A DNA stretch of 64,000 bases, taken from Bacillota bacterium. GTDB taxonomy: Bacteria > Bacillota > Clostridia > Ch29. The position numbers were made by a program, and so were the translations under genes. The stretch spans positions 124,001-188,000 of the forward strand of contig JABVCK010000004.1 in assembly GCA_013540605.1 (NCBI GenBank). The letters are read 5' to 3'. Numbering within the stretch: the first letter of the stretch is position 1; the number at the start of each line of letters is the position of its first letter. This document shows positions 1 through 64,000 of the stretch, in pieces. Below the pieces are notes generated by a model. That model was given only the letters and a program-made list of their open reading frames with translations. It was not told where the DNA came from and did no database searches.

Positions 1-36
1 TCTCTTACCTATGAATATGTTTATTCAACTGCTGTC

Positions 37-1554
37 CTATTTATGAAGGCTTTTATCAGTTTGCTGGCATAGGTATTCAAAAGGCAGTGCGGTAATGTCT
101 TTTTTCTTAATCTTAGATACCCTGTTCAATTTATCGAACAATATATCCTGGCCCCTGTTCATTCCCTGCGCTCCCATCAGGAGGACTATATCGCCCTTTT
201 GGACGTTTTGCAGCACCTCCTCTATCGCTTTTTCCAAGGTGTCGAAATGAACAAAACAGGTTCCGGCTTTATTCAACTCAGATAAGAATGCTTCCCGTTC
301 AAACATCGTAACTCTATCCCCATCTCCAACGGTATCCGAACTGCTGGTAACAATAATCTCTTCTGCGCCAAGAAGGCCTGCCCAGCTAGCTATGACCTTA
401 CCGTTTGCCCTGTTGATCTCGGGGCCCCTATTCCCCCTTATTGCGCTTAGAATGTGAATATCATTGTAATTCATAGCCTGGACGGTCTCAAATACCGCTT
501 CATAGCTCCCCGGGTTGTGGCTGAAATCATCAATCACCGTGAAACCTTCCTCATAAACTATCTGCATACGTCTCCAAACCCCCTTGAAGCCTGTCAGGGC
601 ACTCTGAACAACCTGGGGTTCTACACCGTACAAGAGGCCTACGGTAGTTGCGGCCAGGCTGTTATATACGTTGTGCTTTCCCGGCACCTTGAGCTTTAAT
701 GGTATCTCCTGAGGCTCAACATCATTGCCTACCATGTTGGTAAAGGACCTCTGGACACAGCAGGTATAGCTTGCGCCAATCGAGCTCGTATCTATGCTTG
801 AGGCTGTTATGCTAGACTTTGCACCGAGGCCGTAGGTTAGTATAAGGGGCTTGGGGTTTTCCCTGACCAGGTCGAGACCGTGGGGGTCATCCCCGTTAAT
901 CACCGCCGTTGTGCCGGGCCCCAGCATATTGAACAGTCTCCTCTTTGTATTCACATAGTCTTCGAAGGACCCATGGGTATCGATATGATCTTCGGAAATA
1001 TTCGTGTGCACCGCCACGTTAAAATCAATGCAGTCCACCCTATGGTACTTTAACCCGTGGGAAGACACCTCCATTACTGCTGCGTACACATCCTGCTCAA
1101 CCATCTGGGCCAAAGCTCTCTGCAGGCATTCACTGTCAGGAGTTGTAAGGGTATGGGGATAGTACCTGCTTCCTATTTTCATCGATACAGTTCCGATAAG
1201 CCCCGTTGAAAAACCCGCTTTCCGCAGTATTTCCTCAATCATGTACGTCGTTGTTGTCTTGCCGTTGGTTCCCGTCACCCCGATTACGTTTATCTTTTCA
1301 GAAGGGTATTTGTAAAAACGCGCAAGAAGCCTGGCCAGGGTGAGCCTGGCGTTTTCTACCTTGACCACAGGCACGTCAAAGGGGAGTGGTTTCAAATCCT
1401 CTTCGGTAAAGATCACGGCTGCCCCCTTTGCTATAGCCTCTTCAATATAACTATTCCCGTCCTCCTTCTCACCTTTAACGGCTACAAAGGCATAGCCCGG
1501 TTTAACCTTTCTTGAATCACAGGTAATACCTTTAAGCTTAGCATCAAAATACAT
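37..1554 (-). CDS. MurE-type Mur ligase
   Basis: This is a 505-residue ATP-dependent amino-acid ligase of the Mur family, most like UDP-MurNAc-tripeptide synthetases that act on cytoplasmic peptidoglycan precursors. The N-terminal UDP-binding domain has the TCDSRKVKPGYAFVA region, followed by the P-loop GVTGTNGKTTTT at about residue 92 and the central lysine region YVNTKRRLF. The start ATG has the upstream ribosome site TGGAGTG. The C-terminal domain departs from housekeeping MurE: the usual VDYAHTP segment reads IDDFSHNP, and I do not see the DNPR motif that binds diaminopimelate. It stands alone, away from a division/cell-wall cluster. It could be a paralogous ligase with another amino-acid or substrate specificity; MurE itself is the alternative. 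Confidence 0.8.
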   Translation of the reverse strand: MYFDAKLKGITCDSRKVKPGYAFVAVKGEKEDGNSYIEEAIAKGAAVIFTEEDLKPLPFDVPVVKVENARLTLARLLARFYKYPSEKINVIGVTGTNGKTTTTYMIEEILRKAGFSTGLIGTVSMKIGSRYYPHTLTTPDSECLQRALAQMVEQDVYAAVMEVSSHGLKYHRVDCIDFNVAVHTNISEDHIDTHGSFEDYVNTKRRLFNMLGPGTTAVINGDDPHGLDLVRENPKPLILTYGLGAKSSITASSIDTSSIGASYTCCVQRSFTNMVGNDVEPQEIPLKLKVPGKHNVYNSLAATTVGLLYGVEPQVVQSALTGFKGVWRRMQIVYEEGFTVIDDFSHNPGSYEAVFETVQAMNYNDIHILSAIRGNRGPEINRANGKVIASWAGLLGAEEIIVTSSSDTVGDGDRVTMFEREAFLSELNKAGTCFVHFDTLEKAIEEVLQNVQKGDIVLLMGAQGMNRGQDILFDKLNRVSKIKKKDITALPFEYLCQQTDKSLHK

Positions 1555-1589
1555 GTGTATTCACTCCATATAGTTGGTAGAATATAGAC

Positions 1590-1810
1590 CGCAGTCGGCA
1601 GATCGCAGATCGCAGGTGTAGTAGTTCAGTTTCTAGTTCACAGATCACAGTTGCCAGGGTAAGGCTTATAGGTTCTGCCCATAAGCACTTCCCTGACGTG
1701 TGTCATCTGTTATCTGTCAACTGATAACTGAATCTCTGGAGTCTGCCAACTGCCAACTGCCAATTGCCATCTGGTAACTGGTAACTGATAACTATACTCT
1801 GGCAACTGAT
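1590..1810. repeat. Heptamer-based hairpin repeat, copy 1
   Basis: The whole gap between the Mur ligase and the opp operon is made of degenerate 7-bp units: CAGATCG-type on the left and AACTGCC/AACTGAT-type on the right. They surround a core with inverted arms, GCTTATAGG and CCCATAAGC, flanked by CCAGGGTAAG and CTTCCCTGAC. Left and right arms are roughly reverse complements, so the transcript could fold into one long imperfect hairpin. Related copies lie at about 8420, 10850, 13758, 17055, 22192 and 63345. Confidence 0.85.
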
Positions 1811-1861
1811 TTTATGTTTTGTTATTTCGTTTGAATTTATGTGTTTGAGCGAAAACTATAA

Positions 1862-1889
1862 GGCCCGGTGAACTGTAGTTCACCGGGCT
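1862..1889 (-). terminator. Terminator of the opp operon
   Basis: A 12-bp perfect stem (GCCCGGTGAACT / AGTTCACCGGGC) with a 2-nt spacer lies directly after the oppF stop codon. On the minus strand it is followed by a moderately T-rich tail. Its position fits a terminator for the importer operon. Confidence 0.75.
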
Positions 1890-1897
1890 TATTTCTT

Positions 1898-2863
1898 CTA
1901 TCTCATATGACAGGCGCAGTAATGGCCACCGCCAATGTCTTTGAATTCGGGAACGACTTCCCTGCAAATGGGCTGCGCTTCCCTGCACCTGGTATGGAAC
2001 CTGCATCCGCTTGGGGGATTCACCGGGCTGGGAACATCGCCCTCCAGGAGTATTCTCTCCCGTTTATACTCAGGGTCAGGGACCGGAATCGCAGACAGCA
2101 AGGCCTGTGTGTAAGGATGCTTGGGCGAGCTGTAAAGCTCTTCCTTGCCGGCCAGTTCTACGATTTTGCCGAGATACATAACCGCAACCCTGTCACTTAT
2201 ATGCTTTACAACACTCAAGTCATGGGCTATGAACATATATGTCAAACCAAACTGTTCCTGCAGCTCCTGCATCAGGTTGATTACCTGGGCCTGAATGGAG
2301 ACGTCCAGGGCTGAAACGGGCTCATCGCAGATAACGAGTTTGGGGTTGACTGCCAGTGCCCGGGCAATGCCTATCCTCTGTCTCTGCCCGCCGCTGAACT
2401 CATGGGGGTATCGTCTGATATGCTGGGACCTGAGCCCAACGACATCAAGCAGTTCGAGTACCTTTTCCTCTCTCTCCTTGCCTTTGAGCAAGCCGTGAAT
2501 GTCGAAGGCTTCTCCTATTATATCTCCTACTGTCATTCTTGGATTCAGGGAGGCATAGGGGTCCTGGAATATTATCTGCATTTCACGCCTTAGCTCTCTC
2601 ATTTCCTGCTTGCTTACCTTAGCTACATCCTTTCCTTCGAAGTATACCTCCCCTTCGGTCGGTTCAAGGAGCCTTAATATCGCTCTGCCTGTAGTGGATT
2701 TTCCGCACCCTGATTCTCCGACAAGCCCCAGGGTTTCTCCTCTTTTAACCGTAAAATCAACTCCGTCAACCGCTTTTACGTTGGCAACCACCCTGGATAT
2801 AATTCCTTTTTTGATCGGGAAGTACTTCTTCAGGCCTTTAACTTCCAGCAAAGCCTCCTGCAT
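1898..2863 (-). CDS. oppF: Oligopeptide/dipeptide ABC transporter ATPase (OppF/DppF type)
   Basis: The second ATPase subunit (321 aa) of the peptide importer hydrolyses ATP at the inner face of the membrane. It shows Walker [10 protein letters not shown] (about residues 49-57), the signature [15 protein letters not shown], Walker [13 protein letters not shown], and a C-terminal oligopeptide-transporter extension with the cysteine-rich segment GCRFHTRC typical of OppF/DppF. It is the last gene of oppA-B-C-D-F, starting one base after the oppD stop. The substrate (peptides, nickel or another solute) cannot be fixed from sequence. Confidence 0.93.
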
Positions 2864-3853
2864 CTATTTTCCCCCCTCTGTCCAGTGATCGGTATACATA
2901 AAGCATCTCACCTGGTGTCCCTGAAACTCTATAAGTTCAGGCTGCTGCTGTTTGCATATCTCCCTGGCATGCTTGCATCGGGGATGGAATCTGCAACCCT
3001 CCGGCATCTCATAGGGGTTTGGAACGATACCCTCGATGACGTCGAGCTTTTCCCTGGTCTCGTTGAGTTTTGGTATCGAGTTCAGCAGCCCCTTTGTGTA
3101 TGGATGCTTGGGATTTTTAAAAATACTCATAACGTCAGAATATTCAACAACCTTCCCGGCATACATTACCAGGACGTTTTCCGCCACTTCGGCTATAACA
3201 CCCAGGTCATGGGTTATCAGCATGATTGCGGCATCCAGCCTATCCTTAAGGTCCTTCATGAGTTCCAGTATTTGCGCCTGTATGGTTACGTCAAGGGCTG
3301 TTGTCGGCTCATCGGCTATCAGGATTTCCGGGTTGCAGGCCAAGGCCATGGCTATCATGACCCTCTGCCGCATACCTCCGCTGAGCTGGTGAGGGTACTC
3401 ATGCACCCTCTGCTCCGGAAGCGGTATGCCAACAAGTGACAGCATTTCTATAGATTTGTTGAGGGCCTGTTCCTTGTTCATGCCCTGGTGCAGCATCAGG
3501 GCCTCCGAAATCTGGTCACCTATCGTATAAACCGGATTGAGGGAAGTCATGGGTTCCTGGAATATCATGGATATATCGTTTCCCCGGATTTTCCTCATTT
3601 CATCCTCCGACAGCTTCACTATGTCTTTGCCTTTAAAAATAATTTGGCCTTCTGTTATCTTCCCGGGCGGGGAAGGTATAAGCCGCATGACCGAGAGGGA
3701 GGTAACGCTTTTCCCGCAGCCGGATTCGCCGACTATGCCCAGGGTCTCTCCCTTTCTTATTTCAAAATCGACTCCGTCAACTGCCGGAACAACTCCATCA
3801 TCGGTGTAGAAATATGTTTTCAGGCCCTTAACTTCCAATACCTTTTCGCTCAT
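2864..3853 (-). CDS. oppD: Oligopeptide/dipeptide ABC transporter ATPase (OppD/DppD type)
   Basis: The first ATPase subunit (329 aa) has Walker [10 protein letters not shown], the signature LSGGMRQRVMIAMAL, Walker B ILIADEPTTALD and the OppD-type C-terminal extension with GCRFHPRC. I place the start at the ATG (MSEKVLEVKG) eight bases after GGAGAGG; an in-frame GTG nine bases upstream overlaps that ribosome site and is less likely. It pairs with oppF to form the ATPase heterodimer. Confidence 0.93.
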   Translation of the reverse strand: MSEKVLEVKGLKTYFYTDDGVVPAVDGVDFEIRKGETLGIVGESGCGKSVTSLSVMRLIPSPPGKITEGQIIFKGKDIVKLSEDEMRKIRGNDISMIFQEPMTSLNPVYTIGDQISEALMLHQGMNKEQALNKSIEMLSLVGIPLPEQRVHEYPHQLSGGMRQRVMIAMALACNPEILIADEPTTALDVTIQAQILELMKDLKDRLDAAIMLITHDLGVIAEVAENVLVMYAGKVVEYSDVMSIFKNPKHPYTKGLLNSIPKLNETREKLDVIEGIVPNPYEMPEGCRFHPRCKHAREICKQQQPELIEFQGHQVRCFMYTDHWTEGGK

Positions 3854-3870
3854 TACCTTCACCTCTCCTT

Positions 3871-4812
3871 CTATCTCTTAAGCCTTGGGTCTAAAGCATC
3901 CCGCAGCCCGTCGCCGAGCAGGTTAAACCCAAGTACAAGACTCATTATTGCAAAGCCCGGGAAAATAGACCACCACCACTGTCCGGACAGCAAGAACTGC
4001 CTTCCCTGGTCTATCTCATATCCCCAGCTTGGTGTAGGCGGTTGTATTCCGAACCCCAAAAAGCTGAGCGCTGATTCAAGCATTATTACATCCCCCATTC
4101 CGAGGGTTGCCTGTACAATAACCGGCGCCAGGACATTTGGAAGTATATGCTTGAGAATCACCCTGAAATCTTTTCCCCCCAGGGCTACCGCAGCTTCAAC
4201 GTACTCCTTCTCCTTTACCGATAATACCTGCCCCCGGACCACCCTGGCAATACTGGCCCAGTTTATAATTCCTATGGCAGCATACATGAGCATCATACTC
4301 GGCGGCAAGTACGCAACCAACGCCAGTACGAAAAGGAGGAATGGAAAAGCAAATATTACGTTGATAAGCCATGAAATAAGGTCATCAACAATGCCTCCGT
4401 AAAACCCTGCTATAGCTCCCAGGGTAACGCCTATAATAACCGAAATCGCCATGGAAGCGATACCTATCTGGAGGGAAATCCGTGCCCCGTATATTACCCT
4501 GGAGAATAAATCCCTTCCATAGATATCAGTTCCGAACCAGTGCTTGGCGCTCGGCGGCTGCAGCTGCGCAGCCTTTCCCTCAGTCCAGATAAGCTGCTCA
4601 TGAGGATGATATTTGGTTATAAAGGGTGCGAATATGGCAGCCAGTATTATTACTGTTACAAGAAAGAGCCCGAACATCGCCATCTTATTCCTCTTCAGCC
4701 TCAGCCAGCTGTCCATCCAAAGGCTGCGGCCTTCCCTCTTATCCGCCTTCACACCTGCTGCAGTTCGGGGATTCATCACAGGTTTAGTTTCCACGTCATT
4801 CACCTCCATCAC
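3871..4812 (-). CDS. oppC: Oligopeptide/dipeptide ABC transporter permease (OppC type)
   Basis: This 313-residue inner-membrane permease has the OppC N-terminal extension, a first transmembrane segment (MAMFGLFLVTVIILAAIFA), and a later block of about five segments. The cytoplasmic EAA loop reads EAAVALGGKDFRVILKHILPN and contacts the ATPases. The FGTDIYGRDLFSRVIYGARISL motif is characteristic of OppC/DppC. The start overlaps the end of oppB by four bases, which implies translational coupling. Confidence 0.93.
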   Translation of the reverse strand: MMEVNDVETKPVMNPRTAAGVKADKREGRSLWMDSWLRLKRNKMAMFGLFLVTVIILAAIFAPFITKYHPHEQLIWTEGKAAQLQPPSAKHWFGTDIYGRDLFSRVIYGARISLQIGIASMAISVIIGVTLGAIAGFYGGIVDDLISWLINVIFAFPFLLFVLALVAYLPPSMMLMYAAIGIINWASIARVVRGQVLSVKEKEYVEAAVALGGKDFRVILKHILPNVLAPVIVQATLGMGDVIMLESALSFLGFGIQPPTPSWGYEIDQGRQFLLSGQWWWSIFPGFAIMSLVLGFNLLGDGLRDALDPRLKR

Positions 4813-5738
4813 CTATCGTATTTTATACGCGGGTCAAACAGCGGGTATGAAAGGTCCACCAGCAGATTGGTGAACACAAATATCAGTGCCAAAAACAGCA
4901 CCTCGCCCCTGATGACAGGAAAATCCCTGTTTATCAGCGCTTCTACGCTCAACCTGCCTATCCCCGGCAGCGAAAACACCCTCTCGGTAACTATCGCACC
5001 GCTTAGCATCGTAGCGGTCTGGATACCTATTATGGTTACAACGGGTATCATTGCGTTTTTCAGAGCATGCTTCATGACAACAACCCTCTCGGACAATCCC
5101 TTCGCCCAGGCTGTCCTTATATAGTCCTGCCTTATGATTTCGAGCATGCTTGACCTTGTGAGCCTGGCTATCAGGGCAGCGGGCCTGATCCCCAGGGTAA
5201 TGACGGGCAAGACAAGGTAAATCCAGCTTCCGTCCCCGGTGCCGGTACCGGGGATCCACCCGAGTTTTACGCAGAATAACACCACCAACAGCAGGCCAAC
5301 CCAGAAAGTGGGCGCGGATATGCCAAGCAGCGCGACAAACATGCTGCCATAGTCCAGGATAGAATACTGCCTAACCGCAGAGATTATTCCCAGGGTAACA
5401 CCCATGATAACCGCAATCGCCATGGCTGATAGGGCGATTTTCGCAGTCAGCGGTATCCGCTGCCCTATAGCCCTCGTTACGGGCATGTTATTCCTGTAGG
5501 ATTTGCCAAGGTCAAGGGTTAGCGCCCTTCTAAAAAAGTCAAGGAACTGCCACCACAGGGGCTTATTTAACCCCAGGTCTTCTTTAATTCTCTCTATCGT
5601 TGCGGGGTCGCCCCTCTGCCCCATCATCAGGCGGACCGGGTCCCCAGGGACTATCGTAGTCAGTATGAAAACCACAGCAATAACGCCGGCTATTACAGGT
5701 AAAGCTGCAAGAAGCCTTTTTATAATGTAAGTCGACAA
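4809..5738 (-). CDS. oppB: Oligopeptide/dipeptide ABC transporter permease (OppB type)
   Basis: A 309-residue permease with about six transmembrane segments. It has the N-terminal OppB motif MSTYIIKRLLAALPVI, the PGDPVRLMMGQRG segment, and the EAA loop RTAWAKGLSERVVVMKHALKN. Translation most likely begins at TTG, seven bases after a GGAGGG ribosome site. It follows oppA after a 97-bp gap that carries a stable hairpin. Confidence 0.93.
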   Translation of the reverse strand: MSTYIIKRLLAALPVIAGVIAVVFILTTIVPGDPVRLMMGQRGDPATIERIKEDLGLNKPLWWQFLDFFRRALTLDLGKSYRNNMPVTRAIGQRIPLTAKIALSAMAIAVIMGVTLGIISAVRQYSILDYGSMFVALLGISAPTFWVGLLLVVLFCVKLGWIPGTGTGDGSWIYLVLPVITLGIRPAALIARLTRSSMLEIIRQDYIRTAWAKGLSERVVVMKHALKNAMIPVVTIIGIQTATMLSGAIVTERVFSLPGIGRLSVEALINRDFPVIRGEVLFLALIFVFTNLLVDLSYPLFDPRIKYDR

Positions 5739-5770
5739 ATATCGTCCCTCCCCCTCAAAATAATTCCCAT

Positions 5771-5806
5771 AAATTGGCTTCCATCCTGCCGAATGGAAGC
5801 CAATTT
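5771..5806 (-). terminator. Intercistronic hairpin between oppA and oppB
   Basis: AATTGGCTTCCAT and ATGGAAGCCAATT form a 13-bp inverted repeat around a short loop, immediately after the oppA stop codon. On the minus strand the right arm is followed by TATGGGAATTATTTT rather than a clean U-tract. It probably acts as a partial terminator or an RNA-stability element that keeps oppA mRNA in excess over the membrane genes, a common arrangement for binding proteins. Confidence 0.6.
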
Positions 5807-5835
5807 GTACATGACTTTCTTGTTATCAGCCTATA

Positions 5836-7494
5836 TTAGTTGTCAAGCCAGACATCATAGTATTTAGCGGAATACGCACCGAAGGACGGAAGTTCATAGC
5901 CTTTAACATAGGGCTGCAGCAGCTGGTGGGTAGTATAGTGGTATATGAACAGCCACGGAGCTTCTTCCACAACTATCTGTTCAGCCTCCTGGTACATCTT
6001 ACGTCTCTTTTCGGGATCGCTTTCAACCCTGGCCTCCTTGGTCAGCCTGTCGAACTCAGGATTGCTGAATCTTGTATAGTTGCCGTTGGGACCAAAGTTG
6101 TCCGTATGCAGCAATACGTACAGGAAGTTGTCGGGGTCCGGATAGTCGACAACCCAGCCCATCCTGAAGAACGGAACTTCGCTTCGTTCTACTGAATCCA
6201 GGTGTGCGCCCCAGTCAACGTTCTTGAGTTCCATGTCGATACCGATCTGCTTCAGCTGCTGCTGCAGCGCTTCGGCTATCCTCTTGTGGGCGTCGCTGGA
6301 GTTGTACTGAAGGGTAAGCTTGACACCGTTCGGGTACCCGGCTTCTGCAAGAAGCTGTTTGGCTTTTTCCGGATTGTACTCGTATCCAACCAGGTTCTCG
6401 TTATAACCGAACATTCCGGGAGGCAGCACACCCTTGGCAGGGGTTGCACGGCCGTTACGAACCAGGTCGATCAAGCCTTGCCTGTCGATGGCGTAGTTCA
6501 GGGCCTGCCTCAGCTTCTTATTGTCCTTGAAGGGCTCAAGGGTCACGTTCATGCCGTAGTAATAAGTACCCATCTGCGGCCTTTCAAAGAAGCTGTCGGG
6601 GTATTTGCTAAGTGCTTCATGGTAGTACGGATCGTCAAGTTCTTCTATTGATTCGAAGTTGCCGAGGGTGAACTCGGTCCACTCCATGGTCAGGTCGTTT
6701 ATTACCTTGAACTCAATGCCGTCAAGATACGGCAGCTGATTGCCATCAGCATCGGTTCGCCAGTAGTTCTCGTTTTTCGAAAGGACTACCCTGTCATCCT
6801 GCACCCACTCTTCAAACTTGAACGGGCCGGTTCCAACGGGGTGGAAGTTGAACTCTGCTCCCCATTTTTCCACGTCTTCCTTTGGAAGAACCACGAACGT
6901 GTTATACGCAAGCACTGCGATAAACGGCGAGAAAGCATACTCCAGAGTAATCTCAAGCGTACTGTCGTCAATAGCCCTTACCCCTGCCAGGTGGTCGGTT
7001 TTACCTTCCTGGTAATCCTGGTACCCCTTGATCATATCGAGGAAGTAGGCCCTCTCGGAGTTCGTCTTAGGATTGGTTATGTAGTTGAACGTCCATACCC
7101 AGTCTTCTGCGGTAACCGCCCTGCCGCCGTTGGCAGTGGGAGTGCCGTTTTCCGTTGTAGCATGGAATTTAACGCCTTGCCTCAATTTGAAGGTATAGGT
7201 CAGGCCATCCGGGCTGATCGTCCATGATTCAGCAAGGTTCGGAACGATTTCACCTTCGGAATCAAGGTCTACCAGCATCTCAAACAGCTGGTACAGCACC
7301 CTTGAAGAAGATGTGTCGGTAGCATGCACAGGGTCAAGGTCCGGTGGGTCTGACATTACTGCCATTCTGAATATGCCGCCGTATTTGTCAGATTTTCCTT
7401 CGGCTGGTGTGTCAACCGCAGGCTTACTGCAGCCGGCAAATACTGCAACTACCATAACCAGCGCCAGAGCAACAGCAAAACTTCTTTTCAACAA
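5836..7494 (-). CDS. oppA: Peptide ABC transporter solute-binding lipoprotein (OppA/DppA type)
   Basis: This 552-residue extracytoplasmic binding protein (SBP family 5) feeds OppBCDF. The N-terminus is a lipoprotein signal, with hydrophobic VALALVMVVAVFAGC and the lipidated Cys at about residue 21. The family signature is visible as LDPVHATDTSSSRVLYQLFEMLV, followed by the LAESWTISPDGLTYTFKLRQGVKFH block. TTG start codons follow GGAGGGATATCA, giving good spacing. It is first in the operon and separated from oppB by a hairpin. The natural ligand is not known. Confidence 0.93.
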   Translation of the reverse strand: MLKRSFAVALALVMVVAVFAGCSKPAVDTPAEGKSDKYGGIFRMAVMSDPPDLDPVHATDTSSSRVLYQLFEMLVDLDSEGEIVPNLAESWTISPDGLTYTFKLRQGVKFHATTENGTPTANGGRAVTAEDWVWTFNYITNPKTNSERAYFLDMIKGYQDYQEGKTDHLAGVRAIDDSTLEITLEYAFSPFIAVLAYNTFVVLPKEDVEKWGAEFNFHPVGTGPFKFEEWVQDDRVVLSKNENYWRTDADGNQLPYLDGIEFKVINDLTMEWTEFTLGNFESIEELDDPYYHEALSKYPDSFFERPQMGTYYYGMNVTLEPFKDNKKLRQALNYAIDRQGLIDLVRNGRATPAKGVLPPGMFGYNENLVGYEYNPEKAKQLLAEAGYPNGVKLTLQYNSSDAHKRIAEALQQQLKQIGIDMELKNVDWGAHLDSVERSEVPFFRMGWVVDYPDPDNFLYVLLHTDNFGPNGNYTRFSNPEFDRLTKEARVESDPEKRRKMYQEAEQIVVEEAPWLFIYHYTTHQLLQPYVKGYELPSFGAYSAKYYDVWLDN

Positions 7495-7827
7495 TGATAT
7501 CCCTCCTAGTTTTTTTCATAGTAATATTTGAATACTCTTTTCCCTCTCCCTACAATCACCCCCGAATTATTTGCATAGAACTTGTGTTCGTCTTTCCTCT
7601 ATATTACTGGATACATTTATTTATTCTATATGTATTTGAATTATCCTTCAATTTTTTCACACAAAATCCTACCATAAATTACCCGCTTTCTACATACTGC
7701 ATATTTATTTAATATTAAATTAAAAGCCTTATTGATTTTTATTGGATTTAAATTGGGTTTCTGTATATTATTACACTAACTGGATTAAAAATCAATTACT
7801 TTTTTTTTTGAAAAAATTTTTTAAAAT
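7495..7827. other. AT-rich gap upstream of oppA
   Basis: About 330 bases of very AT-rich DNA separate the oppA start from the terminator of the zinc-ribbon gene. It must hold the opp promoter (minus strand). I see several A/T-rich -10-like strings but no convincing -35/-10 pair, no dyad operator and no coding potential. Confidence 0.5.
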
Positions 7828-7858
7828 AAAAAAACGGATGGCTGCCCATCCATTTTTT
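7828..7858 (-). terminator. Rho-independent terminator
   Basis: GGATGG-CTGC-CCATCC is flanked by A-runs on one side and T-runs on the other, so it can terminate in both directions. It sits about 20 bases beyond the stop codon of the small zinc-ribbon gene on the minus strand. Confidence 0.8.
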
Positions 7859-7877
7859 CAGTCTGTTTATCTGATGC

Positions 7878-8045
7878 TTACACGACCTTATCCAGCGTAC
7901 AGAGTTTGCTGGTGCTGCCATCAAATTCTATTCTATATACTACATAGTTGTCCCTCTCAATATGAATTTCAAAGCAGCAGTTCTTACAGAAAAACTTTTT
8001 CCTGCTGATTACACCCATTTTGGAATTGCAGAACGGACACATCAT
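7878..8045 (-). CDS. Small zinc-ribbon protein (55 aa)
   Basis: A 55-residue protein begins with tandem ATG codons after a strong GGAGGG ribosome site and ends just before a clear terminator, so it is very likely a real gene although short. It contains two cysteine pairs, CPFC at residues 3-6 and CKNC at residues 20-23 (followed by C24), giving a CxxC-N13-CxxC zinc-ribbon, then a basic/aromatic tail (HIERDNYVVYRIEFDG). Such ribbons usually bind nucleic acid or act as small regulators. The function is unknown, and no operon partner is present. Confidence 0.75.
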   Translation of the reverse strand: MMCPFCNSKMGVISRKKFFCKNCCFEIHIERDNYVVYRIEFDGSTSKLCTLDKVV

Positions 8046-8095
8046 AAAAATCCCTCCATCTTTATATGGCTTTTTACGTCAAACAGCACCGGACC

Positions 8096-8230
8096 ATAAT
8101 CGGGGACATTCCTCCCTCCCCAGAGCCATATATTGGGGACATTCCTCCTACCCCGGAGTTAGACTCCAAAAGGGAGGTGTGTCCCCTGACCTTAGGTGTG
8201 GAGGTGTGTCCCCATACCTTAGAGGATTAT
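8096..8230. repeat. GGGGACATTCC / GGTGTGTCCCC palindromic elements
   Basis: Two GGGGACATTCCTCC units face two GGAGGTGTGTCCCC units, giving nested inverted repeats across about 130 bp that include CCCCGGAG and AACTCC spacer pairs. Related units occur at 8422, 10783-10846, 22172 and 22391, and in inverse form at about 63468. The pattern resembles REP/BIME-type elements. No REP-associated transposase lies in this window. Confidence 0.75.
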
Positions 8231-8419
8231 TTAGCATTTCAGTGAAATCAAAGTATACGGTCGGACAAACTATCCTTTGTCTATTATACTATATTTGCAA
8301 AAAATATGCCAGCTTTTTTGTATTATTGGGTATTATTTATATATATCATGATATCATGTGCAATAATACGGAAATAATCAGGTTCCAATATAGGAATGTT
8401 TTTGGTAAAATATCTATGT

Positions 8420-8642
8420 ACATTGGGGACAATCTTTTTATGTAGTTACCAGATGGCAGTTGGCAGACTCCGGAGATTCAGTTGCCAGTTGACAGATAAC
8501 AGATGACAGATGACAGACATCAGGGAAGTGCTTATGGGAAAAACCTATAAGTCTTACCCTGGTATCTGTGAACTGTGATCTAATACCTGTGATCTGTGAT
8601 CTGTGATCTGTATACTACGAACTATCAACTACGAACTAACAC
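8420..8642. repeat. Heptamer-based hairpin repeat, copy 2
   Basis: This element is in the opposite orientation to copy 1. ATTGGGGACAATC lies at its left edge, followed by AGTTGGCAG-type units, the core GTGCTTATGGG-AAAAA-CCTATAAGTC flanked by CAGGGAA and TTACCCTGG, then runs of GATCTGT and finally ACGAACT units. It ends about 20 bases before the start of the GDT1-family gene and probably forms part of its leader. Confidence 0.85.
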
Positions 8643-8663
8643 AAGGTGTTGAGGAGGGATATA

Positions 8664-8963
8664 ATGGACTGGAAACTGTTTTTTACAGCGTTCACAATGC
8701 TTTTTTTAGCAGAGTTGGGTGATAAAACTCAGCTTGCCGTGTTTACCCTATCAACCCAGAGCAGCAGCGTTTTGCCGGTTTTTCTCGGCGCATCAACCGC
8801 TCTGGTGGTTGTGACTTTCATAGGGGTTTTCCTTGGCAGATTTGTTTCTGCCTATGTACCAACATCAATACTACATACCGCTGCAGGTATCCTATTCGTG
8901 GTAATGGGCATCCTGATACTTAAATCGGCGATTCCTGGGCTATCAAAATACTTGAGGTGGTAA
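8664..8963 (+). CDS. GDT1/TMEM165 (UPF0016) family membrane protein, single repeat
   Basis: This 99-residue membrane protein has three predicted helices. The family signature E-x-G-D-K-[ST] is present as AELGDKTQLA in the first helix. The GDT1 family members studied so far are Mn2+/Ca2+ exporters with two such repeats; half-length proteins like this one are thought to dimerise or pair with a partner. No second half-gene is seen nearby. The ATG at 8664 is preceded by GAGGAGGG, so it is preferred over a GTG six codons upstream. The gene converges on folC and overlaps its end by 21 bases. Confidence 0.8.
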   Translation: MDWKLFFTAFTMLFLAELGDKTQLAVFTLSTQSSSVLPVFLGASTALVVVTFIGVFLGRFVSAYVPTSILHTAAGILFVVMGILILKSAIPGLSKYLRW

Positions 8964-10223
8964 TATTTTCCTTACTTCTCCTATCATATACAAAGATCCG
9001 GAAAAAACAATAACGTCATCCTCACCGGCTTCTTCAAGGCTCTTTGTTACCGCCTCTCCGATGGACCGGGTGCTCTCCACGTTTTGATTGTACTTGCGGA
9101 CGATTTTCTCCAGTTCTTCAGGCGCCATACTTCTCGGGTTCACCGGGAGAGTAGTCAGCACACGGCTTGCCTTTGAAGCCAGCATCTCAGATATTCTTTC
9201 AACATCTTTATCCCTTAGTATTCCAAAAACCAGGGTCATCCTTTTACCGGGGAAAAGTTGTTCGAGGCTTTCCATGAGCACCTTCGCTCCCTGGAGATTG
9301 TGCGCCCCGTCAATTATCACAAAAGGTTTCCTCCTGAGTATCTCAAACCGTCCGGGCCATCTCGCCGCTTCCATACCCTTCCTGATGGCATTCTCATCTA
9401 TACCCAGGCGAACAGCGGCAGCCACAGCCGACACGGCATTCATTACCTGGTGTGGTCCCAGCATTCCTATAAAAATATCCTTATATAATTTTCCATCCCA
9501 TCTCAGGTCAAAGTGCTGTCCCTTTATACCGGATCTGTGATTTGCTATCTCGGCCAGTGAAGTATCAATCAACGGCGCGTCCAGCCGTTCACAGGTTTCC
9601 TTTATAACCTGCAGAGCCTCTGCATCCTGAGGGTGAACGACTACGGGTATGCCCTTTTTTATTATTCCTGCCTTTTCCTTCGAAATGCTGGCAAGACTGT
9701 CCCCAAGAATCTCCATATGGTCCATACCGATTGATGTTATCACGGATAGCTGAGGAGATATGGTATTTGTGGCATCCAGCCTCCCGCCCAGCCCCACTTC
9801 CACAACAGCGTAGTCGGCCTTCATTCTGTTGAAGTATTCAAAACCGATAGCCGTTACCAGTTCAAATTCGGTGGGGTGCGGAAAACCTTCATCAATCATT
9901 ATGTCTATCCTTCTCTTAACATAATCGGTGATGGATGCCAGGTCGCCATGGGATATCTCCGCTCCATCCACTCTAATCCTTTCGGTAAATCTCTCTAAAT
10001 ATGGCGAAGTATACAGTCCGGTTTTAAAACCGGCTTCGCCCAGAATGGAAGCAATGAAAGCGCTCGTTGAGCCCTTGCCGTTTGTCCCCGCCACATGAAT
10101 ACATTTGTACCGGTTTTGGGGTTGGTCCATAAGCTCCAGCAGCCTGTTCATGGTCTCAAGCCCAAGCCTGCTTCCAAACTTATATGTCCCGTGGATGTAA
10201 TCCATAGCTTCAGAAAAATTCAT
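8943..10223 (-). CDS. folC: Folylpolyglutamate synthase / dihydrofolate synthase
   Basis: FolC (426 aa) ligates glutamate to dihydropteroate and polyglutamylates folates in the cytoplasm. Visible features are the P-loop HVAGTNGKGSTSAF (about residues 43-56), the folate-loop segment LYTSPYLERFTERIRV, the central GLGGRLDATN motif, and IIDGAHNLQGAKVL in the C-terminal domain. Length is normal. It is followed upstream by a GNAT acetyltransferase with a 14-bp gap, suggesting one transcript; valS lies further upstream behind repeats. Confidence 0.93.
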   Translation of the reverse strand: MNFSEAMDYIHGTYKFGSRLGLETMNRLLELMDQPQNRYKCIHVAGTNGKGSTSAFIASILGEAGFKTGLYTSPYLERFTERIRVDGAEISHGDLASITDYVKRRIDIMIDEGFPHPTEFELVTAIGFEYFNRMKADYAVVEVGLGGRLDATNTISPQLSVITSIGMDHMEILGDSLASISKEKAGIIKKGIPVVVHPQDAEALQVIKETCERLDAPLIDTSLAEIANHRSGIKGQHFDLRWDGKLYKDIFIGMLGPHQVMNAVSAVAAAVRLGIDENAIRKGMEAARWPGRFEILRRKPFVIIDGAHNLQGAKVLMESLEQLFPGKRMTLVFGILRDKDVERISEMLASKASRVLTTLPVNPRSMAPEELEKIVRKYNQNVESTRSIGEAVTKSLEEAGEDDVIVFSGSLYMIGEVRKILPPQVF

Positions 10224-10237
10224 GCTGATTTCCCCCG

Positions 10238-10762
10238 TTAAACGAATTTAGCCATTAATACCTCGTCAATATAGCTCCCTTTTATATAGTACTGCCTTTT
10301 TCTACGGCCCTCCTCAACAAATCCCTCTTTGCGGTATAACCGGATTGCCCCTTCGTTGCTTGAAAGGACGGACAGACAAATCTTGGAGTAATTATTACAC
10401 GCTGCCCAATCGGTAATGTACCTGAGAATACGGCTTCCTATTCCCAAGCCTCTCGCTTCCTTAACAAGGTGAACCCCGAAGCCGCATACATGGGAAGTCT
10501 TACCGGTTGCACCTATTGGGTTCAGCATGCAGCCCCCCACAATCCTCCCGTCCAGTTCAGCTATGAGCAGCAGAGTTCTGTTTTTCACGGAGCTGCGCAC
10601 AATATTCTCCACCCAGAATTCCTGCATGGGGAAGCACTCGCCGAGCAAATAGTCTCCTTCATTTACAACCTCATTGTAGGTGCAGGCAAAACCTCTGCTG
10701 TCCCGGACAGCCGCCGGCCTTAATACCAGCCTGTGCCCGTTTATTATTTCAACCCTTACCAT
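10238..10762 (-). CDS. GNAT-family N-acetyltransferase
   Basis: A 174-residue acetyl-CoA-dependent acetyltransferase. The acetyl-CoA motif A appears as KEARGLGIGSRILRYI, and the C-terminal RLYRKEGFVEEGRRKRQYYIKG segment is typical of the ribosomal-protein/small-molecule GNAT group. The ATG is preceded by GGAGATGG. It probably shares a transcript with folC. The substrate is not predictable. Confidence 0.85.
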   Translation of the reverse strand: MVRVEIINGHRLVLRPAAVRDSRGFACTYNEVVNEGDYLLGECFPMQEFWVENIVRSSVKNRTLLLIAELDGRIVGGCMLNPIGATGKTSHVCGFGVHLVKEARGLGIGSRILRYITDWAACNNYSKICLSVLSSNEGAIRLYRKEGFVEEGRRKRQYYIKGSYIDEVLMAKFV

Positions 10763-10779
10763 TCTTCCATCTCCATACC

Positions 10780-10848
10780 ATATATTGGGGACATTCCTTC
10801 CACACTAAATTTTGACTTAAAAGAGAAGGTGTGTCCCCATACCTTAAC
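10780..10848. repeat. GGGGACATTCC / GGTGTGTCCCC palindromic element
   Basis: One TATTGGGGACATTCCTTCC unit and one GAAGGTGTGTCCCCATA unit form an inverted pair around a 20-bp A/T-rich centre. The element lies between the GNAT gene start and the next heptamer repeat. Confidence 0.75.
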
Positions 10849-10849
10849 G

Positions 10850-11074
10850 TGGTCAGTGACCAGCTATCAGATGCCAGTTACCAGTTGTCAGTGCATAGGG
10901 TAAAGCTTAAGGGAAAAAGCCTGTAAGACTAACCCTGGAGGCTGAAAACTGAGAACTGAGAACTGAATTATTGCACCTGCTATCTGTAATCTAGGATCTA
11001 AGATCTAGGATCTAGCCCCTGCGAACTGCGATCTGCCGACTGCCAACTACGAACTGCCAACTACGAACTACCAA
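10850..11074. repeat. Heptamer-based hairpin repeat, copy 3
   Basis: The space between valS and the GNAT gene is filled by CAGTTACCAG-type units, a core AGGGTAAAGCTTAAGGG-AAAAAGCC with TAACCCTGG, then GATCTAG units and AACTGCC/AACTACG units that run right up to the valS stop codon. No separate terminator for valS is visible, so the repeat may serve that role. Confidence 0.85.
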
Positions 11075-13735
11075 CTATCTCTTCAGCGTTTCCAGCCGAT
11101 CCAACACTTTATTCATCATATCCCGGTATTTTTTTTCCTTTTCCTGCTCCGCCTCAATCACGTCCCTGGGCGCTTTATCCAGGAAGCCTCTGTTGGATAG
11201 CTTGCCCGTCACCCTCTGAAGCTCCTGCTCCAGTCTTTCCCTTTCCTTTTCCAGCCTGTCAATCTCCCTGTCAATGTCTACCAGTTCATCAAGGGGTATA
11301 AAAACCTCCGCCCCTTCAATAACAGCGGCCACGGCGTCGCCGGGAATACCCTCCTTGCCTTCCATTACGCTTACCCCCGAGGCTGATGCCAGTTTTTCAA
11401 TATAGGGTTTGTTCCTTTCAAACACACCCCTCGTTTCAGCGTCCTCTGCAACCACAATAATCCTGGCTTTCCGTGAGGGAGCGACATCCATCTGGGCCCT
11501 TATATTCCGTACCGCCCTAATGGCATCCATTACCAAACCCATATCCTTTTCTGCCTCCGGGTTATCCAGGGAGCCCTGGTATTCCGGCAGCCTTGCCAGG
11601 GTAATGGTTTTGCCTTCATGGGGAACATGCTGCCAGATTTCTTCTGTCACAAAGGGCATAAAGGGGTGCAGCAGCCTTAGCACCCTGTCCAGAACATAGC
11701 ACAGGGTTTTTTGAGCCGCTTCCCTGGAAGCATTGTTGTCCCCATAAAGCCTGTATTTAACAAGCTCGATATACCAGTCACAGTACTCGGACCAGATGAA
11801 ATCGTACAGTTTTTGTGCTGCCAGACCCAGTTCATACTTCTCTATGCTTTCGGTTACTTCCTTTACCAGATTGTTATATCTGGACAGTATCCACCTGTCC
11901 GACAGTTCAAGTGGCAGTTCCTGTATCCCCTGCTCAGAGCCATCGGTATCAAGCCCTTCCAGGTTCATGAGCACAAATCTTGATGCATTCCACAGTTTAT
12001 TCGCAAAATTGCTCGAGGCCTCTACCCTCTCCATGTAGAATCGCATATCGTTTCCGGGAGCATTGCCGGTAGCCAGTGTAAATCTGAGGGCATCGGCGCT
12101 GTACTCTTCAATGATTTCGAGGGGGTCTATGCCGTTCCCGAGGGATTTGCTCATCTTCCTGCCTTCGGAATCCCTCACCAGTCCGTGAATCAATACATCC
12201 TTGAACGGTATTTCTTCCATCTGGTCCAGCCCCGAAACGATCATCCTCGCAACCCAGAAGAATATGATATCATAGCCCGTCACCAATACACTGGTGGGGT
12301 AGAAATACTCCAGGTCACCGGTCTTTTCCGGCCAGCCAAGGGTAGAAAAGGGCCATAGCCCCGAACTGAACCACGTATCAAGGGTATCGGGATCCTGCTC
12401 CAGGCGTTGGCTTCCACACTTCGAGCACTCTTTGGGTTCCTCCCTTGATACTATTGTCTCGCCGCATTCTCCACAATAATACGCGGGTATCCTGTGCCCC
12501 CACCACAGCTGCCTTGATATACACCAGTCCTTTATATTCTCCATCCAGTGGAAGTATATCTTGTCGAACCTCTGCGGGACAAACCGGATACGCCCACTCT
12601 TAACAGCTTCAATGGCCGGCTCCGCCAATGGCCTCATCCTGACGAACCACTGCATTGATATAAGCGGTTCAACTACAGTGTCGCACCGGTAACAGTGTCC
12701 TACGCTGTGTTTTATCTCTTCGGTTTTCAACAGGAGGCCCTGTGATTCCAGGTCCCTGATAACCGCCTTCCGCGCTTCGTATCTATCCATTCCCTGGTAC
12801 TTACCGGCGCGGGCGTTCAGGGTCCCGTCATCGTTCATTATCCTTATCTTTTCCACCCCGTGCCTTTCACCTATCTCGAAGTCGTTGGGGTCATGGCCCG
12901 GTGTAACCTTTACGGCTCCGGTGCCCTTTTCCACGTCAACATGGGCGTCGGCCACTATCGGAATCTCCCTGCCCATTAGCGGCAGTATTATTGTCTTCCC
13001 TATATACTTGCTGTACCTTGGATCTTCGGGGTGTACCGCCACACAGGTATCCCCCAGCATTGTCTCCGGCCTGGTTGTTGCAACAACCACAAAATCCTGG
13101 CTTTCTTTAAGAGGATATTTAATATACCAGAAGTTCCCTTCCTTTTCCTGGTGTTCAACCTCGGCATCCGAAAGCGATGTTTTGCATGTGGGGCACCAGT
13201 TTATTATCCTGTCCCCCCTATAAATCAGTCCCCGTTCATAGAGGCTTACAAAGAATTCTTTAACCGCTTCACTGCATCCTTCATCCATGGTGAACCGCTC
13301 CCTGGTCCAATCGCAGGAGCTTCCGAGCTTTTTCAACTGCTCTATAATCCTTCCGCCGAATTCTTCCTTCCATTCCCACGCCCTCTCCAGGAATCTTTCC
13401 CTGCCAAGGTCCTGCTTGGTCAAGCCTTCCTCCGCCATCTTCTCAACTATCTTCACCTCAGTTGCGATGCTGGCATGGTCGGTCCCGGGCAGCCAGAGGG
13501 TGGGCACCCCTTTCATCCTGTTCCACCTTATGAGTATATCCTGTATGGTATTGTCAAGGGCATGACCCATATGGAGCTGTCCTGTTATATTTGGCGGCGG
13601 AATAACTATTGTAAAGGGCTTCTTGCTTTCATCAACCTCCGGTGTAAAAAATCCTTCATCTACCCACCATTGGTAAAGCCTATCCTCAAAATCTTTCGGG
13701 TTGTACCTGTCATCCAATTTTTTAACTTGCTGCAT
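11075..13735 (-). CDS. valS: Valyl-tRNA synthetase
   Basis: ValS (886 aa) charges tRNA-Val in the cytoplasm. Class I signatures are present: the HIGH-type motif as HMGH within [14 protein letters not shown], and KMSKS within [15 protein letters not shown]. The editing domain and a C-terminal coiled-coil arm ([20 protein letters not shown]) are also visible. The zinc-type cysteines CGEC and CSKC lie in the insertion domain. Length is typical. An AAGGAGG ribosome site precedes the ATG. Expression is controlled by the upstream T-box, with a 340-bp repeat element lying between that riboswitch and the gene. Confidence 0.96.
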
Positions 13736-13757
13736 ATTTAACGCCTCCTTTATTTTC

Positions 13758-14092
13758 TGGTTGATAGTTCGTAGTTAGTAGTTGGCAGATCACAGTTCAC
13801 AGATCACAGGTACTAGGTGCTAGATCGCAGTCCGCAGGTATCAGTTCGTAGTTCGTAGTTCGTAGTTGGTAGTTCGTAGTTCACGGACACAGGTGCTAGG
13901 TATTAGATCACAGTTCACAGATATCCGGGTTATGCTTTTGGGTTTTTACCCAATAAGCACTTCCCTGATGTCTAAAAACCGGCAACTGGCAACTGATAAC
14001 TGGTACTAAGCTTTACCCCATGTACTGGCAACTGGTAACTGGTGTCTGACAACTGGTATCTGGCATCTTATATCTGACAACTGCCCCCTTAC
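13758..14092. repeat. Heptamer-based hairpin repeat, copy 4, inside the valS leader
   Basis: This is the longest copy: AGTTCGT units, GATCACAGTTC units, a core GGGTTATGCTTTTGGG-TTTTTA-CCCAATAAGCAC with CTTCCCTGATG, and then AACTGGC/AACTGGT units with a second partial core (TAAGCTTTACCCCATG). It sits between the T-box terminator and the valS start, so it is transcribed as part of the valS 5' leader. Confidence 0.85.
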
Positions 14093-14095
14093 GCT

Positions 14096-14345
14096 AAAAA
14101 ACCCTCCGTCCTAGAAGGACGAAGGGCAAGCTTCGCGGTACCACCTTATTTCCCTGTAAGGGCTCTCAAATCAGGTTAACGGCTGAACCCGGCCCGGACT
14201 ACTGCTATTTCACCCGGACAGCTCGGTAGCTACCTTCAACAGGATACGCCGGGTGCCTTTCAGCCGGTGAACACCCTCTCTTGGGGCTGAAGCCTGTTTA
14301 CTCCTCTACTTCATCGCCTTTACCGACCATACATCAGTCTTTTAA
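14096..14345 (-). promoter_or_regulatory. T-box riboswitch controlling valS (specifier GUA)
   Basis: On the minus strand the leader contains the conserved T-box TGGTACCGCG (14134-14145 region). It is followed by a terminator stem CCCTTCGTCC / GGACGGAGGG and a T-run (14096-14126). In stem I, GTAG and AACAGG on the left pair with CTAC and CCTGTT on the right. This leaves a left loop AGGAGTA (with the AGUA element) opposite GAAGGTAG, so the specifier is GTA, a valine codon, at 14231-14233. Uncharged tRNA-Val would stabilise the antiterminator. Confidence 0.93.
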
Positions 14346-14359
14346 AACTATTAAAATTT

Positions 14360-14387
14360 ATTATATATTATATGACAATTTTGTCAA
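14360..14387 (-). promoter_or_regulatory. Sigma-A promoter of valS, overlapped by a TGACA palindrome
   Basis: TTGACA (14382-14387) and TATAAT (14360-14365) are separated by 16 bp on the minus strand, placing the transcript start near 14353 just before the T-box. The perfect palindrome TGACAATTTTGTCA (14373-14386) covers the -35 box. It matches the candidate operator pair in front of the tetR gene at 22437-22466. Confidence 0.8.
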
Positions 14388-14419
14388 CACTATTTACCCA
14401 CACCTGTTTAAGCACACCA

Positions 14420-14944
14420 CTATTTAAGCACACCAAACCTGTTTATCGGCCAAAGCACAAAAAACGCTTTGCCGATCACCTGGCTCCGGGGAACAAATTT
14501 GTTGTTCCAGTACCGGCTGTCCCTTGAGTTGTTTCTGTTGTCTCCCATCATAAAATAATGCTCCGCAGGTACTGAGTACGGACCAAAACTGCCCTCCATG
14601 ACAACCTTGACGTACCCTTCCTCCAGCGGGTTTCCATCGATGAATACGGTATTATCGCTTATATCAACGGTTTCTCCGCCTAAACCGATCAATCTTTTAA
14701 TATACAATTCCTTGGGGTTATCCGGCAGCCTGAATACCACTATATCGCCCCTCTCCAGCGGTCCAAACCGGTATACAAGCCTATTGACCAGTAAAACGTC
14801 CCCTTCCTTAATGGTGGGATACATTGACCCGGTCGGGACTTTTACAGTCATGAAGATAAAGCTTCTTATCAATATCGCCACCGCTACCGCAAATACTATG
14901 TACTTGATCCATTCAACAATCTCAGCCTTTAATTTTTCCTCCAT
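14420..14944 (-). CDS. lepB: Type I signal peptidase
   Basis: This 174-residue membrane-anchored Ser/Lys protease cleaves signal peptides outside the cytoplasmic membrane. One N-terminal transmembrane segment (IKYIVFAVAVAILIRSFIF) is followed by the catalytic serine in VPTGSMYPT (S40) and the lysine in YIKRLIGLGGE (K83). The box MMGDNRNNSRDSRYWN is also present. The size is that of the short Gram-positive SipS type. It is probably co-transcribed with pgsA, 29 bp upstream. Confidence 0.95.
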   Translation of the reverse strand: MEEKLKAEIVEWIKYIVFAVAVAILIRSFIFMTVKVPTGSMYPTIKEGDVLLVNRLVYRFGPLERGDIVVFRLPDNPKELYIKRLIGLGGETVDISDNTVFIDGNPLEEGYVKVVMEGSFGPYSVPAEHYFMMGDNRNNSRDSRYWNNKFVPRSQVIGKAFFVLWPINRFGVLK

Positions 14945-14973
14945 TGTTCATCCCCGTTCCCATGAATAATATT

Positions 14974-15498
14974 TTAAATCGTACCCTTTTTTATCGTCCG
15001 GAAATTAGTGGCATATCTAATAAAGGCAGTTACTGTAACCGCAACGGCAATTATAATCAGATACCACCCAAAGGGTAGATCAAGCACCAACGCTACTATT
15101 GAAAGATAAAAGAGTATTGTTGCCGCTTTGCCCAGCCGGTTTGCCGGAATCACCGTTTTGTTCTGCGTGAAATACAGGACCGCAGCACCCACTGCCATAA
15201 ATATCTCCTTACCGGCAACAACGGCTATCACCCATACGGGCAGATACCCCTTATCGGTCAGCCCGTAAAGCACCGACAGCAGCATCAGTTTATCGGCAAG
15301 GGGGTCAAATATGATGCCCCACCTCGTTATCTTACCGTATTTCCTTGCTATATAGCCGTCCAGAATGTCTGTAATCCCTGCAAGAACAAACACAAGCATG
15401 GATAGAGTAATATTGTTCTTCAAATTTGAGTAAAATACAACAAAAAATACAGGCACTAGCAGAAATCTGATGGAAGTAAGGAGATTCGGCAAGTTCAT
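14974..15498 (-). CDS. pgsA: CDP-diacylglycerol-glycerol-3-phosphate 3-phosphatidyltransferase
   Basis: This 174-residue membrane enzyme makes phosphatidylglycerol-phosphate from CDP-diacylglycerol. The CDP-alcohol phosphotransferase signature DG-x2-AR-x8-G-x3-D-x3-D is complete (DGYIARKYGKITRWG, then FDPLADKLM). About five transmembrane segments are predicted. A CDP-alcohol transferase of other specificity (e.g. ClsA2-like) is less likely given size and the NLPNLLTSIRF start. Confidence 0.92.
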   Translation of the reverse strand: MNLPNLLTSIRFLLVPVFFVVFYSNLKNNITLSMLVFVLAGITDILDGYIARKYGKITRWGIIFDPLADKLMLLSVLYGLTDKGYLPVWVIAVVAGKEIFMAVGAAVLYFTQNKTVIPANRLGKAATILFYLSIVALVLDLPFGWYLIIIAVAVTVTAFIRYATNFRTIKKGTI

Positions 15499-15607
15499 AA
15501 CGCACCTCGATAGTCAAATAGTTTACGCTGGTTTTAATCCGGTATACCACATTAATTCTATATGTGAAAGTAAAATCCTGCAAGTATATGTTTGCCAGTA
15601 ACCCGCC

Positions 15608-15910
15608 TTATTTGACGATTTTCAGTGAGTATCTTCTTTCAAGATAATTGACCAGCTCTTCGACGACTTCAATGTAATTGTATTTCAGGTTTACCCATCC
15701 CCTTGAATACTCCGCGATGGTCTCCTGCCTCTTGATTCCTGAATAGACGCACAGCCTTGATACCCTGCCTCCGCCCTTCAGCAGCGTCTTCGGATTAATC
15801 CCGTGTTCAGTCGGCTCCGTTTGAACCAGGGCAAACCAATAGCAGTGCATAATCCTTCCCTCAATGACCCCGCACCCATTATTCCGAAGCACCTCAATCT
15901 TCCCGGCCAT
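15608..15910 (-). CDS. Conserved-looking hypothetical protein (100 aa)
   Basis: I do not recognise the family. The 100-residue protein has a good GAGGAGG ribosome site eight bases before the ATG. It has a mixed alpha/beta sequence with several aromatics and no signal peptide or membrane segment. The second half (WVNLKYNYIEVVEELVNYLERRYSL) looks like a helical pair. It is followed by a 109-bp gap before pgsA and could be the first gene of that transcript. Confidence 0.6.
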   Translation of the reverse strand: MAGKIEVLRNNGCGVIEGRIMHCYWFALVQTEPTEHGINPKTLLKGGGRVSRLCVYSGIKRQETIAEYSRGWVNLKYNYIEVVEELVNYLERRYSLKIVK

Positions 15911-16058
15911 CCCATTGCCTCCTCAGCACCGTTTTTTAAAGTTTATGCTATATGGTTAATTAGTATTCAACGGCATAAAAGTAAATATATAATGCCAGGA
16001 AGGTATTGTTCAAATTATGCAGAAAACTATTGTAGAATAATATCTGGAGGTGGAAGTA

Positions 16059-17048
16059 TTGCTTCTCATAAGCAAAGCGGATATCAAGAAGGTCTTTTCT
16101 ATGAGGGATGCCATAGAGGCGGACAAAACAGCGTTTGAGATGTACTCCGACGGCAAGGCGGTCGCTCCCCTGAGGACCAGTATAGATGTTCCCAGGTATA
16201 AAGGCCAGAACCTGTTCATGCCGGCCTACGTTGAAGGTTTGGACAGCACCGGTGTAAAGATTGTCTCGGTCTTTCCCGGCAACGCATCCAGGGGCAAACC
16301 TGTAGTTCCTGCCACCATGGTGCTTTTGGACGGTGAAACCGGAGAGGTATGCTCTCTTATCGATGGTACCTACCTGACTCAGCTTCGCACCGGTGCGGCT
16401 GCAGGTGCGGCTTCTGACATGCTCGCAAGGGAGGATTCAAAGGCCGGGGCGCTTTTTGGCACGGGAGGCCAGGCGGCAACCCAGCTTGAAGCAATGCTGG
16501 CTGCCAGGAAACTGGAACGCGTCCGGGTATATGACATAGATTTTGATAAGGCTCGGGAGTTTGCTGCGAGAATGCAGTCGGAGCTTAAACAATATGGGGC
16601 GGAGATTGTTCCGGCAAGCAGCCCGGCAGAGGCGGTGGACGATGCCGATATAATAACAACCGTCACCACTTCCCGCAATCCGGTGTTTAACGGTACCTTA
16701 GTGAAAAAAGGATGCCATATCAACGGCGTCGGAGCGTACACCCCTGAAATGCAGGAGCTGGATGAACGGCTGATAGCGAGGGCGGATAAGATATACGTTG
16801 ACGCCAGGGAAGCAGCCCTTGAAGAGGCAGGGGACCTCATTATCCCGATGCGTAAGGGAATCATAGACAGAAACCGCATCACTGGAGAACTGGGCGAAGT
16901 TGTCCTCGGGAGAATCGCCGGCAGGGAAAAGGCGGATGAGATAACCGTATTCAAAACGGTAGGCTTTGCTGTGCTCGATGTGGTTGCGGCAAAGATGATA
17001 TATGACCGGGTGCTTCAGGAAGGGCTGGGGCAGAAGGTAGAGCTGTAA
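16059..17048 (+). CDS. Ornithine cyclodeaminase / mu-crystallin family protein
   Basis: This 329-residue NAD(P)-dependent enzyme belongs to the ornithine cyclodeaminase / alanine dehydrogenase / ketimine reductase family. The N-terminal substrate domain includes GLDSTGVKIVSVFPGNASRGKP, and TQLRTGAAAGAAS is the family hallmark next to the dinucleotide fold with GTGGQAATQ. The C-terminal ELGEVVLGRIAGR and FKTVGFAVLDVVAA segments are conserved in the family. I choose the TTG at 16059, eight bases after GGAGG. The GTG at 16050 overlaps the ribosome site. Which reaction it catalyses (ornithine to proline, or imine reduction) is open. It stands as a single plus-strand gene between minus-strand operons. 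Confidence 0.88.
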   Translation: MLLISKADIKKVFSMRDAIEADKTAFEMYSDGKAVAPLRTSIDVPRYKGQNLFMPAYVEGLDSTGVKIVSVFPGNASRGKPVVPATMVLLDGETGEVCSLIDGTYLTQLRTGAAAGAASDMLAREDSKAGALFGTGGQAATQLEAMLAARKLERVRVYDIDFDKAREFAARMQSELKQYGAEIVPASSPAEAVDDADIITTVTTSRNPVFNGTLVKKGCHINGVGAYTPEMQELDERLIARADKIYVDAREAALEEAGDLIIPMRKGIIDRNRITGELGEVVLGRIAGREKADEITVFKTVGFAVLDVVAAKMIYDRVLQEGLGQKVEL

Positions 17049-17054
17049 TAAATA

Positions 17055-17112
17055 GAATATAGATCGCAGGTACTAGGTGCTAGTTCGTGTTAGTAGTTCG
17101 TAGTTCACAGAA
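17055..17112. repeat. Partial heptamer repeat, copy 5
   Basis: Only one arm is present: AGATCGCAGGTACTAGGTGCTAG-like units and AGTTCGT units just after the cyclodeaminase-like gene. There is no recognisable core or second arm, so this is a half element. Confidence 0.7.
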
Positions 17113-17148
17113 GATGAGGCTTCATGAAAAGGCAGCGCATGCTTAAAG

Positions 17149-17178
17149 CTGAAGCCGGTGCTTTTGCACCGGCTTCGC
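17149..17178. terminator. Bidirectional terminator
   Basis: GAAGCCGGTG-CTTTTG-CACCGGCTTC forms a 10-bp stem followed on the plus strand by ATTATTTTT. It terminates the plus-strand cyclodeaminase-like gene and, from the other side, the efflux operon whose last stop codon is at 17181. Confidence 0.85.
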
Positions 17179-17180
17179 TA

Positions 17181-18419
17181 TTATTTTTCCTTGACGCGGA
17201 CGCCTTCTCCTATGTCCTTTGGCGGATCGATGATTACCCTATCCTTTTCGTCCAACCCTTCAATAACCTGTACCCAATCCTTATTTTCAGCTCCGGCAAC
17301 GATTTTCCTGAGCCTTGCCTTGCCGCCGTCTATAACAAAGACATAGTCATCGCCATTCATTTCAAAAACGGCATCCTTCGGTACCATCAGAACACCCTTT
17401 ATTTCTTCCGTTATGACTTCAACATCCACACTGAATCCGGGTTTAAGGTTTTCATGGCTCTCAAGGAATTCTATCTCAACGGGTACCCTCTGCTGCTCAA
17501 CCCCCAGCTGGGACATTACCTTCACCGCCTGGGGAAATACCTTCTTTACCCTCCCATTGAGTGTTTGTTTCTTGAGTATGTCTCCCTTGATGATAACCGC
17601 ATCACCCTGCTTTATATCAATCGCTTCACTCGCGAGGAACATGCACCTCGCCTGGAGGCTGTCCGGATCACCGATTCTCATAATCAAACTGCCGGGGGGT
17701 ATTATCATCCCCTTTTCGAAATTCTTTTCAAGCACAATACCCTTCATATTTGCCAGGGGTTTCCCTTCCTCCAACTGCCGTTGGATTAGCAGCACTTCGG
17801 CTTGGGCCGCAGCCATGGAAGCCTGCTGAACCGTTTCGCCCTTCTTTGCCGCCTCCAGTGCTGCTATGGCGGCATTAAGCTGCAGCTCCGAAAGCTCATA
17901 GGCATCTTTGGCCTGCTGGTAATCCAACTCGCTCACCGCCCCCATTTCAAAAAGGGATGCGGCACTTTCGAGGTTTTCCGCGGCCCTCTCCCGTTCTACA
18001 GCCGCCCTCTGGAATTCAGCTAACGCCCCGGCTATCTCAGCGCCCGCCACCGCATTCTCCTGCACCTGGGCAAGCTGGGCCTGGGCCTGCCCCAGCCTGA
18101 TGTTCAAATCCTCCAGGTCAAACTCTATCAAGGGCTGGCCCTCCTCAACATGCTGCCCTATTTCCACCGGTATATTCTTCACCCGGCCCCCGTACAGGGC
18201 ATATACATCCTGTTTTTTGGCAGTTTCAATTTCCCCGGTCTGTTCGACTATATTCTTGATATCTCCCACCACAGGGAAATCAGCCTTCACCTCTACAGCC
18301 TTACCTGCCCTTTGCGCAGAAAACGCAGCAATCAGAACAACAGCAATTACAGCAACCCAAAATACCCTTTTTCTTTGCTTTACGGCTTCCCTAATCCTTT
18401 TAAACATCTTTACAATCAT
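17181..18419 (-). CDS. HlyD/MacA-type periplasmic adaptor (membrane fusion) protein
   Basis: A 412-residue adaptor with one N-terminal transmembrane anchor (VFWVAVIAVVLIAAFSA). It has a biotinyl-lipoyl-like domain split by a long coiled coil (about residues 100-200, rich in alanine and glutamate with EMGAVSELDYQQAKDAYELSE), and a beta-barrel/membrane-proximal C-terminus. In Firmicutes such proteins work with MacB-like FtsX transporters to export peptides, lipids or drugs. It is the last gene of the tetR-ATPase-permease-adaptor operon, 13 bp after the permease. Confidence 0.9.
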   Translation of the reverse strand: MIVKMFKRIREAVKQRKRVFWVAVIAVVLIAAFSAQRAGKAVEVKADFPVVGDIKNIVEQTGEIETAKKQDVYALYGGRVKNIPVEIGQHVEEGQPLIEFDLEDLNIRLGQAQAQLAQVQENAVAGAEIAGALAEFQRAAVERERAAENLESAASLFEMGAVSELDYQQAKDAYELSELQLNAAIAALEAAKKGETVQQASMAAAQAEVLLIQRQLEEGKPLANMKGIVLEKNFEKGMIIPPGSLIMRIGDPDSLQARCMFLASEAIDIKQGDAVIIKGDILKKQTLNGRVKKVFPQAVKVMSQLGVEQQRVPVEIEFLESHENLKPGFSVDVEVITEEIKGVLMVPKDAVFEMNGDDYVFVIDGGKARLRKIVAGAENKDWVQVIEGLDEKDRVIIDPPKDIGEGVRVKEK

Positions 18420-18432
18420 GCGATCACCCCCT

Positions 18433-20796
18433 CTATTCTCTACTCTTCATGACTTCAACCAGGTCCATCCTTGAAATCCTCCGCATGTTTGCCAGTTGAG
18501 CCAGAAATACAAATAACGCAACGGTAGCCGCCGCCAGCATATAAGTCTTTGGATATACTACCAGCGGCAAGCTCATCATATCCTCGGGGACATTTTTTAA
18601 TATCTGTGCCCCCATAGCCCTGCCAAGGGGCATACCCACCATCAATCCAATGACACTGACCGCCGTATTCTCGTTAAAAATCAGCTCGGCCACTTTATTG
18701 CTCGTAAAGCCCATTATCCTCAGGGAAGCCAGTTCACGTTTTCTTTCCATTATACTTATGGTTGTAGTATTGTAAATTATGGCAAAACCCATTATACAAC
18801 TCAGGGTTACTATAACTCCAATGTATGCATATACCAAATCCATGTATTCGTTATATTGCCTTACCATATCATCCGGAGCCCGTACGCTCCGGACAAAGGG
18901 CATATCTTCCAGTTCCTTCAGAAACGCTCCGCTGTTATACCTTATGCGTATGAGGGCGCTGTTTATGGTGGAACCTTCCCCCATGGTGCTGTTGAGCTTT
19001 CCAAGCTCCATAAAGCCATTACTGCCCATATACTGTTCTACAAATCCCTTCACAATTACCTCCTGCTCGACTCCGGGTTTGTAAAGGGATTCAAGTTTTA
19101 ATATATCTCCGGGTTTTACCCCCAGATCCCGGGCCAGCCCATCCGAGAGCAGTATACCTTCCCCGGAGACATCTACACGTCCGCCGCTTAAGTCGGTCAG
19201 ATGATACATCTCGGATTGATCCTGAATACCTATTACCATTGCATCCTCTTCCCTCCACCCGTTCTTCAGCTTGAAGGGGTACTCGGCCATCGGCTCTGCA
19301 TATCTGATTTCTCTGAACTCACTAAGGTCATTAATAATACCCTGTGGCATATCCCTGGTAAATACTACCTTATAATCATAGGATAATGCATCTCCGAAGG
19401 CCTTGTCAAAAAGGTAGTCCACAGAATCCAGCATAAGCAGTATGGATATCATCAGTCCCACCGTCATAGCTATGGCGGAAACCGTAAATATTGTCCTTTT
19501 TTTGTTCCTCCACATATTTCTGAAGGTAAGCCGCCAGGTTATTCCCATCCTGCCGAAGAAGGGCAGCATCCTTTCCCCCCACCATTTTTTACCCCCGGCA
19601 GGGGCGACAGGTCTCATAGCCTCGGGCGGGGCAATCTTCAGCACCCTCTTCGCCGCATTCAGGCCCGCTATGCCGCAGAAGGCAAGGCTCATCAATATGC
19701 CGGCGGCAATGACGCCTATATAAGTCTTTACCTGTAATACGGGTATATTGAAGTATACCAGATAATATCTGGTAAGCGCTCCGCCCAGCCATACTCCGGC
19801 AAGGCTTCCCAGCATAGAACCCGCAAGCCCTACAAACAGCGCATACCCCAGATAGTGAAACAATATTGCCCTCTTAGTAAAACCAAGGGCCATAAGCACC
19901 CCTATCTGCCGCCGCTGGTTGTCCACCAGTCTTAAAAGAAGCATATATATCACTATTGAACCTATAAGGAGAAATATTACCGGATATGCAAGGCCCATAG
20001 ATTCGAGCTGTTTTAGCTCATTTTCCATCATCATGTAGCTGACCTGGTCTTTCCTCCCGATGACGGATATTAATCCGTAGTGTTTCAGCATATCCTCAAG
20101 TTCTTTTTTTACCGTTTCAACTTCGCTTTCATCATTTAAACCCACAACAATATCATTGACCATACCCTCGTACCCGAACAGCTGCTGCATAAATCCGTGC
20201 TCCAGGTACAGGATTGTAAACCTCTCATTGTCCGGCATCGCCTCCTGGGCCGATGGTACCGGGTATATATACTCTGGACTGACAGCCTTCCCCTGGACAG
20301 AAAGCCTTATGCTTTTGCCATTGATTATGGGGGATACGGCGCTTCCTATATCCAGGCCATGGAAATCCATAAACTGCTTCTCAACAAGGGCCATGCCCTG
20401 GTAATCCCCGGAAATATACCTGCCCGCCTCTATATGGACCCTGTTCAAAGCGTCGTCATTCAATGGCGGTACTGATACGACACGGGCCTCAACCTTGCCC
20501 TCATAACCCGGTATGTCCATGGGTACGTCCAATACCATCCTTCCCTGTACCCTGGATACGCCCTCAACCCTCTCTATGCTTTTTACTATGCTTTCCGGCG
20601 ATTTGTTCAGCCTGATAAACAGGTGAGGCAGCTGGTATTCTTCATAGTAAAATTCCGTTGATGTTTTCAGGTTCTGGTAGGACATATACGATGCATTATA
20701 AAGGGCTATGCCTATTACGACCACCAGTATAACCGCCATATATTGTCCCTTGTTGTTTTTTATATCCCTAAGGGTCATCAGGCTGAGCTTGTTCAT
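18433..20796 (-). CDS. FtsX/MacB-like ABC transporter permease
   Basis: The 787-residue permease has two FtsX domains. The first transmembrane segment (QYMAVILVVVIGIALYNASYM) is followed by a large extracytoplasmic domain, a three-helix FtsX block near residues 265-380, a central segment around 430-455, a second extracytoplasmic domain, and a final three-helix block. The ATG overlaps the stop of the ATPase gene as TAATG, showing translational coupling. It belongs to the mechanotransmission class of ABC systems rather than classical importers. Confidence 0.9.
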   Translation of the reverse strand: MNKLSLMTLRDIKNNKGQYMAVILVVVIGIALYNASYMSYQNLKTSTEFYYEEYQLPHLFIRLNKSPESIVKSIERVEGVSRVQGRMVLDVPMDIPGYEGKVEARVVSVPPLNDDALNRVHIEAGRYISGDYQGMALVEKQFMDFHGLDIGSAVSPIINGKSIRLSVQGKAVSPEYIYPVPSAQEAMPDNERFTILYLEHGFMQQLFGYEGMVNDIVVGLNDESEVETVKKELEDMLKHYGLISVIGRKDQVSYMMMENELKQLESMGLAYPVIFLLIGSIVIYMLLLRLVDNQRRQIGVLMALGFTKRAILFHYLGYALFVGLAGSMLGSLAGVWLGGALTRYYLVYFNIPVLQVKTYIGVIAAGILMSLAFCGIAGLNAAKRVLKIAPPEAMRPVAPAGGKKWWGERMLPFFGRMGITWRLTFRNMWRNKKRTIFTVSAIAMTVGLMISILLMLDSVDYLFDKAFGDALSYDYKVVFTRDMPQGIINDLSEFREIRYAEPMAEYPFKLKNGWREEDAMVIGIQDQSEMYHLTDLSGGRVDVSGEGILLSDGLARDLGVKPGDILKLESLYKPGVEQEVIVKGFVEQYMGSNGFMELGKLNSTMGEGSTINSALIRIRYNSGAFLKELEDMPFVRSVRAPDDMVRQYNEYMDLVYAYIGVIVTLSCIMGFAIIYNTTTISIMERKRELASLRIMGFTSNKVAELIFNENTAVSVIGLMVGMPLGRAMGAQILKNVPEDMMSLPLVVYPKTYMLAAATVALFVFLAQLANMRRISRMDLVEVMKSRE

Positions 20797-21503
20797 TACC
20801 ACTCAATCCTTTCAGGGTCTATAGGATTATCTATCTTCTTAATATCCGCTATCCTGCCGTTACTCAGGTAAACCACCCTGTCAGCCATATCCGCTATGGC
20901 GGCATTGTGAGTGATCACCACAACGGTTTTACCCATATCTCTGTTAATATCTCTCAACACCCTGAGCACCACTCTGCCCGTAATATTATCGAGAGCGCCC
21001 GTAGGCTCATCGCACAGCAGCATCTCGGGGTTCTTTGCCACAGCCCTTGCCACCGCTATGCGCTGCTGCTCTCCGCCGCTCATCTGGGATGGGAAATGGT
21101 CCGCCCTGTCCCGCAGGCCTACTTTATCCAGCACATCCATAACATCCAGAGGGTTTGAGCTTATATCCGTAACGAGTTCCACATTCTCCCTCGCCGTCAG
21201 GTTGGGAAGCAGGTTGTAGAACTGGAATATAAAACCTATGTTTTCTCTCCTGTACCTAGTCAGCTCGTTATCGTTCATGCCGTTTATCTCCCGGCCTTTA
21301 AAAGAGACTTTGCCCAGGGTTGGTGTATCCATACCGCCTACTATGTTGAGCAGGGTGCTTTTACCCGAACCGCTTGGCCCGAGGATTACCACAAATTCAC
21401 CTTCATAGATGCAAAAGGATGCATCCCTTAAAGCCTCCACAGTGACCTCACCCATATTATATATTTTGCTCAGGTTTTCTGCTTTGAGAAGCACCTTTTC
21501 CAT
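20796..21503 (-). CDS. MacB/LolD-type ABC transporter ATPase
   Basis: This 235-residue ATPase powers the adjacent FtsX permease. Walker A is LGPSGSGKSTLLNIVGG, the signature is MSGGEQQRIAVARAVAKNP, Walker B is MLLCDEPTGALD, and the switch histidine lies in VVVITHNAAIADMADRV. These are typical of the MacB/LolD/SalX branch. It has a GGGGGGAT ribosome site and follows tetR by 32 bp. Confidence 0.93.
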   Translation of the reverse strand: MEKVLLKAENLSKIYNMGEVTVEALRDASFCIYEGEFVVILGPSGSGKSTLLNIVGGMDTPTLGKVSFKGREINGMNDNELTRYRRENIGFIFQFYNLLPNLTARENVELVTDISSNPLDVMDVLDKVGLRDRADHFPSQMSGGEQQRIAVARAVAKNPEMLLCDEPTGALDNITGRVVLRVLRDINRDMGKTVVVITHNAAIADMADRVVYLSNGRIADIKKIDNPIDPERIEW

Positions 21504-21535
21504 ACATATCCCCCCTGAAGCACTTAAACTTGGCT

Positions 21536-22141
21536 TTAAACAATTGCGATTCCTTCCTTAATTATTTTGATGATATCACTGGCCCTTTTTAGCATATCCT
21601 CGTCCGAACCGGCCCGGTAATATTCTTTAAGAAAGTGCATCATAAGCGTGTAAATCATATCCACGATCAGGTCGGAATCAATTTCCGGCTTGATGAGGCC
21701 TCGCTGCTTGTCACGCTCGATCATCCCTTTCAGTTTAGCAAAACCTTCGATCGAAATCGCACGGAGTTTGGCTATGAACTCGCTATCATCCATCTCCATC
21801 AGCATACCTATCCGGTTATATTCCGGCTTTGTCTTAACCCATTCGAGCGCAACCTTGGCCATATGCAGATAGGCTTCAAAAAAGTCAGCATCAGGTTTCA
21901 AGACTTCTGCACAGCCTATAATCTCCAGTTTTTCCTTACCGATTTCCGTGAGCATGTAAAGGTAGATATCCTCTTTGTCGTTAAAATACTGGTAGAAACT
22001 GCCCCTGGATATTCCTGCGGTCTTGACAATCTGGTTGATGGATGCCTCGCTGAAACGCCGGGTTGCAAACTCCTGCACGGCGGCGTTAAAGATTTTCCGT
22101 TTCTTATCATCACTCAGGTTATTGAAAGTGTCCTTTGGCAC
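21536..22141 (-). CDS. TetR/AcrR-family transcriptional regulator
   Basis: This 201-residue repressor-type regulator has an N-terminal helix-turn-helix (IFNAAVQEFATRRFSEASINQIVKTAGISRGSFYQYFNDKEDIY) and an all-helical ligand domain with the FLKEYYRAG segment. I place the start at GTG (22141), eight bases after GGGAG; an upstream in-frame TTG is unlikely. It heads the efflux operon. Two palindromes covering its own -35 region suggest autoregulation. Confidence 0.92.
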   Translation of the reverse strand: MPKDTFNNLSDDKKRKIFNAAVQEFATRRFSEASINQIVKTAGISRGSFYQYFNDKEDIYLYMLTEIGKEKLEIIGCAEVLKPDADFFEAYLHMAKVALEWVKTKPEYNRIGMLMEMDDSEFIAKLRAISIEGFAKLKGMIERDKQRGLIKPEIDSDLIVDMIYTLMMHFLKEYYRAGSDEDMLKRASDIIKIIKEGIAIV

Positions 22142-22164
22142 GCTATCATCTCCCAAAATTAATG

Positions 22165-22410
22165 TCCTGAACTATATTGGGGACATCCCTTCATAGTTAG
22201 TAGTTAGTAGTTCACAGATCACAGGTCGCAGATCGCAGATCGCAGGTCGCAGATCGCAGATCGCAGATCGCAGATCGCAGATCGCAGGTGCTAGGGTAAG
22301 CCTTATAGGCCTTTTCCCTTTAGCACTATCTTATGCTCTGGTAACTGGCAACTGATAACTGATCTCTGCCATCTGACCACTGGCCACTGATAGGAGGTAT
22401 GCCCCCTGAC
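22165..22410. repeat. Heptamer repeat copy 6, nested in a GGGGACAT palindromic pair
   Basis: TATTGGGGACATCCC at the left and GGAGGTATGCCCCCTGAC at the right bracket the element. Inside are about nine near-perfect CAGATCG units, a core GGGTAAGCCTTATAGG-CCTTTTCCC, and AACTGGC/AACTGAT units. The whole lies in the transcribed leader of tetR. The most regular tandem stretch in the window is at about 22221-22290. Confidence 0.85.
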
Positions 22411-22413
22411 ACT

Positions 22414-22466
22414 ATAATAGCACAATACATCCAAAATGACAATCTTGTCATATGACGTAATTGTCA
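22414..22466 (-). promoter_or_regulatory. tetR promoter with twin TGACA palindromes
   Basis: On the minus strand, TTGTCA (22437-22442) and TATTAT (22414-22419) are 17 bp apart. Two 14-bp palindromes, TGACAATCTTGTCA (22437-22450) and TGACGTAATTGTCA (22453-22466), lie side by side with centres 16 bp apart and cover the -35 box. This is the layout expected for an autoregulated TetR-family repressor. Confidence 0.7.
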
Positions 22467-22514
22467 TATATTTGGGGCATTCCGCAGCAAGGAATACCCG
22501 CGTAGCAGATGTAA

Positions 22515-22540
22515 AAAGGGTATCCGGCCGGATACCCTTT
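22515..22540 (-). terminator. Terminator downstream of copZ
   Basis: A perfect 26-bp palindrome with half-site AAAGGGTATCCGG is present, ending in a T-run on either strand. It lies five bases after the copZ stop codon on the minus strand. Confidence 0.85.
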
Positions 22541-22545
22541 CCGTT

Positions 22546-22749
22546 CTATACCACATCATAACCTGTGTCCTCTATTGCCCTCTTGACCTCCTCAGGATTG
22601 AGTCCTTCCTGGTAGTCAACCGTAACCGTCCCCTTCTCCAGACTCACTTCCACGTTCGTTACTCCACTGATGCTGCCAACAGCCTTCTTTATTGCCATGA
22701 CACAATGGTTGCAGCTCATCCCGCTCACATGCAGCACGCTCTTGGACAT
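22546..22749 (-). CDS. copZ: Heavy-metal-associated (CopZ-type) metallochaperone
   Basis: This 67-residue protein is a single HMA domain with the copper-binding motif MSCNHC at residues 10-15 and the usual beta-alpha-beta-beta-alpha-beta pattern ending DTGYDVV. Such chaperones carry Cu(I) to CopA-type ATPases. It has a GGAGG ribosome site. No copper ATPase or CsoR gene is beside it, so it stands alone as a single-gene unit. The upstream region has the inverted pair GTAC-TTTCC-GTAC, and another, GGTGTC / GACACC, near 22796-22820. Confidence 0.88.
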   Translation of the reverse strand: MSKSVLHVSGMSCNHCVMAIKKAVGSISGVTNVEVSLEKGTVTVDYQEGLNPEEVKRAIEDTGYDVV

Positions 22750-22869
22750 TTTTATCCTCCTTTCCCTGCCGTACTTTCCGTACAGTTTTCCATCTAGGTG
22801 TCAGGGGGCACCCGGACACCCGAATATTGCATATATACCATTATTCAATCTACCCAGCCAGTGAATATT

Positions 22870-23808
22870 TTACTCAATTACAACCGGCTTTCCCTTAATT
22901 CTTTCCGCTATTTTCTGGTTTGTGGCTATTATTATGCCGGCAAGCATGATTACTCCCCCTATGAAAAATAACGGGGAAATACCTTTGCCGAAGTAGATAT
23001 AGGAAAATACTGCCGTAAGGGGTGGGTTAAGGAAGGCAAACAGGGACACATTGGAAGCCGTCCAGTATTTCACCGCGGTCAGCCACAAGCTGTAGCCCAC
23101 GACCGTACACATGACCGCAAGGAAAAACACAGAGAAAATCTGCATGGCATCAAGGTTTGCCACCACGTTTATAAACCTCTTATTGATTCCCAGGAACAGC
23201 GGAGCGCTGCCTACCAGGAGAATCATATAGTTCAGTCCCTGGGGCGAGTAGCTGGACATCAGAGGCTTTATCAGTATGGTGTACACCGCCCAACTGAGGG
23301 TCGCCAGAATGACCATCAGGGCATAGTGGACCTTATCGAGGGGTATGAAGGTGCTTTCCTCCAGACCCACTTTCCCGAATACCACCACGATTATCAACCC
23401 TATGAACGAAAGCACTGTTCCGATGACCCTGCCCCTGGTGAGGGACTCCCTCAAAAACCTGGCGGCAAGCAGCATTGTAAACAGCGGGTTCAGCGCAATG
23501 AGGAGCGACCCGGCGCTGGCGTTTATATAGGTAAGGCCGTAGGCAGTCAATAGGTTGTATATTATTACGTTTGTCAGCCCCATAGCCGCCAATCTCACGG
23601 GGTGCTTTTTAACTATCTCGATAAACTCCCGCCTGTATTTCGCAGCTACAACCACAAGGCTTATCAAGCCTACCGGGATAAACCTCAACATGACAATGTC
23701 AAGGGAGGATACGCTCTGTCTCAAGTAGCTTATCGCTATAAAGGAATTGGACCAGATTACATATGTAGCAACGAGCAGGGAAAACACATATATGTCGGTC
23801 TTTCTCAC
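22870..23808 (-). CDS. DMT-superfamily EamA transporter
   Basis: This 312-residue membrane protein has ten predicted helices arranged as two EamA repeats (about residues 10-140 and 155-300). Family marks are WSNSFIAI in helix 1 and GLTYINASAGSLLIALNPLFTMLLA. Members export amino acids, metabolites or drugs; the substrate here is unknown. The start chosen is GTG at 23808, eight bases after GAGG; an upstream GTG in the same frame lies in the ribosome site. Confidence 0.88.
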   Translation of the reverse strand: MRKTDIYVFSLLVATYVIWSNSFIAISYLRQSVSSLDIVMLRFIPVGLISLVVVAAKYRREFIEIVKKHPVRLAAMGLTNVIIYNLLTAYGLTYINASAGSLLIALNPLFTMLLAARFLRESLTRGRVIGTVLSFIGLIIVVVFGKVGLEESTFIPLDKVHYALMVILATLSWAVYTILIKPLMSSYSPQGLNYMILLVGSAPLFLGINKRFINVVANLDAMQIFSVFFLAVMCTVVGYSLWLTAVKYWTASNVSLFAFLNPPLTAVFSYIYFGKGISPLFFIGGVIMLAGIIIATNQKIAERIKGKPVVIE

Positions 23809-24051
23809 AGCCAGCACCTCGTTTTTTATGTTTACTGAATTATTATATCACTATTTTAATATTGATACATACAAATACATGTGAAACCTTTCCCTTTTCG
23901 CTGCCAGTTAACATTCATACTTACGTAGTGTCCCCTGAAAAACAGGGGCTTTGAGCCTTGAAAAATCAACATCTCAGCAGGATTTTTGCGGTAAAATGTC
24001 GAATATATACAATATACAACAAATAAGTTAAATCCTGAGAGGTGTTTGCTA

Positions 24052-24650
24052 ATGTTAAGACTGGACTACCCCGAAATCGCAGCTAATCAAATTTCAATGG
24101 TTGAACTGCTGCTGCCTCCGGAAATATTAAAATTACCGTCGGATCTTGCTAAGGTAGACCAAATCCTTAATGATGAAAGGTTTGAAGAACCTTTTATCGA
24201 GAGATTCAATGTGACTATCGGTAGGGGCTCAGTGCCAATTCGGCCATATATAAGGCTTATGGTGTTAAAGTATTCAAATGAGTGGTGACAATACGCTTCT
24301 AATGGATGCTGTAGACCGTCATGAGGAAACCTTTGGGCACGTACCTGATGCTGTAACTACTGACCGGGGATATGGCTCTAAAACTAATGAGAGTAAACTT
24401 AAAGAAGCAGGGGTAAAGAAAGTAGCCATACCTGCAAAGGGAAGAAATCCAAAGCCCGGGCGGAACGGAAAAAAGCCGATGGTTTAAAAGACTGGTACAC
24501 TGGAGAGCAGGGTCAGAAGCAAAAATCAGTCTTCTCAAACGCAAATACGGGCTTGACCGTAGTCTTTCCCGTGGGTACAGTGGAACAAGCACATGGGTAG
24601 GTTGGGGTATTTTGACCCATAACCTGTTAAATGCAGTAAAATATGCGTAA
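24052..24650 (+). pseudogene. Decayed DDE transposase (insertion sequence remnant)
   Basis: Three fragments of one transposase can be read in different frames. The N-terminal part (24052-24288) contains LPSDLAKVDQILNDERFEEPF. A DDE-domain part (about 24278-24487) has DAVTTDRGYGSKTNESKLKEAG. A C-terminal part (about 24480-24650) contains RAGSEAKISLLKRKYGLDRS and ends LLNAVKYA. A deletion has removed the middle, including the first catalytic aspartate region, and a frameshift separates the last two parts. It resembles IS1182/IS5-like DDE elements. A hairpin CCCCTG-A5-CAGGGG (about 23932-23948) and TCCCC-containing sequence on the far side may be the old element ends, but no clean terminal repeat is preserved. 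Confidence 0.8.
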
Positions 24651-24690
24651 TATCGGGGATAGTGGCCCCGAATAACCGGTAAGTTTACTG

Positions 24691-26022
24691 CTATAATATT
24701 ATTTTCTCCAGCCCTTCAGCAGTCATGGGCCTGCCGATGTAAAATCCCTGCACCTTGTCACATGACATCCTCTTCAGCTTCTCAAACTGCTCCCGAGTCT
24801 CAACCCCCTCTGCAGTGACACTTATTCCCAATATTCTAGACAAATGGATTATTGCATCAATAACAGCTTCCATTTTACTGTTCTTTTCCAGCATGCTGAT
24901 AAATGATCTGTCTATCTTGACTCCCTCAATAGGGAATTGGGCTATGTAGTTGAGAGAAGAGTATCCGGTACCGAAATCGTCAATAATGATTCCAATACCA
25001 AGGTCTGCTATTTCATTCAACATCCCTATGTTTTTCTTGTTCGATATTATTGCCTGGCTCTCAGTAATTTCGAATTTAATAAAGGAAGGAGGTATGCCAT
25101 GCTTTTTCAGGTTGAATCTTATTAAGTCCAGCAGGTTCTTGTCTTGAAGCTGTATGGGAGATATATTCAGACTCACAGTTAAAGAAAGCCCCCTTTTGCA
25201 GCACCTGCAGCACATATCAAAGGCATTTCCAATCAGCCATCTCCCCAGTTCCATGATGTATCCAGTTTCTTCTGCGATTGGAATAAAATCCGACGGGGGA
25301 ACATTCCCAAGCTTCCTGCTCTTCCATCTCATGAGTGCTTCAATTCCGGTTATACTGCTGCATTTTAAATCAAATTGGGGCTGGTATTCCAGATAAAGCT
25401 CATTATTGTCAATTGCTTTTTTCAGACTGAGAAAAACATCTGCCTTTTTTCGCATATACAAGCCAAGCTCGTGGCTGTAGAAGCTATAAGTGTTTTCTCC
25501 ACCTGTCTTTGCTTCGTAAAGCGCCATATCGGCAAATTCCAACAGTTCATCGATATCTCCGGAATGCTTTGGAAATAATGAAATGCCAATGTTGGCCGTA
25601 CTTGAAATTTCATAGGAGCTTATTTTTGCATAATTGCGCATCCTGTCAATAATACTTTCCGCCAATACGGCAACCGGTCTTTCGTCACCGTAAGCATGAG
25701 GAGCAATTATTATAAATTCATTACCGGTAAAGCTGAAAACCAGACCCAATCCGCCGACACATTCCTTCAACAATCCGAATGAAAGCCTTGAAAACTCTTC
25801 GACATACCTGTGTCCTACAAAGACATCATTTATATACTTGTATTTGTCAAACTCTATAAGCATAAAGGCGACGGATATATTATGTTCTGCCAGCCTGTTA
25901 TCGCTGGAAATCTGCCTGAATGCTCTATATAGGTAGCTTCTGTCGGGAAGCCCCGTGATACTGTCGCAGTAAGCACTTTTGTCATAGTTGTTTAAATTGA
26001 AAATTCCATCAATTCTAAGCAT
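24691..26022 (-). CDS. Cyclic-di-GMP phosphodiesterase (degenerate GGDEF + EAL)
   Basis: A 443-residue cytoplasmic protein. The N-terminal GGDEF domain (about residues 20-185) keeps the fold (DSITGLPDRSYLYRAF), but the catalytic motif reads TGNEF in FSFTGNEFII, so cyclase activity is unlikely. The EAL domain (about 195-440) keeps GIEALMRW, the ES motif in KFEITES, DDFGTGYSS, KIDRSFI and AEGVETREQ, as expected for an active phosphodiesterase. It lies 200 bp downstream of the chemosensory genes on the same strand and could link that pathway to cyclic-di-GMP. The ribosome site is GGAGG. Confidence 0.9.
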   Translation of the reverse strand: MLRIDGIFNLNNYDKSAYCDSITGLPDRSYLYRAFRQISSDNRLAEHNISVAFMLIEFDKYKYINDVFVGHRYVEEFSRLSFGLLKECVGGLGLVFSFTGNEFIIIAPHAYGDERPVAVLAESIIDRMRNYAKISSYEISSTANIGISLFPKHSGDIDELLEFADMALYEAKTGGENTYSFYSHELGLYMRKKADVFLSLKKAIDNNELYLEYQPQFDLKCSSITGIEALMRWKSRKLGNVPPSDFIPIAEETGYIMELGRWLIGNAFDMCCRCCKRGLSLTVSLNISPIQLQDKNLLDLIRFNLKKHGIPPSFIKFEITESQAIISNKKNIGMLNEIADLGIGIIIDDFGTGYSSLNYIAQFPIEGVKIDRSFISMLEKNSKMEAVIDAIIHLSRILGISVTAEGVETREQFEKLKRMSCDKVQGFYIGRPMTAEGLEKIIL

Positions 26023-26056
26023 TACTTGCCTCCTGTCCCTCCACGGAAGTAATAAT

Positions 26057-26206
26057 TCAATCAGTCCAACCGATCATTTCCGGTATATCTGTTGAGTATC
26101 GCATATCAATTGATATCACTAGCAGCAACAACGTCTTACAGGCAAAGTTGCCTGAAATATCCTTCAAAGCTTTTATATCTCCTGTATACGGGCAAAAATC
26201 TCTCAT
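26057..26206 (-). CDS. Possible small protein (49 aa)
   Basis: The gap between the EAL gene and the triple-CheW gene contains a 49-codon frame starting MRDFCPYTGDIKALKD and ending EMIGWTD. The only ribosome-like sequence (AAAAGGA) is too close to the ATG, so this may be chance. I know no homologous family. No other signal is seen in this 200-bp gap. Confidence 0.25.
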   Translation of the reverse strand: MRDFCPYTGDIKALKDISGNFACKTLLLLVISIDMRYSTDIPEMIGWTD

Positions 26207-26222
26207 GTCCTTTTCATTATAA

Positions 26223-27962
26223 TTATATAAAATTTAGCACTGCAGCAAGGTTAAGTATTTGAATAACTCTTTTGCCATCACCAAGTTTGGCAATAGAATC
26301 AACATATCTGTTTTTATCATTTGCGGAAATCACCTCCGGAGTCTCTTCAAGAAACTCCTTTGAAAACCTCAAAACTTCAGAAACCGAATCTATCAAAATA
26401 CCTATCTTCTTTTTTTGATACTCTATAACTAAAAATTTGGAAGAGTCAAGAGAATGTATATCTGTTATCGCAAATAGTGTTCTAAGATTGAGTATAGGAA
26501 TTACTTCCCCTCTCAAATCAACCATTCCGTCAATAAAAGCGGGAGCACCCGGGAAGCGCACAAGTTCGCTCATTCTGTTAATTTCTTGAACATGATTGAT
26601 CCTGATTCCATATTCTTCATTTGCAATTTTAAATATTACAATGTGCTCAATACTATAATCATTTAAATTGAGCTTCATTGAGTTATCCTTGACGGCTTCC
26701 TCCCGTCCGCCGTCGCAAATATCGGTTAAATCCTTAAAATTGACTATCTTATTGGTTTCCAGCACCATTACAAGCCTTTTGCCATTATTCAGATTAACAA
26801 ACCCTTTGATGAACTCTGTACCCTTACTGATTGCAATCTGGAAATGCTTCTTGAATGAATCCTTCTGTATATGGGCAACCTCGAACACCCTGTCAACAAT
26901 CACACCATATGTGAAGCTTCCTGTATCAATGATTACAACACGGCTGTATTCATCCGGCTCTTTGCAATTCACATTCAGAAGTTTTCCCAAATTGATTACT
27001 GCAAGAAGATGGTTCCTGATAGAAATGACCCCTTCAATATAATTCGCCGTATCTGGAACCTTCATTATACTAGGAAGCCTTATGATTTCCTTCACATCAT
27101 TTATATTGACCGCATACTCTTCATTCCCTAAGGCAAAAACAATTATTTGTTCTTCCTCCACTTTTGTGTTTGAACCCGCCAGTTCCATTTTTGACAGCCC
27201 TTTCTGATAATTTGCATGGCTGTCGAACTCTCCGGCTTTTACAATTTTTTCAGCATCGAGAATCATGATTATTCTTTTTCCATTGTCAAGCACAAGTATA
27301 CCGTTGATAACTCCTCCATCAATCCCCCTAATGCTCTCGGGTGGCTCCTTTATGTATATTTCCTCCGTGCTTAATACCTCCGAAACCTTATCCGATATTA
27401 TTCCAACCCTCTTCCCATGAATATCGGTAACAATAATCCTGCTGCTCCCATTGCACTCCTTATCCGGCATACCAAACCATTTGCGGCTGTCAATAACAGG
27501 CAACAGTTCTCCTCTCAGGCTGCACAAACCGGCAATATAAACCGGTGCACCCGGAACCTTCGTCATGTCAGGCACCCTGATGATTTCTTTCACATTGCTT
27601 AATATAAATGCAAATTCTTCTTCTCCTACACGGAACACTACCATCTCAATTTTATTATCCTTTGCCGATTCCTTTTCTTCATCCTGCAACACTTCTTCAA
27701 CCATATTCCGTTCTTCAAATTCAGCCTTTGTGTCATAATCATTTTTTGCATCATCAGCTTTCTTCATCGCTGCCGGCATGCGTTCATTCTCTGTCTGGAC
27801 AGGGCTGTCAACCAGCAAAGGGTGCTTTACTTCTGTATTTTCCATTTCTACTGTCGAAGTACCCGGTATTTGCTGTAACTCGGCTGTCTTTTTTTTCCTG
27901 CTAATTTCCCTTTTAATTTTTTCAAAATTATTCTGGCTTTTTTTACTGCTTCTCCCCGGCAT
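26223..27962 (-). CDS. Triple CheW-domain protein (chemosensory scaffold)
   Basis: A 579-residue cytoplasmic protein. After a basic, low-complexity N-terminus (SSKKSQNNFEKIKREISRKKK, about 100 residues) it carries three consecutive CheW domains, at about residues 105-250, 262-410 and 440-579. Each repeats the CheW signatures: EEFAFILSNVKEIIRVP, EEYAVNINDVKEIIRLP and EEYGIRINHVQEINRM, then GLCSLRGELLPVID, GVISIRNHLLAVIN and GMVDLRGEVIPILN. Ordinary CheW has one domain and couples receptors to CheA; three in one chain would bridge several sites in an array. The start overlaps the ParA-type gene by about 20 bases. Confidence 0.92.
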   Translation of the reverse strand: MPGRSSKKSQNNFEKIKREISRKKKTAELQQIPGTSTVEMENTEVKHPLLVDSPVQTENERMPAAMKKADDAKNDYDTKAEFEERNMVEEVLQDEEKESAKDNKIEMVVFRVGEEEFAFILSNVKEIIRVPDMTKVPGAPVYIAGLCSLRGELLPVIDSRKWFGMPDKECNGSSRIIVTDIHGKRVGIISDKVSEVLSTEEIYIKEPPESIRGIDGGVINGILVLDNGKRIIMILDAEKIVKAGEFDSHANYQKGLSKMELAGSNTKVEEEQIIVFALGNEEYAVNINDVKEIIRLPSIMKVPDTANYIEGVISIRNHLLAVINLGKLLNVNCKEPDEYSRVVIIDTGSFTYGVIVDRVFEVAHIQKDSFKKHFQIAISKGTEFIKGFVNLNNGKRLVMVLETNKIVNFKDLTDICDGGREEAVKDNSMKLNLNDYSIEHIVIFKIANEEYGIRINHVQEINRMSELVRFPGAPAFIDGMVDLRGEVIPILNLRTLFAITDIHSLDSSKFLVIEYQKKKIGILIDSVSEVLRFSKEFLEETPEVISANDKNRYVDSIAKLGDGKRVIQILNLAAVLNFI

Positions 27963-28719
27963 CAATGTTCACCAGCCTTTCAACGATATGATCAAATTGC
28001 TTTGAAGACTCTTCATCAAATTCATAAACAGTTTTCCCCAGCTTGCCGGCCTCTGTAATCTTAATCCTTCTGTGCACAGGCTGAATCAGCAAATCAGTAC
28101 CTGCAAAAAACTCTTTAATAAACTCCAGGTTTTCTTTTCCATCAATGGTCCTCTGATCGTACATGTTGGGCACTATCAGAGAAACCATGCCTGAATCCAG
28201 TCTCAAATCCGAAAGGTACTCATAAATATTCCCTATGGCTCTTACAGAAGCCGCTTCTACCTGAACAGGTACAATAATACCGTCCACAAAGCACAAAACT
28301 GCGTCATTGATTTTGCTTCGCTGGGGTCCGCAGTCAATAATCACGTAATCGTAGCCCATATCCTCCAAATCCTTCAATTTTTCCTTTAAAACCAGGTCTA
28401 TTCTGGACTCTCTGTATAGCTCAGCATTAATTTGGTCAATATTTCTTGAAGGCAGCAAATCCAGGTTTTCTCTAGCATTGATGATACATTCGGAAACTTT
28501 GGTTTTTTTATACCTGTCAAAAAAATCGTAAAAAGTCTTTTTATAATCTTCCGACGTAAATCCAAGAAAAAGGCTGGCATCATTTTGTCCGTCCATATCT
28601 ATCAATAATACCCTGTTTCCCCTAAGTGCAAGTCCGTGTGCAACGTGTACTGCAATCGTACTCTTGCCCACTCCTCCCTTGTTGTTAAGCACAGCATATT
28701 TTCTCAGTTTTCCGGTCAT
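27943..28719 (-). CDS. ParA/MinD-family ATPase in a chemosensory operon
   Basis: A 258-residue P-loop ATPase with deviant Walker A NNKGGVGKST (residues 12-21), LLIDMDGQNDASLFLG, and YDYVIIDCGPQRSKIND as Walker B. It has a GGAGG ribosome site. No ParB and no centromere-like repeats lie beside it, so plasmid or chromosome partition is unlikely. ParA homologues inside chemosensory loci (ParC, PpfA) position cytoplasmic or polar receptor arrays at cell division. That role fits here because the receptor of this locus is soluble. Confidence 0.88.
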   Translation of the reverse strand: MTGKLRKYAVLNNKGGVGKSTIAVHVAHGLALRGNRVLLIDMDGQNDASLFLGFTSEDYKKTFYDFFDRYKKTKVSECIINARENLDLLPSRNIDQINAELYRESRIDLVLKEKLKDLEDMGYDYVIIDCGPQRSKINDAVLCFVDGIIVPVQVEAASVRAIGNIYEYLSDLRLDSGMVSLIVPNMYDQRTIDGKENLEFIKEFFAGTDLLIQPVHRRIKITEAGKLGKTVYEFDEESSKQFDHIVERLVNIDAGEKQ

Positions 28720-28897
28720 AGTAATAAACCTCCTTCCTATAAACTCATTAAATGCTATATATGATGAATTGAGTTTTTCAATTCACCGTATATATAAATC
28801 ATATTTCAAGACCAAGATTCAGCTCAATACTTCCCAGAGACGAACTCAGTTCAACTACTGTTGTCTCAACCTGGCTGATAATAGCCTTTAAGTTATC

Positions 28898-31135
28898 TTA
28901 TTTCTGTGCAAGCTGTATAATGTCTACCGGATTCACAATCAGAACAACCTGTCCATTGCCCAACAGAGTTGAGCCGGATATACCTGGAATAGCCGCCAGC
29001 TGCCCGTCTAATGTTTTCACAACAAATTCCTGCTCGCTTTTAAGCTTGTCTACAATAATTGCGTATTTTTCCGCACCGTTTGATATAATAACCGCATTCA
29101 GTTCTTCTTTTTCGGTATCTCTTTCTCCTATAAGGAAAATCCTGCAAAGCCATTCAACCCCAATGATATCTCCCCTGAGATGTACAAAGCATTTTTCGTT
29201 AAACCTGTGGATATTATTAAAGTTAATTTTTACAGTCTCAACAATATACTCCAAAGGGAAAATATATGTTTCGCCGGAAACTTCAACAATCAAGCCGCGT
29301 GAAACTGCAAGAGTAAGCGGCAGTTGAATAATCATTTTTGTTCCTTTATCCACTACACTTTCAATAGTGACATTTCCATTAATCCTTTCTATATTGCTTT
29401 TTACAATATCCATTCCAACTCCCCGCCCTGATACTTCCGTAATCTGTTTTGCAGTACTGAAGCCCGGGAGGAATATAAGATTTATCAACTGGCCTCGGCT
29501 CATCCTATCGGCTTCCGTTTCAGTCATGAAGCCCTTTTCAACCGCTTTTTTCTTCAATTTTTCCGCATCGATTCCCCTGCCGTCATCTTCTATTTCAATG
29601 TAGACATGCTTGTTCTTGTTATAAGCCCTCAATACAATTCTTCCAACCTCAGGCTTCCCTTTCGACAGCCGCTCTTCCGGAGCCTCTACACCATGGTCTG
29701 CAGCATTGCGTATCAAATGCACCAAAGGGTCGCTGATCTGTTCAATGATTGTTTTATCTATCTCTGTGCCCTCACCCTCCATAATCAGTTCCATCTTTTT
29801 CCCGGTACTCTGGGATATATCTCTTATAACCCTTGGCATTTTTTGAAATATCGTTTTAATCTCTACCATTCTTATGGACATAATGGCATTTTGAAGCTCG
29901 TCTGAGATTCTGTTGATATAAAACCCTACTTCTTTTACTTCCTTTGACATTTCTGGAAGGTCATATTCAAGATTCAACCTTGATGAAATATGCATGAATG
30001 CGTTCTTGGCAATAAGCAGCTCTGAGATCATGTTCATCATTTTGTCCAGCTTTTCCTGACTGACGCGGATGCTCTGTGTCATGTTGTTTTTCTGCTGTAT
30101 GTCAGCAGTTTTGCCAGGTTCCAGTCTGTCTGGTTTAGCAGGGCTCTCCGTATCATTGTCCGATATAGATTGAAGGTATGACACGTATCCGTTAATTCTT
30201 TCAAGAATACCTGCCGCAAGCAGGTTATGGTATTCTTCAGAAGCAACAGCACTCATGGAAGTCTTTAAATAATCCATCACCTCATAGCTCAAATCGATAA
30301 GATTCTTTTCAAACTTAAGTCCCCTGTCCCTTATCAGTGCCAGCAAGCTTTCAAAAGCATGCACAACTTCAGAAAGCTCCTTTAAAGCCGAATAACATGG
30401 ACTTTGTGGAAGTACCGTTGCCAGGTAAATTCCTATCCCGCCTTTGATGCTGTGAATAGCTCTGAACATTTCATTAATAGCTTCCTTATCATTTCCATTC
30501 TTGTCCAGCTGTATTAGCAATTGGTTCTCGATCCGCTCGACATGTTCAGTACCTTCAAGGAGGAACTGCTCCTTCATTCCCTCAGCCAGCCTGCTTTTAA
30601 ACTCCTCCGTCTGCAGTATCTCCAGTCCGACCTCTTCTTGCCCCTCTTTCTCCCCGGGTTTCCCTTCTTCCTTCTCATTTTTTTCACTCTTTTCCAGTGC
30701 CTGCTTTAAGCCTTCCAGAACCGCCTCTTCCTTCCGCTCATTCTCGAAGTTTATATAAATTGCCCCATCCTCACCGGACAAATCATATTCTTTTAATCTT
30801 TCGCAGAGCTGACTGATGTAACCGTTTAAAAAGTCTGCAGCCAGCAGCAAACTGTCTATAAGTTCCGAATTAACAGATGCCTTCCTCTTCCGTATTGCAT
30901 CCAGCGTAAACTCTATCTCATGGCTGAGCTTTGCTATACCGGATAGTCCCACAAAGGAAGACCCTCCTTTTATACTGTGAACCCTTCTGAAAATATCATT
31001 TAACAGTTCGATGTCATCCGAATGAACTTCAAGCTTCAGTATTTCCTTTTCAAGTCCTTCCAGGCATCTGGTCCACTCATCAATAAACATTTTAACCAAA
31101 TCAATATCAGCCAGATAAAATCCTCTGCTCATCAT
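28898..31135 (-). CDS. cheA: Chemotaxis histidine kinase CheA with two Hpt domains
   Basis: A 745-residue sensor kinase. Hpt domain 1 has the phospho-acceptor histidine in RRVHSIKGGS (about residue 53). A second, shorter Hpt has RAIHSIKGGI (about residue 228). An acidic/lysine linker separates them and no CheY-binding P2 domain is recognisable. The dimerisation helix contains KMMNMISELLIAKNAFM. The HATPase has PLVHLIRNAADHGVE, EDDGRGID and SGRGVGMDIVKSNIERINGNV, and a CheW-like domain ends the protein. Start: ATG after GGAGTGCAG. After the TAA stop the same frame stays open for 32 more codons. Confidence 0.95.
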   Translation of the reverse strand: MMSRGFYLADIDLVKMFIDEWTRCLEGLEKEILKLEVHSDDIELLNDIFRRVHSIKGGSSFVGLSGIAKLSHEIEFTLDAIRKRKASVNSELIDSLLLAADFLNGYISQLCERLKEYDLSGEDGAIYINFENERKEEAVLEGLKQALEKSEKNEKEEGKPGEKEGQEEVGLEILQTEEFKSRLAEGMKEQFLLEGTEHVERIENQLLIQLDKNGNDKEAINEMFRAIHSIKGGIGIYLATVLPQSPCYSALKELSEVVHAFESLLALIRDRGLKFEKNLIDLSYEVMDYLKTSMSAVASEEYHNLLAAGILERINGYVSYLQSISDNDTESPAKPDRLEPGKTADIQQKNNMTQSIRVSQEKLDKMMNMISELLIAKNAFMHISSRLNLEYDLPEMSKEVKEVGFYINRISDELQNAIMSIRMVEIKTIFQKMPRVIRDISQSTGKKMELIMEGEGTEIDKTIIEQISDPLVHLIRNAADHGVEAPEERLSKGKPEVGRIVLRAYNKNKHVYIEIEDDGRGIDAEKLKKKAVEKGFMTETEADRMSRGQLINLIFLPGFSTAKQITEVSGRGVGMDIVKSNIERINGNVTIESVVDKGTKMIIQLPLTLAVSRGLIVEVSGETYIFPLEYIVETVKINFNNIHRFNEKCFVHLRGDIIGVEWLCRIFLIGERDTEKEELNAVIISNGAEKYAIIVDKLKSEQEFVVKTLDGQLAAIPGISGSTLLGNGQVVLIVNPVDIIQLAQK

Positions 31136-31150
31136 CTGCACTCCTTAATC

Positions 31151-31519
31151 CTAAAGAAGCATTTTGATAGTCGCAATCAATTTCTCAGGGTCGGTTGGCT
31201 TTACCATGTGCAAACTGGGACCGGGTTCCACACCGCTGAATCTTGACTTGTATTCATATTCAGTAGAAATTACAATAACAGGAATAGAAATACCATTTTC
31301 GCGTACATTCTTTATCAATTCATAGCCATCCATTTTCGGCATGTTGATATCCGTTACCAGTAACTGGTACTCTTCGCTAAGCAGTTTTTCCAGGGCAACC
31401 ACTCCATTTTCAGCAGTCCCGGTCTGGTAACCGAACATTCTGATAATATAACTGTGGAAATTTCTGACCATTTCAGAATCATCGACAATCAGAACTCTTT
31501 TTTTGGTATTCTGCTTCAT
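31151..31519 (-). CDS. CheY-like response regulator (single REC domain)
   Basis: This 122-residue receiver domain has acidic pocket residues in VLIVDDSEMVR, the phospho-acceptor aspartate in LLVTDINMPKMDG, and the conserved lysine in HMVKPTDPEK. It has no output domain. It lies 10 bp upstream of cheA with an AAGGAGGGGG ribosome site and is a natural phosphate acceptor of that kinase. It is one of three stand-alone REC proteins in this locus. Confidence 0.92.
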   Translation of the reverse strand: MKQNTKKRVLIVDDSEMVRNFHSYIIRMFGYQTGTAENGVVALEKLLSEEYQLLVTDINMPKMDGYELIKNVRENGISIPVIVISTEYEYKSRFSGVEPGPSLHMVKPTDPEKLIATIKMLL

Positions 31520-31532
31520 ACTGCCCCCTCCT

Positions 31533-32357
31533 TCATTTCGGCTTTGAATAAACTATGGTATCCCCTATTCTTTGAACCTTGTAAGCGGACGATATCCTTC
31601 CCACCGATTCCGAGTGCCCAAGGAATATAAAGCCTCCAGGATTCAAGCTTTCATAAAAACTGGATAAAACGCTTCTTCTTGATTCATCATCAAAATATAT
31701 CAGGCAGTTTCTACAAAATATAAAATCACACCCATTAATGCTGCTCATTTCATGTTCGTCCATCAGGTTAATCCGCTTGAATGTGACAGGCCTTCGGACA
31801 TTCAGATTAACAAGATACTTGTCATGACGCTTTGTAAAATATTTTTCCAGATATTCAGGCGGTACATCCTTGATTGCCCTGTTCTCATACAGCCCTATTC
31901 TGGCAAATTGCAGCACCTCTGTATTTATATCGGAAGCAAGGATCTGTAATTCCCATTCATCAGGCTTGTCCAGCATTTCCTGGAGGATAATGGATAGGGT
32001 ATAGGGTTCCTCTCCCGTGGAGCATGCTGCACTCCATATTTTAATTTTTTTACTTTTCCTTTTTTCTCTTGCGGCCACAGGCAGAACATCCTCAGCAAAG
32101 TTTCTAAGCTGTGGAAAATCACGAAAGAAATATGTTTCATTTACTGTAAGGTCATTAATCAGTTTTTCAAACTCAGACGGGTCATCCGTAAATTTGAGCA
32201 TCTGGTAATACTCACTCAATGTTTCCATTTCCAGGGCTTCGGCACGCTTTTCAACCCTTTTCTGGACATAGTACTTTTTATTGTAATCATAAAATATTCC
32301 TGTCTTCTTATAAACCAGCTTAACAAACTTGTCGAACAATTCATCGCTTAAAATCAT
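31533..32357 (-). CDS. cheR: Chemotaxis protein methyltransferase CheR
   Basis: A 274-residue S-adenosylmethionine-dependent enzyme that methylates receptor glutamates. The N-terminal helical domain includes NDLTVNETYFFRDFPQLRNF, the SAM site is IWSAACSTGEEPYTLSIIL, and the catalytic core has CDFIFCRNCLIYFDDESR and GGFIFLGHSESVG. There are no extra TPR repeats. It overlaps the HEAT-repeat gene by four bases (ATGA type). Its presence with CheB shows that the soluble receptor is expected to adapt by methylation. Confidence 0.94.
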   Translation of the reverse strand: MILSDELFDKFVKLVYKKTGIFYDYNKKYYVQKRVEKRAEALEMETLSEYYQMLKFTDDPSEFEKLINDLTVNETYFFRDFPQLRNFAEDVLPVAAREKRKSKKIKIWSAACSTGEEPYTLSIILQEMLDKPDEWELQILASDINTEVLQFARIGLYENRAIKDVPPEYLEKYFTKRHDKYLVNLNVRRPVTFKRINLMDEHEMSSINGCDFIFCRNCLIYFDDESRRSVLSSFYESLNPGGFIFLGHSESVGRISSAYKVQRIGDTIVYSKPK

Positions 32358-34213
32358 TTAACCACCTCTGCCCTGTGTAATGCTTCTCCTGCCGATTCTC
32401 TCACTTCTTCGACCTGGTCATTCAACATTTCTCTCAGTACACTATTTGCCCTCTCATCGCCAAACAATCCCAATGACCTCACAGCTGCCAGCCGAATCAA
32501 TGCATCGCTGTTTCCTGCTGCTTCAATTACAATGTTTAATGCTTTGTCATTGTTAAACCTGTACAGGTTTGAGATGATATCCTTCCTGTTTGCGACATCC
32601 GATTCGTCCTGCAATAGTTTTTCCAACAATTGCAGACTTCTATCTTCTATCCTCCTGCACAGAGTCTTTATTGCCTTTTTTCTTACCGCAGTCGAGGGAT
32701 CATTGATCAATGTTTCCATAAAGCTGTAGAAATTGCAATCATCTCCTCCTACGACAATATCCACAAGTCTGGTTCTAACCCTGTCATCCCAGCTGTCCAG
32801 CCTGGCGGTTATGTATTTCCATGCAAGATTTCTGTCAAATTTGAACATAACTTCCAGCGCTTCAATCCCTTCCTCGCCCCGGTTGCGCTTTACAATTCCC
32901 TCAAGTCTTTCAATACATATTTCACTTGCAAGGGAAACAAGCTTTGCCGACGCAGCCTTCCTGACTTTCTGGCTCTGATGTTCTAGTTTTGAAAAAAGAA
33001 AATCAACAATCTTCGCATCCAGCACGCTTATGCCTTCAACAGCAACTTTTGCCGCTTCTTCATTAAAATCCGTAAAACTTTCAAGTAAGCTAATGTTCCT
33101 GTAGCAATCCAGGTCTGAAATAATGTTTATCGCCAATTTCGACAGCTCGCTGTCTTCCGAATTGCATAGTTCTTCAACAATACTGTTAAATCCGCATATA
33201 TGCTTTTTATATATTAACTTAAGCCCGATAAGTATTAATTCACGCTCCTCGCTATACAGCAACCTGTTGATAAAATCATGGGGAATATCATTTAATGTGC
33301 AAATAAGGTCGAAAAGGCTTTCAATAAAGAATTCCTCTCCTTTGTGCAAGAAAATTATTTCTTTAATATCGTCCAGGAAAAACACGAGCTGCAGTTTGAC
33401 TGAAGCAGCTATCAAAAGTAGTGTCAGTTCCGCGTCGCTGTAATCCCGGTACTCCTTGAAAACCCTCTCAATTTCTGCAATAGCCGCCTTTGAAAGCAGA
33501 GATACATTATTGTTTACAATCAGCCCGCTTAGCCCAATTATTAAATTCGAATCATCTACTTTGTATTCGACCGAATATGTATTCAAAACCTTTTCTATAT
33601 CCTGAGATGAACCGATGGTTCCAAGGCTTTTAACCAGTGTATTTATCAGAATGCTTTTTTTAATATTAGTTGCTCTAAGGTTTAATATGCTTTCGTCAAT
33701 TTCACCTGTGATACCTTTTACCCCAAGTCTGGCAAATGCCCTGATCAGTGCATCAAGAACCCATACGCTGTCTGTCCTCTTCAGCATGTCTGCAAGCCTC
33801 CCTGACGCCTCAGTATATTGCTGTTCCGCAATAACCTCGACAACCGCCTCCACTACATTTTCATCAGGGTCATCAAGAGCTTTCAATGCTATTTCACAGC
33901 TTTGGACCGTTCTTATATTCCTTAATGCATCCAGCGAAAACTTCCTTATATTCCTGTCCTTGTCAAGCAGCTTCCTTTCCAGAGCCGGCAGTGCCTTTTC
34001 TCCAAGAGATACCAATATTTCAATGGCTATATTGCGTATGTAGGCATCAGCTGAATAAAGCAGTTCGGCAACAAATTCCGCAGTTTGTTCAAATTTCATA
34101 TCTCCGATTTTTTGTGCAATCTTCTCCTGCTGATACCTTTCTTTTTCTCCTACCAACCTTTCAATGAAGGCTGCCAGTTCTTTTTCATTGAACCCTGTTT
34201 TATCCTTGTCCAT
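32354..34213 (-). CDS. HEAT-repeat protein in the chemosensory operon
   Basis: A 619-residue, all-helical, soluble protein built of HEAT-type repeats, for example AYIRNIAIEILVSLGEKALPALERKLLDKDRNIRKFSLDALRN near the start, and the last repeats around ALIRLAAVRSLGLFGDERAN. There is no signal peptide and no catalytic motif. Such solenoids act as protein-binding scaffolds. Chemosensory HEAT proteins are known in a few non-flagellar systems, but I know of no assigned role. The start is ATG one base after the response-regulator stop, and it overlaps cheR by four bases, so the three genes are tightly coupled. Confidence 0.88.
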   Translation of the reverse strand: MDKDKTGFNEKELAAFIERLVGEKERYQQEKIAQKIGDMKFEQTAEFVAELLYSADAYIRNIAIEILVSLGEKALPALERKLLDKDRNIRKFSLDALRNIRTVQSCEIALKALDDPDENVVEAVVEVIAEQQYTEASGRLADMLKRTDSVWVLDALIRAFARLGVKGITGEIDESILNLRATNIKKSILINTLVKSLGTIGSSQDIEKVLNTYSVEYKVDDSNLIIGLSGLIVNNNVSLLSKAAIAEIERVFKEYRDYSDAELTLLLIAASVKLQLVFFLDDIKEIIFLHKGEEFFIESLFDLICTLNDIPHDFINRLLYSEERELILIGLKLIYKKHICGFNSIVEELCNSEDSELSKLAINIISDLDCYRNISLLESFTDFNEEAAKVAVEGISVLDAKIVDFLFSKLEHQSQKVRKAASAKLVSLASEICIERLEGIVKRNRGEEGIEALEVMFKFDRNLAWKYITARLDSWDDRVRTRLVDIVVGGDDCNFYSFMETLINDPSTAVRKKAIKTLCRRIEDRSLQLLEKLLQDESDVANRKDIISNLYRFNNDKALNIVIEAAGNSDALIRLAAVRSLGLFGDERANSVLREMLNDQVEEVRESAGEALHRAEVVK

Positions 34214-34214
34214 G

Positions 34215-34646
34215 TCACACATCCTCTTCACATGCTGTTTTTACGATACCTTTAATAGCTTCCTTCCATCTATCAAGCTTTTTCACGGAGTACTCTACAA
34301 TTTCCAAAACGTAATCGTTGCTTTTGAAAGGTTTTAGAATATAATCGTTTGCACCATATTCCAGACAAGTCAGTGTCTTCTCGATGGTGGAGAAACCGGT
34401 CATCATGATTACCTGTGTCAGAGGGTCGTACCCCCTTACCTCCTTTAGCAGTTCAATACCATCCATTTCGGGCATCACGATATCCGTCAGGACAATATGG
34501 TACTTCTTTTCCTTAAATATCTCTACTGCCTTAACAGGATTTGAGTAGGTTTCCACCTTTTCATAGCCCGCAAGGACAAGATTCCTTTTCAGATTCTCCA
34601 GTATGCCTTCTTCATCGTCAACAATCATGATACTGTAATCGCTCAT
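34215..34646 (-). CDS. Response regulator, REC domain with short tail
   Basis: A 143-residue receiver: IMIVDDEEGILENLKR, phospho-acceptor aspartate in HIVLTDIVMPEMDG, threonine in IMMTGFSTIE, and lysine in YILKPFKSNDY. The region after the REC domain is only about 25 residues, a helix (SVKKLDRWKEAIKGIV), so there is no DNA-binding output. It lies between the Hpt-STAS-like protein and the HEAT protein and may be a phosphate partner of one or both Hpt proteins. Confidence 0.9.
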   Translation of the reverse strand: MSDYSIMIVDDEEGILENLKRNLVLAGYEKVETYSNPVKAVEIFKEKKYHIVLTDIVMPEMDGIELLKEVRGYDPLTQVIMMTGFSTIEKTLTCLEYGANDYILKPFKSNDYVLEIVEYSVKKLDRWKEAIKGIVKTACEEDV

Positions 34647-34691
34647 CCAACCATTTCTCCTTTCTTTGGGAGATCATATTACTCCTGTACT

Positions 34692-36098
34692 TCAAATATG
34701 CCTGCCTATAACCGCATCCAGTTCGGTATTGAACATCTTGAATTCCTCTATTGATTTAATTGAATCAAAAATATTTACAATTCTTCTTGCATATGGTCCG
34801 TTTGCAATAATATTTATTTCAATGCCCTGCGCTTTCAACCGCCTTTTTATATCGATCAATTCCTTCAGTTCATGTGCATCTACAACCGAAATTTTCCTCA
34901 TATCAATGAATATCTTCCTGATGGACGGCTTATTGACCAGCCCAATATACTCTTTGAGTCTCGGGATGAATTCCTTGCTTCCGGACCTGAACAGCCCGTA
35001 TATAAATTTACCCCGCACATAGCCGTAAGCTTTTTCCAGCAGTTTGGTATACTGTTCCCGTATAATTGATTCAAGCATTTCATTTGCCTTAACATGTTCT
35101 GCTGTGTAGTACATTATAAGCTTATACAATGCATTGATTTCTTCGGCAAAACCCATGACTGCTTTATTTGCCTGCGTCTTACCGATAGAATTATTTATAT
35201 CTGTATACCACTGCTGAAGCTGTGCCGTTTCACCCCCACGGAAACCAAATTCCATAGGCTGTTTAAAAAGCAAATGATGGAGTTTTATATAACCATCGAA
35301 AAATATTTCAAATATGGTTTGGTTTGTCTGAGTGAGTGGAATGTCATTTTCGTCCATATTCTTTCTTGATATATTTATCACATTTATTTTTTCGACGTAG
35401 GACAGGTTGAAATAGGCGTAAAGTTCAGCTTCATCAAGGTCTGTGCTTATAATAATATCGCATATTCTGATATCCTCGCATGAATAAGAACCGGACAGAT
35501 ATTCATCAGAGAAGCTTGTGTAAACAAGAGACCCGACACTTTCAACGCTTTTGAGAATCATTATAAAAACAGGGGATACCATCGGAGCATCTTCTTCTAT
35601 GACAAAGCACATGTAGAACATATTTTTGCCGGACCGCTTCTTGCCCAGAAGGGAAGCGACAATTCCACCCTCCGGCTGCTTGACAGAAGTCTTTTCTTCT
35701 TCTTTTTTGTTTACTCGTAAGAAAGCATCTATCATTTCACCAATTCTTAAGGCGGCATCAGCAAGACTTGCGCCGTCTGCTTCATCATCAGGCTCCTTCT
35801 TGTACTGGAACATCATTTTAACGGCATCCAGCCCTTCAAAGCAGAGAGAAACTAAGCTCTGCTCAAACTGAATGCTGCCATTTCTGGCACAATCCAGCAT
35901 ATCCTCCAACTTGTGCATCAGATTCCCTATATCCTCATATCCAACCATATATGAGGAACCTTTAACAGTATGTGCGATTCTGAAGAGTTCATTGACATCC
36001 ACCGTCGAATGCCCCATTTCAAGCCTTATAAGGCACTCTTCAGCCTTCTGCAGCATGTCTTCCGTCTCCTCCAAATATGTCAGGAGCATTGAATCCAT
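34692..36098 (-). CDS. Hpt-domain protein with C-terminal STAS-like domain
   Basis: A 468-residue cytoplasmic protein. The N-terminal Hpt domain has the phospho-acceptor histidine in FRIAHTVKGSSYMVG (about residue 44). A middle region of about 250 residues is of unknown type. The last 90 residues (RKIFIDMRKISVVDAHELKELIDIKRRLKAQGIEI) look like a STAS domain (SpoIIAA-like), with a serine or aspartate position in the SVVDAHEL loop. The combination suggests a phosphorelay node feeding an anti-sigma-antagonist-like switch. Start ATG at 36098 after GGTGGTG. The Hpt assignment is firm; STAS is likely. Confidence 0.82.
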   Translation of the reverse strand: MDSMLLTYLEETEDMLQKAEECLIRLEMGHSTVDVNELFRIAHTVKGSSYMVGYEDIGNLMHKLEDMLDCARNGSIQFEQSLVSLCFEGLDAVKMMFQYKKEPDDEADGASLADAALRIGEMIDAFLRVNKKEEEKTSVKQPEGGIVASLLGKKRSGKNMFYMCFVIEEDAPMVSPVFIMILKSVESVGSLVYTSFSDEYLSGSYSCEDIRICDIIISTDLDEAELYAYFNLSYVEKINVINISRKNMDENDIPLTQTNQTIFEIFFDGYIKLHHLLFKQPMEFGFRGGETAQLQQWYTDINNSIGKTQANKAVMGFAEEINALYKLIMYYTAEHVKANEMLESIIREQYTKLLEKAYGYVRGKFIYGLFRSGSKEFIPRLKEYIGLVNKPSIRKIFIDMRKISVVDAHELKELIDIKRRLKAQGIEINIIANGPYARRIVNIFDSIKSIEEFKMFNTELDAVIGRHI

Positions 36099-36148
36099 CA
36101 AAATCACCACCTATCCATCAATGGCAACGTTGCTCCATTTTCAAACTG

Positions 36149-37225
36149 TTACCTGTTAATAGCTTTAATAATTTCTGCTGGTATCCTGTAAGACGGCACT
36201 ACAATCTCTGCTCCGCCTCTTTCAATGGCCTCCCTCGGCATTCCGAAAACCACGGCCGTAGACTCATCTTCAGCAATGGTCATACCCCCGGCATTTCTTA
36301 TCTTCACCATTGCGTCTGCTCCATCGTCTCCCATTCCGGTCATAAGAACTCCAATCACATTTTTTCCTCCATATGCATTTAAAACAGATTCCATCGTTAC
36401 ATTGACCGATGGCATAAAAACGGTTTTGGGGTTATTGGTAAGGCGGAGCATTCCTCCTTCCCGTCTCACCACCAGCTGGTAACCCCCCGGAGCAAGGTAC
36501 CCTCTTCCATCCTGAAGGATATCTCCTGCCTCTGCTTCCTTGAATGGAAACCGGCAGGCATCATCCAGCCTTTTTGCAAAAGAAGATGTAAAGGACGGAG
36601 GCATATGCTGTATTACGATCAACGCTGCCTTTAGTTCCTGGGGAAGCGCCGGCAGAACTTCCATCAAGGTTCCCGGACCGCCTGTTGAAATACCGATTAC
36701 GACAACTTTTGAAAGACCTGCACTCTTTGGTATGTTTACCTTTCTTACAGGTACTGCCTTTTTTGGTGAAACTGCAGCATTCCGTCTCTTTATTCTGTCC
36801 CTGATGCTTTTTTTATTCGCATTCTTATATGCCAGTTTTATTTTTTGTATAATTTCCCTGCCTACAACGTGTATATTTGAAGATACAGTCCCTGAAGGCT
36901 TGGCAACATAGTCAAAGGCACCAAGCTCCAGAGCTTCAAAGGTAGTCAAAGCCCCTTCTGTAGTAAGAGAACTTATGATTAAAACAGGTACTTCGGGATA
37001 ATCGTTCAATATGTACTGCATGGAAGTCAAACCGTCCATGACCGGCATATTGATGTCCATGGTAATTACATCCGGCTTCAAGTCATGCACCTTTTCAACG
37101 GCATCCTGTCCATCCCTTGCCGTTGCCACTACGTCAAGGCTGTCGTCGGTCATGATTATTTCCTTAAGTGCCTTTCGCATAAGAGCCGAGTCATCTACAA
37201 CCAATACTTTTATTCTATCAGCCAT
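36149..37225 (-). CDS. cheB: Chemotaxis response regulator methylesterase CheB
   Basis: This 358-residue enzyme removes receptor methyl groups and deamidates glutamines. The REC domain has VLVVDDSALMRKAL and the acceptor aspartate in VITMDINMPVMDG. The methylesterase triad is visible as serine in GISTGGPGTL, histidine in VIQHMPPSFT and aspartate in TGMGDDGADAM. Length and order are standard. The ATG at 37225 follows AGGTG. It lies between the triple-CheW and the Hpt-STAS genes. Confidence 0.95.
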   Translation of the reverse strand: MADRIKVLVVDDSALMRKALKEIIMTDDSLDVVATARDGQDAVEKVHDLKPDVITMDINMPVMDGLTSMQYILNDYPEVPVLIISSLTTEGALTTFEALELGAFDYVAKPSGTVSSNIHVVGREIIQKIKLAYKNANKKSIRDRIKRRNAAVSPKKAVPVRKVNIPKSAGLSKVVVIGISTGGPGTLMEVLPALPQELKAALIVIQHMPPSFTSSFAKRLDDACRFPFKEAEAGDILQDGRGYLAPGGYQLVVRREGGMLRLTNNPKTVFMPSVNVTMESVLNAYGGKNVIGVLMTGMGDDGADAMVKIRNAGGMTIAEDESTAVVFGMPREAIERGGAEIVVPSYRIPAEIIKAINR

Positions 37226-37307
37226 AACATTCACCTGTCGCTAATACTGTGTTTGCCAGGCCTACCCCGGAGCAGGCATTCTCTACCACCCCGGGGTAAC
37301 ACCCTGA

Positions 37308-38795
37308 TTAAACTGCAACTTTATTAAAGCTCAAAACCTTATCAAGATTCAGTATCAGGATCATTCTTTTACCGCCGTTGAGCTTTCCGACACCCTCAAC
37401 ATAATCACTGTCAATACCGCTGCTCAATATGTCGGGCGGAGGCTCGATCAGCGTTTTTTCAAACCGGAGGACTTCTGAAACCGAATCCACCACAATTCCG
37501 GTTTTCTTACCATTCAAATCAACAATGATGATTCTTGTTGCATCTGTTTTTTGCTTTTCAGAAAGCCCGAACAGCTTTCTTAAATCCAGTGCCGGTATGA
37601 TATTTCCTCTTAAGTTTACAATACCCTCAATATAGTGCGGTGCCCGCGGTATCCTGGTAACCTCCGTCATCCTGTTGATTTCCTGCACATCGGTTATCTT
37701 TACACCGTACTCTTCCATATCAATTTTGAAGGTGACCAGCTGCTCCTCGTCCATCAACTGTCTTTCAATGCTTTTTTCCTCTCCAGCCTGTTCATGTATT
37801 CCGGCTGTACCGCTGATTAAGCCGTATTCATCGGCAGATATCAGCTTTGACGGTTCAAGCATCAGTATCATCCGCTTGCCGTTATTGAGCTTTGCCACTC
37901 CCTTTAGCTGTTCGCCGCTTTGTGCGGAAAATTTGGGGGAAGGCTGGATAATGCTTGCCGGAACCCTCAAAACCTCCGAGACCTTGTCCACCATAATTCC
38001 GGCTGTAAAGTTCCCCATATCCACTACCAGGACCCTGGTATGGTCGGTGATTTCCTTATGCCCCATACCGAAATAAGTCCTTAAGTTTATAATGGGAAGC
38101 AAATTGTTGCGTATGGATACAACCCCTTCCACATAAGCTTCACAGTTTGGAACCTTTACAATTTCAGGCACACGGATGATTTCCTTAACCTGCATGATTC
38201 CAATGGCATACTCCTCTTTATCAAGCAGGAATGACACCAGCTGTTCCTCATCAATAACCTCAATACTTGAACTGTTCTCCTGTACTCCGTTCTTTTTAAA
38301 GCCCTCTTCCTTTTCAGCTTTACAGCCATTCCCAGTGCTGCCGGCACTCACAGCCTTAACGACATCCAGCAGCATAACAAGCCTGTTTCCATTGTCCAGC
38401 TTCACAACTCCGTTCAGGTAGTCGGAATCCACATTTTTTACAATCCGTGGCGTTTCCTCAATATCCGCCGTGTTTACACGCATCACCTCGGATACCTTAT
38501 CCACAACCATTCCTGTTGCCTTGCCGTCCACATCGATGACAAGCACCCTGCTGTTTTCGTCCTTTTGCTTTTTTTCCATGCTGAACCTCGCTCTTCCGTC
38601 AATGATAGGCAGGACGTTTCCTCTCAGGTTGCAGGCGCCTTCGATGTAGCCGGGAGCATTCGGCACCTTTGTGATTTCAGGAACCCTGATGATCTCCTTT
38701 ACATCCATGATATCGGCCCCGAACTCATCCTCTCCCAGCAGGAAGGTAACTAGCTGGCGCTCGGTAAAGCTGGCATTGTTTATACCAGAAGCCAT
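37308..38795 (-). CDS. Triple CheW-domain protein, second paralogue
   Basis: A 495-residue protein consisting almost only of three CheW domains (about residues 12-155, 180-325 and 350-495). The repeated hallmarks are DEFGADIMDVKEIIRVPEI, EEYAIGIMQVKEIIRVPEI and EEYGVKITDVQEINRMTEV. Each is followed by [EV]G-x-x-[SN]-[LI]-R and, later, VDKVSEVMRV-like segments. It lacks the basic N-terminal tail of its paralogue at 26223. The ATG follows GGAGGGG. It is encoded 18 bp after the receptor gene, so receptor and scaffold are made together. Confidence 0.93.
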   Translation of the reverse strand: MASGINNASFTERQLVTFLLGEDEFGADIMDVKEIIRVPEITKVPNAPGYIEGACNLRGNVLPIIDGRARFSMEKKQKDENSRVLVIDVDGKATGMVVDKVSEVMRVNTADIEETPRIVKNVDSDYLNGVVKLDNGNRLVMLLDVVKAVSAGSTGNGCKAEKEEGFKKNGVQENSSSIEVIDEEQLVSFLLDKEEYAIGIMQVKEIIRVPEIVKVPNCEAYVEGVVSIRNNLLPIINLRTYFGMGHKEITDHTRVLVVDMGNFTAGIMVDKVSEVLRVPASIIQPSPKFSAQSGEQLKGVAKLNNGKRMILMLEPSKLISADEYGLISGTAGIHEQAGEEKSIERQLMDEEQLVTFKIDMEEYGVKITDVQEINRMTEVTRIPRAPHYIEGIVNLRGNIIPALDLRKLFGLSEKQKTDATRIIIVDLNGKKTGIVVDSVSEVLRFEKTLIEPPPDILSSGIDSDYVEGVGKLNGGKRMILILNLDKVLSFNKVAV

Positions 38796-38813
38796 AACTA
38801 TCCCCTCCATCCT

Positions 38814-40760
38814 TTACATATTCTGAAGCTCGTCAGCCAATCCGGATATCTCTTCAATGGCTTCAGCCAGTTCCTGCATGCCTTTTGCCTGTTCAGCCGC
38901 AGCATTGGATGCCTCCTGGGCTCCCTTGCTGGCTTCCTGGGCAGCGGCAGCAATCTGGTCGACACCCTTCTTTACCTGTTCCAGAGCCACCAGCGACTCC
39001 TCCGAACCCTTCTGGACTTCCTTTGATCCTTGAAGTATCTTTATCATGCTTTCTTCAATCACATTCAGGTTGTGAGTTGTCTTCTTTGACTCTTCCACCT
39101 GTGCAAATGAGGTTTTGCTGGAAAGGTCTATATCGGCCGAAACCCTTTGAATCTGGTTCTGTATGCCTCTTACAAGGTCCTTGATCTTGTCTGTGTTTTC
39201 TGCAGACTCGTTGGCAAGCGCCCTTATATCCCCGGCAACTACAGAGAAGCCCCTGCCGAATTCCCCTGCCCTTGCCGCTTCAATGGAACCGTTTACGGCC
39301 AGCATATTCGTTTGTATCGTTACATTTACTATGGCATCGACGATTTTATCAATTCTCCTGGTGGTTTCCTCGAGGCTCCTTATATTCTTAGCTGACACCA
39401 CGCTGGCTTCTGCCGAGGACGATATACCTTCAATCATATTATCAACTGCAATTTTGTTGGCCTCCAGCAGCTTCTGGAGCTCCGCTATCTTGTCTGCTGA
39501 AAAGCCGGCTCTCTCGTTCATTTGTTTTGCGGCTACAACAAGCTTTTCAGCCAGTATTGCAGCTTTTTCGTTAAGCTCGGCCTGAGCCTGGGCACCGGAG
39601 GATATCTGCTGCATAGCCGCTAATATTTCATTTGCAGTTGAGTTTGCCTCCTCCACGTTGGCGGACAGTTCCTCGGCAGCGGCCGCAAGAGACTCTGAGG
39701 ATTTCTGCGCATCCGTAGATACCTTGAGGTCTTCAGCCATCTGGGCCAGGTCCGCCGCAGCTGCATTCAACTCATTGAAAGCCTTGTTCTGCATCTGGAT
39801 CGACTTCTCCACTTCCTCTGCAGCACTGCTTTGCTGCTCGGCAGCCGCTGCAATCTGTTCGGCGATTGCCAGGAACTCACCGGCTCCCTTGTTTGCATCC
39901 ACTGCATTCTGGGATACCTCTGCAACGCCCTTTTGCACCAAAACGATTCCTTCATTTATTTTCACAAGGTCCGCAGTGGTTTTCTTTGCCTTCTCCACTT
40001 CCTCATTGGCAGCCTTGCCTGCATTTTCTATATCGGCCACTACAACCTTTACATTGTTTTGTATTTCATTTACAAGCTCCCGGATATTTCTGGCCGATTT
40101 TTCAGAGGTTTCGGCAAGATTCCTGACTTCATCCGCTACAACTGCAAATCCCTTTCCGTGCTCACCCGCCCTGGCGGCTTCTATAGCGGCATTCAGCGCA
40201 AGCAGGTTGGTCTGGTCGGCAATTCTGACCACTGCCTGCACAATTTCCCCTATCTCATTGGACTGCCTTTCCAATTCTCCTACCAGCTTCACCGATTCCA
40301 GGTTTGTGTCGGCTGATTCCTTAATTCCCTTGACCAGTAGCTCAATATCTTTTGAGGTATTCTCTATGAGTTCCTTTGCAATGTCCACCCTTCTAAGGGA
40401 TTCCTTTGCATTCTTGTCGGCTACAACCGAAGCCTTGTCTATCTGGTTGATGGCCGCTCTTGACTCTTCAGCCGCCGATGAAGCCTCATTGGCCCCCTTG
40501 GCTATCTGCGCCATTGTTGCGCCAAGCTCTTCCGCGGCGCTGCTGGCTTCCTCGATACCTGAAGCAAGCTGTTCTGTTGCAGCTGCAATTCTTTCCGCCA
40601 GCTGCTGCTGCTTGGCCAGCGTCCTGGCTTTCACCTTGTCCTGGGCCTGCTTTCTGGCAAGCTCCCTCTTCCTTTCCATTTCATCGGTGGCTTGAACAGA
40701 TACAGGTGTTGTTTTCTTTTCAACTTTACCGTTTGATGGGCTTGCAAGTTTCTTTTCCAT
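38814..40760 (-). CDS. Soluble chemoreceptor with two tandem MCP signalling domains
   Basis: A 648-residue cytoplasmic, almost wholly helical protein with no transmembrane or sensor domain. It contains two full MCP hairpins. Tip 1 (about residues 178-225) is [19 protein letters not shown] followed by [19 protein letters not shown]. Tip 2 (about 478-525) is [19 protein letters not shown] followed by [19 protein letters not shown]. The two tips are exactly 300 residues apart. Glutamate pairs of methylation type ([24 protein letters not shown]) flank each hairpin. The N-terminus has a basic stretch ([17 protein letters not shown]). Expected to form a cytosolic array with CheA and the triple-CheW proteins. 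Confidence 0.92.
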
Positions 40761-40927
40761 TACGATTCAACCTCCTCAGTTATAAAGCCTGTTTTTTACA
40801 GGAATAAGTTTATTTGATAAAGTGACCCGATTATAGACTGGACCGTTTGTCTATCTTATCGATCACAATTATCCGTACAACGAATAAATCCGGAATTTTA
40901 TTGCGGGAAAACGTGTTTTTGGTTAAT

Positions 40928-41161
40928 CTACTCCTGGCACTCCGGATGGAAAATGATATAGTACACATTTACACCGTCGCCTGTAGGTTCATTTCCCAGA
41001 TAACCATCCCGGTACAGCATGCCAACCTTTTGGCGGATTTCTTCTATACTGCATTTGATACCGTTTTGAAGAAGCAGCTTGTGAATTTCAGCCAAAGTAT
41101 TGAATTCGGACTCGCTGTTTTTTATGTATTTCAATAATTCCTCGTCAATCATTTGAAGCAT
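40928..41161 (-). CDS. Small winged-helix-like protein
   Basis: A 77-residue protein with the pattern of a compact winged helix: helix IDEELLKYIKNSESEFNTLAEIHKLLLQNG, a recognition-like helix CSIEEIRQKVGMLYRDGYL, and a beta wing (GDGVNVYYIIFHPE). I place the start at the ATG eight bases after GGGAG. It lies between the first response regulator and the receptor of the chemosensory locus, so it may regulate the operon or bind an array component. No named family is recognised. Confidence 0.65.
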   Translation of the reverse strand: MLQMIDEELLKYIKNSESEFNTLAEIHKLLLQNGIKCSIEEIRQKVGMLYRDGYLGNEPTGDGVNVYYIIFHPECQE

Positions 41162-41221
41162 TGTCCCAACTCCCTTCATGTACTAATTCCCTTAATATTA
41201 ACAACGCCTGTTTCCCTTCCT

Positions 41222-41581
41222 CTATTTTTTAAACTTGTTTAAATTCTTAAGAACAATTTCTTCTTTATAAGGTTTGACAATAAAGCCCTTCGCCCCATTC
41301 ATTATTGCCGTCCGTACGTAGGGCTCCTGTCCCATTGCAGAAACCATAATGACAACAGGCTTGTTATCTAGTTTTTGTATTTGGGTAACGCATTCAATAC
41401 CGTCCATTTCCGGCATTGTTATGTCAAGAGTAACAATATCGGGTTTCAATTCCTGTATCTTTTTCAGAGCCTCCCTACCGTTCCCCGCTTCACCCACTAC
41501 CTCAAAACCATTTCTTTCAAGCATTTGTCTGAGCTGCAGTCTTATAAAAGCAGCGTCATCGACGATTAAAAGTCTTGTCAA
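41222..41581 (-). CDS. cheY: CheY-like response regulator
   Basis: A 119-residue single receiver domain: LLIVDDAAFIRLQLRQML, the acceptor aspartate in IVTLDITMPEMDGIECV, serine in VIMVSAMGQE and lysine in FIVKPYKEE. It is closest to classical CheY. A TTG start lies five bases after GGGGGAGG. It is the first gene of the chemosensory locus. A TATAAT box (41607-41612, minus strand) lies upstream but lacks a convincing -35, and an inverted recombinase-type site starts 70 bp upstream at 41651. Confidence 0.92.
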   Translation of the reverse strand: MTRLLIVDDAAFIRLQLRQMLERNGFEVVGEAGNGREALKKIQELKPDIVTLDITMPEMDGIECVTQIQKLDNKPVVIMVSAMGQEPYVRTAIMNGAKGFIVKPYKEEIVLKNLNKFKK

Positions 41582-41650
41582 ATAAACCTCCCCCTAGACA
41601 TTAGCCATTATACATTTAAATTTCTTACTCTCCTCACGCTTTTTTAATAA

Positions 41651-41676
41651 TGCAACAAAATACCTAAAATGTTGTA
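41651..41676 (-). repeat. 26-bp dyad site, left copy (inverted)
   Basis: This site reads, on the minus strand, TACAACA-TTTTAGGTAT-TTTGTTGCA. Its arms RCAACAWWW are inverted around a six-base centre. The asymmetric centre TAGGTA points opposite to the two copies to the right of the recombinase gene. Confidence 0.8.
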
Positions 41677-41744
41677 TTGGCTGTAATCTGCAAGCCCATT
41701 ACCTGATGTCCATATTACATTTCAACGGTAATGCTTGATTGAAA

Positions 41745-41771
41745 TTGACATAAAATCGGATGTATTATTAT
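41745..41771 (+). promoter_or_regulatory. Probable promoter of the recombinase gene
   Basis: TTGACA (41745-41750) is followed after 15 bp by TATTAT (41766-41771), or after 18 bp by TATGTG. An isolated arm of the 26-bp site, CTTTGTTGCA (41788-41797), lies between this promoter and the AAAGGAG ribosome site, where recombinase binding could repress its own gene. Confidence 0.55.
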
Positions 41772-41814
41772 GTGAAAAAAATTAATGCTTTGTTGCATTT
41801 AAAGGAGTGGTATT

Positions 41815-42375
41815 ATGACGGTTGAACCAATAAGGGACAAGACAAAGATCAAACAGATGTATCAGCTTTTAAAAGGAAGGGATGAAAAATATGCATTGCT
41901 CTTTAAGTTTGGACTCAATACAGGCTTAAGAATCAGTGATATTATTCCATTAAGAGTAAAAGATATTATGAGTCCCAATATGCAATTCCGTGAATACCTG
42001 ATTTTAAAAGAAAAGAAGACGGGCAAGGAGAAAAAAATCAAATTAAATGACGCCTTGAGAAAGATAATTATTGACTATATTAAAAGCACCGGTCTGACTT
42101 ATGAAAGTTACATATTCTCAAGCAAAAAAGGTGGTTTTATCGGCAGAATACAGGCCTACCGTGTTTTGAAGGAATGTGCCGAGATAGTGGGTATTGAGAA
42201 TTTCGGTACTCACAGTCTGAGAAAGACATGGGGCTACTGGACCTATAAGATATCCCGGTATAACATTGGCCTGATAATGGATACCTTTAATCATAGTTCT
42301 CAGGGCATTACTCTACGGTACATCGGAGTGAACCAGGATCAGAAGGATGAACTGTATTCAATCGTTCAACTTTAA
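41815..42375 (+). CDS. Catalytic-domain-only tyrosine recombinase (FimB/FimE-sized)
   Basis: A 186-residue tyrosine site-specific recombinase without the N-terminal core-binding domain. The catalytic residues are visible: Arg I in FGLNTGLRISDIIPL, Lys in the KEKKTGKEKKIKL beta turn, His-x-x-Arg in GTHSLRKTWGY, the second His in TFNHSSQGIT, and the nucleophile Tyr in LRYIGV. This size is typical of FimB/FimE-like DNA invertases and small Clostridia/Bacteroides integrases. The gene is more AT-rich than its neighbours and on the opposite strand to them. It is surrounded by three 26-bp dyads of dif/att type, so local inversion or excision is a reasonable prediction. Confidence 0.88.
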   Translation: MTVEPIRDKTKIKQMYQLLKGRDEKYALLFKFGLNTGLRISDIIPLRVKDIMSPNMQFREYLILKEKKTGKEKKIKLNDALRKIIIDYIKSTGLTYESYIFSSKKGGFIGRIQAYRVLKECAEIVGIENFGTHSLRKTWGYWTYKISRYNIGLIMDTFNHSSQGITLRYIGVNQDQKDELYSIVQL

Positions 42376-42466
42376 AATATTAGCTTTTGGGTGATATGAA
42401 GATATGACAATTATTTTATCAGATTTTTAGAGGAATTATCGACTTTTTGTCGAATAAGAATTTTTA

Positions 42467-42492
42467 TACAACATTTTAGGTATATTGTTGTA
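42467..42492 (+). repeat. 26-bp dyad site, right copy 1
   Basis: TACAACA-TTTTAGGTAT-ATTGTTGTA, directly oriented relative to the next copy and inverted relative to the copy at 41651. It lies 92 bp after the recombinase stop codon. Confidence 0.8.
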
Positions 42493-42554
42493 TTATAAAA
42501 TTTATATTGAAACTTGCAGGAAAATAAAGAAAAATGTAGAATAGTATTTAATTA

Positions 42555-42580
42555 AGCAACATTTTAGGTATTTTGTTGCA
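42555..42580 (+). repeat. 26-bp dyad site, right copy 2
   Basis: AGCAACA-TTTTAGGTAT-TTTGTTGCA, in the same orientation as the copy 88 bp to its left. All three copies share the ten central bases TTTTAGGTAT. Confidence 0.8.
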
Positions 42581-42586
42581 TGTTAG

Positions 42587-42630
42587 TATACAAGTTTGCC
42601 ATACTTAGAAAATTATGACAAACTTGTATA
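42587..42630. repeat. 12-bp perfect inverted repeat
   Basis: TATACAAGTTTG (42587-42598) and CAAACTTGTATA (42619-42630) are perfect reverse complements separated by 20 bases. The repeat lies just outside the outer recombinase-type site and could be an element end, a hairpin terminator or an accessory protein site. Confidence 0.6.
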
Positions 42631-42739
42631 TATATTCATTATTTATTGATGAACCCGCATATCGATCTAACCTTCCAAATCAAATTTGTTCCAATTTACA
42701 CCCTACCCACCCTAAGGATGGGCTACAATTATGAACGTT

Positions 42740-42762
42740 AAGAGGGCTGAATCAGCCCTCCC
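42740..42762 (-). terminator. Hairpin downstream of hutU
   Basis: GAGGGCTGA and TCAGCCCTC pair perfectly about 20 bases beyond the hutU stop codon. The following minus-strand sequence is only moderately T-rich, so termination may be partial. Confidence 0.55.
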
Positions 42763-42782
42763 TATGGATCCTACCCGCTGTA

Positions 42783-44819
42783 TTATTTATCAAACATACC
42801 TTTAACGGTGCTCTTTATCAATGCTTCATCCGCTATATACGGAATGGTTATATGGTCGGTACCTCTTCTCATAATGTTGTATTCGATGCATGTCTCGATT
42901 GAGTTATTGTTCCTTGCCCAGGAGCGCCTTGCCACACCGCCCATGACATCCCAGGGGATTGCGCTTTTGATCACCTCGTCAACCCGCTCGCTGCCGTCGA
43001 GAACAAGCCCAAAACCTCCGTTTACCGCTTTGCCTATGCCCACTCCCCCACCGTTGTGAAGCGCAACCAGGCTCATCCCCCTCGCGGCGTTTCCGGCGAA
43101 ACACTGCGTGGCCATGTCCGCCATTATGTTGCTGCCGTCTTTTATGTTGGAGGTTTCCCTGAAGGGGGAATCGGTACCTCCTGTATCATGGTGGTCCCTT
43201 CCCAGCATTACAGGGCCTATTTCCCCTTTGCGCACCATCTCATTGAACCTAAGGGCTATGTTCATCCTCCCCATGGCATCCTGGTAAAGTATTCTGGCCT
43301 TTGTTCCTACCACCAGCCTGTTTTTATGGGCATCCCTGATCCACACATAGTTGTCCCTGTCCTGGAACCTCCTGTCAGGATTTATGCATTCCATCGCCGC
43401 CCTATCGGTCTTCAGGAGGTCATCCTCCTTTCCGCTGAGGCAGACCCATCGGAAGGGACCGTACCCGTAGTCAAAAAGCACAGGTCCCATAATGTCTTCC
43501 ACGTAGGACGGGAAAATGAAACCGTCCAGGGGATTTTCTCCGTTCCTGCATATTTCCTTGACTCCGGCGTCGTAAACCGCCTTCATAAAGCTATTGCCGT
43601 AGTCGAAAAAGTATGAACCTCTGTCTACCAGCTGTTTGATCAGCTCATAATGCTTTCTCAGGGACTTGTCAACCAGAGCCCTGAATCTTGCCTTATCGGT
43701 CCTCAGCAGTTCGGTGCGCTCATCGAAGGTAAGCCCCTGGGGGCAGTACCCGCCGTCATAGGCAGCGTGGCACGATGTCTGGTCGGACAGCAAATCTATA
43801 TGTATATTATTGTCCGCAGCGTATTCCAGCAAATCCACCACGTTCCCAAAAAACGCTATTGCCGCGCCCTCATTCTTCTCCATGTGCTCCCGTGCAAGCT
43901 TGAAGGCCTGGGAGGGGTCCTCCGCAATACTGCCCACCCATCCCTGCTCATATCTGGTCCTGATCCTGGAATAGTCCACCTCTGCTATGATGCCCACGCC
44001 GTTGGCTATCTCAACCGCCTTCCCCTGGGCACCGCTCATCCCGCCAAGGCCGGATGTTACATAGAGGCGGCCCCTCAAATCGCTGTCTGCAGGGATACCG
44101 AGTTTGTCCCTGCCGGCATTGAGGATGGTGGAGTAGGTCCCGTGCACTATACCCTGAGGCCCGATGTACATCCAACCCCCGGCGGTCATCTGGCCGTAGT
44201 TGGCAACGCCCAGCGCCGCAGCCCGGTGCCAGTTCTCCTGGTCATCGAACATGCCCACCATCAGAGCGTTGGTGATTATTACCCTCGGGGCGTTGGGCGA
44301 AGATTTGAAAAGCCCCAGAGGATGTCCGGATTCTACGACCAGGGTTTGATCCTGAGTCATTGTTTCCAGATATCCTTTAATAAGCCAATACTGCATCCAG
44401 TTCTGGCAAACCTGGCCGGTTTCGCCGTAGGTTACCAGTTCATAGGGATACAGGGCTATGTCAAAATCCAGGTTGTTGTCTATCATCACCTGGAACGCCT
44501 TTCCTTCAAGGCACATACCCCTGTATTCATCAACCGGCTTTGCCTTTATATTGCCCGGGGGCCTGAAACGATACCCGTAAATCCTGCCCCTGTTCACCAG
44601 CTCGTCCAGGAACTCCGGCGCCAGTTCTTCATGCCATTTCCCGGGAATATACCTCAAAGCGTTCTTCAGGGCAAGTTCTGTCTCTTCCCGAGTGAGGGTG
44701 AATTCCCTCTTGGGCGCTCTACGTATACCTTCCACGAACTGCGGCATCTCCGGCAGTTCGGTGAAGATATCTTCCAGCTTTATTCTCATTGCGTCCGAGA
44801 CATCCCTATTGGTTATCAT
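42783..44819 (-). CDS. hutU: Urocanate hydratase (long form)
   Basis: This 678-residue NAD+-dependent enzyme converts urocanate to imidazolone propionate in histidine degradation. Family motifs include YVTSGLGGMSGAQGKA, SDQTSCHAAYDGGYCPQG with the active-site cysteine region, DHHDTGGTDSPFRET and LHNGGGVGIGKAVNGGFGLV. It is about 120 residues longer than the common 550-560 aa enzyme; such long forms are known in Firmicutes. No hutH, hutI or ftcD is in the window. The ATG at 44819 follows GGGAGG. It is co-transcribed with the PHP gene, 24 bp upstream. Confidence 0.92.
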   Translation of the reverse strand: MITNRDVSDAMRIKLEDIFTELPEMPQFVEGIRRAPKREFTLTREETELALKNALRYIPGKWHEELAPEFLDELVNRGRIYGYRFRPPGNIKAKPVDEYRGMCLEGKAFQVMIDNNLDFDIALYPYELVTYGETGQVCQNWMQYWLIKGYLETMTQDQTLVVESGHPLGLFKSSPNAPRVIITNALMVGMFDDQENWHRAAALGVANYGQMTAGGWMYIGPQGIVHGTYSTILNAGRDKLGIPADSDLRGRLYVTSGLGGMSGAQGKAVEIANGVGIIAEVDYSRIRTRYEQGWVGSIAEDPSQAFKLAREHMEKNEGAAIAFFGNVVDLLEYAADNNIHIDLLSDQTSCHAAYDGGYCPQGLTFDERTELLRTDKARFRALVDKSLRKHYELIKQLVDRGSYFFDYGNSFMKAVYDAGVKEICRNGENPLDGFIFPSYVEDIMGPVLFDYGYGPFRWVCLSGKEDDLLKTDRAAMECINPDRRFQDRDNYVWIRDAHKNRLVVGTKARILYQDAMGRMNIALRFNEMVRKGEIGPVMLGRDHHDTGGTDSPFRETSNIKDGSNIMADMATQCFAGNAARGMSLVALHNGGGVGIGKAVNGGFGLVLDGSERVDEVIKSAIPWDVMGGVARRSWARNNNSIETCIEYNIMRRGTDHITIPYIADEALIKSTVKGMFDK

Positions 44820-44843
44820 GCATACCAACCTCCCGAAATTTTA

Positions 44844-45635
44844 TTACAGGCTCAATACCATTTCCGCATCCTTTATATACAATCCCGCATCCTCGGGCCT
44901 GTGGGCATCCGTGGCCGTCAGCATCCTGACACCCCGCTCTTTGAAAGCCCGCAGCATACGTGAATTCAGCCCGAACTCTCCGTGATTATAGTTCAGGTAC
45001 AGTCCCAGGTTGAATTCCGCTGACATATTCCTGCTGACCAGGAGTTCAGCGATCTCCCGATACGTTTCTGTCAGGTCATATCCGGCATAGTAATCAAAGC
45101 ATTTTATCGAATCCGGATGGGCAAGGTTGGTGAACATCCCTGACCTTATCAGATCCTTCATAATCTCGTAGTATCTCCGGTAAGCCCCATCCACATCCTT
45201 CTGCCGCCAGGAATCCCTGGTTCCTTCATGGTCAAACCCCCAGCCGTCAATCCAGTGAACAGAACCGGTCAGAAAATCCCAGTCGAACATCTCCAGCAGC
45301 CGCTTTATTCTCAACTCTTCCCCGGGAAAATAGCACACTTCCAGCCCGAACCGGACTTCTACGGGGAATTCCTTATTCCTCATCCTATTGATAAATGCTG
45401 TATATTCGCCGATTGACTTCTCCATTTTCCGTGAAATCCACTCCCTCTGGTAATCCCCGGTCATCCCGTCCGATACAATGTTATTCATATATATATCCTT
45501 AAACTCAAAGAATCTATGGGTATGCTCAAGAAGGAATATTTCGTCCATATTCCTCTTCACAGCCATGTCAATAAACCTGTCAAGCCAGCCTTCCTCATAG
45601 GGTCCCCGCTCCAGGTGTATATGAGCGTCAATCAT
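44844..45635 (-). CDS. PHP-domain phosphoesterase/hydrolase
   Basis: A 263-residue PHP-family metal-dependent hydrolase. The first metal motif is MIDAHIHLERG, followed by FLLEHTHRF, HWIDGWGFDHEG and a C-terminal LTATDAHRPEDAG. The family includes histidinol phosphatases (HisK) and related phosphoesterases. Coupling with hutU (24 bp) suggests a histidine/urocanate-linked role, but a biosynthetic histidinol phosphatase role is equally possible on sequence alone. GGGAGGTGG ribosome site. Confidence 0.82.
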   Translation of the reverse strand: MIDAHIHLERGPYEEGWLDRFIDMAVKRNMDEIFLLEHTHRFFEFKDIYMNNIVSDGMTGDYQREWISRKMEKSIGEYTAFINRMRNKEFPVEVRFGLEVCYFPGEELRIKRLLEMFDWDFLTGSVHWIDGWGFDHEGTRDSWRQKDVDGAYRRYYEIMKDLIRSGMFTNLAHPDSIKCFDYYAGYDLTETYREIAELLVSRNMSAEFNLGLYLNYNHGEFGLNSRMLRAFKERGVRMLTATDAHRPEDAGLYIKDAEMVLSL

Positions 45636-45848
45636 ATTTCCACCTCCCGTTTGCCATCCGGTGATTGCCGGCAGTATAATTATCCCATAATACCTTTCTT
45701 AAGTAAATATATGGTTGCTATTCGATGACAATGCAAATATAATGATGCAGGGAATTGTAATTTAATTGTTAAATTTCCCGTTAAACCGGAAAATATCTTG
45801 AATAACAGCTTAAGATATGATAATTACATGGAGGAAGGAGATGATATT

Positions 45849-46307
45849 TTGGCAAAAAGATTATACCGTTCAAATGATAATAAGGTTATAGGAGGGGTAT
45901 GCGGGGGAATAGCCGAATACTTTGACATTGACCCCACCCTGGTCAGATTGCTGTGGGTATTGCTCACCTTTTCGGTTGGTATAGGAGTAATTGCATACAT
46001 CGTCTGCGCAATTGTAATTCCAGAAAGACCATCATCCGGAATAAAATATAAGGATATTGAATCCGGTGATGAGGTGCCGGCATCTGCCAGGATGTATGAA
46101 AATTTTGATTCTCAGGACAATACCCAGGACACAGCACAGCGTGGAGAGGATAAAAGCAGAACCTTCCTTGGAATTATCCTGATTGCCCTCGGCGGCTTCC
46201 TGCTGTTCAAGCGCTGGTTTTTCTGGATAGACTTCGGTAAGCTTTGGCCGGCTATTCTTATCCTCGGAGGCATATATGTGATATTCAGGGGTAGGGAGGG
46301 CAAATAA
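45849..46307 (+). CDS. PspC-domain membrane protein with LiaI/LiaF-type C-terminus
   Basis: This 152-residue protein starts at TTG (MAKRLYRSNDNKVIGGVCGGIAEYF), eight bases after AAGGAG. The N-terminal PspC domain contains two membrane segments (LVRLLWVLLTFSVGIGVIAYIVCAIVIP). After a polar linker the C-terminal part (FLGIILIALGGFLLFKRWFFWIDFGKLWPAILILGGIYVIFRG) is a DUF5668-type pair of membrane helices. Such proteins take part in cell-envelope stress sensing. It overlaps almost directly with the LiaF-like gene downstream (2-bp gap). Confidence 0.88.
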   Translation: MAKRLYRSNDNKVIGGVCGGIAEYFDIDPTLVRLLWVLLTFSVGIGVIAYIVCAIVIPERPSSGIKYKDIESGDEVPASARMYENFDSQDNTQDTAQRGEDKSRTFLGIILIALGGFLLFKRWFFWIDFGKLWPAILILGGIYVIFRGREGK

Positions 46308-46309
46308 TA

Positions 46310-47203
46310 TTGAAAAACAGAAATATGACTCTTGGAATTATTCTCATCGCCATCGGTGTCATATGGATGCTGAACAACCTGGGGTACAGCACCTGGTTCC
46401 TGTGGGAAGGCCTGTTCAAGCTGTGGCCCCTGATCCTTGTCATCGTTGGGATCAGCGTTATCTTCAGGGGAAAGGGATATATTATTACGATTGCCTGGCT
46501 ATTGTTCTTTGCTTCTATCTTAGGCTATGGCATCCTGGGTTATAACGTTACCAGGATTGAAACTGTCAGGACTCCCCATGTTGTAATGGATGCAAAGCCC
46601 GGAACCAGCAACGGTAAACTCAGCATAACCCTGGACGCCGGAAACTTCACATTTAACTCGGAGGACAGCAGCCTGCTGAGGGCATATATACCCGACCCCG
46701 ATGTAAGCCGCTCGGTTGATTTTACCGGCAATAACAGCACGGCTGTTATAGATATAAAGCAAACCCGGAAGGTAGGATTCCCCCGTGAAGGTAAAACATA
46801 TAATTATGAATTTGGTCTGAATAAAAACCTATCATGGGAAATAGATGTTAATACAGGAGCTATGAATGGTGTTATTGATTTAAGCGACCTTGACGTCAGC
46901 AGGCTTGACCTGAATATGGGCGCAGGCAACATCAAGGTGTCGTTCGGCGATATCTCGCGGCACTGCGAAGCCGACCTTAATTCGGGGGCATCGAATATTC
47001 ACCTGGTAATACCCGAGGGCGTAGGGACCAGGATTAAATTCGACGGTGTGATCAAAAACAGCAACCTGAATGCGCTCAACTGGGAGAAAAGCGAACGCTA
47101 CTACACTTCTCCCAACTATTCAACGGCTGACAAAAAGCTCGACATAGACCTTAACATGGGCGTTGGAAGACTAACAATCACAGATAAAAACAGCCCATCA
47201 TAG
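46310..47203 (+). CDS. LiaF-like envelope-stress protein
   Basis: A 297-residue membrane protein. It has four N-terminal transmembrane segments in two DUF5668-type pairs (MTLGIILIAIGVIWMLNNLGY, LWPLILVIVGISVIFRG, then GYIITIAWLLFFASILGYG). The exposed C-terminal domain is rich in beta strands (DLNMGAGNIKVSFGDIS, DLNSGASNIHLVIPEGVG, DLNMGVGRLTI), as in LiaF/DUF2154-type toastrack domains. LiaF modulates LiaRS-type stress signalling in Firmicutes, but no liaRS is nearby. TTG start. It forms an operon with the PspC protein. Confidence 0.85.
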   Translation: MKNRNMTLGIILIAIGVIWMLNNLGYSTWFLWEGLFKLWPLILVIVGISVIFRGKGYIITIAWLLFFASILGYGILGYNVTRIETVRTPHVVMDAKPGTSNGKLSITLDAGNFTFNSEDSSLLRAYIPDPDVSRSVDFTGNNSTAVIDIKQTRKVGFPREGKTYNYEFGLNKNLSWEIDVNTGAMNGVIDLSDLDVSRLDLNMGAGNIKVSFGDISRHCEADLNSGASNIHLVIPEGVGTRIKFDGVIKNSNLNALNWEKSERYYTSPNYSTADKKLDIDLNMGVGRLTITDKNSPS

Positions 47204-47210
47204 GGCTGTT
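47188..47210. terminator. Hairpin between convergent LiaF-like and PepV genes
   Basis: ACAGCCC-ATCATA-GGGCTGT overlaps the LiaF-like stop codon and ends next to the PepV stop. With flanking A and T residues it can terminate both convergent transcripts. Confidence 0.65.
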
Positions 47211-48611
47211 TCACTCTGCAAGCAGGTACATTGCCTTTGCATATATCTTGGTTATGGTCATCAGGTCATCTATATCTATGTATTCGTCCTTCTGGTGGGC
47301 AAGTTCCGGCTGTCCGGGGAAGAGCGGCCCGAATGCCACGGCATTGTCAATGGTCCTTGCATAGGTCCCTCCTCCTATGGAAATGAGCGTTGCTTCTTCT
47401 CCGGTGATTTCTTTGTACACCTCTTTGAGTTTTCTGACCATAAAATTATCTTCCGGTACATACAGGGGCTTTTTGTCGCTCACATCGGTAATCTCAATAC
47501 CGGTTCCTTCAAGGGTTTTCTCCAGCCCTCCGATTACCTGCTCCCTGTTATACATTATCGGATACCTTATGTTTATGACCAATTCACCCTCGCTGCCGTC
47601 CAGCTTTATTTCACCAAGGTTGAATATGAGTTTGCCGGAGACTTCGTCCTCAAAACCTACTCCCATGGACTCACCATAGTATTCCATACCGATCTTCTCT
47701 GCCATAAACCTGATGAAGCTTTCCGCATCACTGTCTCCAACCGCCAGTTCACTTAAAAACCCAAGCATCTGGGATATTGCGTTTTGGCCTTTTTCCGGTG
47801 TGCTGCCGTGGGCGGAAACGCCAAAGGATTTTATTAAAACCTCTCCGTTTGACTGTGAAAACTCCATACTGTAACCGGTTTTTTTCGTGAAGCTCTCAAG
47901 ACTGTCCCTTATCCTGTCCGGCGTGAGCATGCCGGAAGTTTCCAATAGGGCTTCGCACCGGTCCGGCACCATATTCGGCCTATTGCCTCCCGTTATGCTT
48001 TTAATGAAGCCCGTGCCCTTTTTGTCCCGGTCAAAGGTCTTCCTCATTTTGAAAATGAGGATCCCTTTTTCACTGTTTATTATCGGGAACTCGGCATCGG
48101 GTGAAAACCCGGCCACAGGTTTTTCTTCATGCTTGAAGTAATGCTCCATGCACTCCCATCCGCTTTCTTCGTCAAGCCCGGCTATAATCCTGATCCTTTT
48201 CCCCGGCTTTATTCCGGCGTCCTTGATCGCCTTCAGCCCGTATAGTACGGAAATTGCCGGTCCCTTGTCATCCACCGTTCCCCTTCCGTAAATCCTGTTA
48301 TCGTTTATATGACCGGAATAGGGAGGATAGGTCCACCCTTCCCCTTCGGGCACAATGTCCAGATGAACGAGCACCCCAATAATTTCGTCTCCTTCACCGT
48401 ATTCAACGTGTCCGGCATACCCGTCTACGTTTTTCGCAGCAAACCCCATCTCTCGGGCCAGTTCCAGATAGTAGACAAGGGCATCATTAGGTCCCTTCCC
48501 GAAGGGCATCCCTTCGCGGGGCTCTTCCTCTACACTTTTGATCCTGATAATCTCCTGGGTCGACCTTATGATATCGTCCCTGTAGCCATCAACAAGTCCG
48601 TTTAAATCCAT
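47211..48611 (-). CDS. pepV: M20-family dipeptidase (PepV type)
   Basis: This 466-residue zinc-dependent peptidase hydrolyses dipeptides and Xaa-His-type peptides in the cytoplasm. Metal-site motifs are GVLVHLDIVPEGEGW, GRGTVDDKGP, GLDEESGWECMEHY and SPDAEFPIINSEKG. The C-terminal GGGTYARTIDNAVAFGPLFPG is characteristic of PepV. Length is typical. It has a GGAGG ribosome site and its own likely transcript, 25 bp after corA. Confidence 0.92.
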   Translation of the reverse strand: MDLNGLVDGYRDDIIRSTQEIIRIKSVEEEPREGMPFGKGPNDALVYYLELAREMGFAAKNVDGYAGHVEYGEGDEIIGVLVHLDIVPEGEGWTYPPYSGHINDNRIYGRGTVDDKGPAISVLYGLKAIKDAGIKPGKRIRIIAGLDEESGWECMEHYFKHEEKPVAGFSPDAEFPIINSEKGILIFKMRKTFDRDKKGTGFIKSITGGNRPNMVPDRCEALLETSGMLTPDRIRDSLESFTKKTGYSMEFSQSNGEVLIKSFGVSAHGSTPEKGQNAISQMLGFLSELAVGDSDAESFIRFMAEKIGMEYYGESMGVGFEDEVSGKLIFNLGEIKLDGSEGELVINIRYPIMYNREQVIGGLEKTLEGTGIEITDVSDKKPLYVPEDNFMVRKLKEVYKEITGEEATLISIGGGTYARTIDNAVAFGPLFPGQPELAHQKDEYIDIDDLMTITKIYAKAMYLLAE

Positions 48612-48636
48612 GCTACATCCTCCTTTTTTTGTTGAC

Positions 48637-49701
48637 TTATATCCACTTTTTCCTTTTAAAGTACATAACCATGAAAATTCCGGCGCCTGCCATCAGAAGG
48701 AGCACCGCATAGTATCCCCATCTCCAGCTGAGTTCCGGCATATAGTCAAAATTCATCCCGTACACGCCCGCCACAAAGCTCAAAGGTATAAATATCGTCG
48801 CTATTATTGTGAGTACCTTCATTACCTCGTTCATCCTATTGCTGATACTCGACAGGTATATATCTATCATGCCCGACAGCATCTCCCTGAAGGTCTCAAG
48901 GGTATCGATGGTTTGGATAATATGGTCGTATAAATCCCTGAGATATATGGCTGTGGTTTCCCTGATCAGTACGGTATCCAACCTCTCCATTCTGCCCACG
49001 ACCTCCCTCAGGGGCCAGACGGATCTCCTGAGAAACAACATTTCATTCTTCAGGCTGTGTATAGTTTTGAGCGTACTGCCGGACGGATTTACAACGAGTT
49101 CTTCCTCAAGGGACTCTATACGGTCATACAGTTTTTCAAGGACTACAAAATAGTTATCAACGATAGAGTCCACAAGGGCATACGCAAGGTAATCCGCGCC
49201 AAGCTTCCTTATTCTGACCTTGCCCGTTCTTATTCTTTCCCTGACCGGATCAAACACATCTCCCGGGCGCTCCTGGAACGAGATAACATAATTGCTTCCA
49301 AGTACAATGCTTACCTGTTCGGTTATTATTTCACTGCCCGTTTCATCATAGTAGAACATCTTCAGCACCATATACAGGTAATCGCCGTAATCTTCGATTT
49401 TAGGCCTTTGATCTGTGTCCAGTATATCCTCAAGTACAAGGTGGTGTATCCCGAAATGCTGCCCAAGCTTTTCCAACACATCGATACAGTGCAGCCCGTC
49501 GACATTGATCCAGGTCGCTGTATGGTTATCCCTCAACTCGAGGCACTCCTCAACTCTGTCAACCTCTCTCTCTTCCACCCCGGATTCGTTATAACCGAAA
49601 ACTGTAATCTCTACCTTTTCACTTTTCCTGTCTCCGATATGAACAAGGGCGCCCGGAGGGAGTCCCGCAACCCTGGAGCCTTTCCTATAAATTCCTGCCA
49701 T
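48637..49701 (-). CDS. corA: CorA-family magnesium/cobalt transporter
   Basis: A 354-residue divalent-cation channel. It has a large cytoplasmic N-terminal domain with a long helix (LVDSIVDNYFVVLEKLYDRIESLEEEL), then two C-terminal transmembrane helices separated by the signature YGMNFDYMPEL. The last residues (MYFKRKKWI) are basic, as in CorA. It has a GGGGGTG ribosome site. It may share a transcript with pepV downstream. Confidence 0.94.
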   Translation of the reverse strand: MAGIYRKGSRVAGLPPGALVHIGDRKSEKVEITVFGYNESGVEEREVDRVEECLELRDNHTATWINVDGLHCIDVLEKLGQHFGIHHLVLEDILDTDQRPKIEDYGDYLYMVLKMFYYDETGSEIITEQVSIVLGSNYVISFQERPGDVFDPVRERIRTGKVRIRKLGADYLAYALVDSIVDNYFVVLEKLYDRIESLEEELVVNPSGSTLKTIHSLKNEMLFLRRSVWPLREVVGRMERLDTVLIRETTAIYLRDLYDHIIQTIDTLETFREMLSGMIDIYLSSISNRMNEVMKVLTIIATIFIPLSFVAGVYGMNFDYMPELSWRWGYYAVLLLMAGAGIFMVMYFKRKKWI

Positions 49702-49883
49702 AGAATCACCCCCAATCCGTCAGTGACATTAATGGATATTGCCTTGAAAACTCCATGCAGCTTCATTAACGTGTACAAATAGATGCAGGGCTCAAGATAT
49801 GTCCAACTGCCGCTATATTTAGTGTAAACCATTTGTTAATTCCCGGCAACACTTCCATGTTATAAACAACTTTTTTGACAAAA

Positions 49884-49906
49884 ATACCCCTATAATTATG
49901 GGGTAT
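49884..49906 (+). promoter_or_regulatory. ATACCCC/GGGGTAT dyad over a TATAAT box
   Basis: ATACCCC (49884-49890) and GGGGTAT (49900-49906) are perfect inverted repeats separated by nine bases that contain TATAAT (49891-49896). The half-site resembles those bound by CsoR/CstR-type repressors, though the spacing is wider than usual. It sits at the 5' end of the small plus-strand gene. If TATAAT is the -10 box, the ATG at 49898 would lie at the transcript start. Confidence 0.45.
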
Positions 49907-50182
49907 GCATATTTGTTTACCGGTAGGAGAAAAATAGGCATACCCCGCAACCAGATCATTGTCTCCGACCTTGACAAAACCCCGGATAGGCATAGTGCTA
50001 TGGACGCTGTTTACATAAAGACTGAGACTGAAAGCATTTCAAAAGCTGGGATGTTTGCCGGTACCCTCGGCTTGGAGGGAGAGAGCGGCGTTGTAGTGGC
50101 TGTTGAAATCCCCGAAACCAATTCCAGCAGGGTTAGGGAAGTTATGGAGCAAAGCGGTGCAGTGAAGATAATTCAGGATTAA
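49898..50182 (+). CDS. Hypothetical protein (about 94 aa)
   Basis: I do not recognise the family. The frame encodes a soluble alpha/beta protein; the second half (SGVVVAVEIPETNSSRVREVMEQSGAVKII) looks like a ferredoxin-like half, as in small ligand-binding or general-stress proteins. The true start is uncertain. The ATG at 49898 has no ribosome site, a TTG at 49913 follows GGGG, and a good GTAGGAG (49923-49929) is followed in frame only by ATA codons. It is a plus-strand gene next to a degenerate chemoreceptor fragment. Confidence 0.5.
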   Translation: MGYAYLFTGRRKIGIPRNQIIVSDLDKTPDRHSAMDAVYIKTETESISKAGMFAGTLGLEGESGVVVAVEIPETNSSRVREVMEQSGAVKIIQD

Positions 50183-50392
50183 ACACGCTGAAAGCACAAG
50201 TTACATGCAATAAGCACCTTATCAATCGGACTCCTTTGCCAAGGAGTTCGTGGTTTACAGACGAACATCAAAAGGCTTCATGAAAATCCGACTTATGCAA
50301 AAATGCTTTGACAAATACAAACCTATTGACGCGCTGTCGGAGAAGATCCCCAGGATAGCAGCCGACCTGCACCTGACCCAGGAAGATGTACG

Positions 50393-50938
50393 CAAAATGA
50401 GATTGCCGAGCAGACAAATTTACTGGCTCTTAACGCAGCGATTGAAGCTGCGAGGGCAGGGGATTCCGGCAAGGGCTTTGCTACGGTAGAAGACAAGGTG
50501 AACGAGGCAGCCATAACAGGAGGGAAACTCGGCACCAGTACATATTATAAACTCAGGAATGAAGACCTGATCAAGTATATTTCTCCGGCAATCGATGCGC
50601 ATATCGCATGGGTGAAAACTTTTAGGGAAATGGTGGAAGATATGTCTGTAAAACCGATTCAGACGGACGACCATAAGTGCTCCTTCGGCCATTTTTACCA
50701 TTCCGTAAGACCATCACATAAAGATATTCTAGGACCCTGGAACGATATTGATGCTTACCATGCCGAACTTCATGAAACGGCCCTGCATGCGATTGATGCG
50801 ATTAATGAGGGCAATAGGGAAAAGGCGGTTAAATACCTAAACCGGGCCGATGAACTTTCAAAAACCATAATATCTATTTTCAGCAGGATTATAAGCGCGG
50901 CTAAAGAGTTAACAGAAAAGGGAGAGGAAGCCTTCTAA
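50393..50938 (+). pseudogene. Chemoreceptor remnant with CZB zinc-binding domain
   Basis: A continuous frame encodes the tip of an MCP hairpin ([22 protein letters not shown], then [11 protein letters not shown]) joined directly to a C-terminal CZB domain. The CZB zinc-ligand pattern is seen in [28 protein letters not shown] and [10 protein letters not shown]. The N-terminal sensor, membrane segments and the first signalling helix are missing, and so is the returning helix after the tip. Sequence upstream (50250-50392) does not continue the receptor. It looks like the product of internal deletions of a zinc/redox-sensing receptor. Confidence 0.8.
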
Positions 50939-50944
50939 ATACTA

Positions 50945-52048
50945 TTATTCCTTCACGATTAGTTCCACCGCTTTATGGACAAGTATCCCGCTCACAAACC
51001 CGTAGGCCATATTCCCTATAAGCGAGACTGCTACTGTTGCGGCCAGAGGAATAAAGTCTTTATCAAGGCGAATGCCTTTGCCGAATTTAGCCAGCTCCAA
51101 CCCTACCATAAACATCATCGCCCCCACTATAGCGGTTGGAAATGCCGCAAATATCGCCGCTATGGAACCGGCCAGGAACAGGCCTGCCAGCACTTCCAGC
51201 GTCCCCTCCATAATGTTTGTGCCGCCGGTCCGGGCTCCAAAATAATATTGACCTGCCAAGCCGCCGGCGCCATGACACATGGGCATCCCGCCGAAAAACG
51301 GCACAACAAGATTCATTACGCCCATATTCAGTGAAAGCCTCTTCTCGCTTACGGGTTTATCCGGCCAGTATTTTTTTATCAGTGCCGAAGTAGCAATAAC
51401 GGCATTTGTAGCAGTCAGGGGTATCTGGGCAAAGCCGCCTAACAAAAGCGACTGCCAGACTTCCTGCAGGCTAAAGGTGGTAAACTGCGGCAGGCTGAAA
51501 GCCGGTGCCCCCACCTGCCCAAATTGCCCCTTGGCCATCATTATGATTAATCCCATCAGTACCAGGACGAGGGCTGCCGGTGCATACCGGTTCTGTCTCA
51601 ATGCGATAATTATCAGAATGGAGATAATAGCGATAGTCCATCCATCGGTCATCATCTTTAAGGCTTGAAACGAGAGAAGAATACCCAGCGATACCTGTAT
51701 GCCTCTAATAACAGGGTGGGGTGTTGTTTTAGCGATAAAGTCCATAATCCCGGTGATGGAAAGCAATAACCAGATTATACCCATGGCAAAACCGGAAGCA
51801 TATATCATGGATGGCGTCCACTTCTGGGCGATAGCCACTACGGCAAGAACCTTCATGGGCTCTATTGGCATTGGCAGCCTGTAAACCAGCCCTGTCACTA
51901 TGTTTGCCAGGCCCATCATAACAAGGAAACCGGCCGGGTCCAATCCACAGGATACTATATACCCGATGGCCAGAGGAAAGAGCGTGCCGAAATCCCCCAT
52001 TGAACCTGCCAGCTCCCTCAGGTTGAACTCAAAGGATTTAATCTTCAC
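50945..52048 (-). CDS. MOT1-type molybdate/sulfate transporter family protein
   Basis: This 367-residue membrane protein has about ten helices. The family signatures are GSMGDFGTLFPLAIGYIVSCGLDPAGFLVMMG and YRLPMPIEPMKVLAVVAIAQ in the first half, and PMCHGAGGLAGQYYFGARTG in the second. These are hallmarks of the MOT1/SulP-like group that imports molybdate. The start chosen is GTG at 52048 after AAGGTGGGG. It is the last gene of the molybdenum-cofactor-linked minus-strand cluster, after the GntR regulator. Molybdate as substrate is inferred from family and context. Confidence 0.85.
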   Translation of the reverse strand: MKIKSFEFNLRELAGSMGDFGTLFPLAIGYIVSCGLDPAGFLVMMGLANIVTGLVYRLPMPIEPMKVLAVVAIAQKWTPSMIYASGFAMGIIWLLLSITGIMDFIAKTTPHPVIRGIQVSLGILLSFQALKMMTDGWTIAIISILIIIALRQNRYAPAALVLVLMGLIIMMAKGQFGQVGAPAFSLPQFTTFSLQEVWQSLLLGGFAQIPLTATNAVIATSALIKKYWPDKPVSEKRLSLNMGVMNLVVPFFGGMPMCHGAGGLAGQYYFGARTGGTNIMEGTLEVLAGLFLAGSIAAIFAAFPTAIVGAMMFMVGLELAKFGKGIRLDKDFIPLAATVAVSLIGNMAYGFVSGILVHKAVELIVKE

Positions 52049-52101
52049 AGTTGACCCCACCTTCACATAGTCACATCCTAATGCACTTAGCACTTAAACG
52101 T

Positions 52102-52806
52102 TTATTCGCCGAATATATTCTGCTTTACAGTCAGCAGGTGTTTCCGCATTTCCCGTTCAGCTTTCCCCGGGTTTCTCTCCCTTATCGCATCAAATATATT
52201 CCTGTGGTCAGTTTTGTACTGCTGTATACGCCCGTGCTGCTGAAGGCTCTTGCGTTTTAGATTCCCCCATAGTACCCCCATACGCTCGTTGTTTATGCTT
52301 TCTTCAATTTTCAGCAAAACTTCGTTGTCGGCAATTTTTGCAATCATCAGATGGAACTCTCTATCAATATTCTCATATCCGATATAGTCTTCATCACTCA
52401 ATGCTTCTGCCCTCTTAAGAATTGCGGAAAGTTCTTCGATCTCTTCATTGGTTGACCTTTGGGCTGCCAGCCTGGCTAGATCAGGTTCAATCACAATGCG
52501 AGCCTCAAACAATTCAAAGGGACTTATGCCCTTATCCATATCTTCGAGAATTATATCACCGGTTTCCCAGCTTTCAGGCTTTTCACAGACAAAGGTACCC
52601 GAACCGGTCCGGGATTCGATTAATCCCTGCATCTCCAATGCAGTCAGCGCTTCCCTTATGGTAGCCCTGCTGATCCCGAACTGGGATGCCATATCCCTTT
52701 CAGAAGGAAGCCGGTCGCCCGCTTTGATCTTCCCTTCTTTTATCAAGCTCTCAATTTGCTCAGCAACAAGCATATACATTTTTTTGCTTTTTACAGGGAT
52801 AAACAT
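52102..52806 (-). CDS. FadR-type GntR-family regulator
   Basis: A 234-residue transcription factor. The N-terminal winged helix includes VAEQIESLIKEGKIKAGDRLPSERDMASQFGISRATIREAL, followed by the helical FCD ligand domain (ELFEARIVIEPDLARLAAQR, FHLMIAKIADNEVLLKI, HRNIFDAIRERNPGKAEREMRKHL). FCD domains bind a metal ion and a carboxylated ligand. It sits between the kinase-like gene and the MOT1 transporter and probably controls that transporter. ATG start after GGGAG. Confidence 0.92.
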   Translation of the reverse strand: MFIPVKSKKMYMLVAEQIESLIKEGKIKAGDRLPSERDMASQFGISRATIREALTALEMQGLIESRTGSGTFVCEKPESWETGDIILEDMDKGISPFELFEARIVIEPDLARLAAQRSTNEEIEELSAILKRAEALSDEDYIGYENIDREFHLMIAKIADNEVLLKIEESINNERMGVLWGNLKRKSLQQHGRIQQYKTDHRNIFDAIRERNPGKAEREMRKHLLTVKQNIFGE

Positions 52807-52855
52807 ATTACACACTCCCAAAAATATTGATTTCCTATGCATCTTGTCATTGGCC

Positions 52856-53587
52856 TTAATACGTTAAAGCGGATTTAACAATTCCCTCCGGTATTTCCAT
52901 GTTTCTTCTGACACCTATCGCTTTGAGCTCTTTCCCTATCTCCCAGGCCACCCGTTCACTGTCCAGGTCCATCTCTTTGCCAAGTATATCGATGATCTGC
53001 TTTGCAAAACGCATTTTGTATGAAGTAAAGGCCGGCAGGTAGGTAATTATATACGAAAACAGTCTTCCCGCATCCTCCTCAATGCACCCCTCCCTGCAGT
53101 CTTCAAAATCCAGCCCGTACACCCTGTATGTAATCAAGAAGTTGCGCAGGTTCATATCCCAAAAAATTGTACTGCTTCCCGTAATCTCGGGGACGGCTCT
53201 ATAAAAGTCTTTCAACCAGCGGCATAAATGGACTGCCAGGCCATATGAGCCGGTATACACAGGACCGCTGTCCGGCCTCCCTTCCAGGTCGCTAATAATG
53301 TCGAGCAGGGTTGGCCCATTCAGGAATTCCAGCACGAGGAAATTCTCTCCCCTATAATACAGTTCAGGGACCGCAACCCCTCTATCGTGCAGTCCTGTCA
53401 GCAGCTCCGCCTCTCTATCCGCAGCGTTGTGCGGTTCTGCGTATACTTTTACTATATATGCTTTGTTTTCTCCGTTCAAGTGGACTGCCCTTATTTTGTA
53501 AACATCGTTTTTCTTGCTATCGAATTTCGTTTCTACACGGTATTCCCGTATATTGTTTGTACGAATGAACCCTTGGTCCAGCAGCAT
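52856..53587 (-). CDS. Protein-kinase-like (RIO/APH-type) phosphotransferase
   Basis: This 243-residue protein has a kinase-like fold. A VKVYAEPHNAADREAELLTGL segment suggests the ATP lysine and alphaC glutamate, followed by the hinge LVLEFLNGPTLLDII. The catalytic loop reads WDMNLRNFLI and the metal motif GLDFEDC, so the usual HxD and DFG are DMN and DFE. Its start overlaps the mobB stop as ATGA. It might phosphorylate a cofactor precursor or regulate partners. Kinase-like genes fused or coupled with MobB are not something I know. Confidence 0.65.
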   Translation of the reverse strand: MLLDQGFIRTNNIREYRVETKFDSKKNDVYKIRAVHLNGENKAYIVKVYAEPHNAADREAELLTGLHDRGVAVPELYYRGENFLVLEFLNGPTLLDIISDLEGRPDSGPVYTGSYGLAVHLCRWLKDFYRAVPEITGSSTIFWDMNLRNFLITYRVYGLDFEDCREGCIEEDAGRLFSYIITYLPAFTSYKMRFAKQIIDILGKEMDLDSERVAWEIGKELKAIGVRRNMEIPEGIVKSALTY

Positions 53588-54336
53588 CAGACACCACCTA
53601 TCCGAACTTCTATGCTCGCTCCGGGTCTATAGCCTTCCAACTCCTTGACTACCCCCTCAACGGCGTTAAACAGAATATTCTGGACAAAGGGTACCATGCT
53701 AATTTCCCTGCCATCGACCAGCAGCTTCACCCGGCCCTTTGAGATAATGCAGTCTTCCCTTTTCGCCTCACCCTTGAGAATTTTCGCCCCAAGCTCTTTG
53801 CAGGAATGACCACAGGCTGTGCAGCACTCGGGTGGGAAATCAGGAAGCTTTTCATAAACCTTGTCTTCTATAAGGTCTACCAGCCTTTCGATATCCTCGA
53901 TTGCGCTTATAACCGGTATTCCCCTGTATTCCGTCATCATATTTGCCAGCTTACCGGAAATTGCAAAAACAGTATCATCCAGCCTCTCGTCCACTTCCTG
54001 CGTTGAATGGGCTGTGACAATTTTCGGCGCATTGCAGTCGGTTACCCCTTCCAGCACAACAAAATCGTGATTATAGAATTTCAAAATTTCATCCATTTCA
54101 AGCATTCTTGGAAATAACACATCGGTCTCATAATATCCCCTTGCTGTGACCAGCTCGGAACCTGCCATTCTGTGCCTGTACGTATTGGTTCCCTCTTTGT
54201 CGATGGCGAATTGTTCAAAGTGAATCTCCTTGACCGAACCTACCGAATACCTCCTTCTTTTCAACTCCCTTATTATGTTCTCAATCGTCGTAGTTTTTCC
54301 TGACTGGGTTATTCCAAACACAGAGAATACTTTCAT
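53587..54336 (-). CDS. mobB: MobB-type molybdopterin-guanine dinucleotide protein
   Basis: A 249-residue GTP-binding protein of molybdenum-cofactor biosynthesis. The P-loop is FGITQSGKTTTIENII (residues 7-22), with the MobB features KEIHFEQFAIDKEGTNTYRHRMAGS and VVLEGVTD. A cysteine-rich insert, CCTACGHSC at 171-179 plus C196, could hold a metal or Fe-S cluster. MobB helps MobA add GMP to molybdopterin. Start ATG at 54336 after TGGAGGGTGG. It lies between ecfT and the kinase-like gene, which links the ECF transporter to Moco biology. Confidence 0.9.
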   Translation of the reverse strand: MKVFSVFGITQSGKTTTIENIIRELKRRRYSVGSVKEIHFEQFAIDKEGTNTYRHRMAGSELVTARGYYETDVLFPRMLEMDEILKFYNHDFVVLEGVTDCNAPKIVTAHSTQEVDERLDDTVFAISGKLANMMTEYRGIPVISAIEDIERLVDLIEDKVYEKLPDFPPECCTACGHSCKELGAKILKGEAKREDCIISKGRVKLLVDGREISMVPFVQNILFNAVEGVVKELEGYRPGASIEVRIGGV

Positions 54337-54352
54337 AGTCCCACCCTCCATT

Positions 54353-55099
54353 TCAGAACGGCCTGTAATAGCATAACAGCACCACCACACCCGCTATCAA
54401 ACTCATAATAATAGTAGCATAATCCCTGGGTTTCATACTCAAAATCATATAACTTGTTCTTTTCGGATATGCCCTGAAGGCCCTGGTTTCCATAGCAGTG
54501 GATAGCTCCCTGGATTTTATCATAGCCCCTGAAACTACGGGCATAACCAAACACGAATATATTTTGAACCTCTGCTTATACGGTATCTTGTCCAGATCCA
54601 CCCCTCTTAGCTGGATCGCGGTAACTACATTCTTCATTTCCTCGGACAGCGTCGGCAAAAACCTGATTCCAACCGAGACCATGAATGCAATTTCATAGGG
54701 GATTCTCCACTGCACAAGTCCCTGTATAATTTCCCTTGAGTTTGATGTCGACATAATGGTTGCGGATACCAATACTATTGACATCCTTAAGACCATAGAT
54801 ATTCCTTTCATGAAACCTCCGCCGGTTATCAGGGTAAATCCGCCTATGCTCAGCAGGCTTTCCCCCGAAGGTGCAAAAATACTCTGAACAACAGCTATAG
54901 CAACAAAAAGTCCAAGGATTCTTCTCATCTTCTTTACCACGGAAAATAACGGACTCCCAAAAGCTGTTGACAGGACTCCGGAGATTAAGAGCACACCGGT
55001 AAGCATATAGATATCCTGGATAAAGACTCCAAGCGTAGAGAGACATAGAACTATAACGAGCTTTGTCCTGGGGTCCATCCCATTAACGGCAGTCTTCAA
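54353..55099 (-). CDS. ecfT: ECF transporter transmembrane component EcfT
   Basis: A 248-residue membrane scaffold (CbiQ/EcfT family) with about five helices. The ATPase-coupling helices show the A-R-[GS] type motifs: SRELSTAMETRAFRAYPKRT near the C-terminus and EEMKNVVTAIQLRGVDLDKIPY in the middle. N-terminal MDPRTKLVIVLCLSTLGVF is typical. The most likely start is TTG at 55099, eight bases after GGAGG inside the end of the ecfA2 gene. With two ATPases and one S component in the same cluster the transporter is complete. Confidence 0.9.
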   Translation of the reverse strand: MKTAVNGMDPRTKLVIVLCLSTLGVFIQDIYMLTGVLLISGVLSTAFGSPLFSVVKKMRRILGLFVAIAVVQSIFAPSGESLLSIGGFTLITGGGFMKGISMVLRMSIVLVSATIMSTSNSREIIQGLVQWRIPYEIAFMVSVGIRFLPTLSEEMKNVVTAIQLRGVDLDKIPYKQRFKIYSCLVMPVVSGAMIKSRELSTAMETRAFRAYPKRTSYMILSMKPRDYATIIMSLIAGVVVLLCYYRPF

Positions 55100-55748
55100 C
55101 AATCTCACCTCCGGACATTTTTATTATCCTGTCGGAATGACGTTTAACAAATTCCTGGTCATGGCTGATTACGGCCATTCCAATCCCCTTCTGTCTAAGC
55201 TCCTCAAGGATTCCTGCAAGCACCTTTCTCCTATCCATATCCAGACCGGTTGTGGGTTCATCCAGGACCAAAAACCCCGGTTCGTTTACCAACACCGCAG
55301 CAATGGCCAGGCGCTGTTTCTCTCCCCTGCTAAGCTTAAACGGGAGGGATTCCTTCAAATGTAAAAGATGAAATGTTTCAAGAGAATTCTTCACCTTACG
55401 GTCAATTTCCTCCTTTGTACAACCCTTCAATTCCAGAACAAAAGATATTTCTTCCTTTACCGACGTTGCAAACAACTGATGGCTTGGATTTTGAAACAAG
55501 TACCCGATTTTGCTGCCAATTTCACCCAGGGTCATGGCCCTGCTATCCTTACCACAAATCAACACCTGCCCAGTGCTTGGTTTTAAAATGCCTGTCATGA
55601 GCTTGCCCAGGGTAGTTTTTCCGCTGCCGTTTGGCCCCGTGATGGCTGTAAACTGATGGCTGTACAGCTGCAGGGAAAGATCCTTGATTACAGGCCTTCC
55701 CTGCGGATATCCGAAACTGACTTTTCTTACCTCGATATACGGAAGAAT
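55083..55748 (-). CDS. ecfA2: ECF transporter ATPase EcfA2, probable ATT start
   Basis: A 221-residue ATPase: Walker A TGPNGSGKTTLGKLM, signature LSRGEKQRLAIAAVL, Walker B FLVLDEPTTGLD, switch AVISHDQEFV. The first ATG in frame (55598) lies after the Walker A motif, so it cannot be the start. The frame continues upstream through PYIEVRKVSFGYPQGRPVIKD, which is the proper N-terminus, without any ATG, GTG or TTG. An ATT at 55746-55748 lies seven bases after AAAGGGGG. A rare ATT start is therefore likely; a sequencing error is the alternative. Confidence 0.85.
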   Translation of the reverse strand: MLPYIEVRKVSFGYPQGRPVIKDLSLQLYSHQFTAITGPNGSGKTTLGKLMTGILKPSTGQVLICGKDSRAMTLGEIGSKIGYLFQNPSHQLFATSVKEEISFVLELKGCTKEEIDRKVKNSLETFHLLHLKESLPFKLSRGEKQRLAIAAVLVNEPGFLVLDEPTTGLDMDRRKVLAGILEELRQKGIGMAVISHDQEFVKRHSDRIIKMSGGEIVEDCR

Positions 55749-55771
55749 AGCTATACCCCCTTTACCTCTCT

Positions 55772-56458
55772 TTACAGGGTGCCGCTGAATGCTTCAAACT
55801 TTCCGTCTTTCAGGAGAAGGACACGGTCGGCAATATCCAGGTTGCCCCAGTCGTGCTCAACCATTATCACCGTCTTCCCGGCGCTTTTGAGTTCCTTGAT
55901 TATCTCTTTTATCGCCCTTCTGCCCTCTGTATCTATCTGGGACATCACTTCATCAAAAATCAATATGTCCGGCTTCAAACTGAGAACAGACGCAAGGGCT
56001 ATCAATTGTTTCTGTCCCCCGGAGAAATGGTTTGGGCTTCCAAACCTGAATTCCTCCATTCTTACCTGCATTAACGCTGCGTCAATCCTTTTTCCTATCT
56101 CCTCCCTGTCAATACACAGGTTTTCCGGTCCGAAGGCAATTTCGTCCTCCACGGTGGGGGAGAACAGCTGGGTATCGGGGTCCTGAAAGACAATGCCCAG
56201 CCTTGTGGCGATTTCCGGCACCTTGAGCTTGCCGGTTGATTCACCATATATTAAGACCTCGCCCCTCATTTCCCCACCGAATATATGGGGTATAATTCCG
56301 CTTAAGCAGTAGCAGAGGGTACTCTTACCGCTTCCGCTCAATCCTACTATGGCCAGTATTTCACCCTCTTCAGCCTTTAAATTGATACCCTTTAATATAT
56401 CCCCCTTTCCATCGGGGTAGCTGTAGTAAAGATTATGCACTTCAAGGGGATAACTCAT
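55772..56458 (-). CDS. ecfA1: ECF transporter ATPase EcfA1
   Basis: A 228-residue ATPase with Walker A VGLSGSGKSTLCYCLSG, the EcfA-type IPHIFGGEMRGEVLIYG region, Q-loop VFQDPDTQLFSPTVEDEIAFG, signature HFSGGQKQLIALAS, Walker B DILIFDEVMSQID and the switch histidine in VMVEHDW. The start overlaps the upstream gene by four bases. Pairs with EcfA2. Confidence 0.93.
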   Translation of the reverse strand: MSYPLEVHNLYYSYPDGKGDILKGINLKAEEGEILAIVGLSGSGKSTLCYCLSGIIPHIFGGEMRGEVLIYGESTGKLKVPEIATRLGIVFQDPDTQLFSPTVEDEIAFGPENLCIDREEIGKRIDAALMQVRMEEFRFGSPNHFSGGQKQLIALASVLSLKPDILIFDEVMSQIDTEGRRAIKEIIKELKSAGKTVIMVEHDWGNLDIADRVLLLKDGKFEAFSGTL

Positions 56459-56967
56459 TGAAGCTCAATCTCCATCACAAATTTGCACCATCTCTGGCTG
56501 AAGGGGTCCTTCCTTATAATGACCTGGTAAGGTCCGCTTCCTCCGTCTTCCTTCCTGCCCAGGGGCTCGCCATCCCTTTTGTAAGCCAGGTATACGTTAT
56601 CATCCTCCAGCACTTCATCCATATTAAGCGCTGAGGTATAACCGTCTACAGCCTTGACTATTACCATAGTCTTGCCTTCGGTCGGGATATTCTGCGAATC
56701 AAACACATTTTTAAGCGGAACCCCCGCAAAGCTGTGCTTCTCCGGGTCCTGTCCGCTGCTTTTTATATTGGCGTCAAATTCCACTTCTCCAAGGGTTTTT
56801 ATATATTCCATATCCACCCTGGCAACCTCCGCCCCATCAGACTTAATGATTAAGATGGCGTTATCCTGGCTGTCCTGTTTGGCTGCCAGGTCACCCCTAT
56901 TCATATAAGCCGTTATCCCGACTATAATAACGAGTATGGCCACCGCTGCAATGACTATTTTTTTCAT
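56455..56967 (-). CDS. Membrane-anchored protein with sulfite-oxidase-type molybdopterin fold
   Basis: A 170-residue exported protein. It has one N-terminal signal/anchor (VIAAVAILVIIVGITAYM) and an extracytoplasmic domain resembling a shortened Oxidored_molyb (SUOX/YedY) domain: HSFAGVPLKNVFDSQ, VIVKAVDGYTSALNMDEVL, VYLAYKRDGEPLGRKEDGG and SGPYQVIIRKD. It lacks the region that carries the Mo-ligating cysteine, so catalysis is unlikely and a cofactor-binding role is plausible. It overlaps the phosphodiesterase and ecfA1 genes by four bases each. Confidence 0.72.
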   Translation of the reverse strand: MKKIVIAAVAILVIIVGITAYMNRGDLAAKQDSQDNAILIIKSDGAEVARVDMEYIKTLGEVEFDANIKSSGQDPEKHSFAGVPLKNVFDSQNIPTEGKTMVIVKAVDGYTSALNMDEVLEDDNVYLAYKRDGEPLGRKEDGGSGPYQVIIRKDPFSQRWCKFVMEIELQ

Positions 56968-58226
56968 TTCCGTCCCTCCCCATCGGTTATAATATAGGGT
57001 ACTATCAAATCCTCAAAACAAAAGCTCCCATGGTCCCCTGCCTCCGGTGTGGAATGCATCCCATGGTCCGCAGTAATAACCACTTTGCCTTTCCATCGGG
57101 AAACCAGTTCTTTAACATATCCGTCGGTTCTGCTGACAGCTTCCATGGTTGACGGATGTATATCGCCGTAGCTGTGCCCGCTGTCATCAATGCCATGGAA
57201 ATGAACAACGAGAAGATTATAGTCACCATTCACATATTCCAGGGCGGTTTCCAGTATCTCATCATCGGTTATACCGTTTGAATTTTTGTCCACATTGAGC
57301 CTGGGCTCCAGGCTTGTATTCAATATCTTGATGTCCCCCTCCACCATGGCGCATTTCTTATTCATAACCAGGGCATCATTGAACACTGTTGGGGTCTTTA
57401 TATCCTTCTGCTTCCTAGAGTTGACCCCATTCTCCTCCGGCGGTTTACCCGTATACATAGCGGCCAATCCAGCATTGGTCACGGGCCTGTAAACGGATGT
57501 GGCCATATTCGCCGGAGGGAGGCTCGCCAGGAAGTTGGCATGCCCTGCTTCCACAGCGTACAGGTACTGGTGATAGCCAAAGCCATCCAGAATGATAAGC
57601 ATGACATTTTTATCGTTTTCAAGAAAATGAAGGGTGTCGTAATACGCGTCCATTATGCTCCCGACGGGTGGATCGACCATTATTCCCGCCAGGTCCGCAA
57701 CCCTGTTTTTAAGGTCAGGGCAAACATAGTCTATTGTATTATCTCCAATCTCCAGGTACCCGTCATTCTTTACCCTCCTGTATTCACCGTTCCTTCCCAT
57801 TATCAGCAGGTTCCCGTGCTTTTCCTCTATTACAGTTTTTAAGTCAACCATTCTTCTCTGCGTATAGATGCTGACACCGTATGTCTTACCGTCGTTCTCC
57901 ACCGAGGATTTCCCTTCAAACACCGGGAAATTCAACCTTATCCCGGCATAAAGCCGGCCTGCGGTCATATAGCCGATGTTTTCGGTAGGGCTGATGATGC
58001 CCATACCGTTGTCGGGCGAAGCGGCACCCGACACAACCACTATCTCTTTGATCCTTTCAAAGCCCTCCAGAGTATCGACCTTCAAGGGTTTTTCAACGTC
58101 CCCCACCACCGTGAAAACCGGAACATATCCGGTCGCCACGCCGCCGATGGTTGTTGTAGAAAATTTTCCTGCTGCAAACACCGCAAGGACCAGGATAATA
58201 CATAATACAAACACCTTCCATTTCAT
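56964..58226 (-). CDS. Exported type I phosphodiesterase/nucleotide-pyrophosphatase-like enzyme
   Basis: A 420-residue protein with an N-terminal signal anchor (VFVLCIILVLAVFAAG). An N-terminal domain (about 40-190) of unknown kind precedes an alkaline-phosphatase-superfamily domain of the NPP type. Metal and nucleophile sites are seen in MLIILDGFGYHQYL, the threonine/serine region NMATSVYRPVTNAGLAAMYTG, VVHFHGIDDSGHSYGDIH and VVITADHGMHSTPEAGDHGSF. Family members cleave phosphodiester or pyrophosphate bonds outside the membrane. In this cluster a dinucleotide cofactor would be a logical substrate. Start ATG at 58226 after GGGGTGG. Confidence 0.8.
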   Translation of the reverse strand: MKWKVFVLCIILVLAVFAAGKFSTTTIGGVATGYVPVFTVVGDVEKPLKVDTLEGFERIKEIVVVSGAASPDNGMGIISPTENIGYMTAGRLYAGIRLNFPVFEGKSSVENDGKTYGVSIYTQRRMVDLKTVIEEKHGNLLIMGRNGEYRRVKNDGYLEIGDNTIDYVCPDLKNRVADLAGIMVDPPVGSIMDAYYDTLHFLENDKNVMLIILDGFGYHQYLYAVEAGHANFLASLPPANMATSVYRPVTNAGLAAMYTGKPPEENGVNSRKQKDIKTPTVFNDALVMNKKCAMVEGDIKILNTSLEPRLNVDKNSNGITDDEILETALEYVNGDYNLLVVHFHGIDDSGHSYGDIHPSTMEAVSRTDGYVKELVSRWKGKVVITADHGMHSTPEAGDHGSFCFEDLIVPYIITDGEGRK

Positions 58227-58237
58227 AGCATCCACCC

Positions 58238-58801
58238 CTATGCCTCAAAGTTCCCGAGGTTAAGCTTTTTGAACTGCTTGACTACATTGAAAGCGATTAT
58301 CCCGCCGACGCCCCCTGAAAGGGCTGCGCTGCTCAAACTTAACAGCAGCGGAATTAAAGGCAGTCTGAAAAAGACCAGATTTACAAGAAAGGTACCGCTG
58401 ATATTGGACACTATTCCCGCCGCGAAACAGCAACCTAGGCAGCATCCCCTGTGTCTGATCAAAAACAGAAGTAGGTCGACCGAGAGTCCGGGAAGGATAT
58501 ATGTGAAAAAGCTCATTATCCCATGGGTGCCGAATATGCCCAAGGAAATCACCATTATTGCCTGCACAACGGATATGAGGGTGGCAGCGCCCCTTTTGCC
58601 CACAAGCCCTGCCCCCATAACTATCCACATCATATAGAAGCCGCCGGCGATTACCCCTCCCGGTATGTATAGGGGCCCTGTAATGATATGCGCGAGAGGG
58701 ACCACCACCGGTTTTATCGCTATGCCAATGGCCGCCATCATGGCGATAACCACCAGGTCAAACATAGAGAACCCGGACATAAATTTTCTGAATGCCACCA
58801 T
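58238..58801 (-). CDS. ECF transporter substrate-specific (S) component
   Basis: A 187-residue membrane protein with six predicted helices and the small-residue-rich first helix expected of S components (FDLVVIAMMAAIGIAIKPVVVPLAH). Other segments are GPLYIPGGVIAGGFYMMWI, IMSFFTYILPGLSVDLLLFLI and a cysteine cluster RHRGCCLGCCFAAG between helices 4 and 5. It does not match an S component whose vitamin or metal I can name. Its operon context points to a molybdopterin-type or Mo/W ligand. Ribosome site GAGGAG. Confidence 0.8.
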   Translation of the reverse strand: MVAFRKFMSGFSMFDLVVIAMMAAIGIAIKPVVVPLAHIITGPLYIPGGVIAGGFYMMWIVMGAGLVGKRGAATLISVVQAIMVISLGIFGTHGIMSFFTYILPGLSVDLLLFLIRHRGCCLGCCFAAGIVSNISGTFLVNLVFFRLPLIPLLLSLSSAALSGGVGGIIAFNVVKQFKKLNLGNFEA

Positions 58802-58814
58802 CACCACTCCTCAG

Positions 58815-59003
58815 CTATTTTGCAACTATAATCTTTACCGTCTTCTTGATCCACCAGTTTGAACCCTTATCGTTGACAACCAGCTGGACCGGGCCGGATT
58901 CTTCGTCAAGGTCGTTTCCATCCACCTTCAACCCTAGGATAGTGCCTTCACTCTCCACAAGGTCCGGGGTATACTCCGATATATTACCTCCGGCACTGAT
59001 TAT
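58815..59003 (-). pseudogene. C-terminal remnant of a molybdopterin-fold domain
   Basis: Between the DUF364 gene and the S component a frame ending at 58815 encodes LIISAGGNISEYTPDLVES, LGLKVDGNDLDEESGPVQLV and KGSNWWIKKTVKIIVAK. This matches the last third of the SUOX-like domain found in the two neighbouring lipoproteins (dGxpL...GPvqlvv). No ATG or well-placed GTG/TTG opens it; a GTG at 58958 would give only 47 residues. It is either a truncated domain left by deletion or a small gene with an unusual start. Confidence 0.55.
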
Positions 59004-59746
59004 TAAATCCGCCTGTACACCTGAACTACGCTGTCCCCAAGGGAAAGGCCTCCGCCTCCCTGGCTCGCGATTCTTAATACCCTCTGAGGGTCAGCCACCG
59101 CAGCCCCCGCCAGCATTGTTACTCCATGCTCTTTGAAGACCTCGGGGCACAGGGATGCCGTTGGGCCCATAACCACAATCTCCCTCGCCTTCCTGCTCTT
59201 CTCCAGTATATGGTCCATGGTCTTGTTGAGTAAAGTTGTGCCGGTTATCACCACCACATCGCATTCGGGAAGGTAAATATCCTCGGCCCAATCCGGCAGA
59301 AGGCACCTGTCGTCGGTAATGTTCCTCTCGAATACGTATATCTGTTTCGCCCTTCCGGTGAACTTTTCCATGACCGGCTTGAAATATCCTATCATGCCCA
59401 GCACGTCTCCCGGCCTCACGTCTATCTTTTCTATGACATCCCCTCTGCTAAAGCCCTCTAACCTCTGCTGAAGTATTGCATTTATTACGGCCAACCCTAT
59501 AGCAGATTTGACCAGGTTTGTATCCATAGCCCACCGGATGATTTCTTCACAGCCGACGCCTATAAGGTTGCCCGCTTCTTCCACGAGTCCGCAGGTGGGA
59601 CCCAACTCGCTCCTGAATGTAAAGGTCAGCCCACAGCTCCCATCGTCCAGCAGCACGGTAGTATAACCGATTCCTACTCTTATATCCGCAATACTCCTTA
59701 TGGACGCATCGTCCTTGACGGCCTCTATCAGTTTATCAACAATCAT
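59003..59746 (-). CDS. DUF4213/DUF364 putative metal-chelation protein
   Basis: A 247-residue cytoplasmic protein. The N-terminal enolase-like DUF4213 part (IRVGIGYTTVLLDDGSCGLTFTFR) is followed by the Rossmann-like DUF364 domain with GDVLGMIGYFKPVMEKF, CDVVVITGTTLLNKTMDHIL and IVVMGPTASLCPEVFKEHGVTMLAG. The family is described as putative heavy-metal chelation and occurs with metal-uptake and cobalamin/molybdenum genes. The ATG lies two bases after the stop of the preceding lipoprotein gene. Confidence 0.88.
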   Translation of the reverse strand: MIVDKLIEAVKDDASIRSIADIRVGIGYTTVLLDDGSCGLTFTFRSELGPTCGLVEEAGNLIGVGCEEIIRWAMDTNLVKSAIGLAVINAILQQRLEGFSRGDVIEKIDVRPGDVLGMIGYFKPVMEKFTGRAKQIYVFERNITDDRCLLPDWAEDIYLPECDVVVITGTTLLNKTMDHILEKSRKAREIVVMGPTASLCPEVFKEHGVTMLAGAAVADPQRVLRIASQGGGGLSLGDSVVQVYRRI

Positions 59747-59747
59747 T

Positions 59748-60860
59748 CTAGTTACCCTTAACCGTTTCCACCGAAAGCAGTCCCTTGATGGACGTATTTT
59801 TGGGTAACCCGTCGAAATAGACTGCAACCTGTCCCTTGTCGTTGATGTAAACTATCCCCTTCCCCATGTCTCCTGCGCCTATCTCGACGGTATATCCATC
59901 CTCCGCCGTCAGCAAATACACTTCGGCACTGGAAAGGCCCGTTTCAGAGATGATATCCGTCATGCCTATGCCCTGCTTTTCCCCGGCAGTCTTTATGTCC
60001 ATACATTCCAATCCCTTTTCTGCGGAGAAAACCACATTGCCGCCGTAGGTAAACCACAGTATATTTTTAATATACATTCCCTTGGGCAGGTCAGGGGACA
60101 AAAATGCCGGCGTATCATCTCCGGTGAATTTAATATATCCACCGTTGAATATATCCCTCTGTTCATTCTTCTCAAACCCGTCCGCAGCTTTAAAAGCAAC
60201 TGTGTCAGGTTGGTCTTCTATGCCAAGATAAGAGATCAGTTGGTCTACCCTGACAGCCTTATCCGTACTCTCATAATAGGTGTAGTCCTCGGCCGGGGTG
60301 CCTGAAAACCCGGTTTCAATGAAGTAGAGCCTGTTAACCTCGGTACTTTTTATTCCCTCCAGAACTTCTATTTTTGCCAGATTCCTTACCCAGTACATTG
60401 CCCTCTCCCCGGGAACCACTGCCCTTACGGGTTTGCTCTGCTCGTCCAGGGGCTGGCCGTCGATTGTGTGGGCCAGAATAACATCCCTGGCTTCCAGCAC
60501 CTCCGGCGGAACCTCAATGGAATAACCGTCTCCGGCCACCAGCCTTATCCCGGAAAGGTCCCTTTGGGATTTCCCATGTTTCTTCAGCAGGTCCTCTAAA
60601 AGAGGTCCGGTTACAGTGTAGGTATTCGTATTGCCTGCGGAGTCAATAGCCACTGCGTCTGTGGTTACAGACTCCATGCTTTTTAGCTCTTCAACCGTCA
60701 CCTCAATGTCCGTGCTTTCCAACCCGGTTATCACAAGCTTTTCGCCCTCTTTACCCTCTTCCGGAGCCGCATTCTCCGCCGGCTTTGAACATCCGGCCGC
60801 AGCCATCATCAGTATCAGCAAGACGGCGGCGATGCTGAACGCAAATAATCTTTTTCCCAT
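59748..60860 (-). CDS. Lipoprotein with two sulfite-oxidase-like (molybdopterin-fold) domains
   Basis: A 370-residue lipoprotein: signal FSIAAVLLILMMAAAGC with lipid Cys at about residue 24. It contains a first SUOX-like domain with YTVTGPLLEDLLKKHG, IRLVAGDGYSIEVPPEVLE, VILAHTIDGQPLD and PVRAVVPGERAMYWVRNL. A second, more degenerate copy follows (VRVDQLISYLG, VAFKAADGFEKNEQRD, ECMDIKTAGEKQG). The cysteine that ligates Mo in true enzymes is absent. This suggests a surface-bound protein that binds molybdopterin or a similar ligand rather than an enzyme. The downstream DUF364 gene is tightly linked. Confidence 0.78.
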   Translation of the reverse strand: MGKRLFAFSIAAVLLILMMAAAGCSKPAENAAPEEGKEGEKLVITGLESTDIEVTVEELKSMESVTTDAVAIDSAGNTNTYTVTGPLLEDLLKKHGKSQRDLSGIRLVAGDGYSIEVPPEVLEARDVILAHTIDGQPLDEQSKPVRAVVPGERAMYWVRNLAKIEVLEGIKSTEVNRLYFIETGFSGTPAEDYTYYESTDKAVRVDQLISYLGIEDQPDTVAFKAADGFEKNEQRDIFNGGYIKFTGDDTPAFLSPDLPKGMYIKNILWFTYGGNVVFSAEKGLECMDIKTAGEKQGIGMTDIISETGLSSAEVYLLTAEDGYTVEIGAGDMGKGIVYINDKGQVAVYFDGLPKNTSIKGLLSVETVKGN

Positions 60861-60864
60861 GTGA

Positions 60865-61374
60865 CTATTCTACCTCCTCATAGATTTTCGCAAAGTTTTC
60901 AAAACATTGGTTTACTCCCTCAATGACAGCCTGGCTTGTCTTAGTAGCACCCGTGATAGCCACTATCTCATCCTGTGCCTTGGCTGACAGCTTCACCAGC
61001 TTCAGGGGGCTCCCCGCCTTTTTCCCGCTGAACCTGCCCAGGAACCATCCCTCGGTAAGGTATCCGCCGTAGTCTTCGCTTTCGTGGTGCTCCAGTATTG
61101 CCAGCTTTTCCAAAGCCTTTGTACCGATGTTGATTGAAACGCGCATCCTGATATCACCCTTGAACCCCTGAACGGTTACCTCTTGTATGACGAACGTATT
61201 GTCAATTATGTACGTGCCTTTTATGCTGCCCGTTTCATAGTTGGGGAGCCTTTTGATTTCCAGTCCGGAGAACTCATTTCTAATATGTTCGGGTATTGAC
61301 CCGGCAGGCGAGCATGAGGTAAGCAAAAGAACAACCGTAAAGATAATGACTCTAGTGATTTTAATAGATACCAA
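60865..61374 (-). CDS. FMN-binding domain lipoprotein
   Basis: A 169-residue exported protein. The N-terminus (VIIFTVVLLLTSCSPA) is a lipoprotein signal with lipobox LTSC. The rest is an FMN_bind domain as in RnfG/NqrC, with the flavinylation-type motif ITGATKTSQAVIEGVN near the C-terminus. It probably carries covalent FMN outside the membrane. Starts upstream of 61446 are excluded because they fall in the terminator of the Moco riboswitch. Candidates are TTG at 61374, which touches GGGGG, or an ATT at 61365 nine bases after GGGGG. It is the first gene of the riboswitch-controlled operon. Confidence 0.8.
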   Translation of the reverse strand: MVSIKITRVIIFTVVLLLTSCSPAGSIPEHIRNEFSGLEIKRLPNYETGSIKGTYIIDNTFVIQEVTVQGFKGDIRMRVSINIGTKALEKLAILEHHESEDYGGYLTEGWFLGRFSGKKAGSPLKLVKLSAKAQDEIVAITGATKTSQAVIEGVNQCFENFAKIYEEVE

Positions 61375-61443
61375 CCCCCTATTCAATCGATAAAACAATA
61401 GCTCCCCACACGGGTGTGCAAGGAGCCATTTATTCCTTATCCA

Positions 61444-61471
61444 GCAAAAAACGCCTTCAAAGGAGGCGTTG
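61444..61471 (-). terminator. Riboswitch-linked terminator
   Basis: On the minus strand AACGCCT-CCTTTGA-AGGCGTT is followed by TTTTTG. It lies 35 bases beyond the candidate Moco riboswitch and ahead of the first gene, as expected for the expression platform. The GGAGG-like run in its loop side could alternatively pair with the riboswitch P1 region. Confidence 0.75.
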
Positions 61472-61504
61472 ATATACAGATAAAAATCGAACCGTATATG
61501 CTGT

Positions 61505-61605
61505 TCTTCTCCTTTCCACATCGGGAGGCATAACCGTTTCCAGCCATACCCTATCGGTCAGCACACCATAGGTTTTAAGCCTAAGGCGTGAAGACTCGGA
61601 GCTAT
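61505..61605 (-). promoter_or_regulatory. Candidate Moco (molybdenum/tungsten cofactor) riboswitch
   Basis: On the minus strand the leader folds into a closing stem CTCC (in CTCCGAG, 61595-61601) with GGAG (in GGAAAGGAG, 61509-61517). One internal hairpin is CACGCC-TTAGG...CCTAT-GGTGTG. A second hairpin, GGTAT-GGCTG-GAAA-CGGTT-ATGCC, is extended by GGG/CCC and capped by a GAAA tetraloop. The layout and the CTCCGAG / GGAAAGGAG ends agree with my memory of the Moco RNA motif. The promoter upstream, the terminator downstream and the Moco-linked genes support the call. A covariance-model search was not possible here. Confidence 0.7.
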
Positions 61606-61623
61606 GTATGTACTTGTAAGTAT

Positions 61624-61652
61624 ATTTTATTCAATTATCACGGGTTTGTCAA
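61624..61652 (-). promoter_or_regulatory. Sigma-A promoter of the Moco-linked operon
   Basis: TTGACA (61647-61652) and TAAAAT (61624-61629) are separated by exactly 17 bp on the minus strand, placing the transcript start near 61617, twelve bases before the riboswitch. It begins five bases after the stop codon of the DUF3343 gene. Confidence 0.85.
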
Positions 61653-61656
61653 ACCT

Positions 61657-61890
61657 TTATGCACTGTATATAAGTCTTTCCCTTCCGCCCTCTACTGCAA
61701 ACAGCTTGTGTATATCCTCGCTTATATACCGCCTTATATCTCCGTCCAGGACAACCCGTACGCCTATACCGCAGTCCGAGCTCAGTTTGCGCGGCACCGG
61801 CAGCAGTTCTATTGTGATGCCGTTCTTCTCCATATACCTTTTGTACTTCATTGCCCCCGAGTGGGTAAAAAAGGTTGCAACATATTCCAT
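61657..61890 (-). CDS. DUF3343 protein of the selenium module
   Basis: A 77-residue DUF3343 protein (YVATFFTHSGAMKYKRYMEKNGITIELLPVPRKLSSDCGIGVRV). The conserved cysteine lies in the SSDCGIG loop. The family regularly accompanies yedF/yedE and class V aminotransferases in bacteria that use selenium. I favour the second in-frame ATG (61890), preceded by AAGGT; the first is six bases upstream. Confidence 0.88.
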   Translation of the reverse strand: MEYVATFFTHSGAMKYKRYMEKNGITIELLPVPRKLSSDCGIGVRVVLDGDIRRYISEDIHKLFAVEGGRERLIYSA

Positions 61891-61896
61891 AAGCAT

Positions 61897-62118
61897 CTAC
61901 CTTGTCAAAGTCAATATAAAATCAGAGCCGCTCTTCTCAACGCTTACCTGGTACCCTGCATTTTTCCCAAACCTGGTCACGTTATCCCTGGCCGTGGTAT
62001 TGTCAACTATAACCTGCACGCCGCCGGTGCAATTCTCCACAGCCTTCTTTGTCAACAGGACCGGTTCAGGGCAGGACCTTCCCCTTGCATCCACCTGGTT
62101 AAGATTCAAGCTTGGCAT
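61897..62118 (-). CDS. yedF: TusA/YedF-type sulfur/selenium carrier protein
   Basis: A 73-residue TusA-family protein with the active cysteine in DARGRSCPEPVLLTKKAV (about C15) and the later DNTTARDNVTRFGKNAGY segment that is typical of YedF. It consists of the TusA domain only; full YedF proteins of selenium users have an additional C-terminal domain. Such proteins carry persulfide or perselenide sulfur/selenium. The start overlaps the end of yedE by 20 bases. Confidence 0.88.
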   Translation of the reverse strand: MPSLNLNQVDARGRSCPEPVLLTKKAVENCTGGVQVIVDNTTARDNVTRFGKNAGYQVSVEKSGSDFILTLTR

Positions 62119-63184
62119 CCCCCTTCACTTTAATATCGCTGCTCCTGTCAATATTAAAATAGCCAACCGCAAATACGGCGATAAACCCTATTATTACTGC
62201 AACCTGCCCGTTAGCTGTAGGCCCGTTAGCGGATGCGGCCAATCCGAAGTTGTGGGCAAAGGCTGCTCCGGCAGCCATTCCCATAACGGTTACGGCTGAA
62301 TCAATGTTGCCCTCGGCCGCCAGAATCAGCTGTCTTAGGGGGCACCCACCAAGGAGCACCGATGCCCACCCGGCCAGGGCCATTCCTAGAAAATTCCACA
62401 GCCCATCGGTATGCGCGATGGGTTGGCCCTCAAATCCTAGTTTAAATGTACCTGCAATAAGGTTGGCCGCCAGTGCTGCTGCAAATATTGCTATGAAGCC
62501 CGATAGAAGGTGCCAATCCTTAAACATTATAAGGTCCCTCAAACCGCCAACCATACAAAGCCTGGTCCTTTGTGCAAGGGCTCCGAGAGCCAATCCTGCC
62601 GCCAGGGATAAAACCACCGGCGCGTGCGCCGCGCCAGGGCCGCTTTCGCTGAAGAAGATGAATGCCGGTCTGACAATCAGAAGAACCAGCAAACCAAGGG
62701 CTATTGCCGGAAAAAGGTAGCCTTCAAAACTCGAAAGAGAATAAGTCCTTTTTAGCGAGAACCCTTTATTAAGAAATACAATGCCTATTCCTATCCCTGA
62801 AACAAATCCAAGAATACCGAATATCGCGTTAAGGTCTCCTCCAGCCAGCCTGAGTATCATTCTCAGAGGACATCCCAGAAACATCAACGCCCCCACTATA
62901 ACAATAAATCCGAGTACAAACCTGGCAAAGGGTGATGACCCTCCCCTGACGTTAAACTCCTTTGCCCCAAAGGCCATCAGGAAGGCTCCCAGCACTATAC
63001 CCAGGATTTCCGGCCTTATGTACTGGACTACCGCAGCCCTGTGCAGCCCCAGGGCTCCCACCGTATCCCTGATGAAGCAGGCAATGCAAAGCCCATAATT
63101 CCCCGCATTTCCCGATTTAACCAGAACCACGGCCAGTATGCCTGCTATGGCTCCGGTTATCATGATGCCTTTCTTGCCACCCAT
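62099..63184 (-). CDS. yedE: YedE-family selenium/sulfur transporter
   Basis: A 361-residue membrane protein with about ten helices and two copies of the family signature around conserved cysteines: ALMFLGCPLRMILRLAGGDLNA and SVLLGGCPLRQLILAAEGNID. Additional motifs are GNYGLCIACFIRDTVGALG and QRTRLCMVGGLRD. YedE-related proteins with YedF and DUF3343 are associated with selenium metabolism. Start ATG at 63184 after AAGGAGGGG. It forms an operon with yedF and the DUF3343 gene. Confidence 0.92.
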   Translation of the reverse strand: MGGKKGIMITGAIAGILAVVLVKSGNAGNYGLCIACFIRDTVGALGLHRAAVVQYIRPEILGIVLGAFLMAFGAKEFNVRGGSSPFARFVLGFIVIVGALMFLGCPLRMILRLAGGDLNAIFGILGFVSGIGIGIVFLNKGFSLKRTYSLSSFEGYLFPAIALGLLVLLIVRPAFIFFSESGPGAAHAPVVLSLAAGLALGALAQRTRLCMVGGLRDLIMFKDWHLLSGFIAIFAAALAANLIAGTFKLGFEGQPIAHTDGLWNFLGMALAGWASVLLGGCPLRQLILAAEGNIDSAVTVMGMAAGAAFAHNFGLAASANGPTANGQVAVIIGFIAVFAVGYFNIDRSSDIKVKGDAKLES

Positions 63185-63344
63185 GTTACCCCTCCTTATG
63201 TAGTACTGTTGCCAAAATTCACCTTTCACCAGTTATTTTATTAACAAATCCCGCAGAAGTACAATAACCGTAATTTATACAAGAACAGGTATTATAACAA
63301 ATATCTATCGTTGGAGCGGAGGGATTTGTAGTACAATAGGGTAA

Positions 63345-63480
63345 GAGGCCGCTGGTAGTTCGTAGTTGGCAGGTGGTAGGTGGCAGACATCAAGGCAAAA
63401 CTAGAGGGTAAAAAACCAAAGGCATAGCCCGGATCCCTGTGATCTGTGATCTGTGATCTAACATCTGGGAATGTCCAAAA
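63345..63480. repeat. Heptamer-based repeat, copy 7
   Basis: AGTTCGTAGTTGGCAGG-type units, a degenerate core (AGGGTAAAAAACCAAAGGCATAGCCC-like), then three GATCTGT units, ending with GGGAATGTCC, the inverse of the GGGGACATTCC element. It occupies the divergent promoter region between yedE and the class V aminotransferase gene. Confidence 0.75.
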
Positions 63481-63498
63481 TAATAGAGGGGGGTGCTG

Positions 63499-64000
63499 AT
63501 GATGAAAAGGGTTTATCTTGATAACGGTGCCACATCCTATCCCAAGGCCCCTGGCGTTGGAGATAGAATGAAGCACTTCATAGAAGATATCGGGTGCAGT
63601 GTAAACAGAAGCGGCTACGAGAGCGATTTCTCCACCGAAGAGGTAGTTTTTGAGACCCGCGAGATAATCGCAGGGATGTTCAATTTTGATCTGCCGGAGA
63701 ACGTAGTATTTACCCTTAACGTGACCCAGGCGTTGAATTTCCTGATTAAGGGCATCCTGGACGCAGGGGACCACTGCATAGTGTCGTCAATGGAGCATAA
63801 TGCCGTGATGCGGCCTTTGATGCAGTTAAGCAGGATGGGAGTGGAATTTACAAGAATCCAGTGTGACGAATTCGGTAGGATGGATGCGGACAGTATCCGC
63901 AGCCATATAAAGAATAATACAAAGGCAGTGATTGTTACCCATGCCTCAAACGTATGCGGCACTGTACTTCCTGTTCAAGAGATAGGCAATATATGCAGGC
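63499..64000 (+). CDS. Class V aminotransferase (cysteine desulfurase-like), partial
   Basis: The first 167 residues of a pyridoxal-phosphate enzyme that runs off the window. Recognisable parts are RVYLDNGATSYPKAPGVGD, NRSGYESDFSTEEVVFETR, FTLNVTQALNFLIKG, SSMEHNAVMRPL and VIVTHASNVCGTV. It resembles the class V aminotransferases (cysteine desulfurase/selenocysteine lyase-like) that co-occur with YedE/YedF and selenium-dependent molybdenum hydroxylases. Tandem ATG codons follow GAGGGGGG. It is divergent from yedE. Confidence 0.9.
   Translation, partial: MMKRVYLDNGATSYPKAPGVGDRMKHFIEDIGCSVNRSGYESDFSTEEVVFETREIIAGMFNFDLPENVVFTLNVTQALNFLIKGILDAGDHCIVSSMEHNAVMRPLMQLSRMGVEFTRIQCDEFGRMDADSIRSHIKNNTKAVIVTHASNVCGTVLPVQEIGNICR

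Follow-up and report, generated by a model that had tools for sequence, protein, structure and literature searches.

A putative self-flipping promoter cassette beside a chemosensory operon in a Clostridia genome, and its relatives in other genomes

Between the cheY gene of a chemosensory operon and hutU, the genome of a Bacillota bacterium (GTDB Clostridia; Ch29; assembly GCA_013540605.1, 3.35 Mb) carries a short recombinase gene framed by inverted repeats, raising the question of whether this segment can turn round and so switch the operon on and off. We analysed positions 124,001 to 188,000 of contig JABVCK010000004.1 (forward strand), a stretch of 64 kb hereafter called the window, whose coordinates are used throughout, and compared it with related loci from other genomes. 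A sequence-only reading had proposed a possible phase switch at this position, and that proposal is strengthened by core matching within loci, by a related cassette apparently present in both orientations in one assembly (G732) and by published inversions in Clostridia (reported in passages of PMC5903667). We consider it highly probable that the segment is a self-contained invertible promoter cassette acting as a phase switch.

Recombinase, sites and promoters in the window

The sequence-only reading had placed three 26-bp sites at 41651-41676, 42467-42492 and 42555-42580; all are in place and extend to 28-mers (Table 1), each comprising an 8-nt arm, a 12-nt core and a second 8-nt arm (ATGYAACA - 12-nt core - TGTTRYAT, with slight variation). 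They had also been described as inverted around a recombinase, and positions 41650-41674 and 42557-42581 proved to be perfect reverse complements over 25 nt. With up to three mismatches allowed, the site pattern occurred three times in the window (0.00 expected from 100 shuffles), and the same search of the whole genome returned none beyond these three places, making the pattern exclusive to the locus within this genome. Of the loci compared, that of the window is the only one where a directly repeated third site with a matching core was noticed.

The protein encoded between the sites is a tyrosine recombinase by its Phage_integrase match and by R39, K71, H133, R136, H160 and Y169, which we take to be the catalytic set (R, K, H-x-x-R, H and Y) and which were invariant in 51 relatives. 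The recombinase of Lutispora thermophila falls in the same clade. Phage and plasmid collections yielded only relatives below 60% identity. As a separate observation, Streptococcus phage records hold recombinases about 45% identical to it in many Streptococcus prophages, and these may be inversion enzymes too.

Two outward promoters are predicted downstream of the recombinase. P1 is one of three perfect sigma-H matches in the 64 kb, against 0.10 expected, and the host genome encodes a sigma-H gene scoring over the curated cut-off; the other two perfect matches of this type lie at 7621-7649 and 15553-15581 on the minus strand. Since P1 is of the sigma-H type, activity would be expected at entry to stationary phase or sporulation. 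P2 precedes the outer right site, which suggests that the promoter was duplicated along with the site. In the assembled orientation, the only one in the assembly of this genome, which holds no flipped form, P1 and P2 face the 3' end of hutU and point away from cheY. A flip via the inner right site would bring the end of the P1 -10 element to 104 nt before the cheY TTG, and one via the outer site would set P1 and P2 in tandem upstream of cheY. The suspicion that the operon's own promoter is weak was borne out, as no good cheY promoter was found outside the cassette; nor was a riboswitch found between the left site and cheY. We also looked for a leftward promoter, whether within the leader or beyond the left site, by which the present orientation would be ON; none was found, and that reading was rejected.

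We propose that the recombinase encoded in the segment would bind the arms of the inverted sites and that strand exchange in their identical cores would invert the segment of 0.8-0.9 kb. A promoter 3' of the recombinase stop would read outward across the right site. The assembled orientation, with this promoter directed away from cheY and the operon without a good promoter of its own, would be OFF, and the flipped orientation, with the promoter facing cheY about 100 nt before the start codon, would be ON. With two right sites, each behind its own promoter, two different ON forms would be possible and, by geometry, a deletion of 88 bp as well. The sites, the matching of cores across relatives, the outward promoters as consensus matches, the gene context and the two orientations in one related genome assembly are observed; that this recombinase catalyses the exchange, that the promoters are used, that expression goes ON and OFF with orientation and that any flip occurs in this genome are inferred.

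Table 1. Features of the putative cassette and of its surroundings in the window.
Feature	Position	Strand	Basis or remark
Candidate left recombination site, 28 nt (arm, 12-nt core, arm)	41650-41677	-	Inverted relative to both right sites
Candidate right recombination site, inner copy	42466-42493	+	Sequence comparison
Candidate right recombination site, outer copy	42554-42581	+	Direct repeat of the inner copy
Likely recombinase promoter, TTGAAA-18-TATTAT, with overlapping TTGACA alternative	41739-41771	+	Consensus match, within chance for the whole region
Pair of arm-like half-sites around recombinase promoter/leader	41760-41798	+	ATGTA and GTTGCAT, 27 nt apart
Tyrosine recombinase, 186 aa, catalytic domain only	41815-42375	+	Single Pfam domain Phage_integrase (PF00589)
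Predicted outward promoter P1, perfect sigma-H consensus, AGAGGAATT-N11-GTCGAATAA	42429-42457	+	Consensus match
Predicted second outward promoter P2, sigma-H-like, GCAGGAAAA-N11-GTAGAATAG	42516-42544	+	One mismatch, at the last position; read against the consensus
20-nt inverted repeat outside the cassette, between outer right site and 3' end of hutU	42587-42630		Without T run
hutU, urocanate hydratase, far side of the cassette	42783-44828	-	
cheY, first gene of the operon that would be served after a flip	41222-41581	-	Start codon TTG
83-aa protein conserved in the chemosensory operon	40928-41179	-	Without Pfam or NCBIfam match
Chemoreceptor (MCP) of the operon	38814-40760	-	
CheW-like protein of the operon	37308-38810	-	Named from translation
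CheB of the operon	36149-37234	-	Named from translation

Outward promoters and served genes among relatives

Relatives were drawn from a related-locus search (48 loci) and from genome searches (12 of 99 related genomes at E up to 1e-15; 14 of 391 class-level and 14 of 398 phylum-level genomes, both at E up to 1e-60). With duplicates removed (10 loci dropped), the set of close relatives comprised 55 loci with an identity of at least 58%, whilst 22 unique loci with identity below 58% or a broken gene fell outside it. A search for sites around orthologous recombinases, whose absence had been named as grounds for refuting the phase-switch proposal, turned out in favour of the proposal, with an inverted pair in 47 of the 55 close relatives. 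Four of the other eight were cut by a contig end (L039, L040, L090 and L091), one had a degenerate right site with both flanks present (L011), and in three the site pair was absent though both flanks were present (L017, L075 and L088). Inverted pairs were also present in L042 and L046 from outside the set, a comparable pair not being found in the remaining loci examined there, and in L113 and L117, which were added later and are not counted in the 47. One locus from an assembly with a duplicated flank (L033) was inspected and kept out as evidence.

The spacer of sigma-H promoters is 11 or 12 nt. We scored sigma-H as RNAGGAWWW-N11/12-RNNGAATWW, a consensus printed, the spacer excepted, in a passage of PMC8510167, and sigma-A as TTGACA-N16-18-TATAAT, with expected numbers taken from mononucleotide shuffles. 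On the outward strand of the tail, defined as the stretch from recombinase stop to right site, sigma-H was matched without mismatch in 14 of the 47 loci (0.00 expected) and with at most one mismatch in 19 (0.45 expected), and sigma-A with at most one mismatch in nine (0.10 expected) and at most two in 19 (2.60 expected). Altogether, 37 of 47 tails carried a sigma-H match with at most one mismatch or a sigma-A match with at most two, leaving 10 that matched neither at these thresholds. Across the 47 loci, no promoter match with one mismatch or fewer was obtained from the other strand of the tail, from either leader strand or from the sequence beyond the left site. Judged by consensus, the segment holds a promoter that reads outward to a gene in one orientation. 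HD-GYP loci had mostly sigma-A-type promoters and most chemoreceptor loci sigma-H-type ones, an association that is not independent since promoter class partly tracks the recombinase tree.

The promoter of the recombinase itself had been expected to face cheY once the segment is flipped. That a promoter within the segment would do so still stands, but it would probably be mainly P1/P2, and the main driver after a flip is probably the dedicated outward promoter 3' of the recombinase stop rather than the recombinase's own. A flip acting via the recombinase promoter alone is countered by this dedicated tail promoter and by a terminator-like hairpin lying directly after the recombinase in 14 of the 47 relatives, most of which still have a tail promoter. 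The same hairpins bear on the best-surviving alternative, in which inversion would act mainly via read-through of the recombinase transcript, or the direct sites would act by deletion, with the tail promoter secondary. A search of the window from recombinase to right site revealed nothing resembling a terminator, so that read-through could add expression there; yet tail promoter matches far exceed chance and the directly repeated third site was noticed at no other locus compared, and we regard this alternative as unlikely.

Consistent with a cassette that serves its neighbour, the gene on the served side belonged to chemotaxis, c-di-GMP or flagellar functions in 43 of the 47 loci. In 39 of these the first gene past the left site, pointing away, lay in such a cluster, and in the other four (L030, L038, L058 and L085) such a gene lay past the right site in the promoter's direction. 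Three of the four right-target loci (L030, L058 and L085) have very short leaders of 28-44 nt and so do not merely represent the usual arrangement after a flip; the promoter of their recombinase is apparently external to the segment, in which case a flip might turn the recombinase off. Neighbours were assigned per locus from BLAST clusters with representatives checked by Pfam, small opposite-strand ORFs being skipped in the choice of left gene at a few loci; L006, whose first gene had no Pfam match, was counted via its MCP operon, and four of the 47 (L012, L025, L033 and L093) were counted for neither served side. The Pfam families of 43 left neighbours, which overlap within proteins, were HD_5 (n = 9), MCPsignal (n = 6), CheW (n = 6), Response_reg (n = 6), EAL (n = 4), Hpt (n = 4), GGDEF (n = 3) and FapA (n = 3); among the 25 listed of 98 for the 47 right neighbours, only MCPsignal (n = 2) and HD_5 (n = 2) were of such families.

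A c-di-GMP-I riboswitch lay between the left site and the gene in 10 of the 47 loci (L006, L009, L020, L021, L027, L031, L037, L041, L082 and L093). In five of these (L009, L020, L037, L082 and L093) the gap from site to aptamer is 24-35 nt, which is too small for a promoter, so that the cassette should supply it. Separately, L088, which lacks a site pair, has a c-di-GMP-I-GGC riboswitch within its short locus, encoded on the opposite strand.

These neighbourhoods also weigh on a second alternative, that of a small transposable element with terminal inverted repeats whose regulatory effect is incidental. Such an element would suit the patchy distribution, a recombinase tree that mixes bacterial families and on which neighbour labels need 29 changes, and the four cassettes with four different cores in a single MAG (L007, L018, L019 and L032), of which L018 and L032 are sisters in the tree and L007 and L019 are placed elsewhere. 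Horizontal spread is, however, compatible with a switch as well, and a mobile element accounts poorly for the fixed polarity beside chemotaxis, c-di-GMP or flagellar genes in 43 of 47 loci, with no such preference among the opposite neighbours, for genomes that mostly hold one cassette, and for an outward promoter conserved at one end only. Insertion sequences are recognised by several copies at unrelated places, and the genome of the window holds one close copy; we rejected the sites as transposon ends on the absence of multiple genome copies and the strong one-sided neighbour preference, and regard the transposable element as very improbable beside the invertible cassette.

Core matching, orientation and leader half-sites

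Strand exchange by tyrosine recombinases needs core identity between partner sites. Over the central 8 core positions of the 47 loci, the two sites of a locus differed at 11 of 376 positions (0.23 per locus), against a mean of 3.71 mismatches in 8 positions between loci; none of 10,000 permutations gave a total as low as that observed (permutation minimum 136), and 38 distinct cores were present among the 47 loci. Because the cores match within loci as exchange requires, the two sites of a locus appear to serve as recombination partners, and in the window, too, the inverted repeats share an identical core.

Further indication of inversion comes from G732, a draft assembly in which the same 856-bp cassette stands on two contigs, both ending within the right-site core. 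The left end of the cassette is joined to one flank (A) in one contig and to another (B) in the other; the two contigs become identical from within the core onward, whereas their flanking sequences show no relationship (24% over 400 nt). G770, a related genome assembled as a single contig, has one cassette between B on the left and A on the right. As flank B bears an HD-GYP-like gene, one G732 contig would be OFF and the other ON. From this one draft assembly, G732 appears to hold the cassette in both orientations; two separate cassette copies are a possible alternative, needing a rearrangement exactly at the cassette. A further genome, G790, is Desulfosporosinus metallidurans by sequence, which places G732 and G770 in its family (f89), and partly from its gene content we take it that G770 may be Desulfitobacterium dehalogenans.

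An extra arm reported in the recombinase leader is present as part of a pair of arm-like half-sites at 41760-41798, and such pairs were present in 16 of the 44 leaders, where 1.1 would be expected; their spacing is mostly 26-27, which exceeds that of the recombination sites by about 10 nt, or roughly one helical turn. The pair is a possible autoregulatory operator, and its recurrence at wider spacing suggests that the recombinase limits itself. The distance from the end of the left site to the recombinase start codon was most often about 137 nt among relatives, and several leaders have a palindrome or hairpin close to the left site. Least probable, by a slight degree below the transposable element, is that the sites are operators only, through which the protein controls its own gene, and perhaps cheY as well, with no recombination involved: the half-sites flanking the recombinase promoter would fit binding without exchange there, yet binding needs the arms and not the 8 central positions that match within and differ between loci, the catalytic residues are invariant in the 51 sequences, and G732 shows both orientations.

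Known switches and the wider meaning of the cassette

Salmonella Hin acts in flagellar phase variation on a segment of about 1 kb and depends on a recombinational enhancer. The putative cassette resembles this Hin / hix system in having an invertible segment of about 1 kb with recombinase gene and outward promoter next to a motility-related operon; passages of PMC5903667 place the Hin gene inside its invertible segment, and Hin is described in part of PMC11868660 as a serine recombinase working with Fis. Unlike Hin, the enzyme here is a tyrosine recombinase, with 12-nt cores that vary by locus. The FimB/FimE recombinases of E. coli are similar to the cassette enzyme in size and family, although the NCBIfam models for tyrosine-type DNA invertases matched it weakly, scoring 24.5 and 20 bits where the cut-offs are 222 and 221. 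The fim recombinase genes lie outside their invertible segment, whereas here the gene lies inside. That fim segment, of 0.3 kb, carries a promoter only (PMC5903667, in part). The Cdi switches of C. difficile (RecV; flg, cwpV, cmr, pdcB and pdcC) share with the cassette the tyrosine recombinase family, short inverted repeats, and c-di-GMP and flagellar targets, but their segments are short, for instance 174 bp for pdcB, whose switch contains an invertible promoter (PMC9286219, in part), and 154 bp for flg (PMC5386303, in part), and have no recombinase inside, RecV or an unidentified enzyme acting from elsewhere, whereas the recombinase of the cassette is not encoded away from its switch.

Read data in Sekulovic et al. 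2018 revealed inversions in Desulfitobacterium dehalogenans, next to an HD-type phosphodiesterase, and in C. thermocellum, next to chemotaxis genes, and these passages name, in addition to Hin, one invertible segment with a recombinase ORF inside, in Providencia stuartii (fimbriae) (PMC5903667). The inversions probably include members of the present cassette family, for which the available part of that paper contains no description of a recombinase, matched cores, outward promoters or a cassette. Likewise, the open-access literature, supplements aside, yielded no tyrosine recombinase cassette of this make-up fronting chemotaxis or c-di-GMP genes.

The broadest account that we would offer is that portable self-flipping promoter cassettes have spread among Clostridia-type bacteria, almost only before chemotaxis, c-di-GMP and flagellar genes; that their own core codes, identical at both ends, let several work in one genome without cross-reaction; that the three sites and two sigma-H promoters of the window give more than two states and tie the chemosensory operon to the onset of stationary phase; and that the recombinase limits itself via the wider half-sites. 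Taken jointly, these propositions seem to us equally likely to hold or to fail. The proposed switch would explain how many anaerobes may turn on complete chemosensory and c-di-GMP systems in some of their cells, and the reported Clostridia inversions without an assigned recombinase would gain an enzyme-level explanation. The combination of recombinase, matched inverted sites and outward promoter offers a signature for discovering switches from sequence, cassettes whose cores differ within one genome open the core specificity of tyrosine recombinases to direct testing, and the cassettes could act as orthogonal genetic switches.

A natural fixed-promoter comparison for the window operon is provided by locus L103 (G029:C1:3708000-3716000), where the same cheY - 83-aa - MCP - CheW operon occurs at 73-87% identity without a cassette, and where the 660 nt upstream contain no site and no sigma-H match. 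The presence of the operon in G029 without a cassette fits a switch that is an added module. The 83-aa protein is conserved in four genomes, between cheY and the chemoreceptor or adjoining it, and is possibly a new small chemotaxis protein. Elsewhere in the window, the CheW-like proteins at 37308-38810 and 26229-27647 are about 43% identical, pointing to two chemosensory clusters, and the minus strand carries a T-box leader (14112-14323) and a molybdenum cofactor riboswitch (61493-61613).

Follow-up and report, generated by a model that had tools for sequence, protein, structure and literature searches.

To our knowledge, the molybdenum and tungsten cofactors (Moco and Wco) are held to be too labile for sharing, and every cell is taken to synthesise them for itself. 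The sole uptake described in the papers that we found is dietary: the nematode Caenorhabditis elegans takes up mature Moco from other organisms by an unknown route (PMC9793310). Our literature search, outside which most subscription-journal papers and preprints fell, returned no description of bacterial uptake of Moco or molybdopterin, or of a link between ECF transporters and molybdopterin. Regulski et al. (2008, PMC2408646) link Moco RNAs that lack the P3 stem to the tungsten cofactor; Syntrophomonas wolfei, as they noted, has such RNAs ahead of two 'sulphite oxidase' genes, cases that they treat as exceptions. The flavin exporter EetB-FmnA of Listeria combines ECF parts with an FMN_bind lipoprotein (PMC9973259), and PruR (7KOS), an exported SUOX-fold protein without the Mo cysteine, binds pterin (PMC13259868). 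Here, we describe a gene cluster that is widespread and, apparently, undescribed so far.

Results

We analysed a window of 64,000 nucleotides from a member of the Clostridia (contig JABVCK010000004.1), in which an operon runs along the minus strand from position 61652 to position 50945; all features given below lie on this strand. The operon is headed by a sigma-70-type promoter (61624..61652; TTGACA-17-TAAAAT), which matches at 11 of 12 positions and ranks first among the region's 31 promoter-like sites. Behind it lies a Moco RNA aptamer (RF01055; 61493..61613), detected in a covariance search with a score of 71.9 bits (gathering threshold 36; E 2e-15). We note that the P3 stem is absent from this RNA, as is visible in the alignment, and from 65 of 66 RNAs from related loci; the P3-less form is presumed to be the tungsten-cofactor type and points to the tungsten cofactor more than to Moco. 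The 5' arm of the riboswitch's intrinsic terminator (61450..61470) reads CUCCUUU, the exact complement of AAAGGAG, within which the 3' side of the aptamer's P1 stem lies. The computed fold of aptamer plus terminator (-56.0 kcal/mol) lies below the antiterminator form (-52.8 kcal/mol), which fits the expectation for an OFF switch. A second terminator-like hairpin (61397..61430) stands ahead of the first gene.

The first gene encodes an FMN_bind lipoprotein (60865..61374) with a probable TTG start at 61374, the mechanically called ORF starting at 61521, within the riboswitch; its TGATxTS flavinylation-type motif is kept in 24 relatives. Next comes a lipoprotein with one or more SUOX-fold (Oxidored_molyb) domains (59748..60860), in which DSAGN occupies the site of what we take to be the reference Cys motif of SUOX enzymes, so that, by sequence comparison, the Mo-ligating cysteine is absent. 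A membrane-anchored, PruR/SorA-like SUOX-fold protein (56455..56967) adjoins EcfA in most loci. The Oxidored_molyb domains of two window proteins score 52.6 and 34.7 bits (cut-off 24). Between the DUF364 and S component genes, where relatives have an intact lipoprotein of 158-164 aa (L010:4455-4949 and L013:5947-6423), the window retains a remnant of another SUOX-fold lipoprotein gene (58815..59001), coding for about 57 C-terminal residues. Profile searches matched SorA (E 0.004), the alignment of SUOX1 beginning only at SorA residue 129, and, weakly, the solved pterin-binding protein PruR (7KOS; E 0.013), the conserved Tyr of whose N/D-x-Y motif is aligned in the SUOX-fold proteins via the related chain 7KOM. 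S-layer proteins carrying several SUOX domains were also seen. The PruR match, the conserved Tyr and the S-layer proteins would suit a cell-surface signalling or redox system, in which the SUOX-like, FMN_bind and NPP proteins serve PruR-like pterin sensing and the ECF transporter supplies a simple pterin. We consider such a system very improbable, as no DcpA-type partner was noticed in the loci, and the links to the Moco RNA, MobB and MoeA, together with the cofactor-auxotroph pattern described below, would need further explanation.

The S, T, A and A' subunits of an ECF transporter are all encoded together in the operon and form a complete set, namely the S component (58238..58807), a putative cofactor-binding membrane subunit, the ATPases EcfA (55772..56458) and EcfA' (55083..55775; start extended past the listed ATG) and the transmembrane subunit EcfT of the CbiQ family (54353..55108). 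The S component belongs to PF09819 (ABC_cobalt; 52.8 bits, cut-off 25.2), and its AlphaFold model (pLDDT 90) has the ECF S fold, with YkoE (5EDL) as best match (E 7e-4, TM 0.75), followed by ThiT and RibU. In sequence, none of the solved S components, YkoE included, was matched at E 1; within the YkoE-like family PF09819, the window's S component forms a new branch. YkoE is thought to import thiamin or a pyrimidine precursor; having the nearest fold and a Pfam family in common with it, the S component could import the same, its link to the Moco RNA then reflecting a cofactor-dependent need. This is extremely improbable in our judgement, given the lack of a sequence match at that threshold: no TPP riboswitch was detected in the window or in 15 related loci scanned with Rfam, which thus offer no thiamin context, and the recurring partners are instead MobB, SUOX-fold proteins and the Moco RNA.

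The exported, membrane-anchored NPP-type nucleotide pyrophosphatase/phosphodiesterase (56964..58235; Pfam Phosphodiest) resembles nucleotide pyrophosphatases in both sequence and fold, and its metal ligands and Thr nucleophile are conserved in the NPP family alignment. It has 423 aa compared with about 495-506 aa in relatives, its N-terminal domain being about 65-75 residues shorter. A weak hint that the N-terminal NPP domain is another SUOX domain (hhalign probability 25%, E 8e-4) was accompanied by a negative PDB search and is not claimed here. Further genes encode a MobB-FeS P-loop protein (53587..54336; start inside the listed ORF), with a PF03205 P-loop domain of 68 bits, a conserved GKTTT and a weak FeS motif, and an APH/Bud32-like small-molecule kinase (52856..53587) with Lys, Asp, Asn and Asp intact. 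The operon also contains genes for a DUF4213-DUF364 protein (59003..59746; ORF listed to 59827), a GntR/FCD regulator (52102..52842) and a MOT1-type molybdate/tungstate permease (50945..52093). A preliminary description of this DNA had placed a promoter, a Moco-like RNA and a terminator at the operon head, all of which were found, and its gene content was matched by Pfam (FMN_bind, two Oxidored_molyb, DUF364/DUF4213, ABC_cobalt, Phosphodiest, two ABC ATPases, CbiQ, MobB, APH-like kinase, GntR/FCD and MFS_MOT1); the truncated third SUOX gene and the shortened NPP domain had been overlooked.

Across 89 related loci, whose carriers are mainly Clostridia and Halanaerobiales, a core module recurs that comprises the Moco RNA and genes for FMN_bind, SUOX, S, NPP, SUOX, EcfA, EcfA', EcfT, MobB and the kinase. 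The S component is present in 85 loci, EcfA in 76, SUOX in 74, EcfT in 73, MobB in 53, NPP in 51 and the kinase in 37, and the co-occurrence of kinase and NPP is not constant. Of 79 non-redundant loci, 48 have a co-oriented Moco RNA upstream, as do 40 of the 58 loci whose upstream sequence extends for 4 kb or more, and the RNA of seven isolate loci is likewise above the Rfam threshold. An S-like match in L016 (35% identity) has an unrelated neighbourhood and was excluded from the RNA association counts. MoeA, TupAB and MoaC/MoaA accompany the module in some loci. MOT1, GntR and DUF364, which the preliminary description had listed with the others, are local additions outside this core, because they were found in just 2, 3 and 6 of the 89 loci, respectively.

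The FMN_bind lipoprotein carries a flavinylation motif in 25 loci, ApbE is found in 10, and in L014 an EetB homologue (PF07456) occurs as well, together with a NusG_II protein. These would accord with extracytosolic flavin chemistry, in which the ECF transporter moves FAD for ApbE to flavinylate the lipoprotein, as in the EetB-FmnA precedent of Listeria (PMC9973259), and the SUOX-like proteins take part in an extracellular redox chain. We regard this as quite improbable: the S component belongs to PF09819 and not PF07456, most loci have no ApbE nearby, the riboswitch is of the Moco type with no FMN riboswitch heading the module (that of L017 precedes a RibU-type gene), and the association with MobB and AOR would be left unexplained.

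Among 293 genomes of the class, tungsten AOR-family enzymes are encoded by 11 of 11 carriers compared with 29 of 282 non-carriers (Fisher p 8e-11). By gene content, most carriers can make the cofactor, as, judging from its genes, can the window's host (one MoaA, one MoaC and two MoeA), and uptake there would thus be supplementary. MoaA, MoaC and MoeA are all absent from 13 of 57 carriers, completeness being known for just 7 of the 57, a single one of which lacks the pathway. Yet all 13 encode AOR and/or PF00384 (formate-dehydrogenase-type) enzymes and so, by gene content, are cofactor users unable to make the cofactor; they include G003 (98% complete) and the isolate Anaerosalibacter ND1 (G071). 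In 10 of the 13, CinA is the only PF00994 protein, so that MogA is absent too. The same search found CinA in 13 of 13, which argues against poor assemblies as the cause of the missing genes; elongation-factor genes are present as well. In synthesis-less genomes, the module can lie near Mo/W enzyme genes, immediately ahead of a molybdopterin oxidoreductase in L041 and upstream of AOR in L038. Among AOR-positive genomes, MoaA is missing from 16 of 51 carriers compared with 2 of 29 S-negative genomes (p 0.013), a test that mixes assemblies of unequal quality and is confounded by it, and our argument therefore leans on genomes in which MoaA, MoaC, MoeA and MogA are jointly missing and CinA and elongation-factor genes are found. 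G252 and G258, two genomes that lack the S component, have AOR and no MoaA, which means that there is a different route or that AOR genes can be retained in the absence of the cofactor.

CbiMNQO and NikMNQO are cobalt and nickel importers and provide a model in which the ECF transporter imports just the metal, as tungstate, molybdate or a chelate, the SUOX-fold proteins are accessories that capture metal or chelate, and MobB and MoeA load the metal. It accords with the Tup genes adjoining the module in some loci, MOT1 in the window, metal transporters controlled by the same riboswitch family, and a FecBCD-type chelate transporter within the operon of L010, L011 and L025, with DUF364 in L010. 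The DUF4213-DUF364 structure family has been described and DUF364 linked to rare-metal transport (PMC2954201). Metal-only transport is nonetheless unlikely, since the 13 carriers without synthesis genes could not use the metal, the S component has the fold of vitamin S components, and it is not evident what an enzyme of the nucleotide pyrophosphatase type or a small-molecule kinase would contribute to the uptake of an oxyanion. Import of the cofactor or its molybdopterin moiety would explain these carriers, whereas oxyanion import alone does not.

Discussion

We conclude that the products of the operon probably take up either the pyranopterin cofactor of tungsten (or molybdenum) or its molybdopterin moiety. 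The basis is gene content, conservation, the riboswitch, folds and the Mo/W enzyme genes kept in carriers without synthesis genes; from these we infer what the ligand is, in which order the steps run and what NPP, kinase and FMN_bind do. SUOX-fold proteins at the surface, which lack the metal-ligating cysteine, would catch extracellular cofactor, and the exported NPP-type enzyme may strip it of its nucleotide, turning MGD or MCD into MPT, or of another phosphate group. Beside the transporter, the anchored SUOX-fold protein would pass the pterin on to the S component for import by the ECF complex. In the cell, the APH-like kinase may put phosphate back and MobB may accept or guanylate the incoming cofactor. 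With ample cofactor, the P3-less Moco RNA would stabilise P1, freeing the terminator and turning the operon off.

The preliminary description had proposed cofactor uptake or salvage and had named three findings that would speak against it, namely conserved neighbourhoods without any Moco gene, an S component binding a known vitamin and a leader that is not a Moco RNA. The survey, the genomic context and the covariance search gave none of these, and the 13 carriers further support the proposal, with the ligand predicted; they also favour its claim that molybdate or tungstate import alone would be insufficient. As for Moco sensing and salvage, the RNA family stands, but the P3-less form suggests the tungsten cofactor rather, and the window's genome can make cofactor itself.

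We are evenly divided on a bolder statement, that this is the first dedicated prokaryotic importer of an intact, probably metal-loaded pyranopterin cofactor, whose hosts without the whole synthesis and metal-insertion pathway are natural tungsten-cofactor auxotrophs fed by neighbours, with surface SUOX-fold arrays catching and protecting the cofactor. Pterin cofactors are labile outside proteins, which counts against uptake, as does the observation that PruR binds small pterins and probably not Moco. Given a conserved importer, the cofactor would become a vitamin for some anaerobes, and genomes rich in tungsten enzymes without synthesis genes would be accounted for; an orphan family of ECF S components would gain a substrate, and many proteins annotated as molybdopterin oxidoreductases would gain a role.

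As in C. elegans, the proposed system would obtain mature cofactor from others, and no homologous system is known. The window's leader shares its RNA family with the Moco/Tuco riboswitch regulon, which, in the accessible part of its description, covers synthesis, molybdate/tungstate transport and enzyme genes, with no cofactor importer proposed (PMC2408646). PruR resembles the module's proteins in being exported, in its SUOX fold and in lacking the Mo cysteine, and its N/D-x-Y tyrosine aligns with theirs, but PruR signals via DcpA in Proteobacteria and probably excludes Moco (PMC13259868), whereas the module's proteins flank a transporter. EetB-FmnA shares the ECF parts and FMN_bind lipoprotein, sometimes with ApbE nearby, but its S family is PF07456, and the module adds the Moco RNA, MobB, NPP and kinase (PMC9973259). 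The ECF vitamin transporters of the YkoE, ThiT and RibU groups share the complete S, T, A and A' set and the S fold, and the module differs from them in its new S branch, its own SUOX-fold and NPP surface proteins, and a Moco RNA in place of a vitamin riboswitch.

Layout of the operon in the window

The minus-strand operon that a preliminary description had claimed is present, and our gene annotation agrees with the gene identities given there. A strong sigma-70-type promoter (61652-61624(-)) lies 5' of the claimed Moco-like leader, which matches the Moco RNA family RF01055 (61613-61493(-); 71.9 bits, E 2e-15) and runs on 3' to a terminator (61470-61450(-)). The terminator's 5' arm complements the 3' strand of aptamer stem P1 across seven bases. 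Predicted folding energies are -56.0 kcal/mol for P1 with the terminator versus -52.8 kcal/mol for the antiterminator and, judged from sequence, the leader is arranged as a transcriptional OFF switch would be. Stem P3 is missing from the aptamer, a form tied to tungsten-cofactor users in a passage of Regulski et al. (PMC2408646), and a second P3-less Moco RNA lies in the same genome ~2.5 kb 5' of a moeA-moeA-moaA-moaC cluster. Further, we note that the window copy of the operon has lost pieces, because a SUOX-fold lipoprotein gene and the N-terminal domain of the NPP-type phosphodiesterase, both truncated here, are whole in relatives. Two features had been missed before: a remnant of the lipoprotein gene (58815-59001(-), between DUF364 and the S component), which retains ~57 C-terminal residues and is whole in G001 and G003, and the shortening of the NPP (56964-58235(-)) by ~65-75 residues relative to its relatives, its catalytic domain being intact. 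The remnant suggests relaxed selection in a cofactor-prototrophic host.

Directly upstream of the riboswitch, genes for a YedE-type Sulf_transp permease, a TusA/YedF-like protein and a Se/S carrier-like protein (PF11823) form a cluster that probably handles selenium or sulfur (61657-63229(-)). Elsewhere in the window are a T-box leader (14112-14323(-), 120 bits) 5' of the valyl-tRNA synthetase gene (11075-13735), and an ordinary urocanase gene for histidine degradation (42783-44828(-)) and chemotaxis genes (CheA, triple CheW, MCP).

Conservation of the module

With the S component as query, we gathered 89 loci, a few of them duplicates, from relatives and GTDB species genomes. Per-locus counts by protein clustering, which are lower bounds as many contigs are cut, were 85 for the S component, 76 for EcfA, 74 for SUOX-fold proteins, 73 for EcfT, 53 for MobB, 51 for NPP and 37 for the kinase; S-layer-type multi-SUOX proteins, FMN_bind and ApbE occur in 30, 25 and 10. 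DUF364, GntR and MOT1 are encoded in the window operon, as had been described, but are not core to the module (6, 3 and 2 of 89 loci). The usual order is Moco RNA, FMN_bind, SUOX, S, NPP, SUOX, EcfA, EcfA', EcfT, MobB and kinase, with MoeA between MobB and the kinase in L047, L055, L060 and L081, and TupAB, or MoaC/MoaA with TupB, next to the module in other loci. Carriers (genomes with the S component) include records titled Actinomycetota and Dehalococcoidia. In the close relative G003, the operon with the Moco RNA (L010:3977-8646) has additional genes for a FecBCD-type transporter, a TiaS-like protein, an FmdE-like protein and one more SUOX lipoprotein; a comparable FecBCD and TiaS-like combination occurs in L025.

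Searching with a covariance model derived from seven of these loci's RNAs gave 66 matches, P3 being absent in 65. A co-oriented upstream Moco RNA was found at 48 of 79 non-redundant loci and at 40 of the 58 loci whose upstream DNA extends for 4 kb or more, and seven isolate loci were confirmed with Rfam's own Moco RNA model. Two or three tandem Moco RNAs precede the module at L083:8186-8652, L063:6096-6370, L073:530-884 and L025:3438-3714. The nearest published clue to the module is a P3-less RNA ahead of S. wolfei 'sulphite oxidases', left unexplained in the relevant passage (PMC2408646).

Tungsten enzymes and cofactor synthesis in carriers

Across the class, in 293 genomes with a completeness of 95% or more, genes of the tungsten aldehyde oxidoreductase (AOR) family (PF02730) occur in 11/11 with the S component versus 29/282 without it (p 8e-11); in the window genome the family has as many as 15 matches. 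An AOR gene with an iron-sulfur partner lies ~1.7 kb downstream of the module in L038, and a molybdopterin oxidoreductase operon directly follows it in L041, which is moa-less.

MoaA is missing from 19, MoaC from 18 and MoeA from 15 of 57 carrier genomes, and all three from 13 (G003, G066, G067, G068, G069, G071, G075, G089, G092, G094, G095, G108 and G109), absences to be read with caution, as cofactor synthesis genes are often clustered, some genomes are metagenome bins and those reached through contigs have no completeness value. G003 is 98% complete, and elongation-factor-type genes are nearly equal in number (mean 12.8 in the 13, 14.4 in other carriers). Eleven of the 13 have 2-8 AOR matches; G108 and the Anaerosalibacter isolate G071, the remaining two, each encode two PF00384 enzymes, one of them a candidate formate dehydrogenase whose gene has an in-frame TGA. 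These 13 would have no use for metal alone, which argues against metal-only uptake, the main rival and an improbable one; we regard uptake of the cofactor or of molybdopterin as the probable function of the module. A MogA/MoeA/CinA domain search found a CinA-sized match in all 13 and nothing else in ten; G003 and G092 also have a short protein resembling MogA, and G108 has one of 349 residues. That MoeA and MogA are both missing from ten genomes would favour a metal-loaded cofactor. A further caution is that two nearly complete genomes of the class, G252 and G258, have an AOR gene and neither MoaA nor this S component family, which may mean either another import route or a non-functional AOR.

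Proteins of the module and known systems

The S component sequence matched no solved structure; structure comparison confidently assigns its predicted model to the ECF S fold, with YkoE (5EDL) as the nearest structure. In profile searches the anchored SUOX protein hit SorA and the pterin-binding family 7KOM/7KOS, to which belongs PruR (7KOS), an exported SUOX-fold protein without the Mo cysteine in which a tyrosine binds pterins (PMC13259868). This tyrosine is conserved in the anchored protein (alignment to chain 7KOM). The PruR pocket is truncated and probably excludes Moco, so the likeness supports binding of pterins at large rather than of Moco in particular. S-layer-type proteins, 1,300-2,700 residues long, bear up to eight SUOX-like domains; surface proteins of 1,500-2,700 residues with six to eight are encoded at L014:13280-19501, L094:381-8417 and L015:2895-7442, the last with its own Moco RNA. 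FMN_bind and SUOX probably act together, since they are fused in L015:484-2061, and perhaps keep the cofactor reduced.

The NPP family matches nucleotide pyrophosphatases in sequence and fold and retains all the metal ligands expected as well as the Thr nucleophile. Enzymes of this type split MGD at its pyrophosphate. In the kinase, which resembles APH and Bud32 kinases, the catalytic residues are retained. Our literature search found no publication describing such an uptake system; by analogy, the combination of an exported phosphohydrolase, an ECF importer and an internal kinase would resemble known vitamin salvage routes.

Follow-up and report, generated by a model that had tools for sequence, protein, structure and literature searches.

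Among RNAs of the riboswitch class RF01055, those that lack stem P3 associate with genes for the tungsten cofactor (Tuco), as described by Regulski et al. 2008 (PMC2408646), and in E. coli the specificity stayed the same after removal of P3 (PMC2408646). Two P3-lacking RNAs that stand before 'sulphite oxidase' genes in Syntrophomonas wolfei were noted as exceptions in the same work (PMC2408646). A separate line of research concerns the PruR proteins, which are without the cysteine that ligates molybdenum and bind pterins in a pocket described as too small for the full molybdenum cofactor, Moco (PMC13259868). How pterins cross bacterial membranes was stated to be unknown in a 2026 review (PMC13259868), and according to a 2022 paper the uptake of exogenous Moco had been neither examined nor observed outside C. 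elegans (PMC9793310).

Here we describe, in a stretch of 64,000 nucleotides from a Bacillota bacterium (the window), a P3-lacking, Tuco-type RF01055 riboswitch that probably attenuates an operon for uptake of a tungsten/molybdenum pterin cofactor. Going further, we propose, at slightly less than even chance, that finished, metal-loaded cofactor is scavenged by way of surface proteins of the sulfite-oxidase fold, that some anaerobes have lost its synthesis and depend on this supply, and that the Tuco riboswitch senses the import. The argument starts from features that were computed: the aptamer, its terminator and the complementarity that would form an antiterminator, the make-up of the operon, the conservation of the cassette, and its presence in tungstoenzyme genomes without cofactor synthesis.

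Table 1. Features of the control unit and of the operon behind it, with positions in the window.
Feature	Position	Strand	Evidence or remark
Sigma-A/70-type promoter TTGACA-17-TAAAAT	61624..61652	(-)	11/12 consensus positions matched
RF01055 aptamer, P3-lacking (Tuco-type)	61493..61613	(-)	71.9 bits, model positions 1-135 (full); covariation
AAAGGAG, 3' side of P1 and 5' strand of putative antiterminator	61509..61515	(-)	complementary to 61465-61459
Intrinsic terminator AACGCCT-CCTTTGA-AGGCGTT + T run	61445..61470 (T-run end ~61445)	(-)	stem -8.1 kcal/mol
CUCCUUU in terminator hairpin, 3' strand of putative antiterminator	61459..61465	(-)	7-bp duplex
Second long hairpin, weaker T run, possible back-up terminator	61397..61430	(-)	
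FMN-binding (RnfG-like) lipoprotein, TGAT flavinylation-type motif	60865..61366	(-)	PF04205; start codon uncertain
Lipoprotein with Oxidored_molyb (sulfite-oxidase-fold) domain, without Mo-ligand Cys	59748..60860	(-)	PF00174
DUF4213/DUF364 putative heavy-metal/pterin chelation enzyme	59003..59827	(-)	true start probably near 59750; PMC2954201
ECF transporter S (substrate-capture) component	58238..58807	(-)	PF09819; alignment
Secreted type I phosphodiesterase/nucleotide pyrophosphatase-like protein	56964..58235	(-)	
Small membrane-anchored sulfite-oxidase-fold (PruR-like) protein	56455..56967	(-)	PF00174
ECF ATPase 1	55772..56458	(-)	ECF_ATPase_1/2 profiles
ECF ATPase 2	55083..55787	(-)	ECF_ATPase_1/2 profiles; frame open, unusual start
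ECF T component (CbiQ-like)	54353..55108	(-)	CbiQ profile
MobB-like GTPase with FeS domain	53587..54390	(-)	PF03205; start probably near 54336
APH/choline-kinase-like small-molecule kinase	52856..53587	(-)	PF01636, weak
GntR/FCD regulator, contiguous with operon	52102..52842	(-)	
MOT1-type molybdate transporter, contiguous with operon, ends it	50945..52093	(-)	PF16983

The control unit is complete and occupies 61652-61445 of the minus strand, with promoter, aptamer and intrinsic terminator all lying inside the interval to which an earlier note on this DNA had drawn attention (Table 1). The promoter and the AACGCCT terminator with its U run were found as that note had read them, and the check that it proposed, a search with the RF01055 covariance model, returned a full-length match far above the gathering score of 36 bits (E 2.2e-15 in the window search). 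The note had also drawn a four-stem RNA, closed by CTCC/GGAG and capped by GAAA, as a candidate Moco aptamer; its stems proved to be P1, which holds CUCC/GGAG, P2, P4, which is capped by GAAA, and a short P5, but P3 is missing, so that the RNA, although an RF01055 riboswitch, is of the Tuco-type variant (PMC2408646). The leader folds better than its dinucleotide shuffles (z -2.56), and the covariation score of 62 homologous aptamers is 0.520, against 0.192 when shuffled and at most 0.126 when slid, with changes on both sides at 30 of 37 pairs in an alignment that had been fitted to the model. A chance origin of the motif is ruled out by the covariance score together with this covariation, and the riboswitch is a new member of the described class RF01055.

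The earlier proposal of an OFF switch agrees with the overlap between terminator and antiterminator, in which AAAGGAG is set against CUCCUUU; judged from sequence, the pairing of the 3' strand of P1 with the terminator fits the layout of a ligand-OFF attenuator, whose response to the ligand we infer from the family (PMC2408646). Between the two complementary strands stands an 8-bp hairpin (AUAUACGG:CUGUAUAU), which would juxtapose them. When cofactor is low, AAAGGAG would pair with CUCCUUU, no terminator would form and the operon would be transcribed; when it is ample, the stabilised aptamer would keep AAAGGAG within P1, allowing the terminator to form and transcription to stop. Folding of the leader gave the terminated form as the free minimum, at -56.0 kcal/mol, and -52.8 kcal/mol with the antiterminator enforced, a cost of about 3 kcal/mol, and the switch would therefore be kinetic, that is, decided during transcription. 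A terminator follows within 150 nt of the aptamer in 31 of 65 aptamer leaders, where shuffles would lead one to expect 1.2. Complementarity of P1 to the terminator reached p <= 0.05 in only 5 of these 31 terminator-bearing leaders by a shuffle test that is weakened by U/G-rich arms, and we do not count it as proof.

In the alignment of the window aptamer, the model positions of P3 are deleted and GAU links P2 to P4. The P2-P4 junction measures at most 7 nt, and hence has no room for P3, in 61 of the 62 homologous aptamers; the sole cassette aptamer of a different kind (L118:4990-5123) carries an 18-nt P3-like hairpin there. The genome of the window contains five copies of RF01055, and the other four precede a formate-dehydrogenase operon whose catalytic gene contains TGA, a tupABC-moeA-moeA-moaA cluster and two tungsten AOR loci; the same genome (G000) has 15 AFOR_N matches. 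Since P3 is absent and the other copies are tied to tungsten-linked genes, Tuco is more likely than Moco to be the ligand on this analysis. It is unlikely that the aptamer senses Moco and that the loss of P3 is merely drift: the link between absence of P3 and Tuco is correlative, and the E. coli deletion left specificity as it was (PMC2408646), but every one of the five genomic copies is tied to tungsten genes, AOR or formate dehydrogenase, and the loss extends through nearly all of the cassette aptamers.

Some related genomes are far richer in this motif, with 16 to 31 copies of RF01055 each in G300, G306, G307, G308 and G310 (loci L068, L075, L077, L078 and L083). These genomes are Desulfoscipio-labelled MAGs, Sporotomaculum and Pelotomaculum, and the regulon is unusually large for one riboswitch class. 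At locus L006, the riboswitch-led formate dehydrogenase operon holds a near-identical tandem duplication of NuoE/NuoF-like genes (L006:6280-9070 and 11357-14189).

The genes of the operon lie on the strand of the aptamer and mostly overlap or are separated by very short gaps. S, T and two A components occur together (PF09819, CbiQ and ECF_ATPase_1/2 profiles), which is the make-up of a Group I ECF transporter. The earlier note had foreseen a transport unit with no moa or moe gene directly downstream of the switch. Transport it is, by an ECF transporter, and moa and moe are indeed missing there; however, the operon has a MobB gene, MoeA turns up in the cassettes of some relatives, and the pterin-fold lipoproteins, MobB and kinase-like protein mark the unit as more than simple metal transport. 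Molybdate transporters were already known under the motif (PMC2408646); to the target repertoire, which the note had expected to grow, the locus would add an ECF cofactor-type uptake cassette. A PDB profile search with the S component gave no match; this result, and the presence of RF01055 before nearly all cassettes, led us to reject the thiamine-precursor (YkoE-like) or cobalt S function that its Pfam name would suggest. A frameshift in the second ECF ATPase was ruled out from its open frame.

The gap of ~195 bp between the DUF364 and S genes holds the C-terminal remnant of a third PF00174 lipoprotein gene (58815-59000, minus strand), which in the relatives L030 and L031 is whole and followed by FecBCD genes. 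Beside the operon is a probable selenium-handling cluster (61655-63229 on the minus strand and from 63493 onward on the plus strand), comprising genes for a YedE-like Sulf_transp protein, TusA, a Se/S carrier protein and a class-V aminotransferase, which fits the formate dehydrogenases with in-frame TGA in the same genome. The window also contains a T-box leader (14112-14323, minus strand, 120.5 bits).

The small PF00174 protein was modelled with a mean pLDDT of 88, and the closest solved folds are those of sulfite oxidases (Z 12-16) and PruR (Z about 16); further Foldseek and VIA matches were weak and were disregarded. Its sequence profile likewise matches SorA and PruR (E about 2e-4 to 6e-4). 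The only cysteine, C161 in FSQRWCK near the C-terminus, aligns with the valine that follows the conserved tryptophan of SorA. The PF00174 proteins share the sulfite oxidase/YedY fold, and the cysteine that would ligate molybdenum is absent, which rules them out as active molybdoenzymes. Binding of a cofactor by these proteins of the cassette is plausible, judging from the modelled fold and from the pterin binding of PruR, although the small size described for the PruR pocket (PMC13259868) counts against it.

Within the class, the S component was found in 16 of 291 genomes, distant matches set aside, and most of these cassette genomes have the same gene set around it; the order of the ECF components is kept in most relatives. 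RF01055 lies near the cassette at 12 of the 15 loci of class-sample relatives, nine times upstream of the cassette and three times before an adjoining large PF00174 protein, and contig ends truncate two of the other three loci. Scanning named genomes yielded 269 relatives, and 80 loci were read. Across these 80 homologous loci, from Clostridia and their relatives, the covariance model detected 62 aptamers at 50 loci, all but one (61/62) upstream of S and on its strand; some of the 30 loci without an aptamer are cut by contig ends, and others may be unregulated. The content of the cassette varies. MoeA is encoded inside four of them (L076, L087, L090 and L114), some contain large PF00174 repeat proteins with S-layer anchors, and FecBCD genes are inserted in those of close relatives; the FMN_bind gene is missing from many, and FMN_bind/PF00174 fusions occur in relatives. 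Tandem Tuco-type aptamers were seen in L054, L083, L091, L104, L109 and L117, the last with three (at 8186, 8357 and 8531). Perhaps a molybdenum version of the uptake system is seen at L046:9893-11647, where a Moco RNA with P3 stands in front of a distant S component, a small lipoprotein-like gene and MobA.

The cassette keeps company with tungstoenzymes: AOR is encoded in all 16 class-sample cassette genomes, as against 26 of 275 genomes without the cassette (Fisher p = 2e-15). The 48 cassette genome handles include nine distinct genomes that have neither MoaA nor MoaC and are putative cofactor auxotrophs (G056, G174, G237, G298, G299, G301, G312, G314 and G319; G056 was reached also as G291). 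TupA is missing in all nine and present in 14 of 14 comparators. MoeA is missing in eight, and the ninth, G312, has its only MoeA in its cassette. AOR genes nevertheless occur in eight of the nine; G301, the isolate Anaerosalibacter ND1, has instead two PF00384 enzymes of the formate-dehydrogenase type, and the gene of one of them contains TGA in frame. In this isolate a bis-MGD-type molybdopterin oxidoreductase gene is immediately 3' of the ECF genes, and MobA adjoins a second formate dehydrogenase. RF01055 stands directly before the cassette in all nine genomes, and no further copy was found in the genomes of G298, G301 and G319.

Because tup-moeA-moaA-moaC often form one cluster, as they do in the genome of the window, a single missing contig could mimic the loss of all four. 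Against such an artefact, the absence is seen independently in G174 and G237, which belong to the same genus, G301 comes from an isolate, G056 has a completeness of 98%, and the genes are on separate contigs in the comparators G022, G198 and G292-G295, where one gap would be insufficient. In the class sample, MoaC is absent in 3 of 16 cassette genomes and in 1 of 26 AOR genomes without S, a difference that is not significant (p = 0.15), so that the argument from auxotrophy rests on the nine individual genomes; G243 is an AOR genome that has neither MoaC nor the cassette. MoaE (PF02391) was unusable as a marker, being undetected in 32 of the 48 cassette genomes, that of the window included, though most of them have MoaA and MoaC; this scarcity is a hint of an unrecognised molybdopterin synthase. 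The genome of the window has moaA, moaC, moeA and tupABC, and uptake here would thus be an extra route.

As the putative auxotrophs have no cofactor synthesis yet possess enzymes that need the cofactor, import of a tungsten/molybdenum pterin is the most likely function of the cassette, and where MoeA and the tungstate importer are also gone, the metal-loaded form is the simplest reading. The ligand, cargo, direction of transport and role of each protein, which we infer, would then combine as follows. Extracellular capture of the pterin would fall to the lipoproteins of the sulfite-oxidase fold, a part that repeat proteins anchored to the S-layer would play in some relatives. The secreted phosphodiesterase would remove nucleotide or phosphate groups, and the ECF transporter would carry the pterin into the cell, to be delivered or re-modified by MobB, in some genomes along with MobA or the kinase-like protein.

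It is somewhat unlikely that the imported compound is instead a metal-free precursor (cPMP, molybdopterin or a degraded pterin) into which the metal is inserted inside the cell. Such a route would suit G312, where the MoeA of the cassette is the only one retained of the biosynthetic genes tested, and derivatives of pterin or flavin have been proposed as substrates of DUF364 (PMC2954201), but eight of the nine putative auxotrophs lack MoeA and TupA alike.

We consider it quite unlikely that the cassette imports the metal itself, as tungstate or molybdate, perhaps chelated, with the riboswitch exerting ordinary end-product repression of metal uptake. Metal alone would be useless to genomes with tungsten or molybdenum enzymes but without MoaA and MoaC, and most cassette genomes already have TupA. 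An oxyanion, moreover, needs no secreted phosphodiesterase, pterin-fold lipoproteins or kinase-like protein, and to our knowledge the metal ECF systems CbiMNQO and NikMNQO have an S family other than that of the cassette. Metal import nonetheless draws on several observations: the motif has been described ahead of modABC-type transporters (PMC2408646), DUF364 is tied by genome context to Mo/W transport (PMC2954201), the operon of the window ends in MOT1, and MoeA or FecBCD genes are found in the cassettes of some relatives. It is very improbable that the genes form an extracellular redox system of flavin and molybdopterin-domain lipoproteins, with an ECF transporter for flavin or some other vitamin like the ECF flavin transport known from extracellular electron transfer in Listeria (PMC9973259), for despite the flavinylation-like motif of the FMN_bind protein and the fusions with PF00174, nearly all cassettes are under a Tuco/Moco RNA rather than an FMN RNA, many do without an FMN_bind gene, and the PF00174 proteins have no Mo-ligand cysteine.

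If scavenging of the finished cofactor is the correct reading, the Mo/W cofactor would be a shared micronutrient in anaerobic communities, as B12 is, and cofactor auxotrophs among syntrophs would be revealed. The instability of free Moco is held to preclude its exchange between cells. Our search of the open-access literature (most subscription journals and all preprints lay outside it) found no description of bacterial Moco/Tuco uptake or of an ECF transporter under RF01055, and within those bounds bacterial uptake of the ready-made cofactor is a route not described before. With the cassette, the passage of molybdopterin across membranes could be tested directly, a question that bears on the treatment of human Moco deficiency. 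The two 'sulphite oxidase' exceptions of the 2008 riboswitch paper would probably be explained as well: S. wolfei subsp. methylbutyratica has an S-T-A cassette and, ~18 kb upstream of it, a series of non-enzymatic PF00174 repeat proteins headed by RF01055, and, judged from this locus, the exceptions (PMC2408646) are probably the present uptake system.

Of the known systems, the Group I ECF transporters under B12, thiamine and flavin riboswitches are similar in having S, T and two ATPases in one operon behind a cofactor riboswitch, but the S component of the window is without a PDB profile match and its cargo would be a Mo/W pterin. Lha of Staphylococcus lugdunensis (PMC7299338) is likewise an ECF system that scavenges a metal-containing cofactor, in its case haem, a metal-tetrapyrrole, whereas the proposed capture proteins here have the sulfite-oxidase fold and the proposed cargo is a pterin. 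PruR (PDB 7KOS, 7KOM and 7KP2; PMC13259868) shares with the small protein of the window a secreted sulfite-oxidase fold without the Mo-ligand cysteine; its ligands are small pterins and it works together with DcpA in c-di-GMP signalling, while the operon has no DcpA or DTB-type regulator beside the PruR-like protein, which is encoded with a transporter. The DUF364 protein Dhaf4260 (PDB 3L5O, PMC2954201) belongs to the same Pfam family as that of the window and has the same context of Mo/W transport, with a putative function in both, but the one in the window is under a Tuco RNA. The riboswitch itself conforms to RF01055 (PMC2408646) in its full-length covariance match, its P1, P2, P4 and P5 stems, its terminator-type expression platform and its membership of the P3-lacking subtype, and differs from the described examples in that it controls an ECF cofactor-type uptake cassette.
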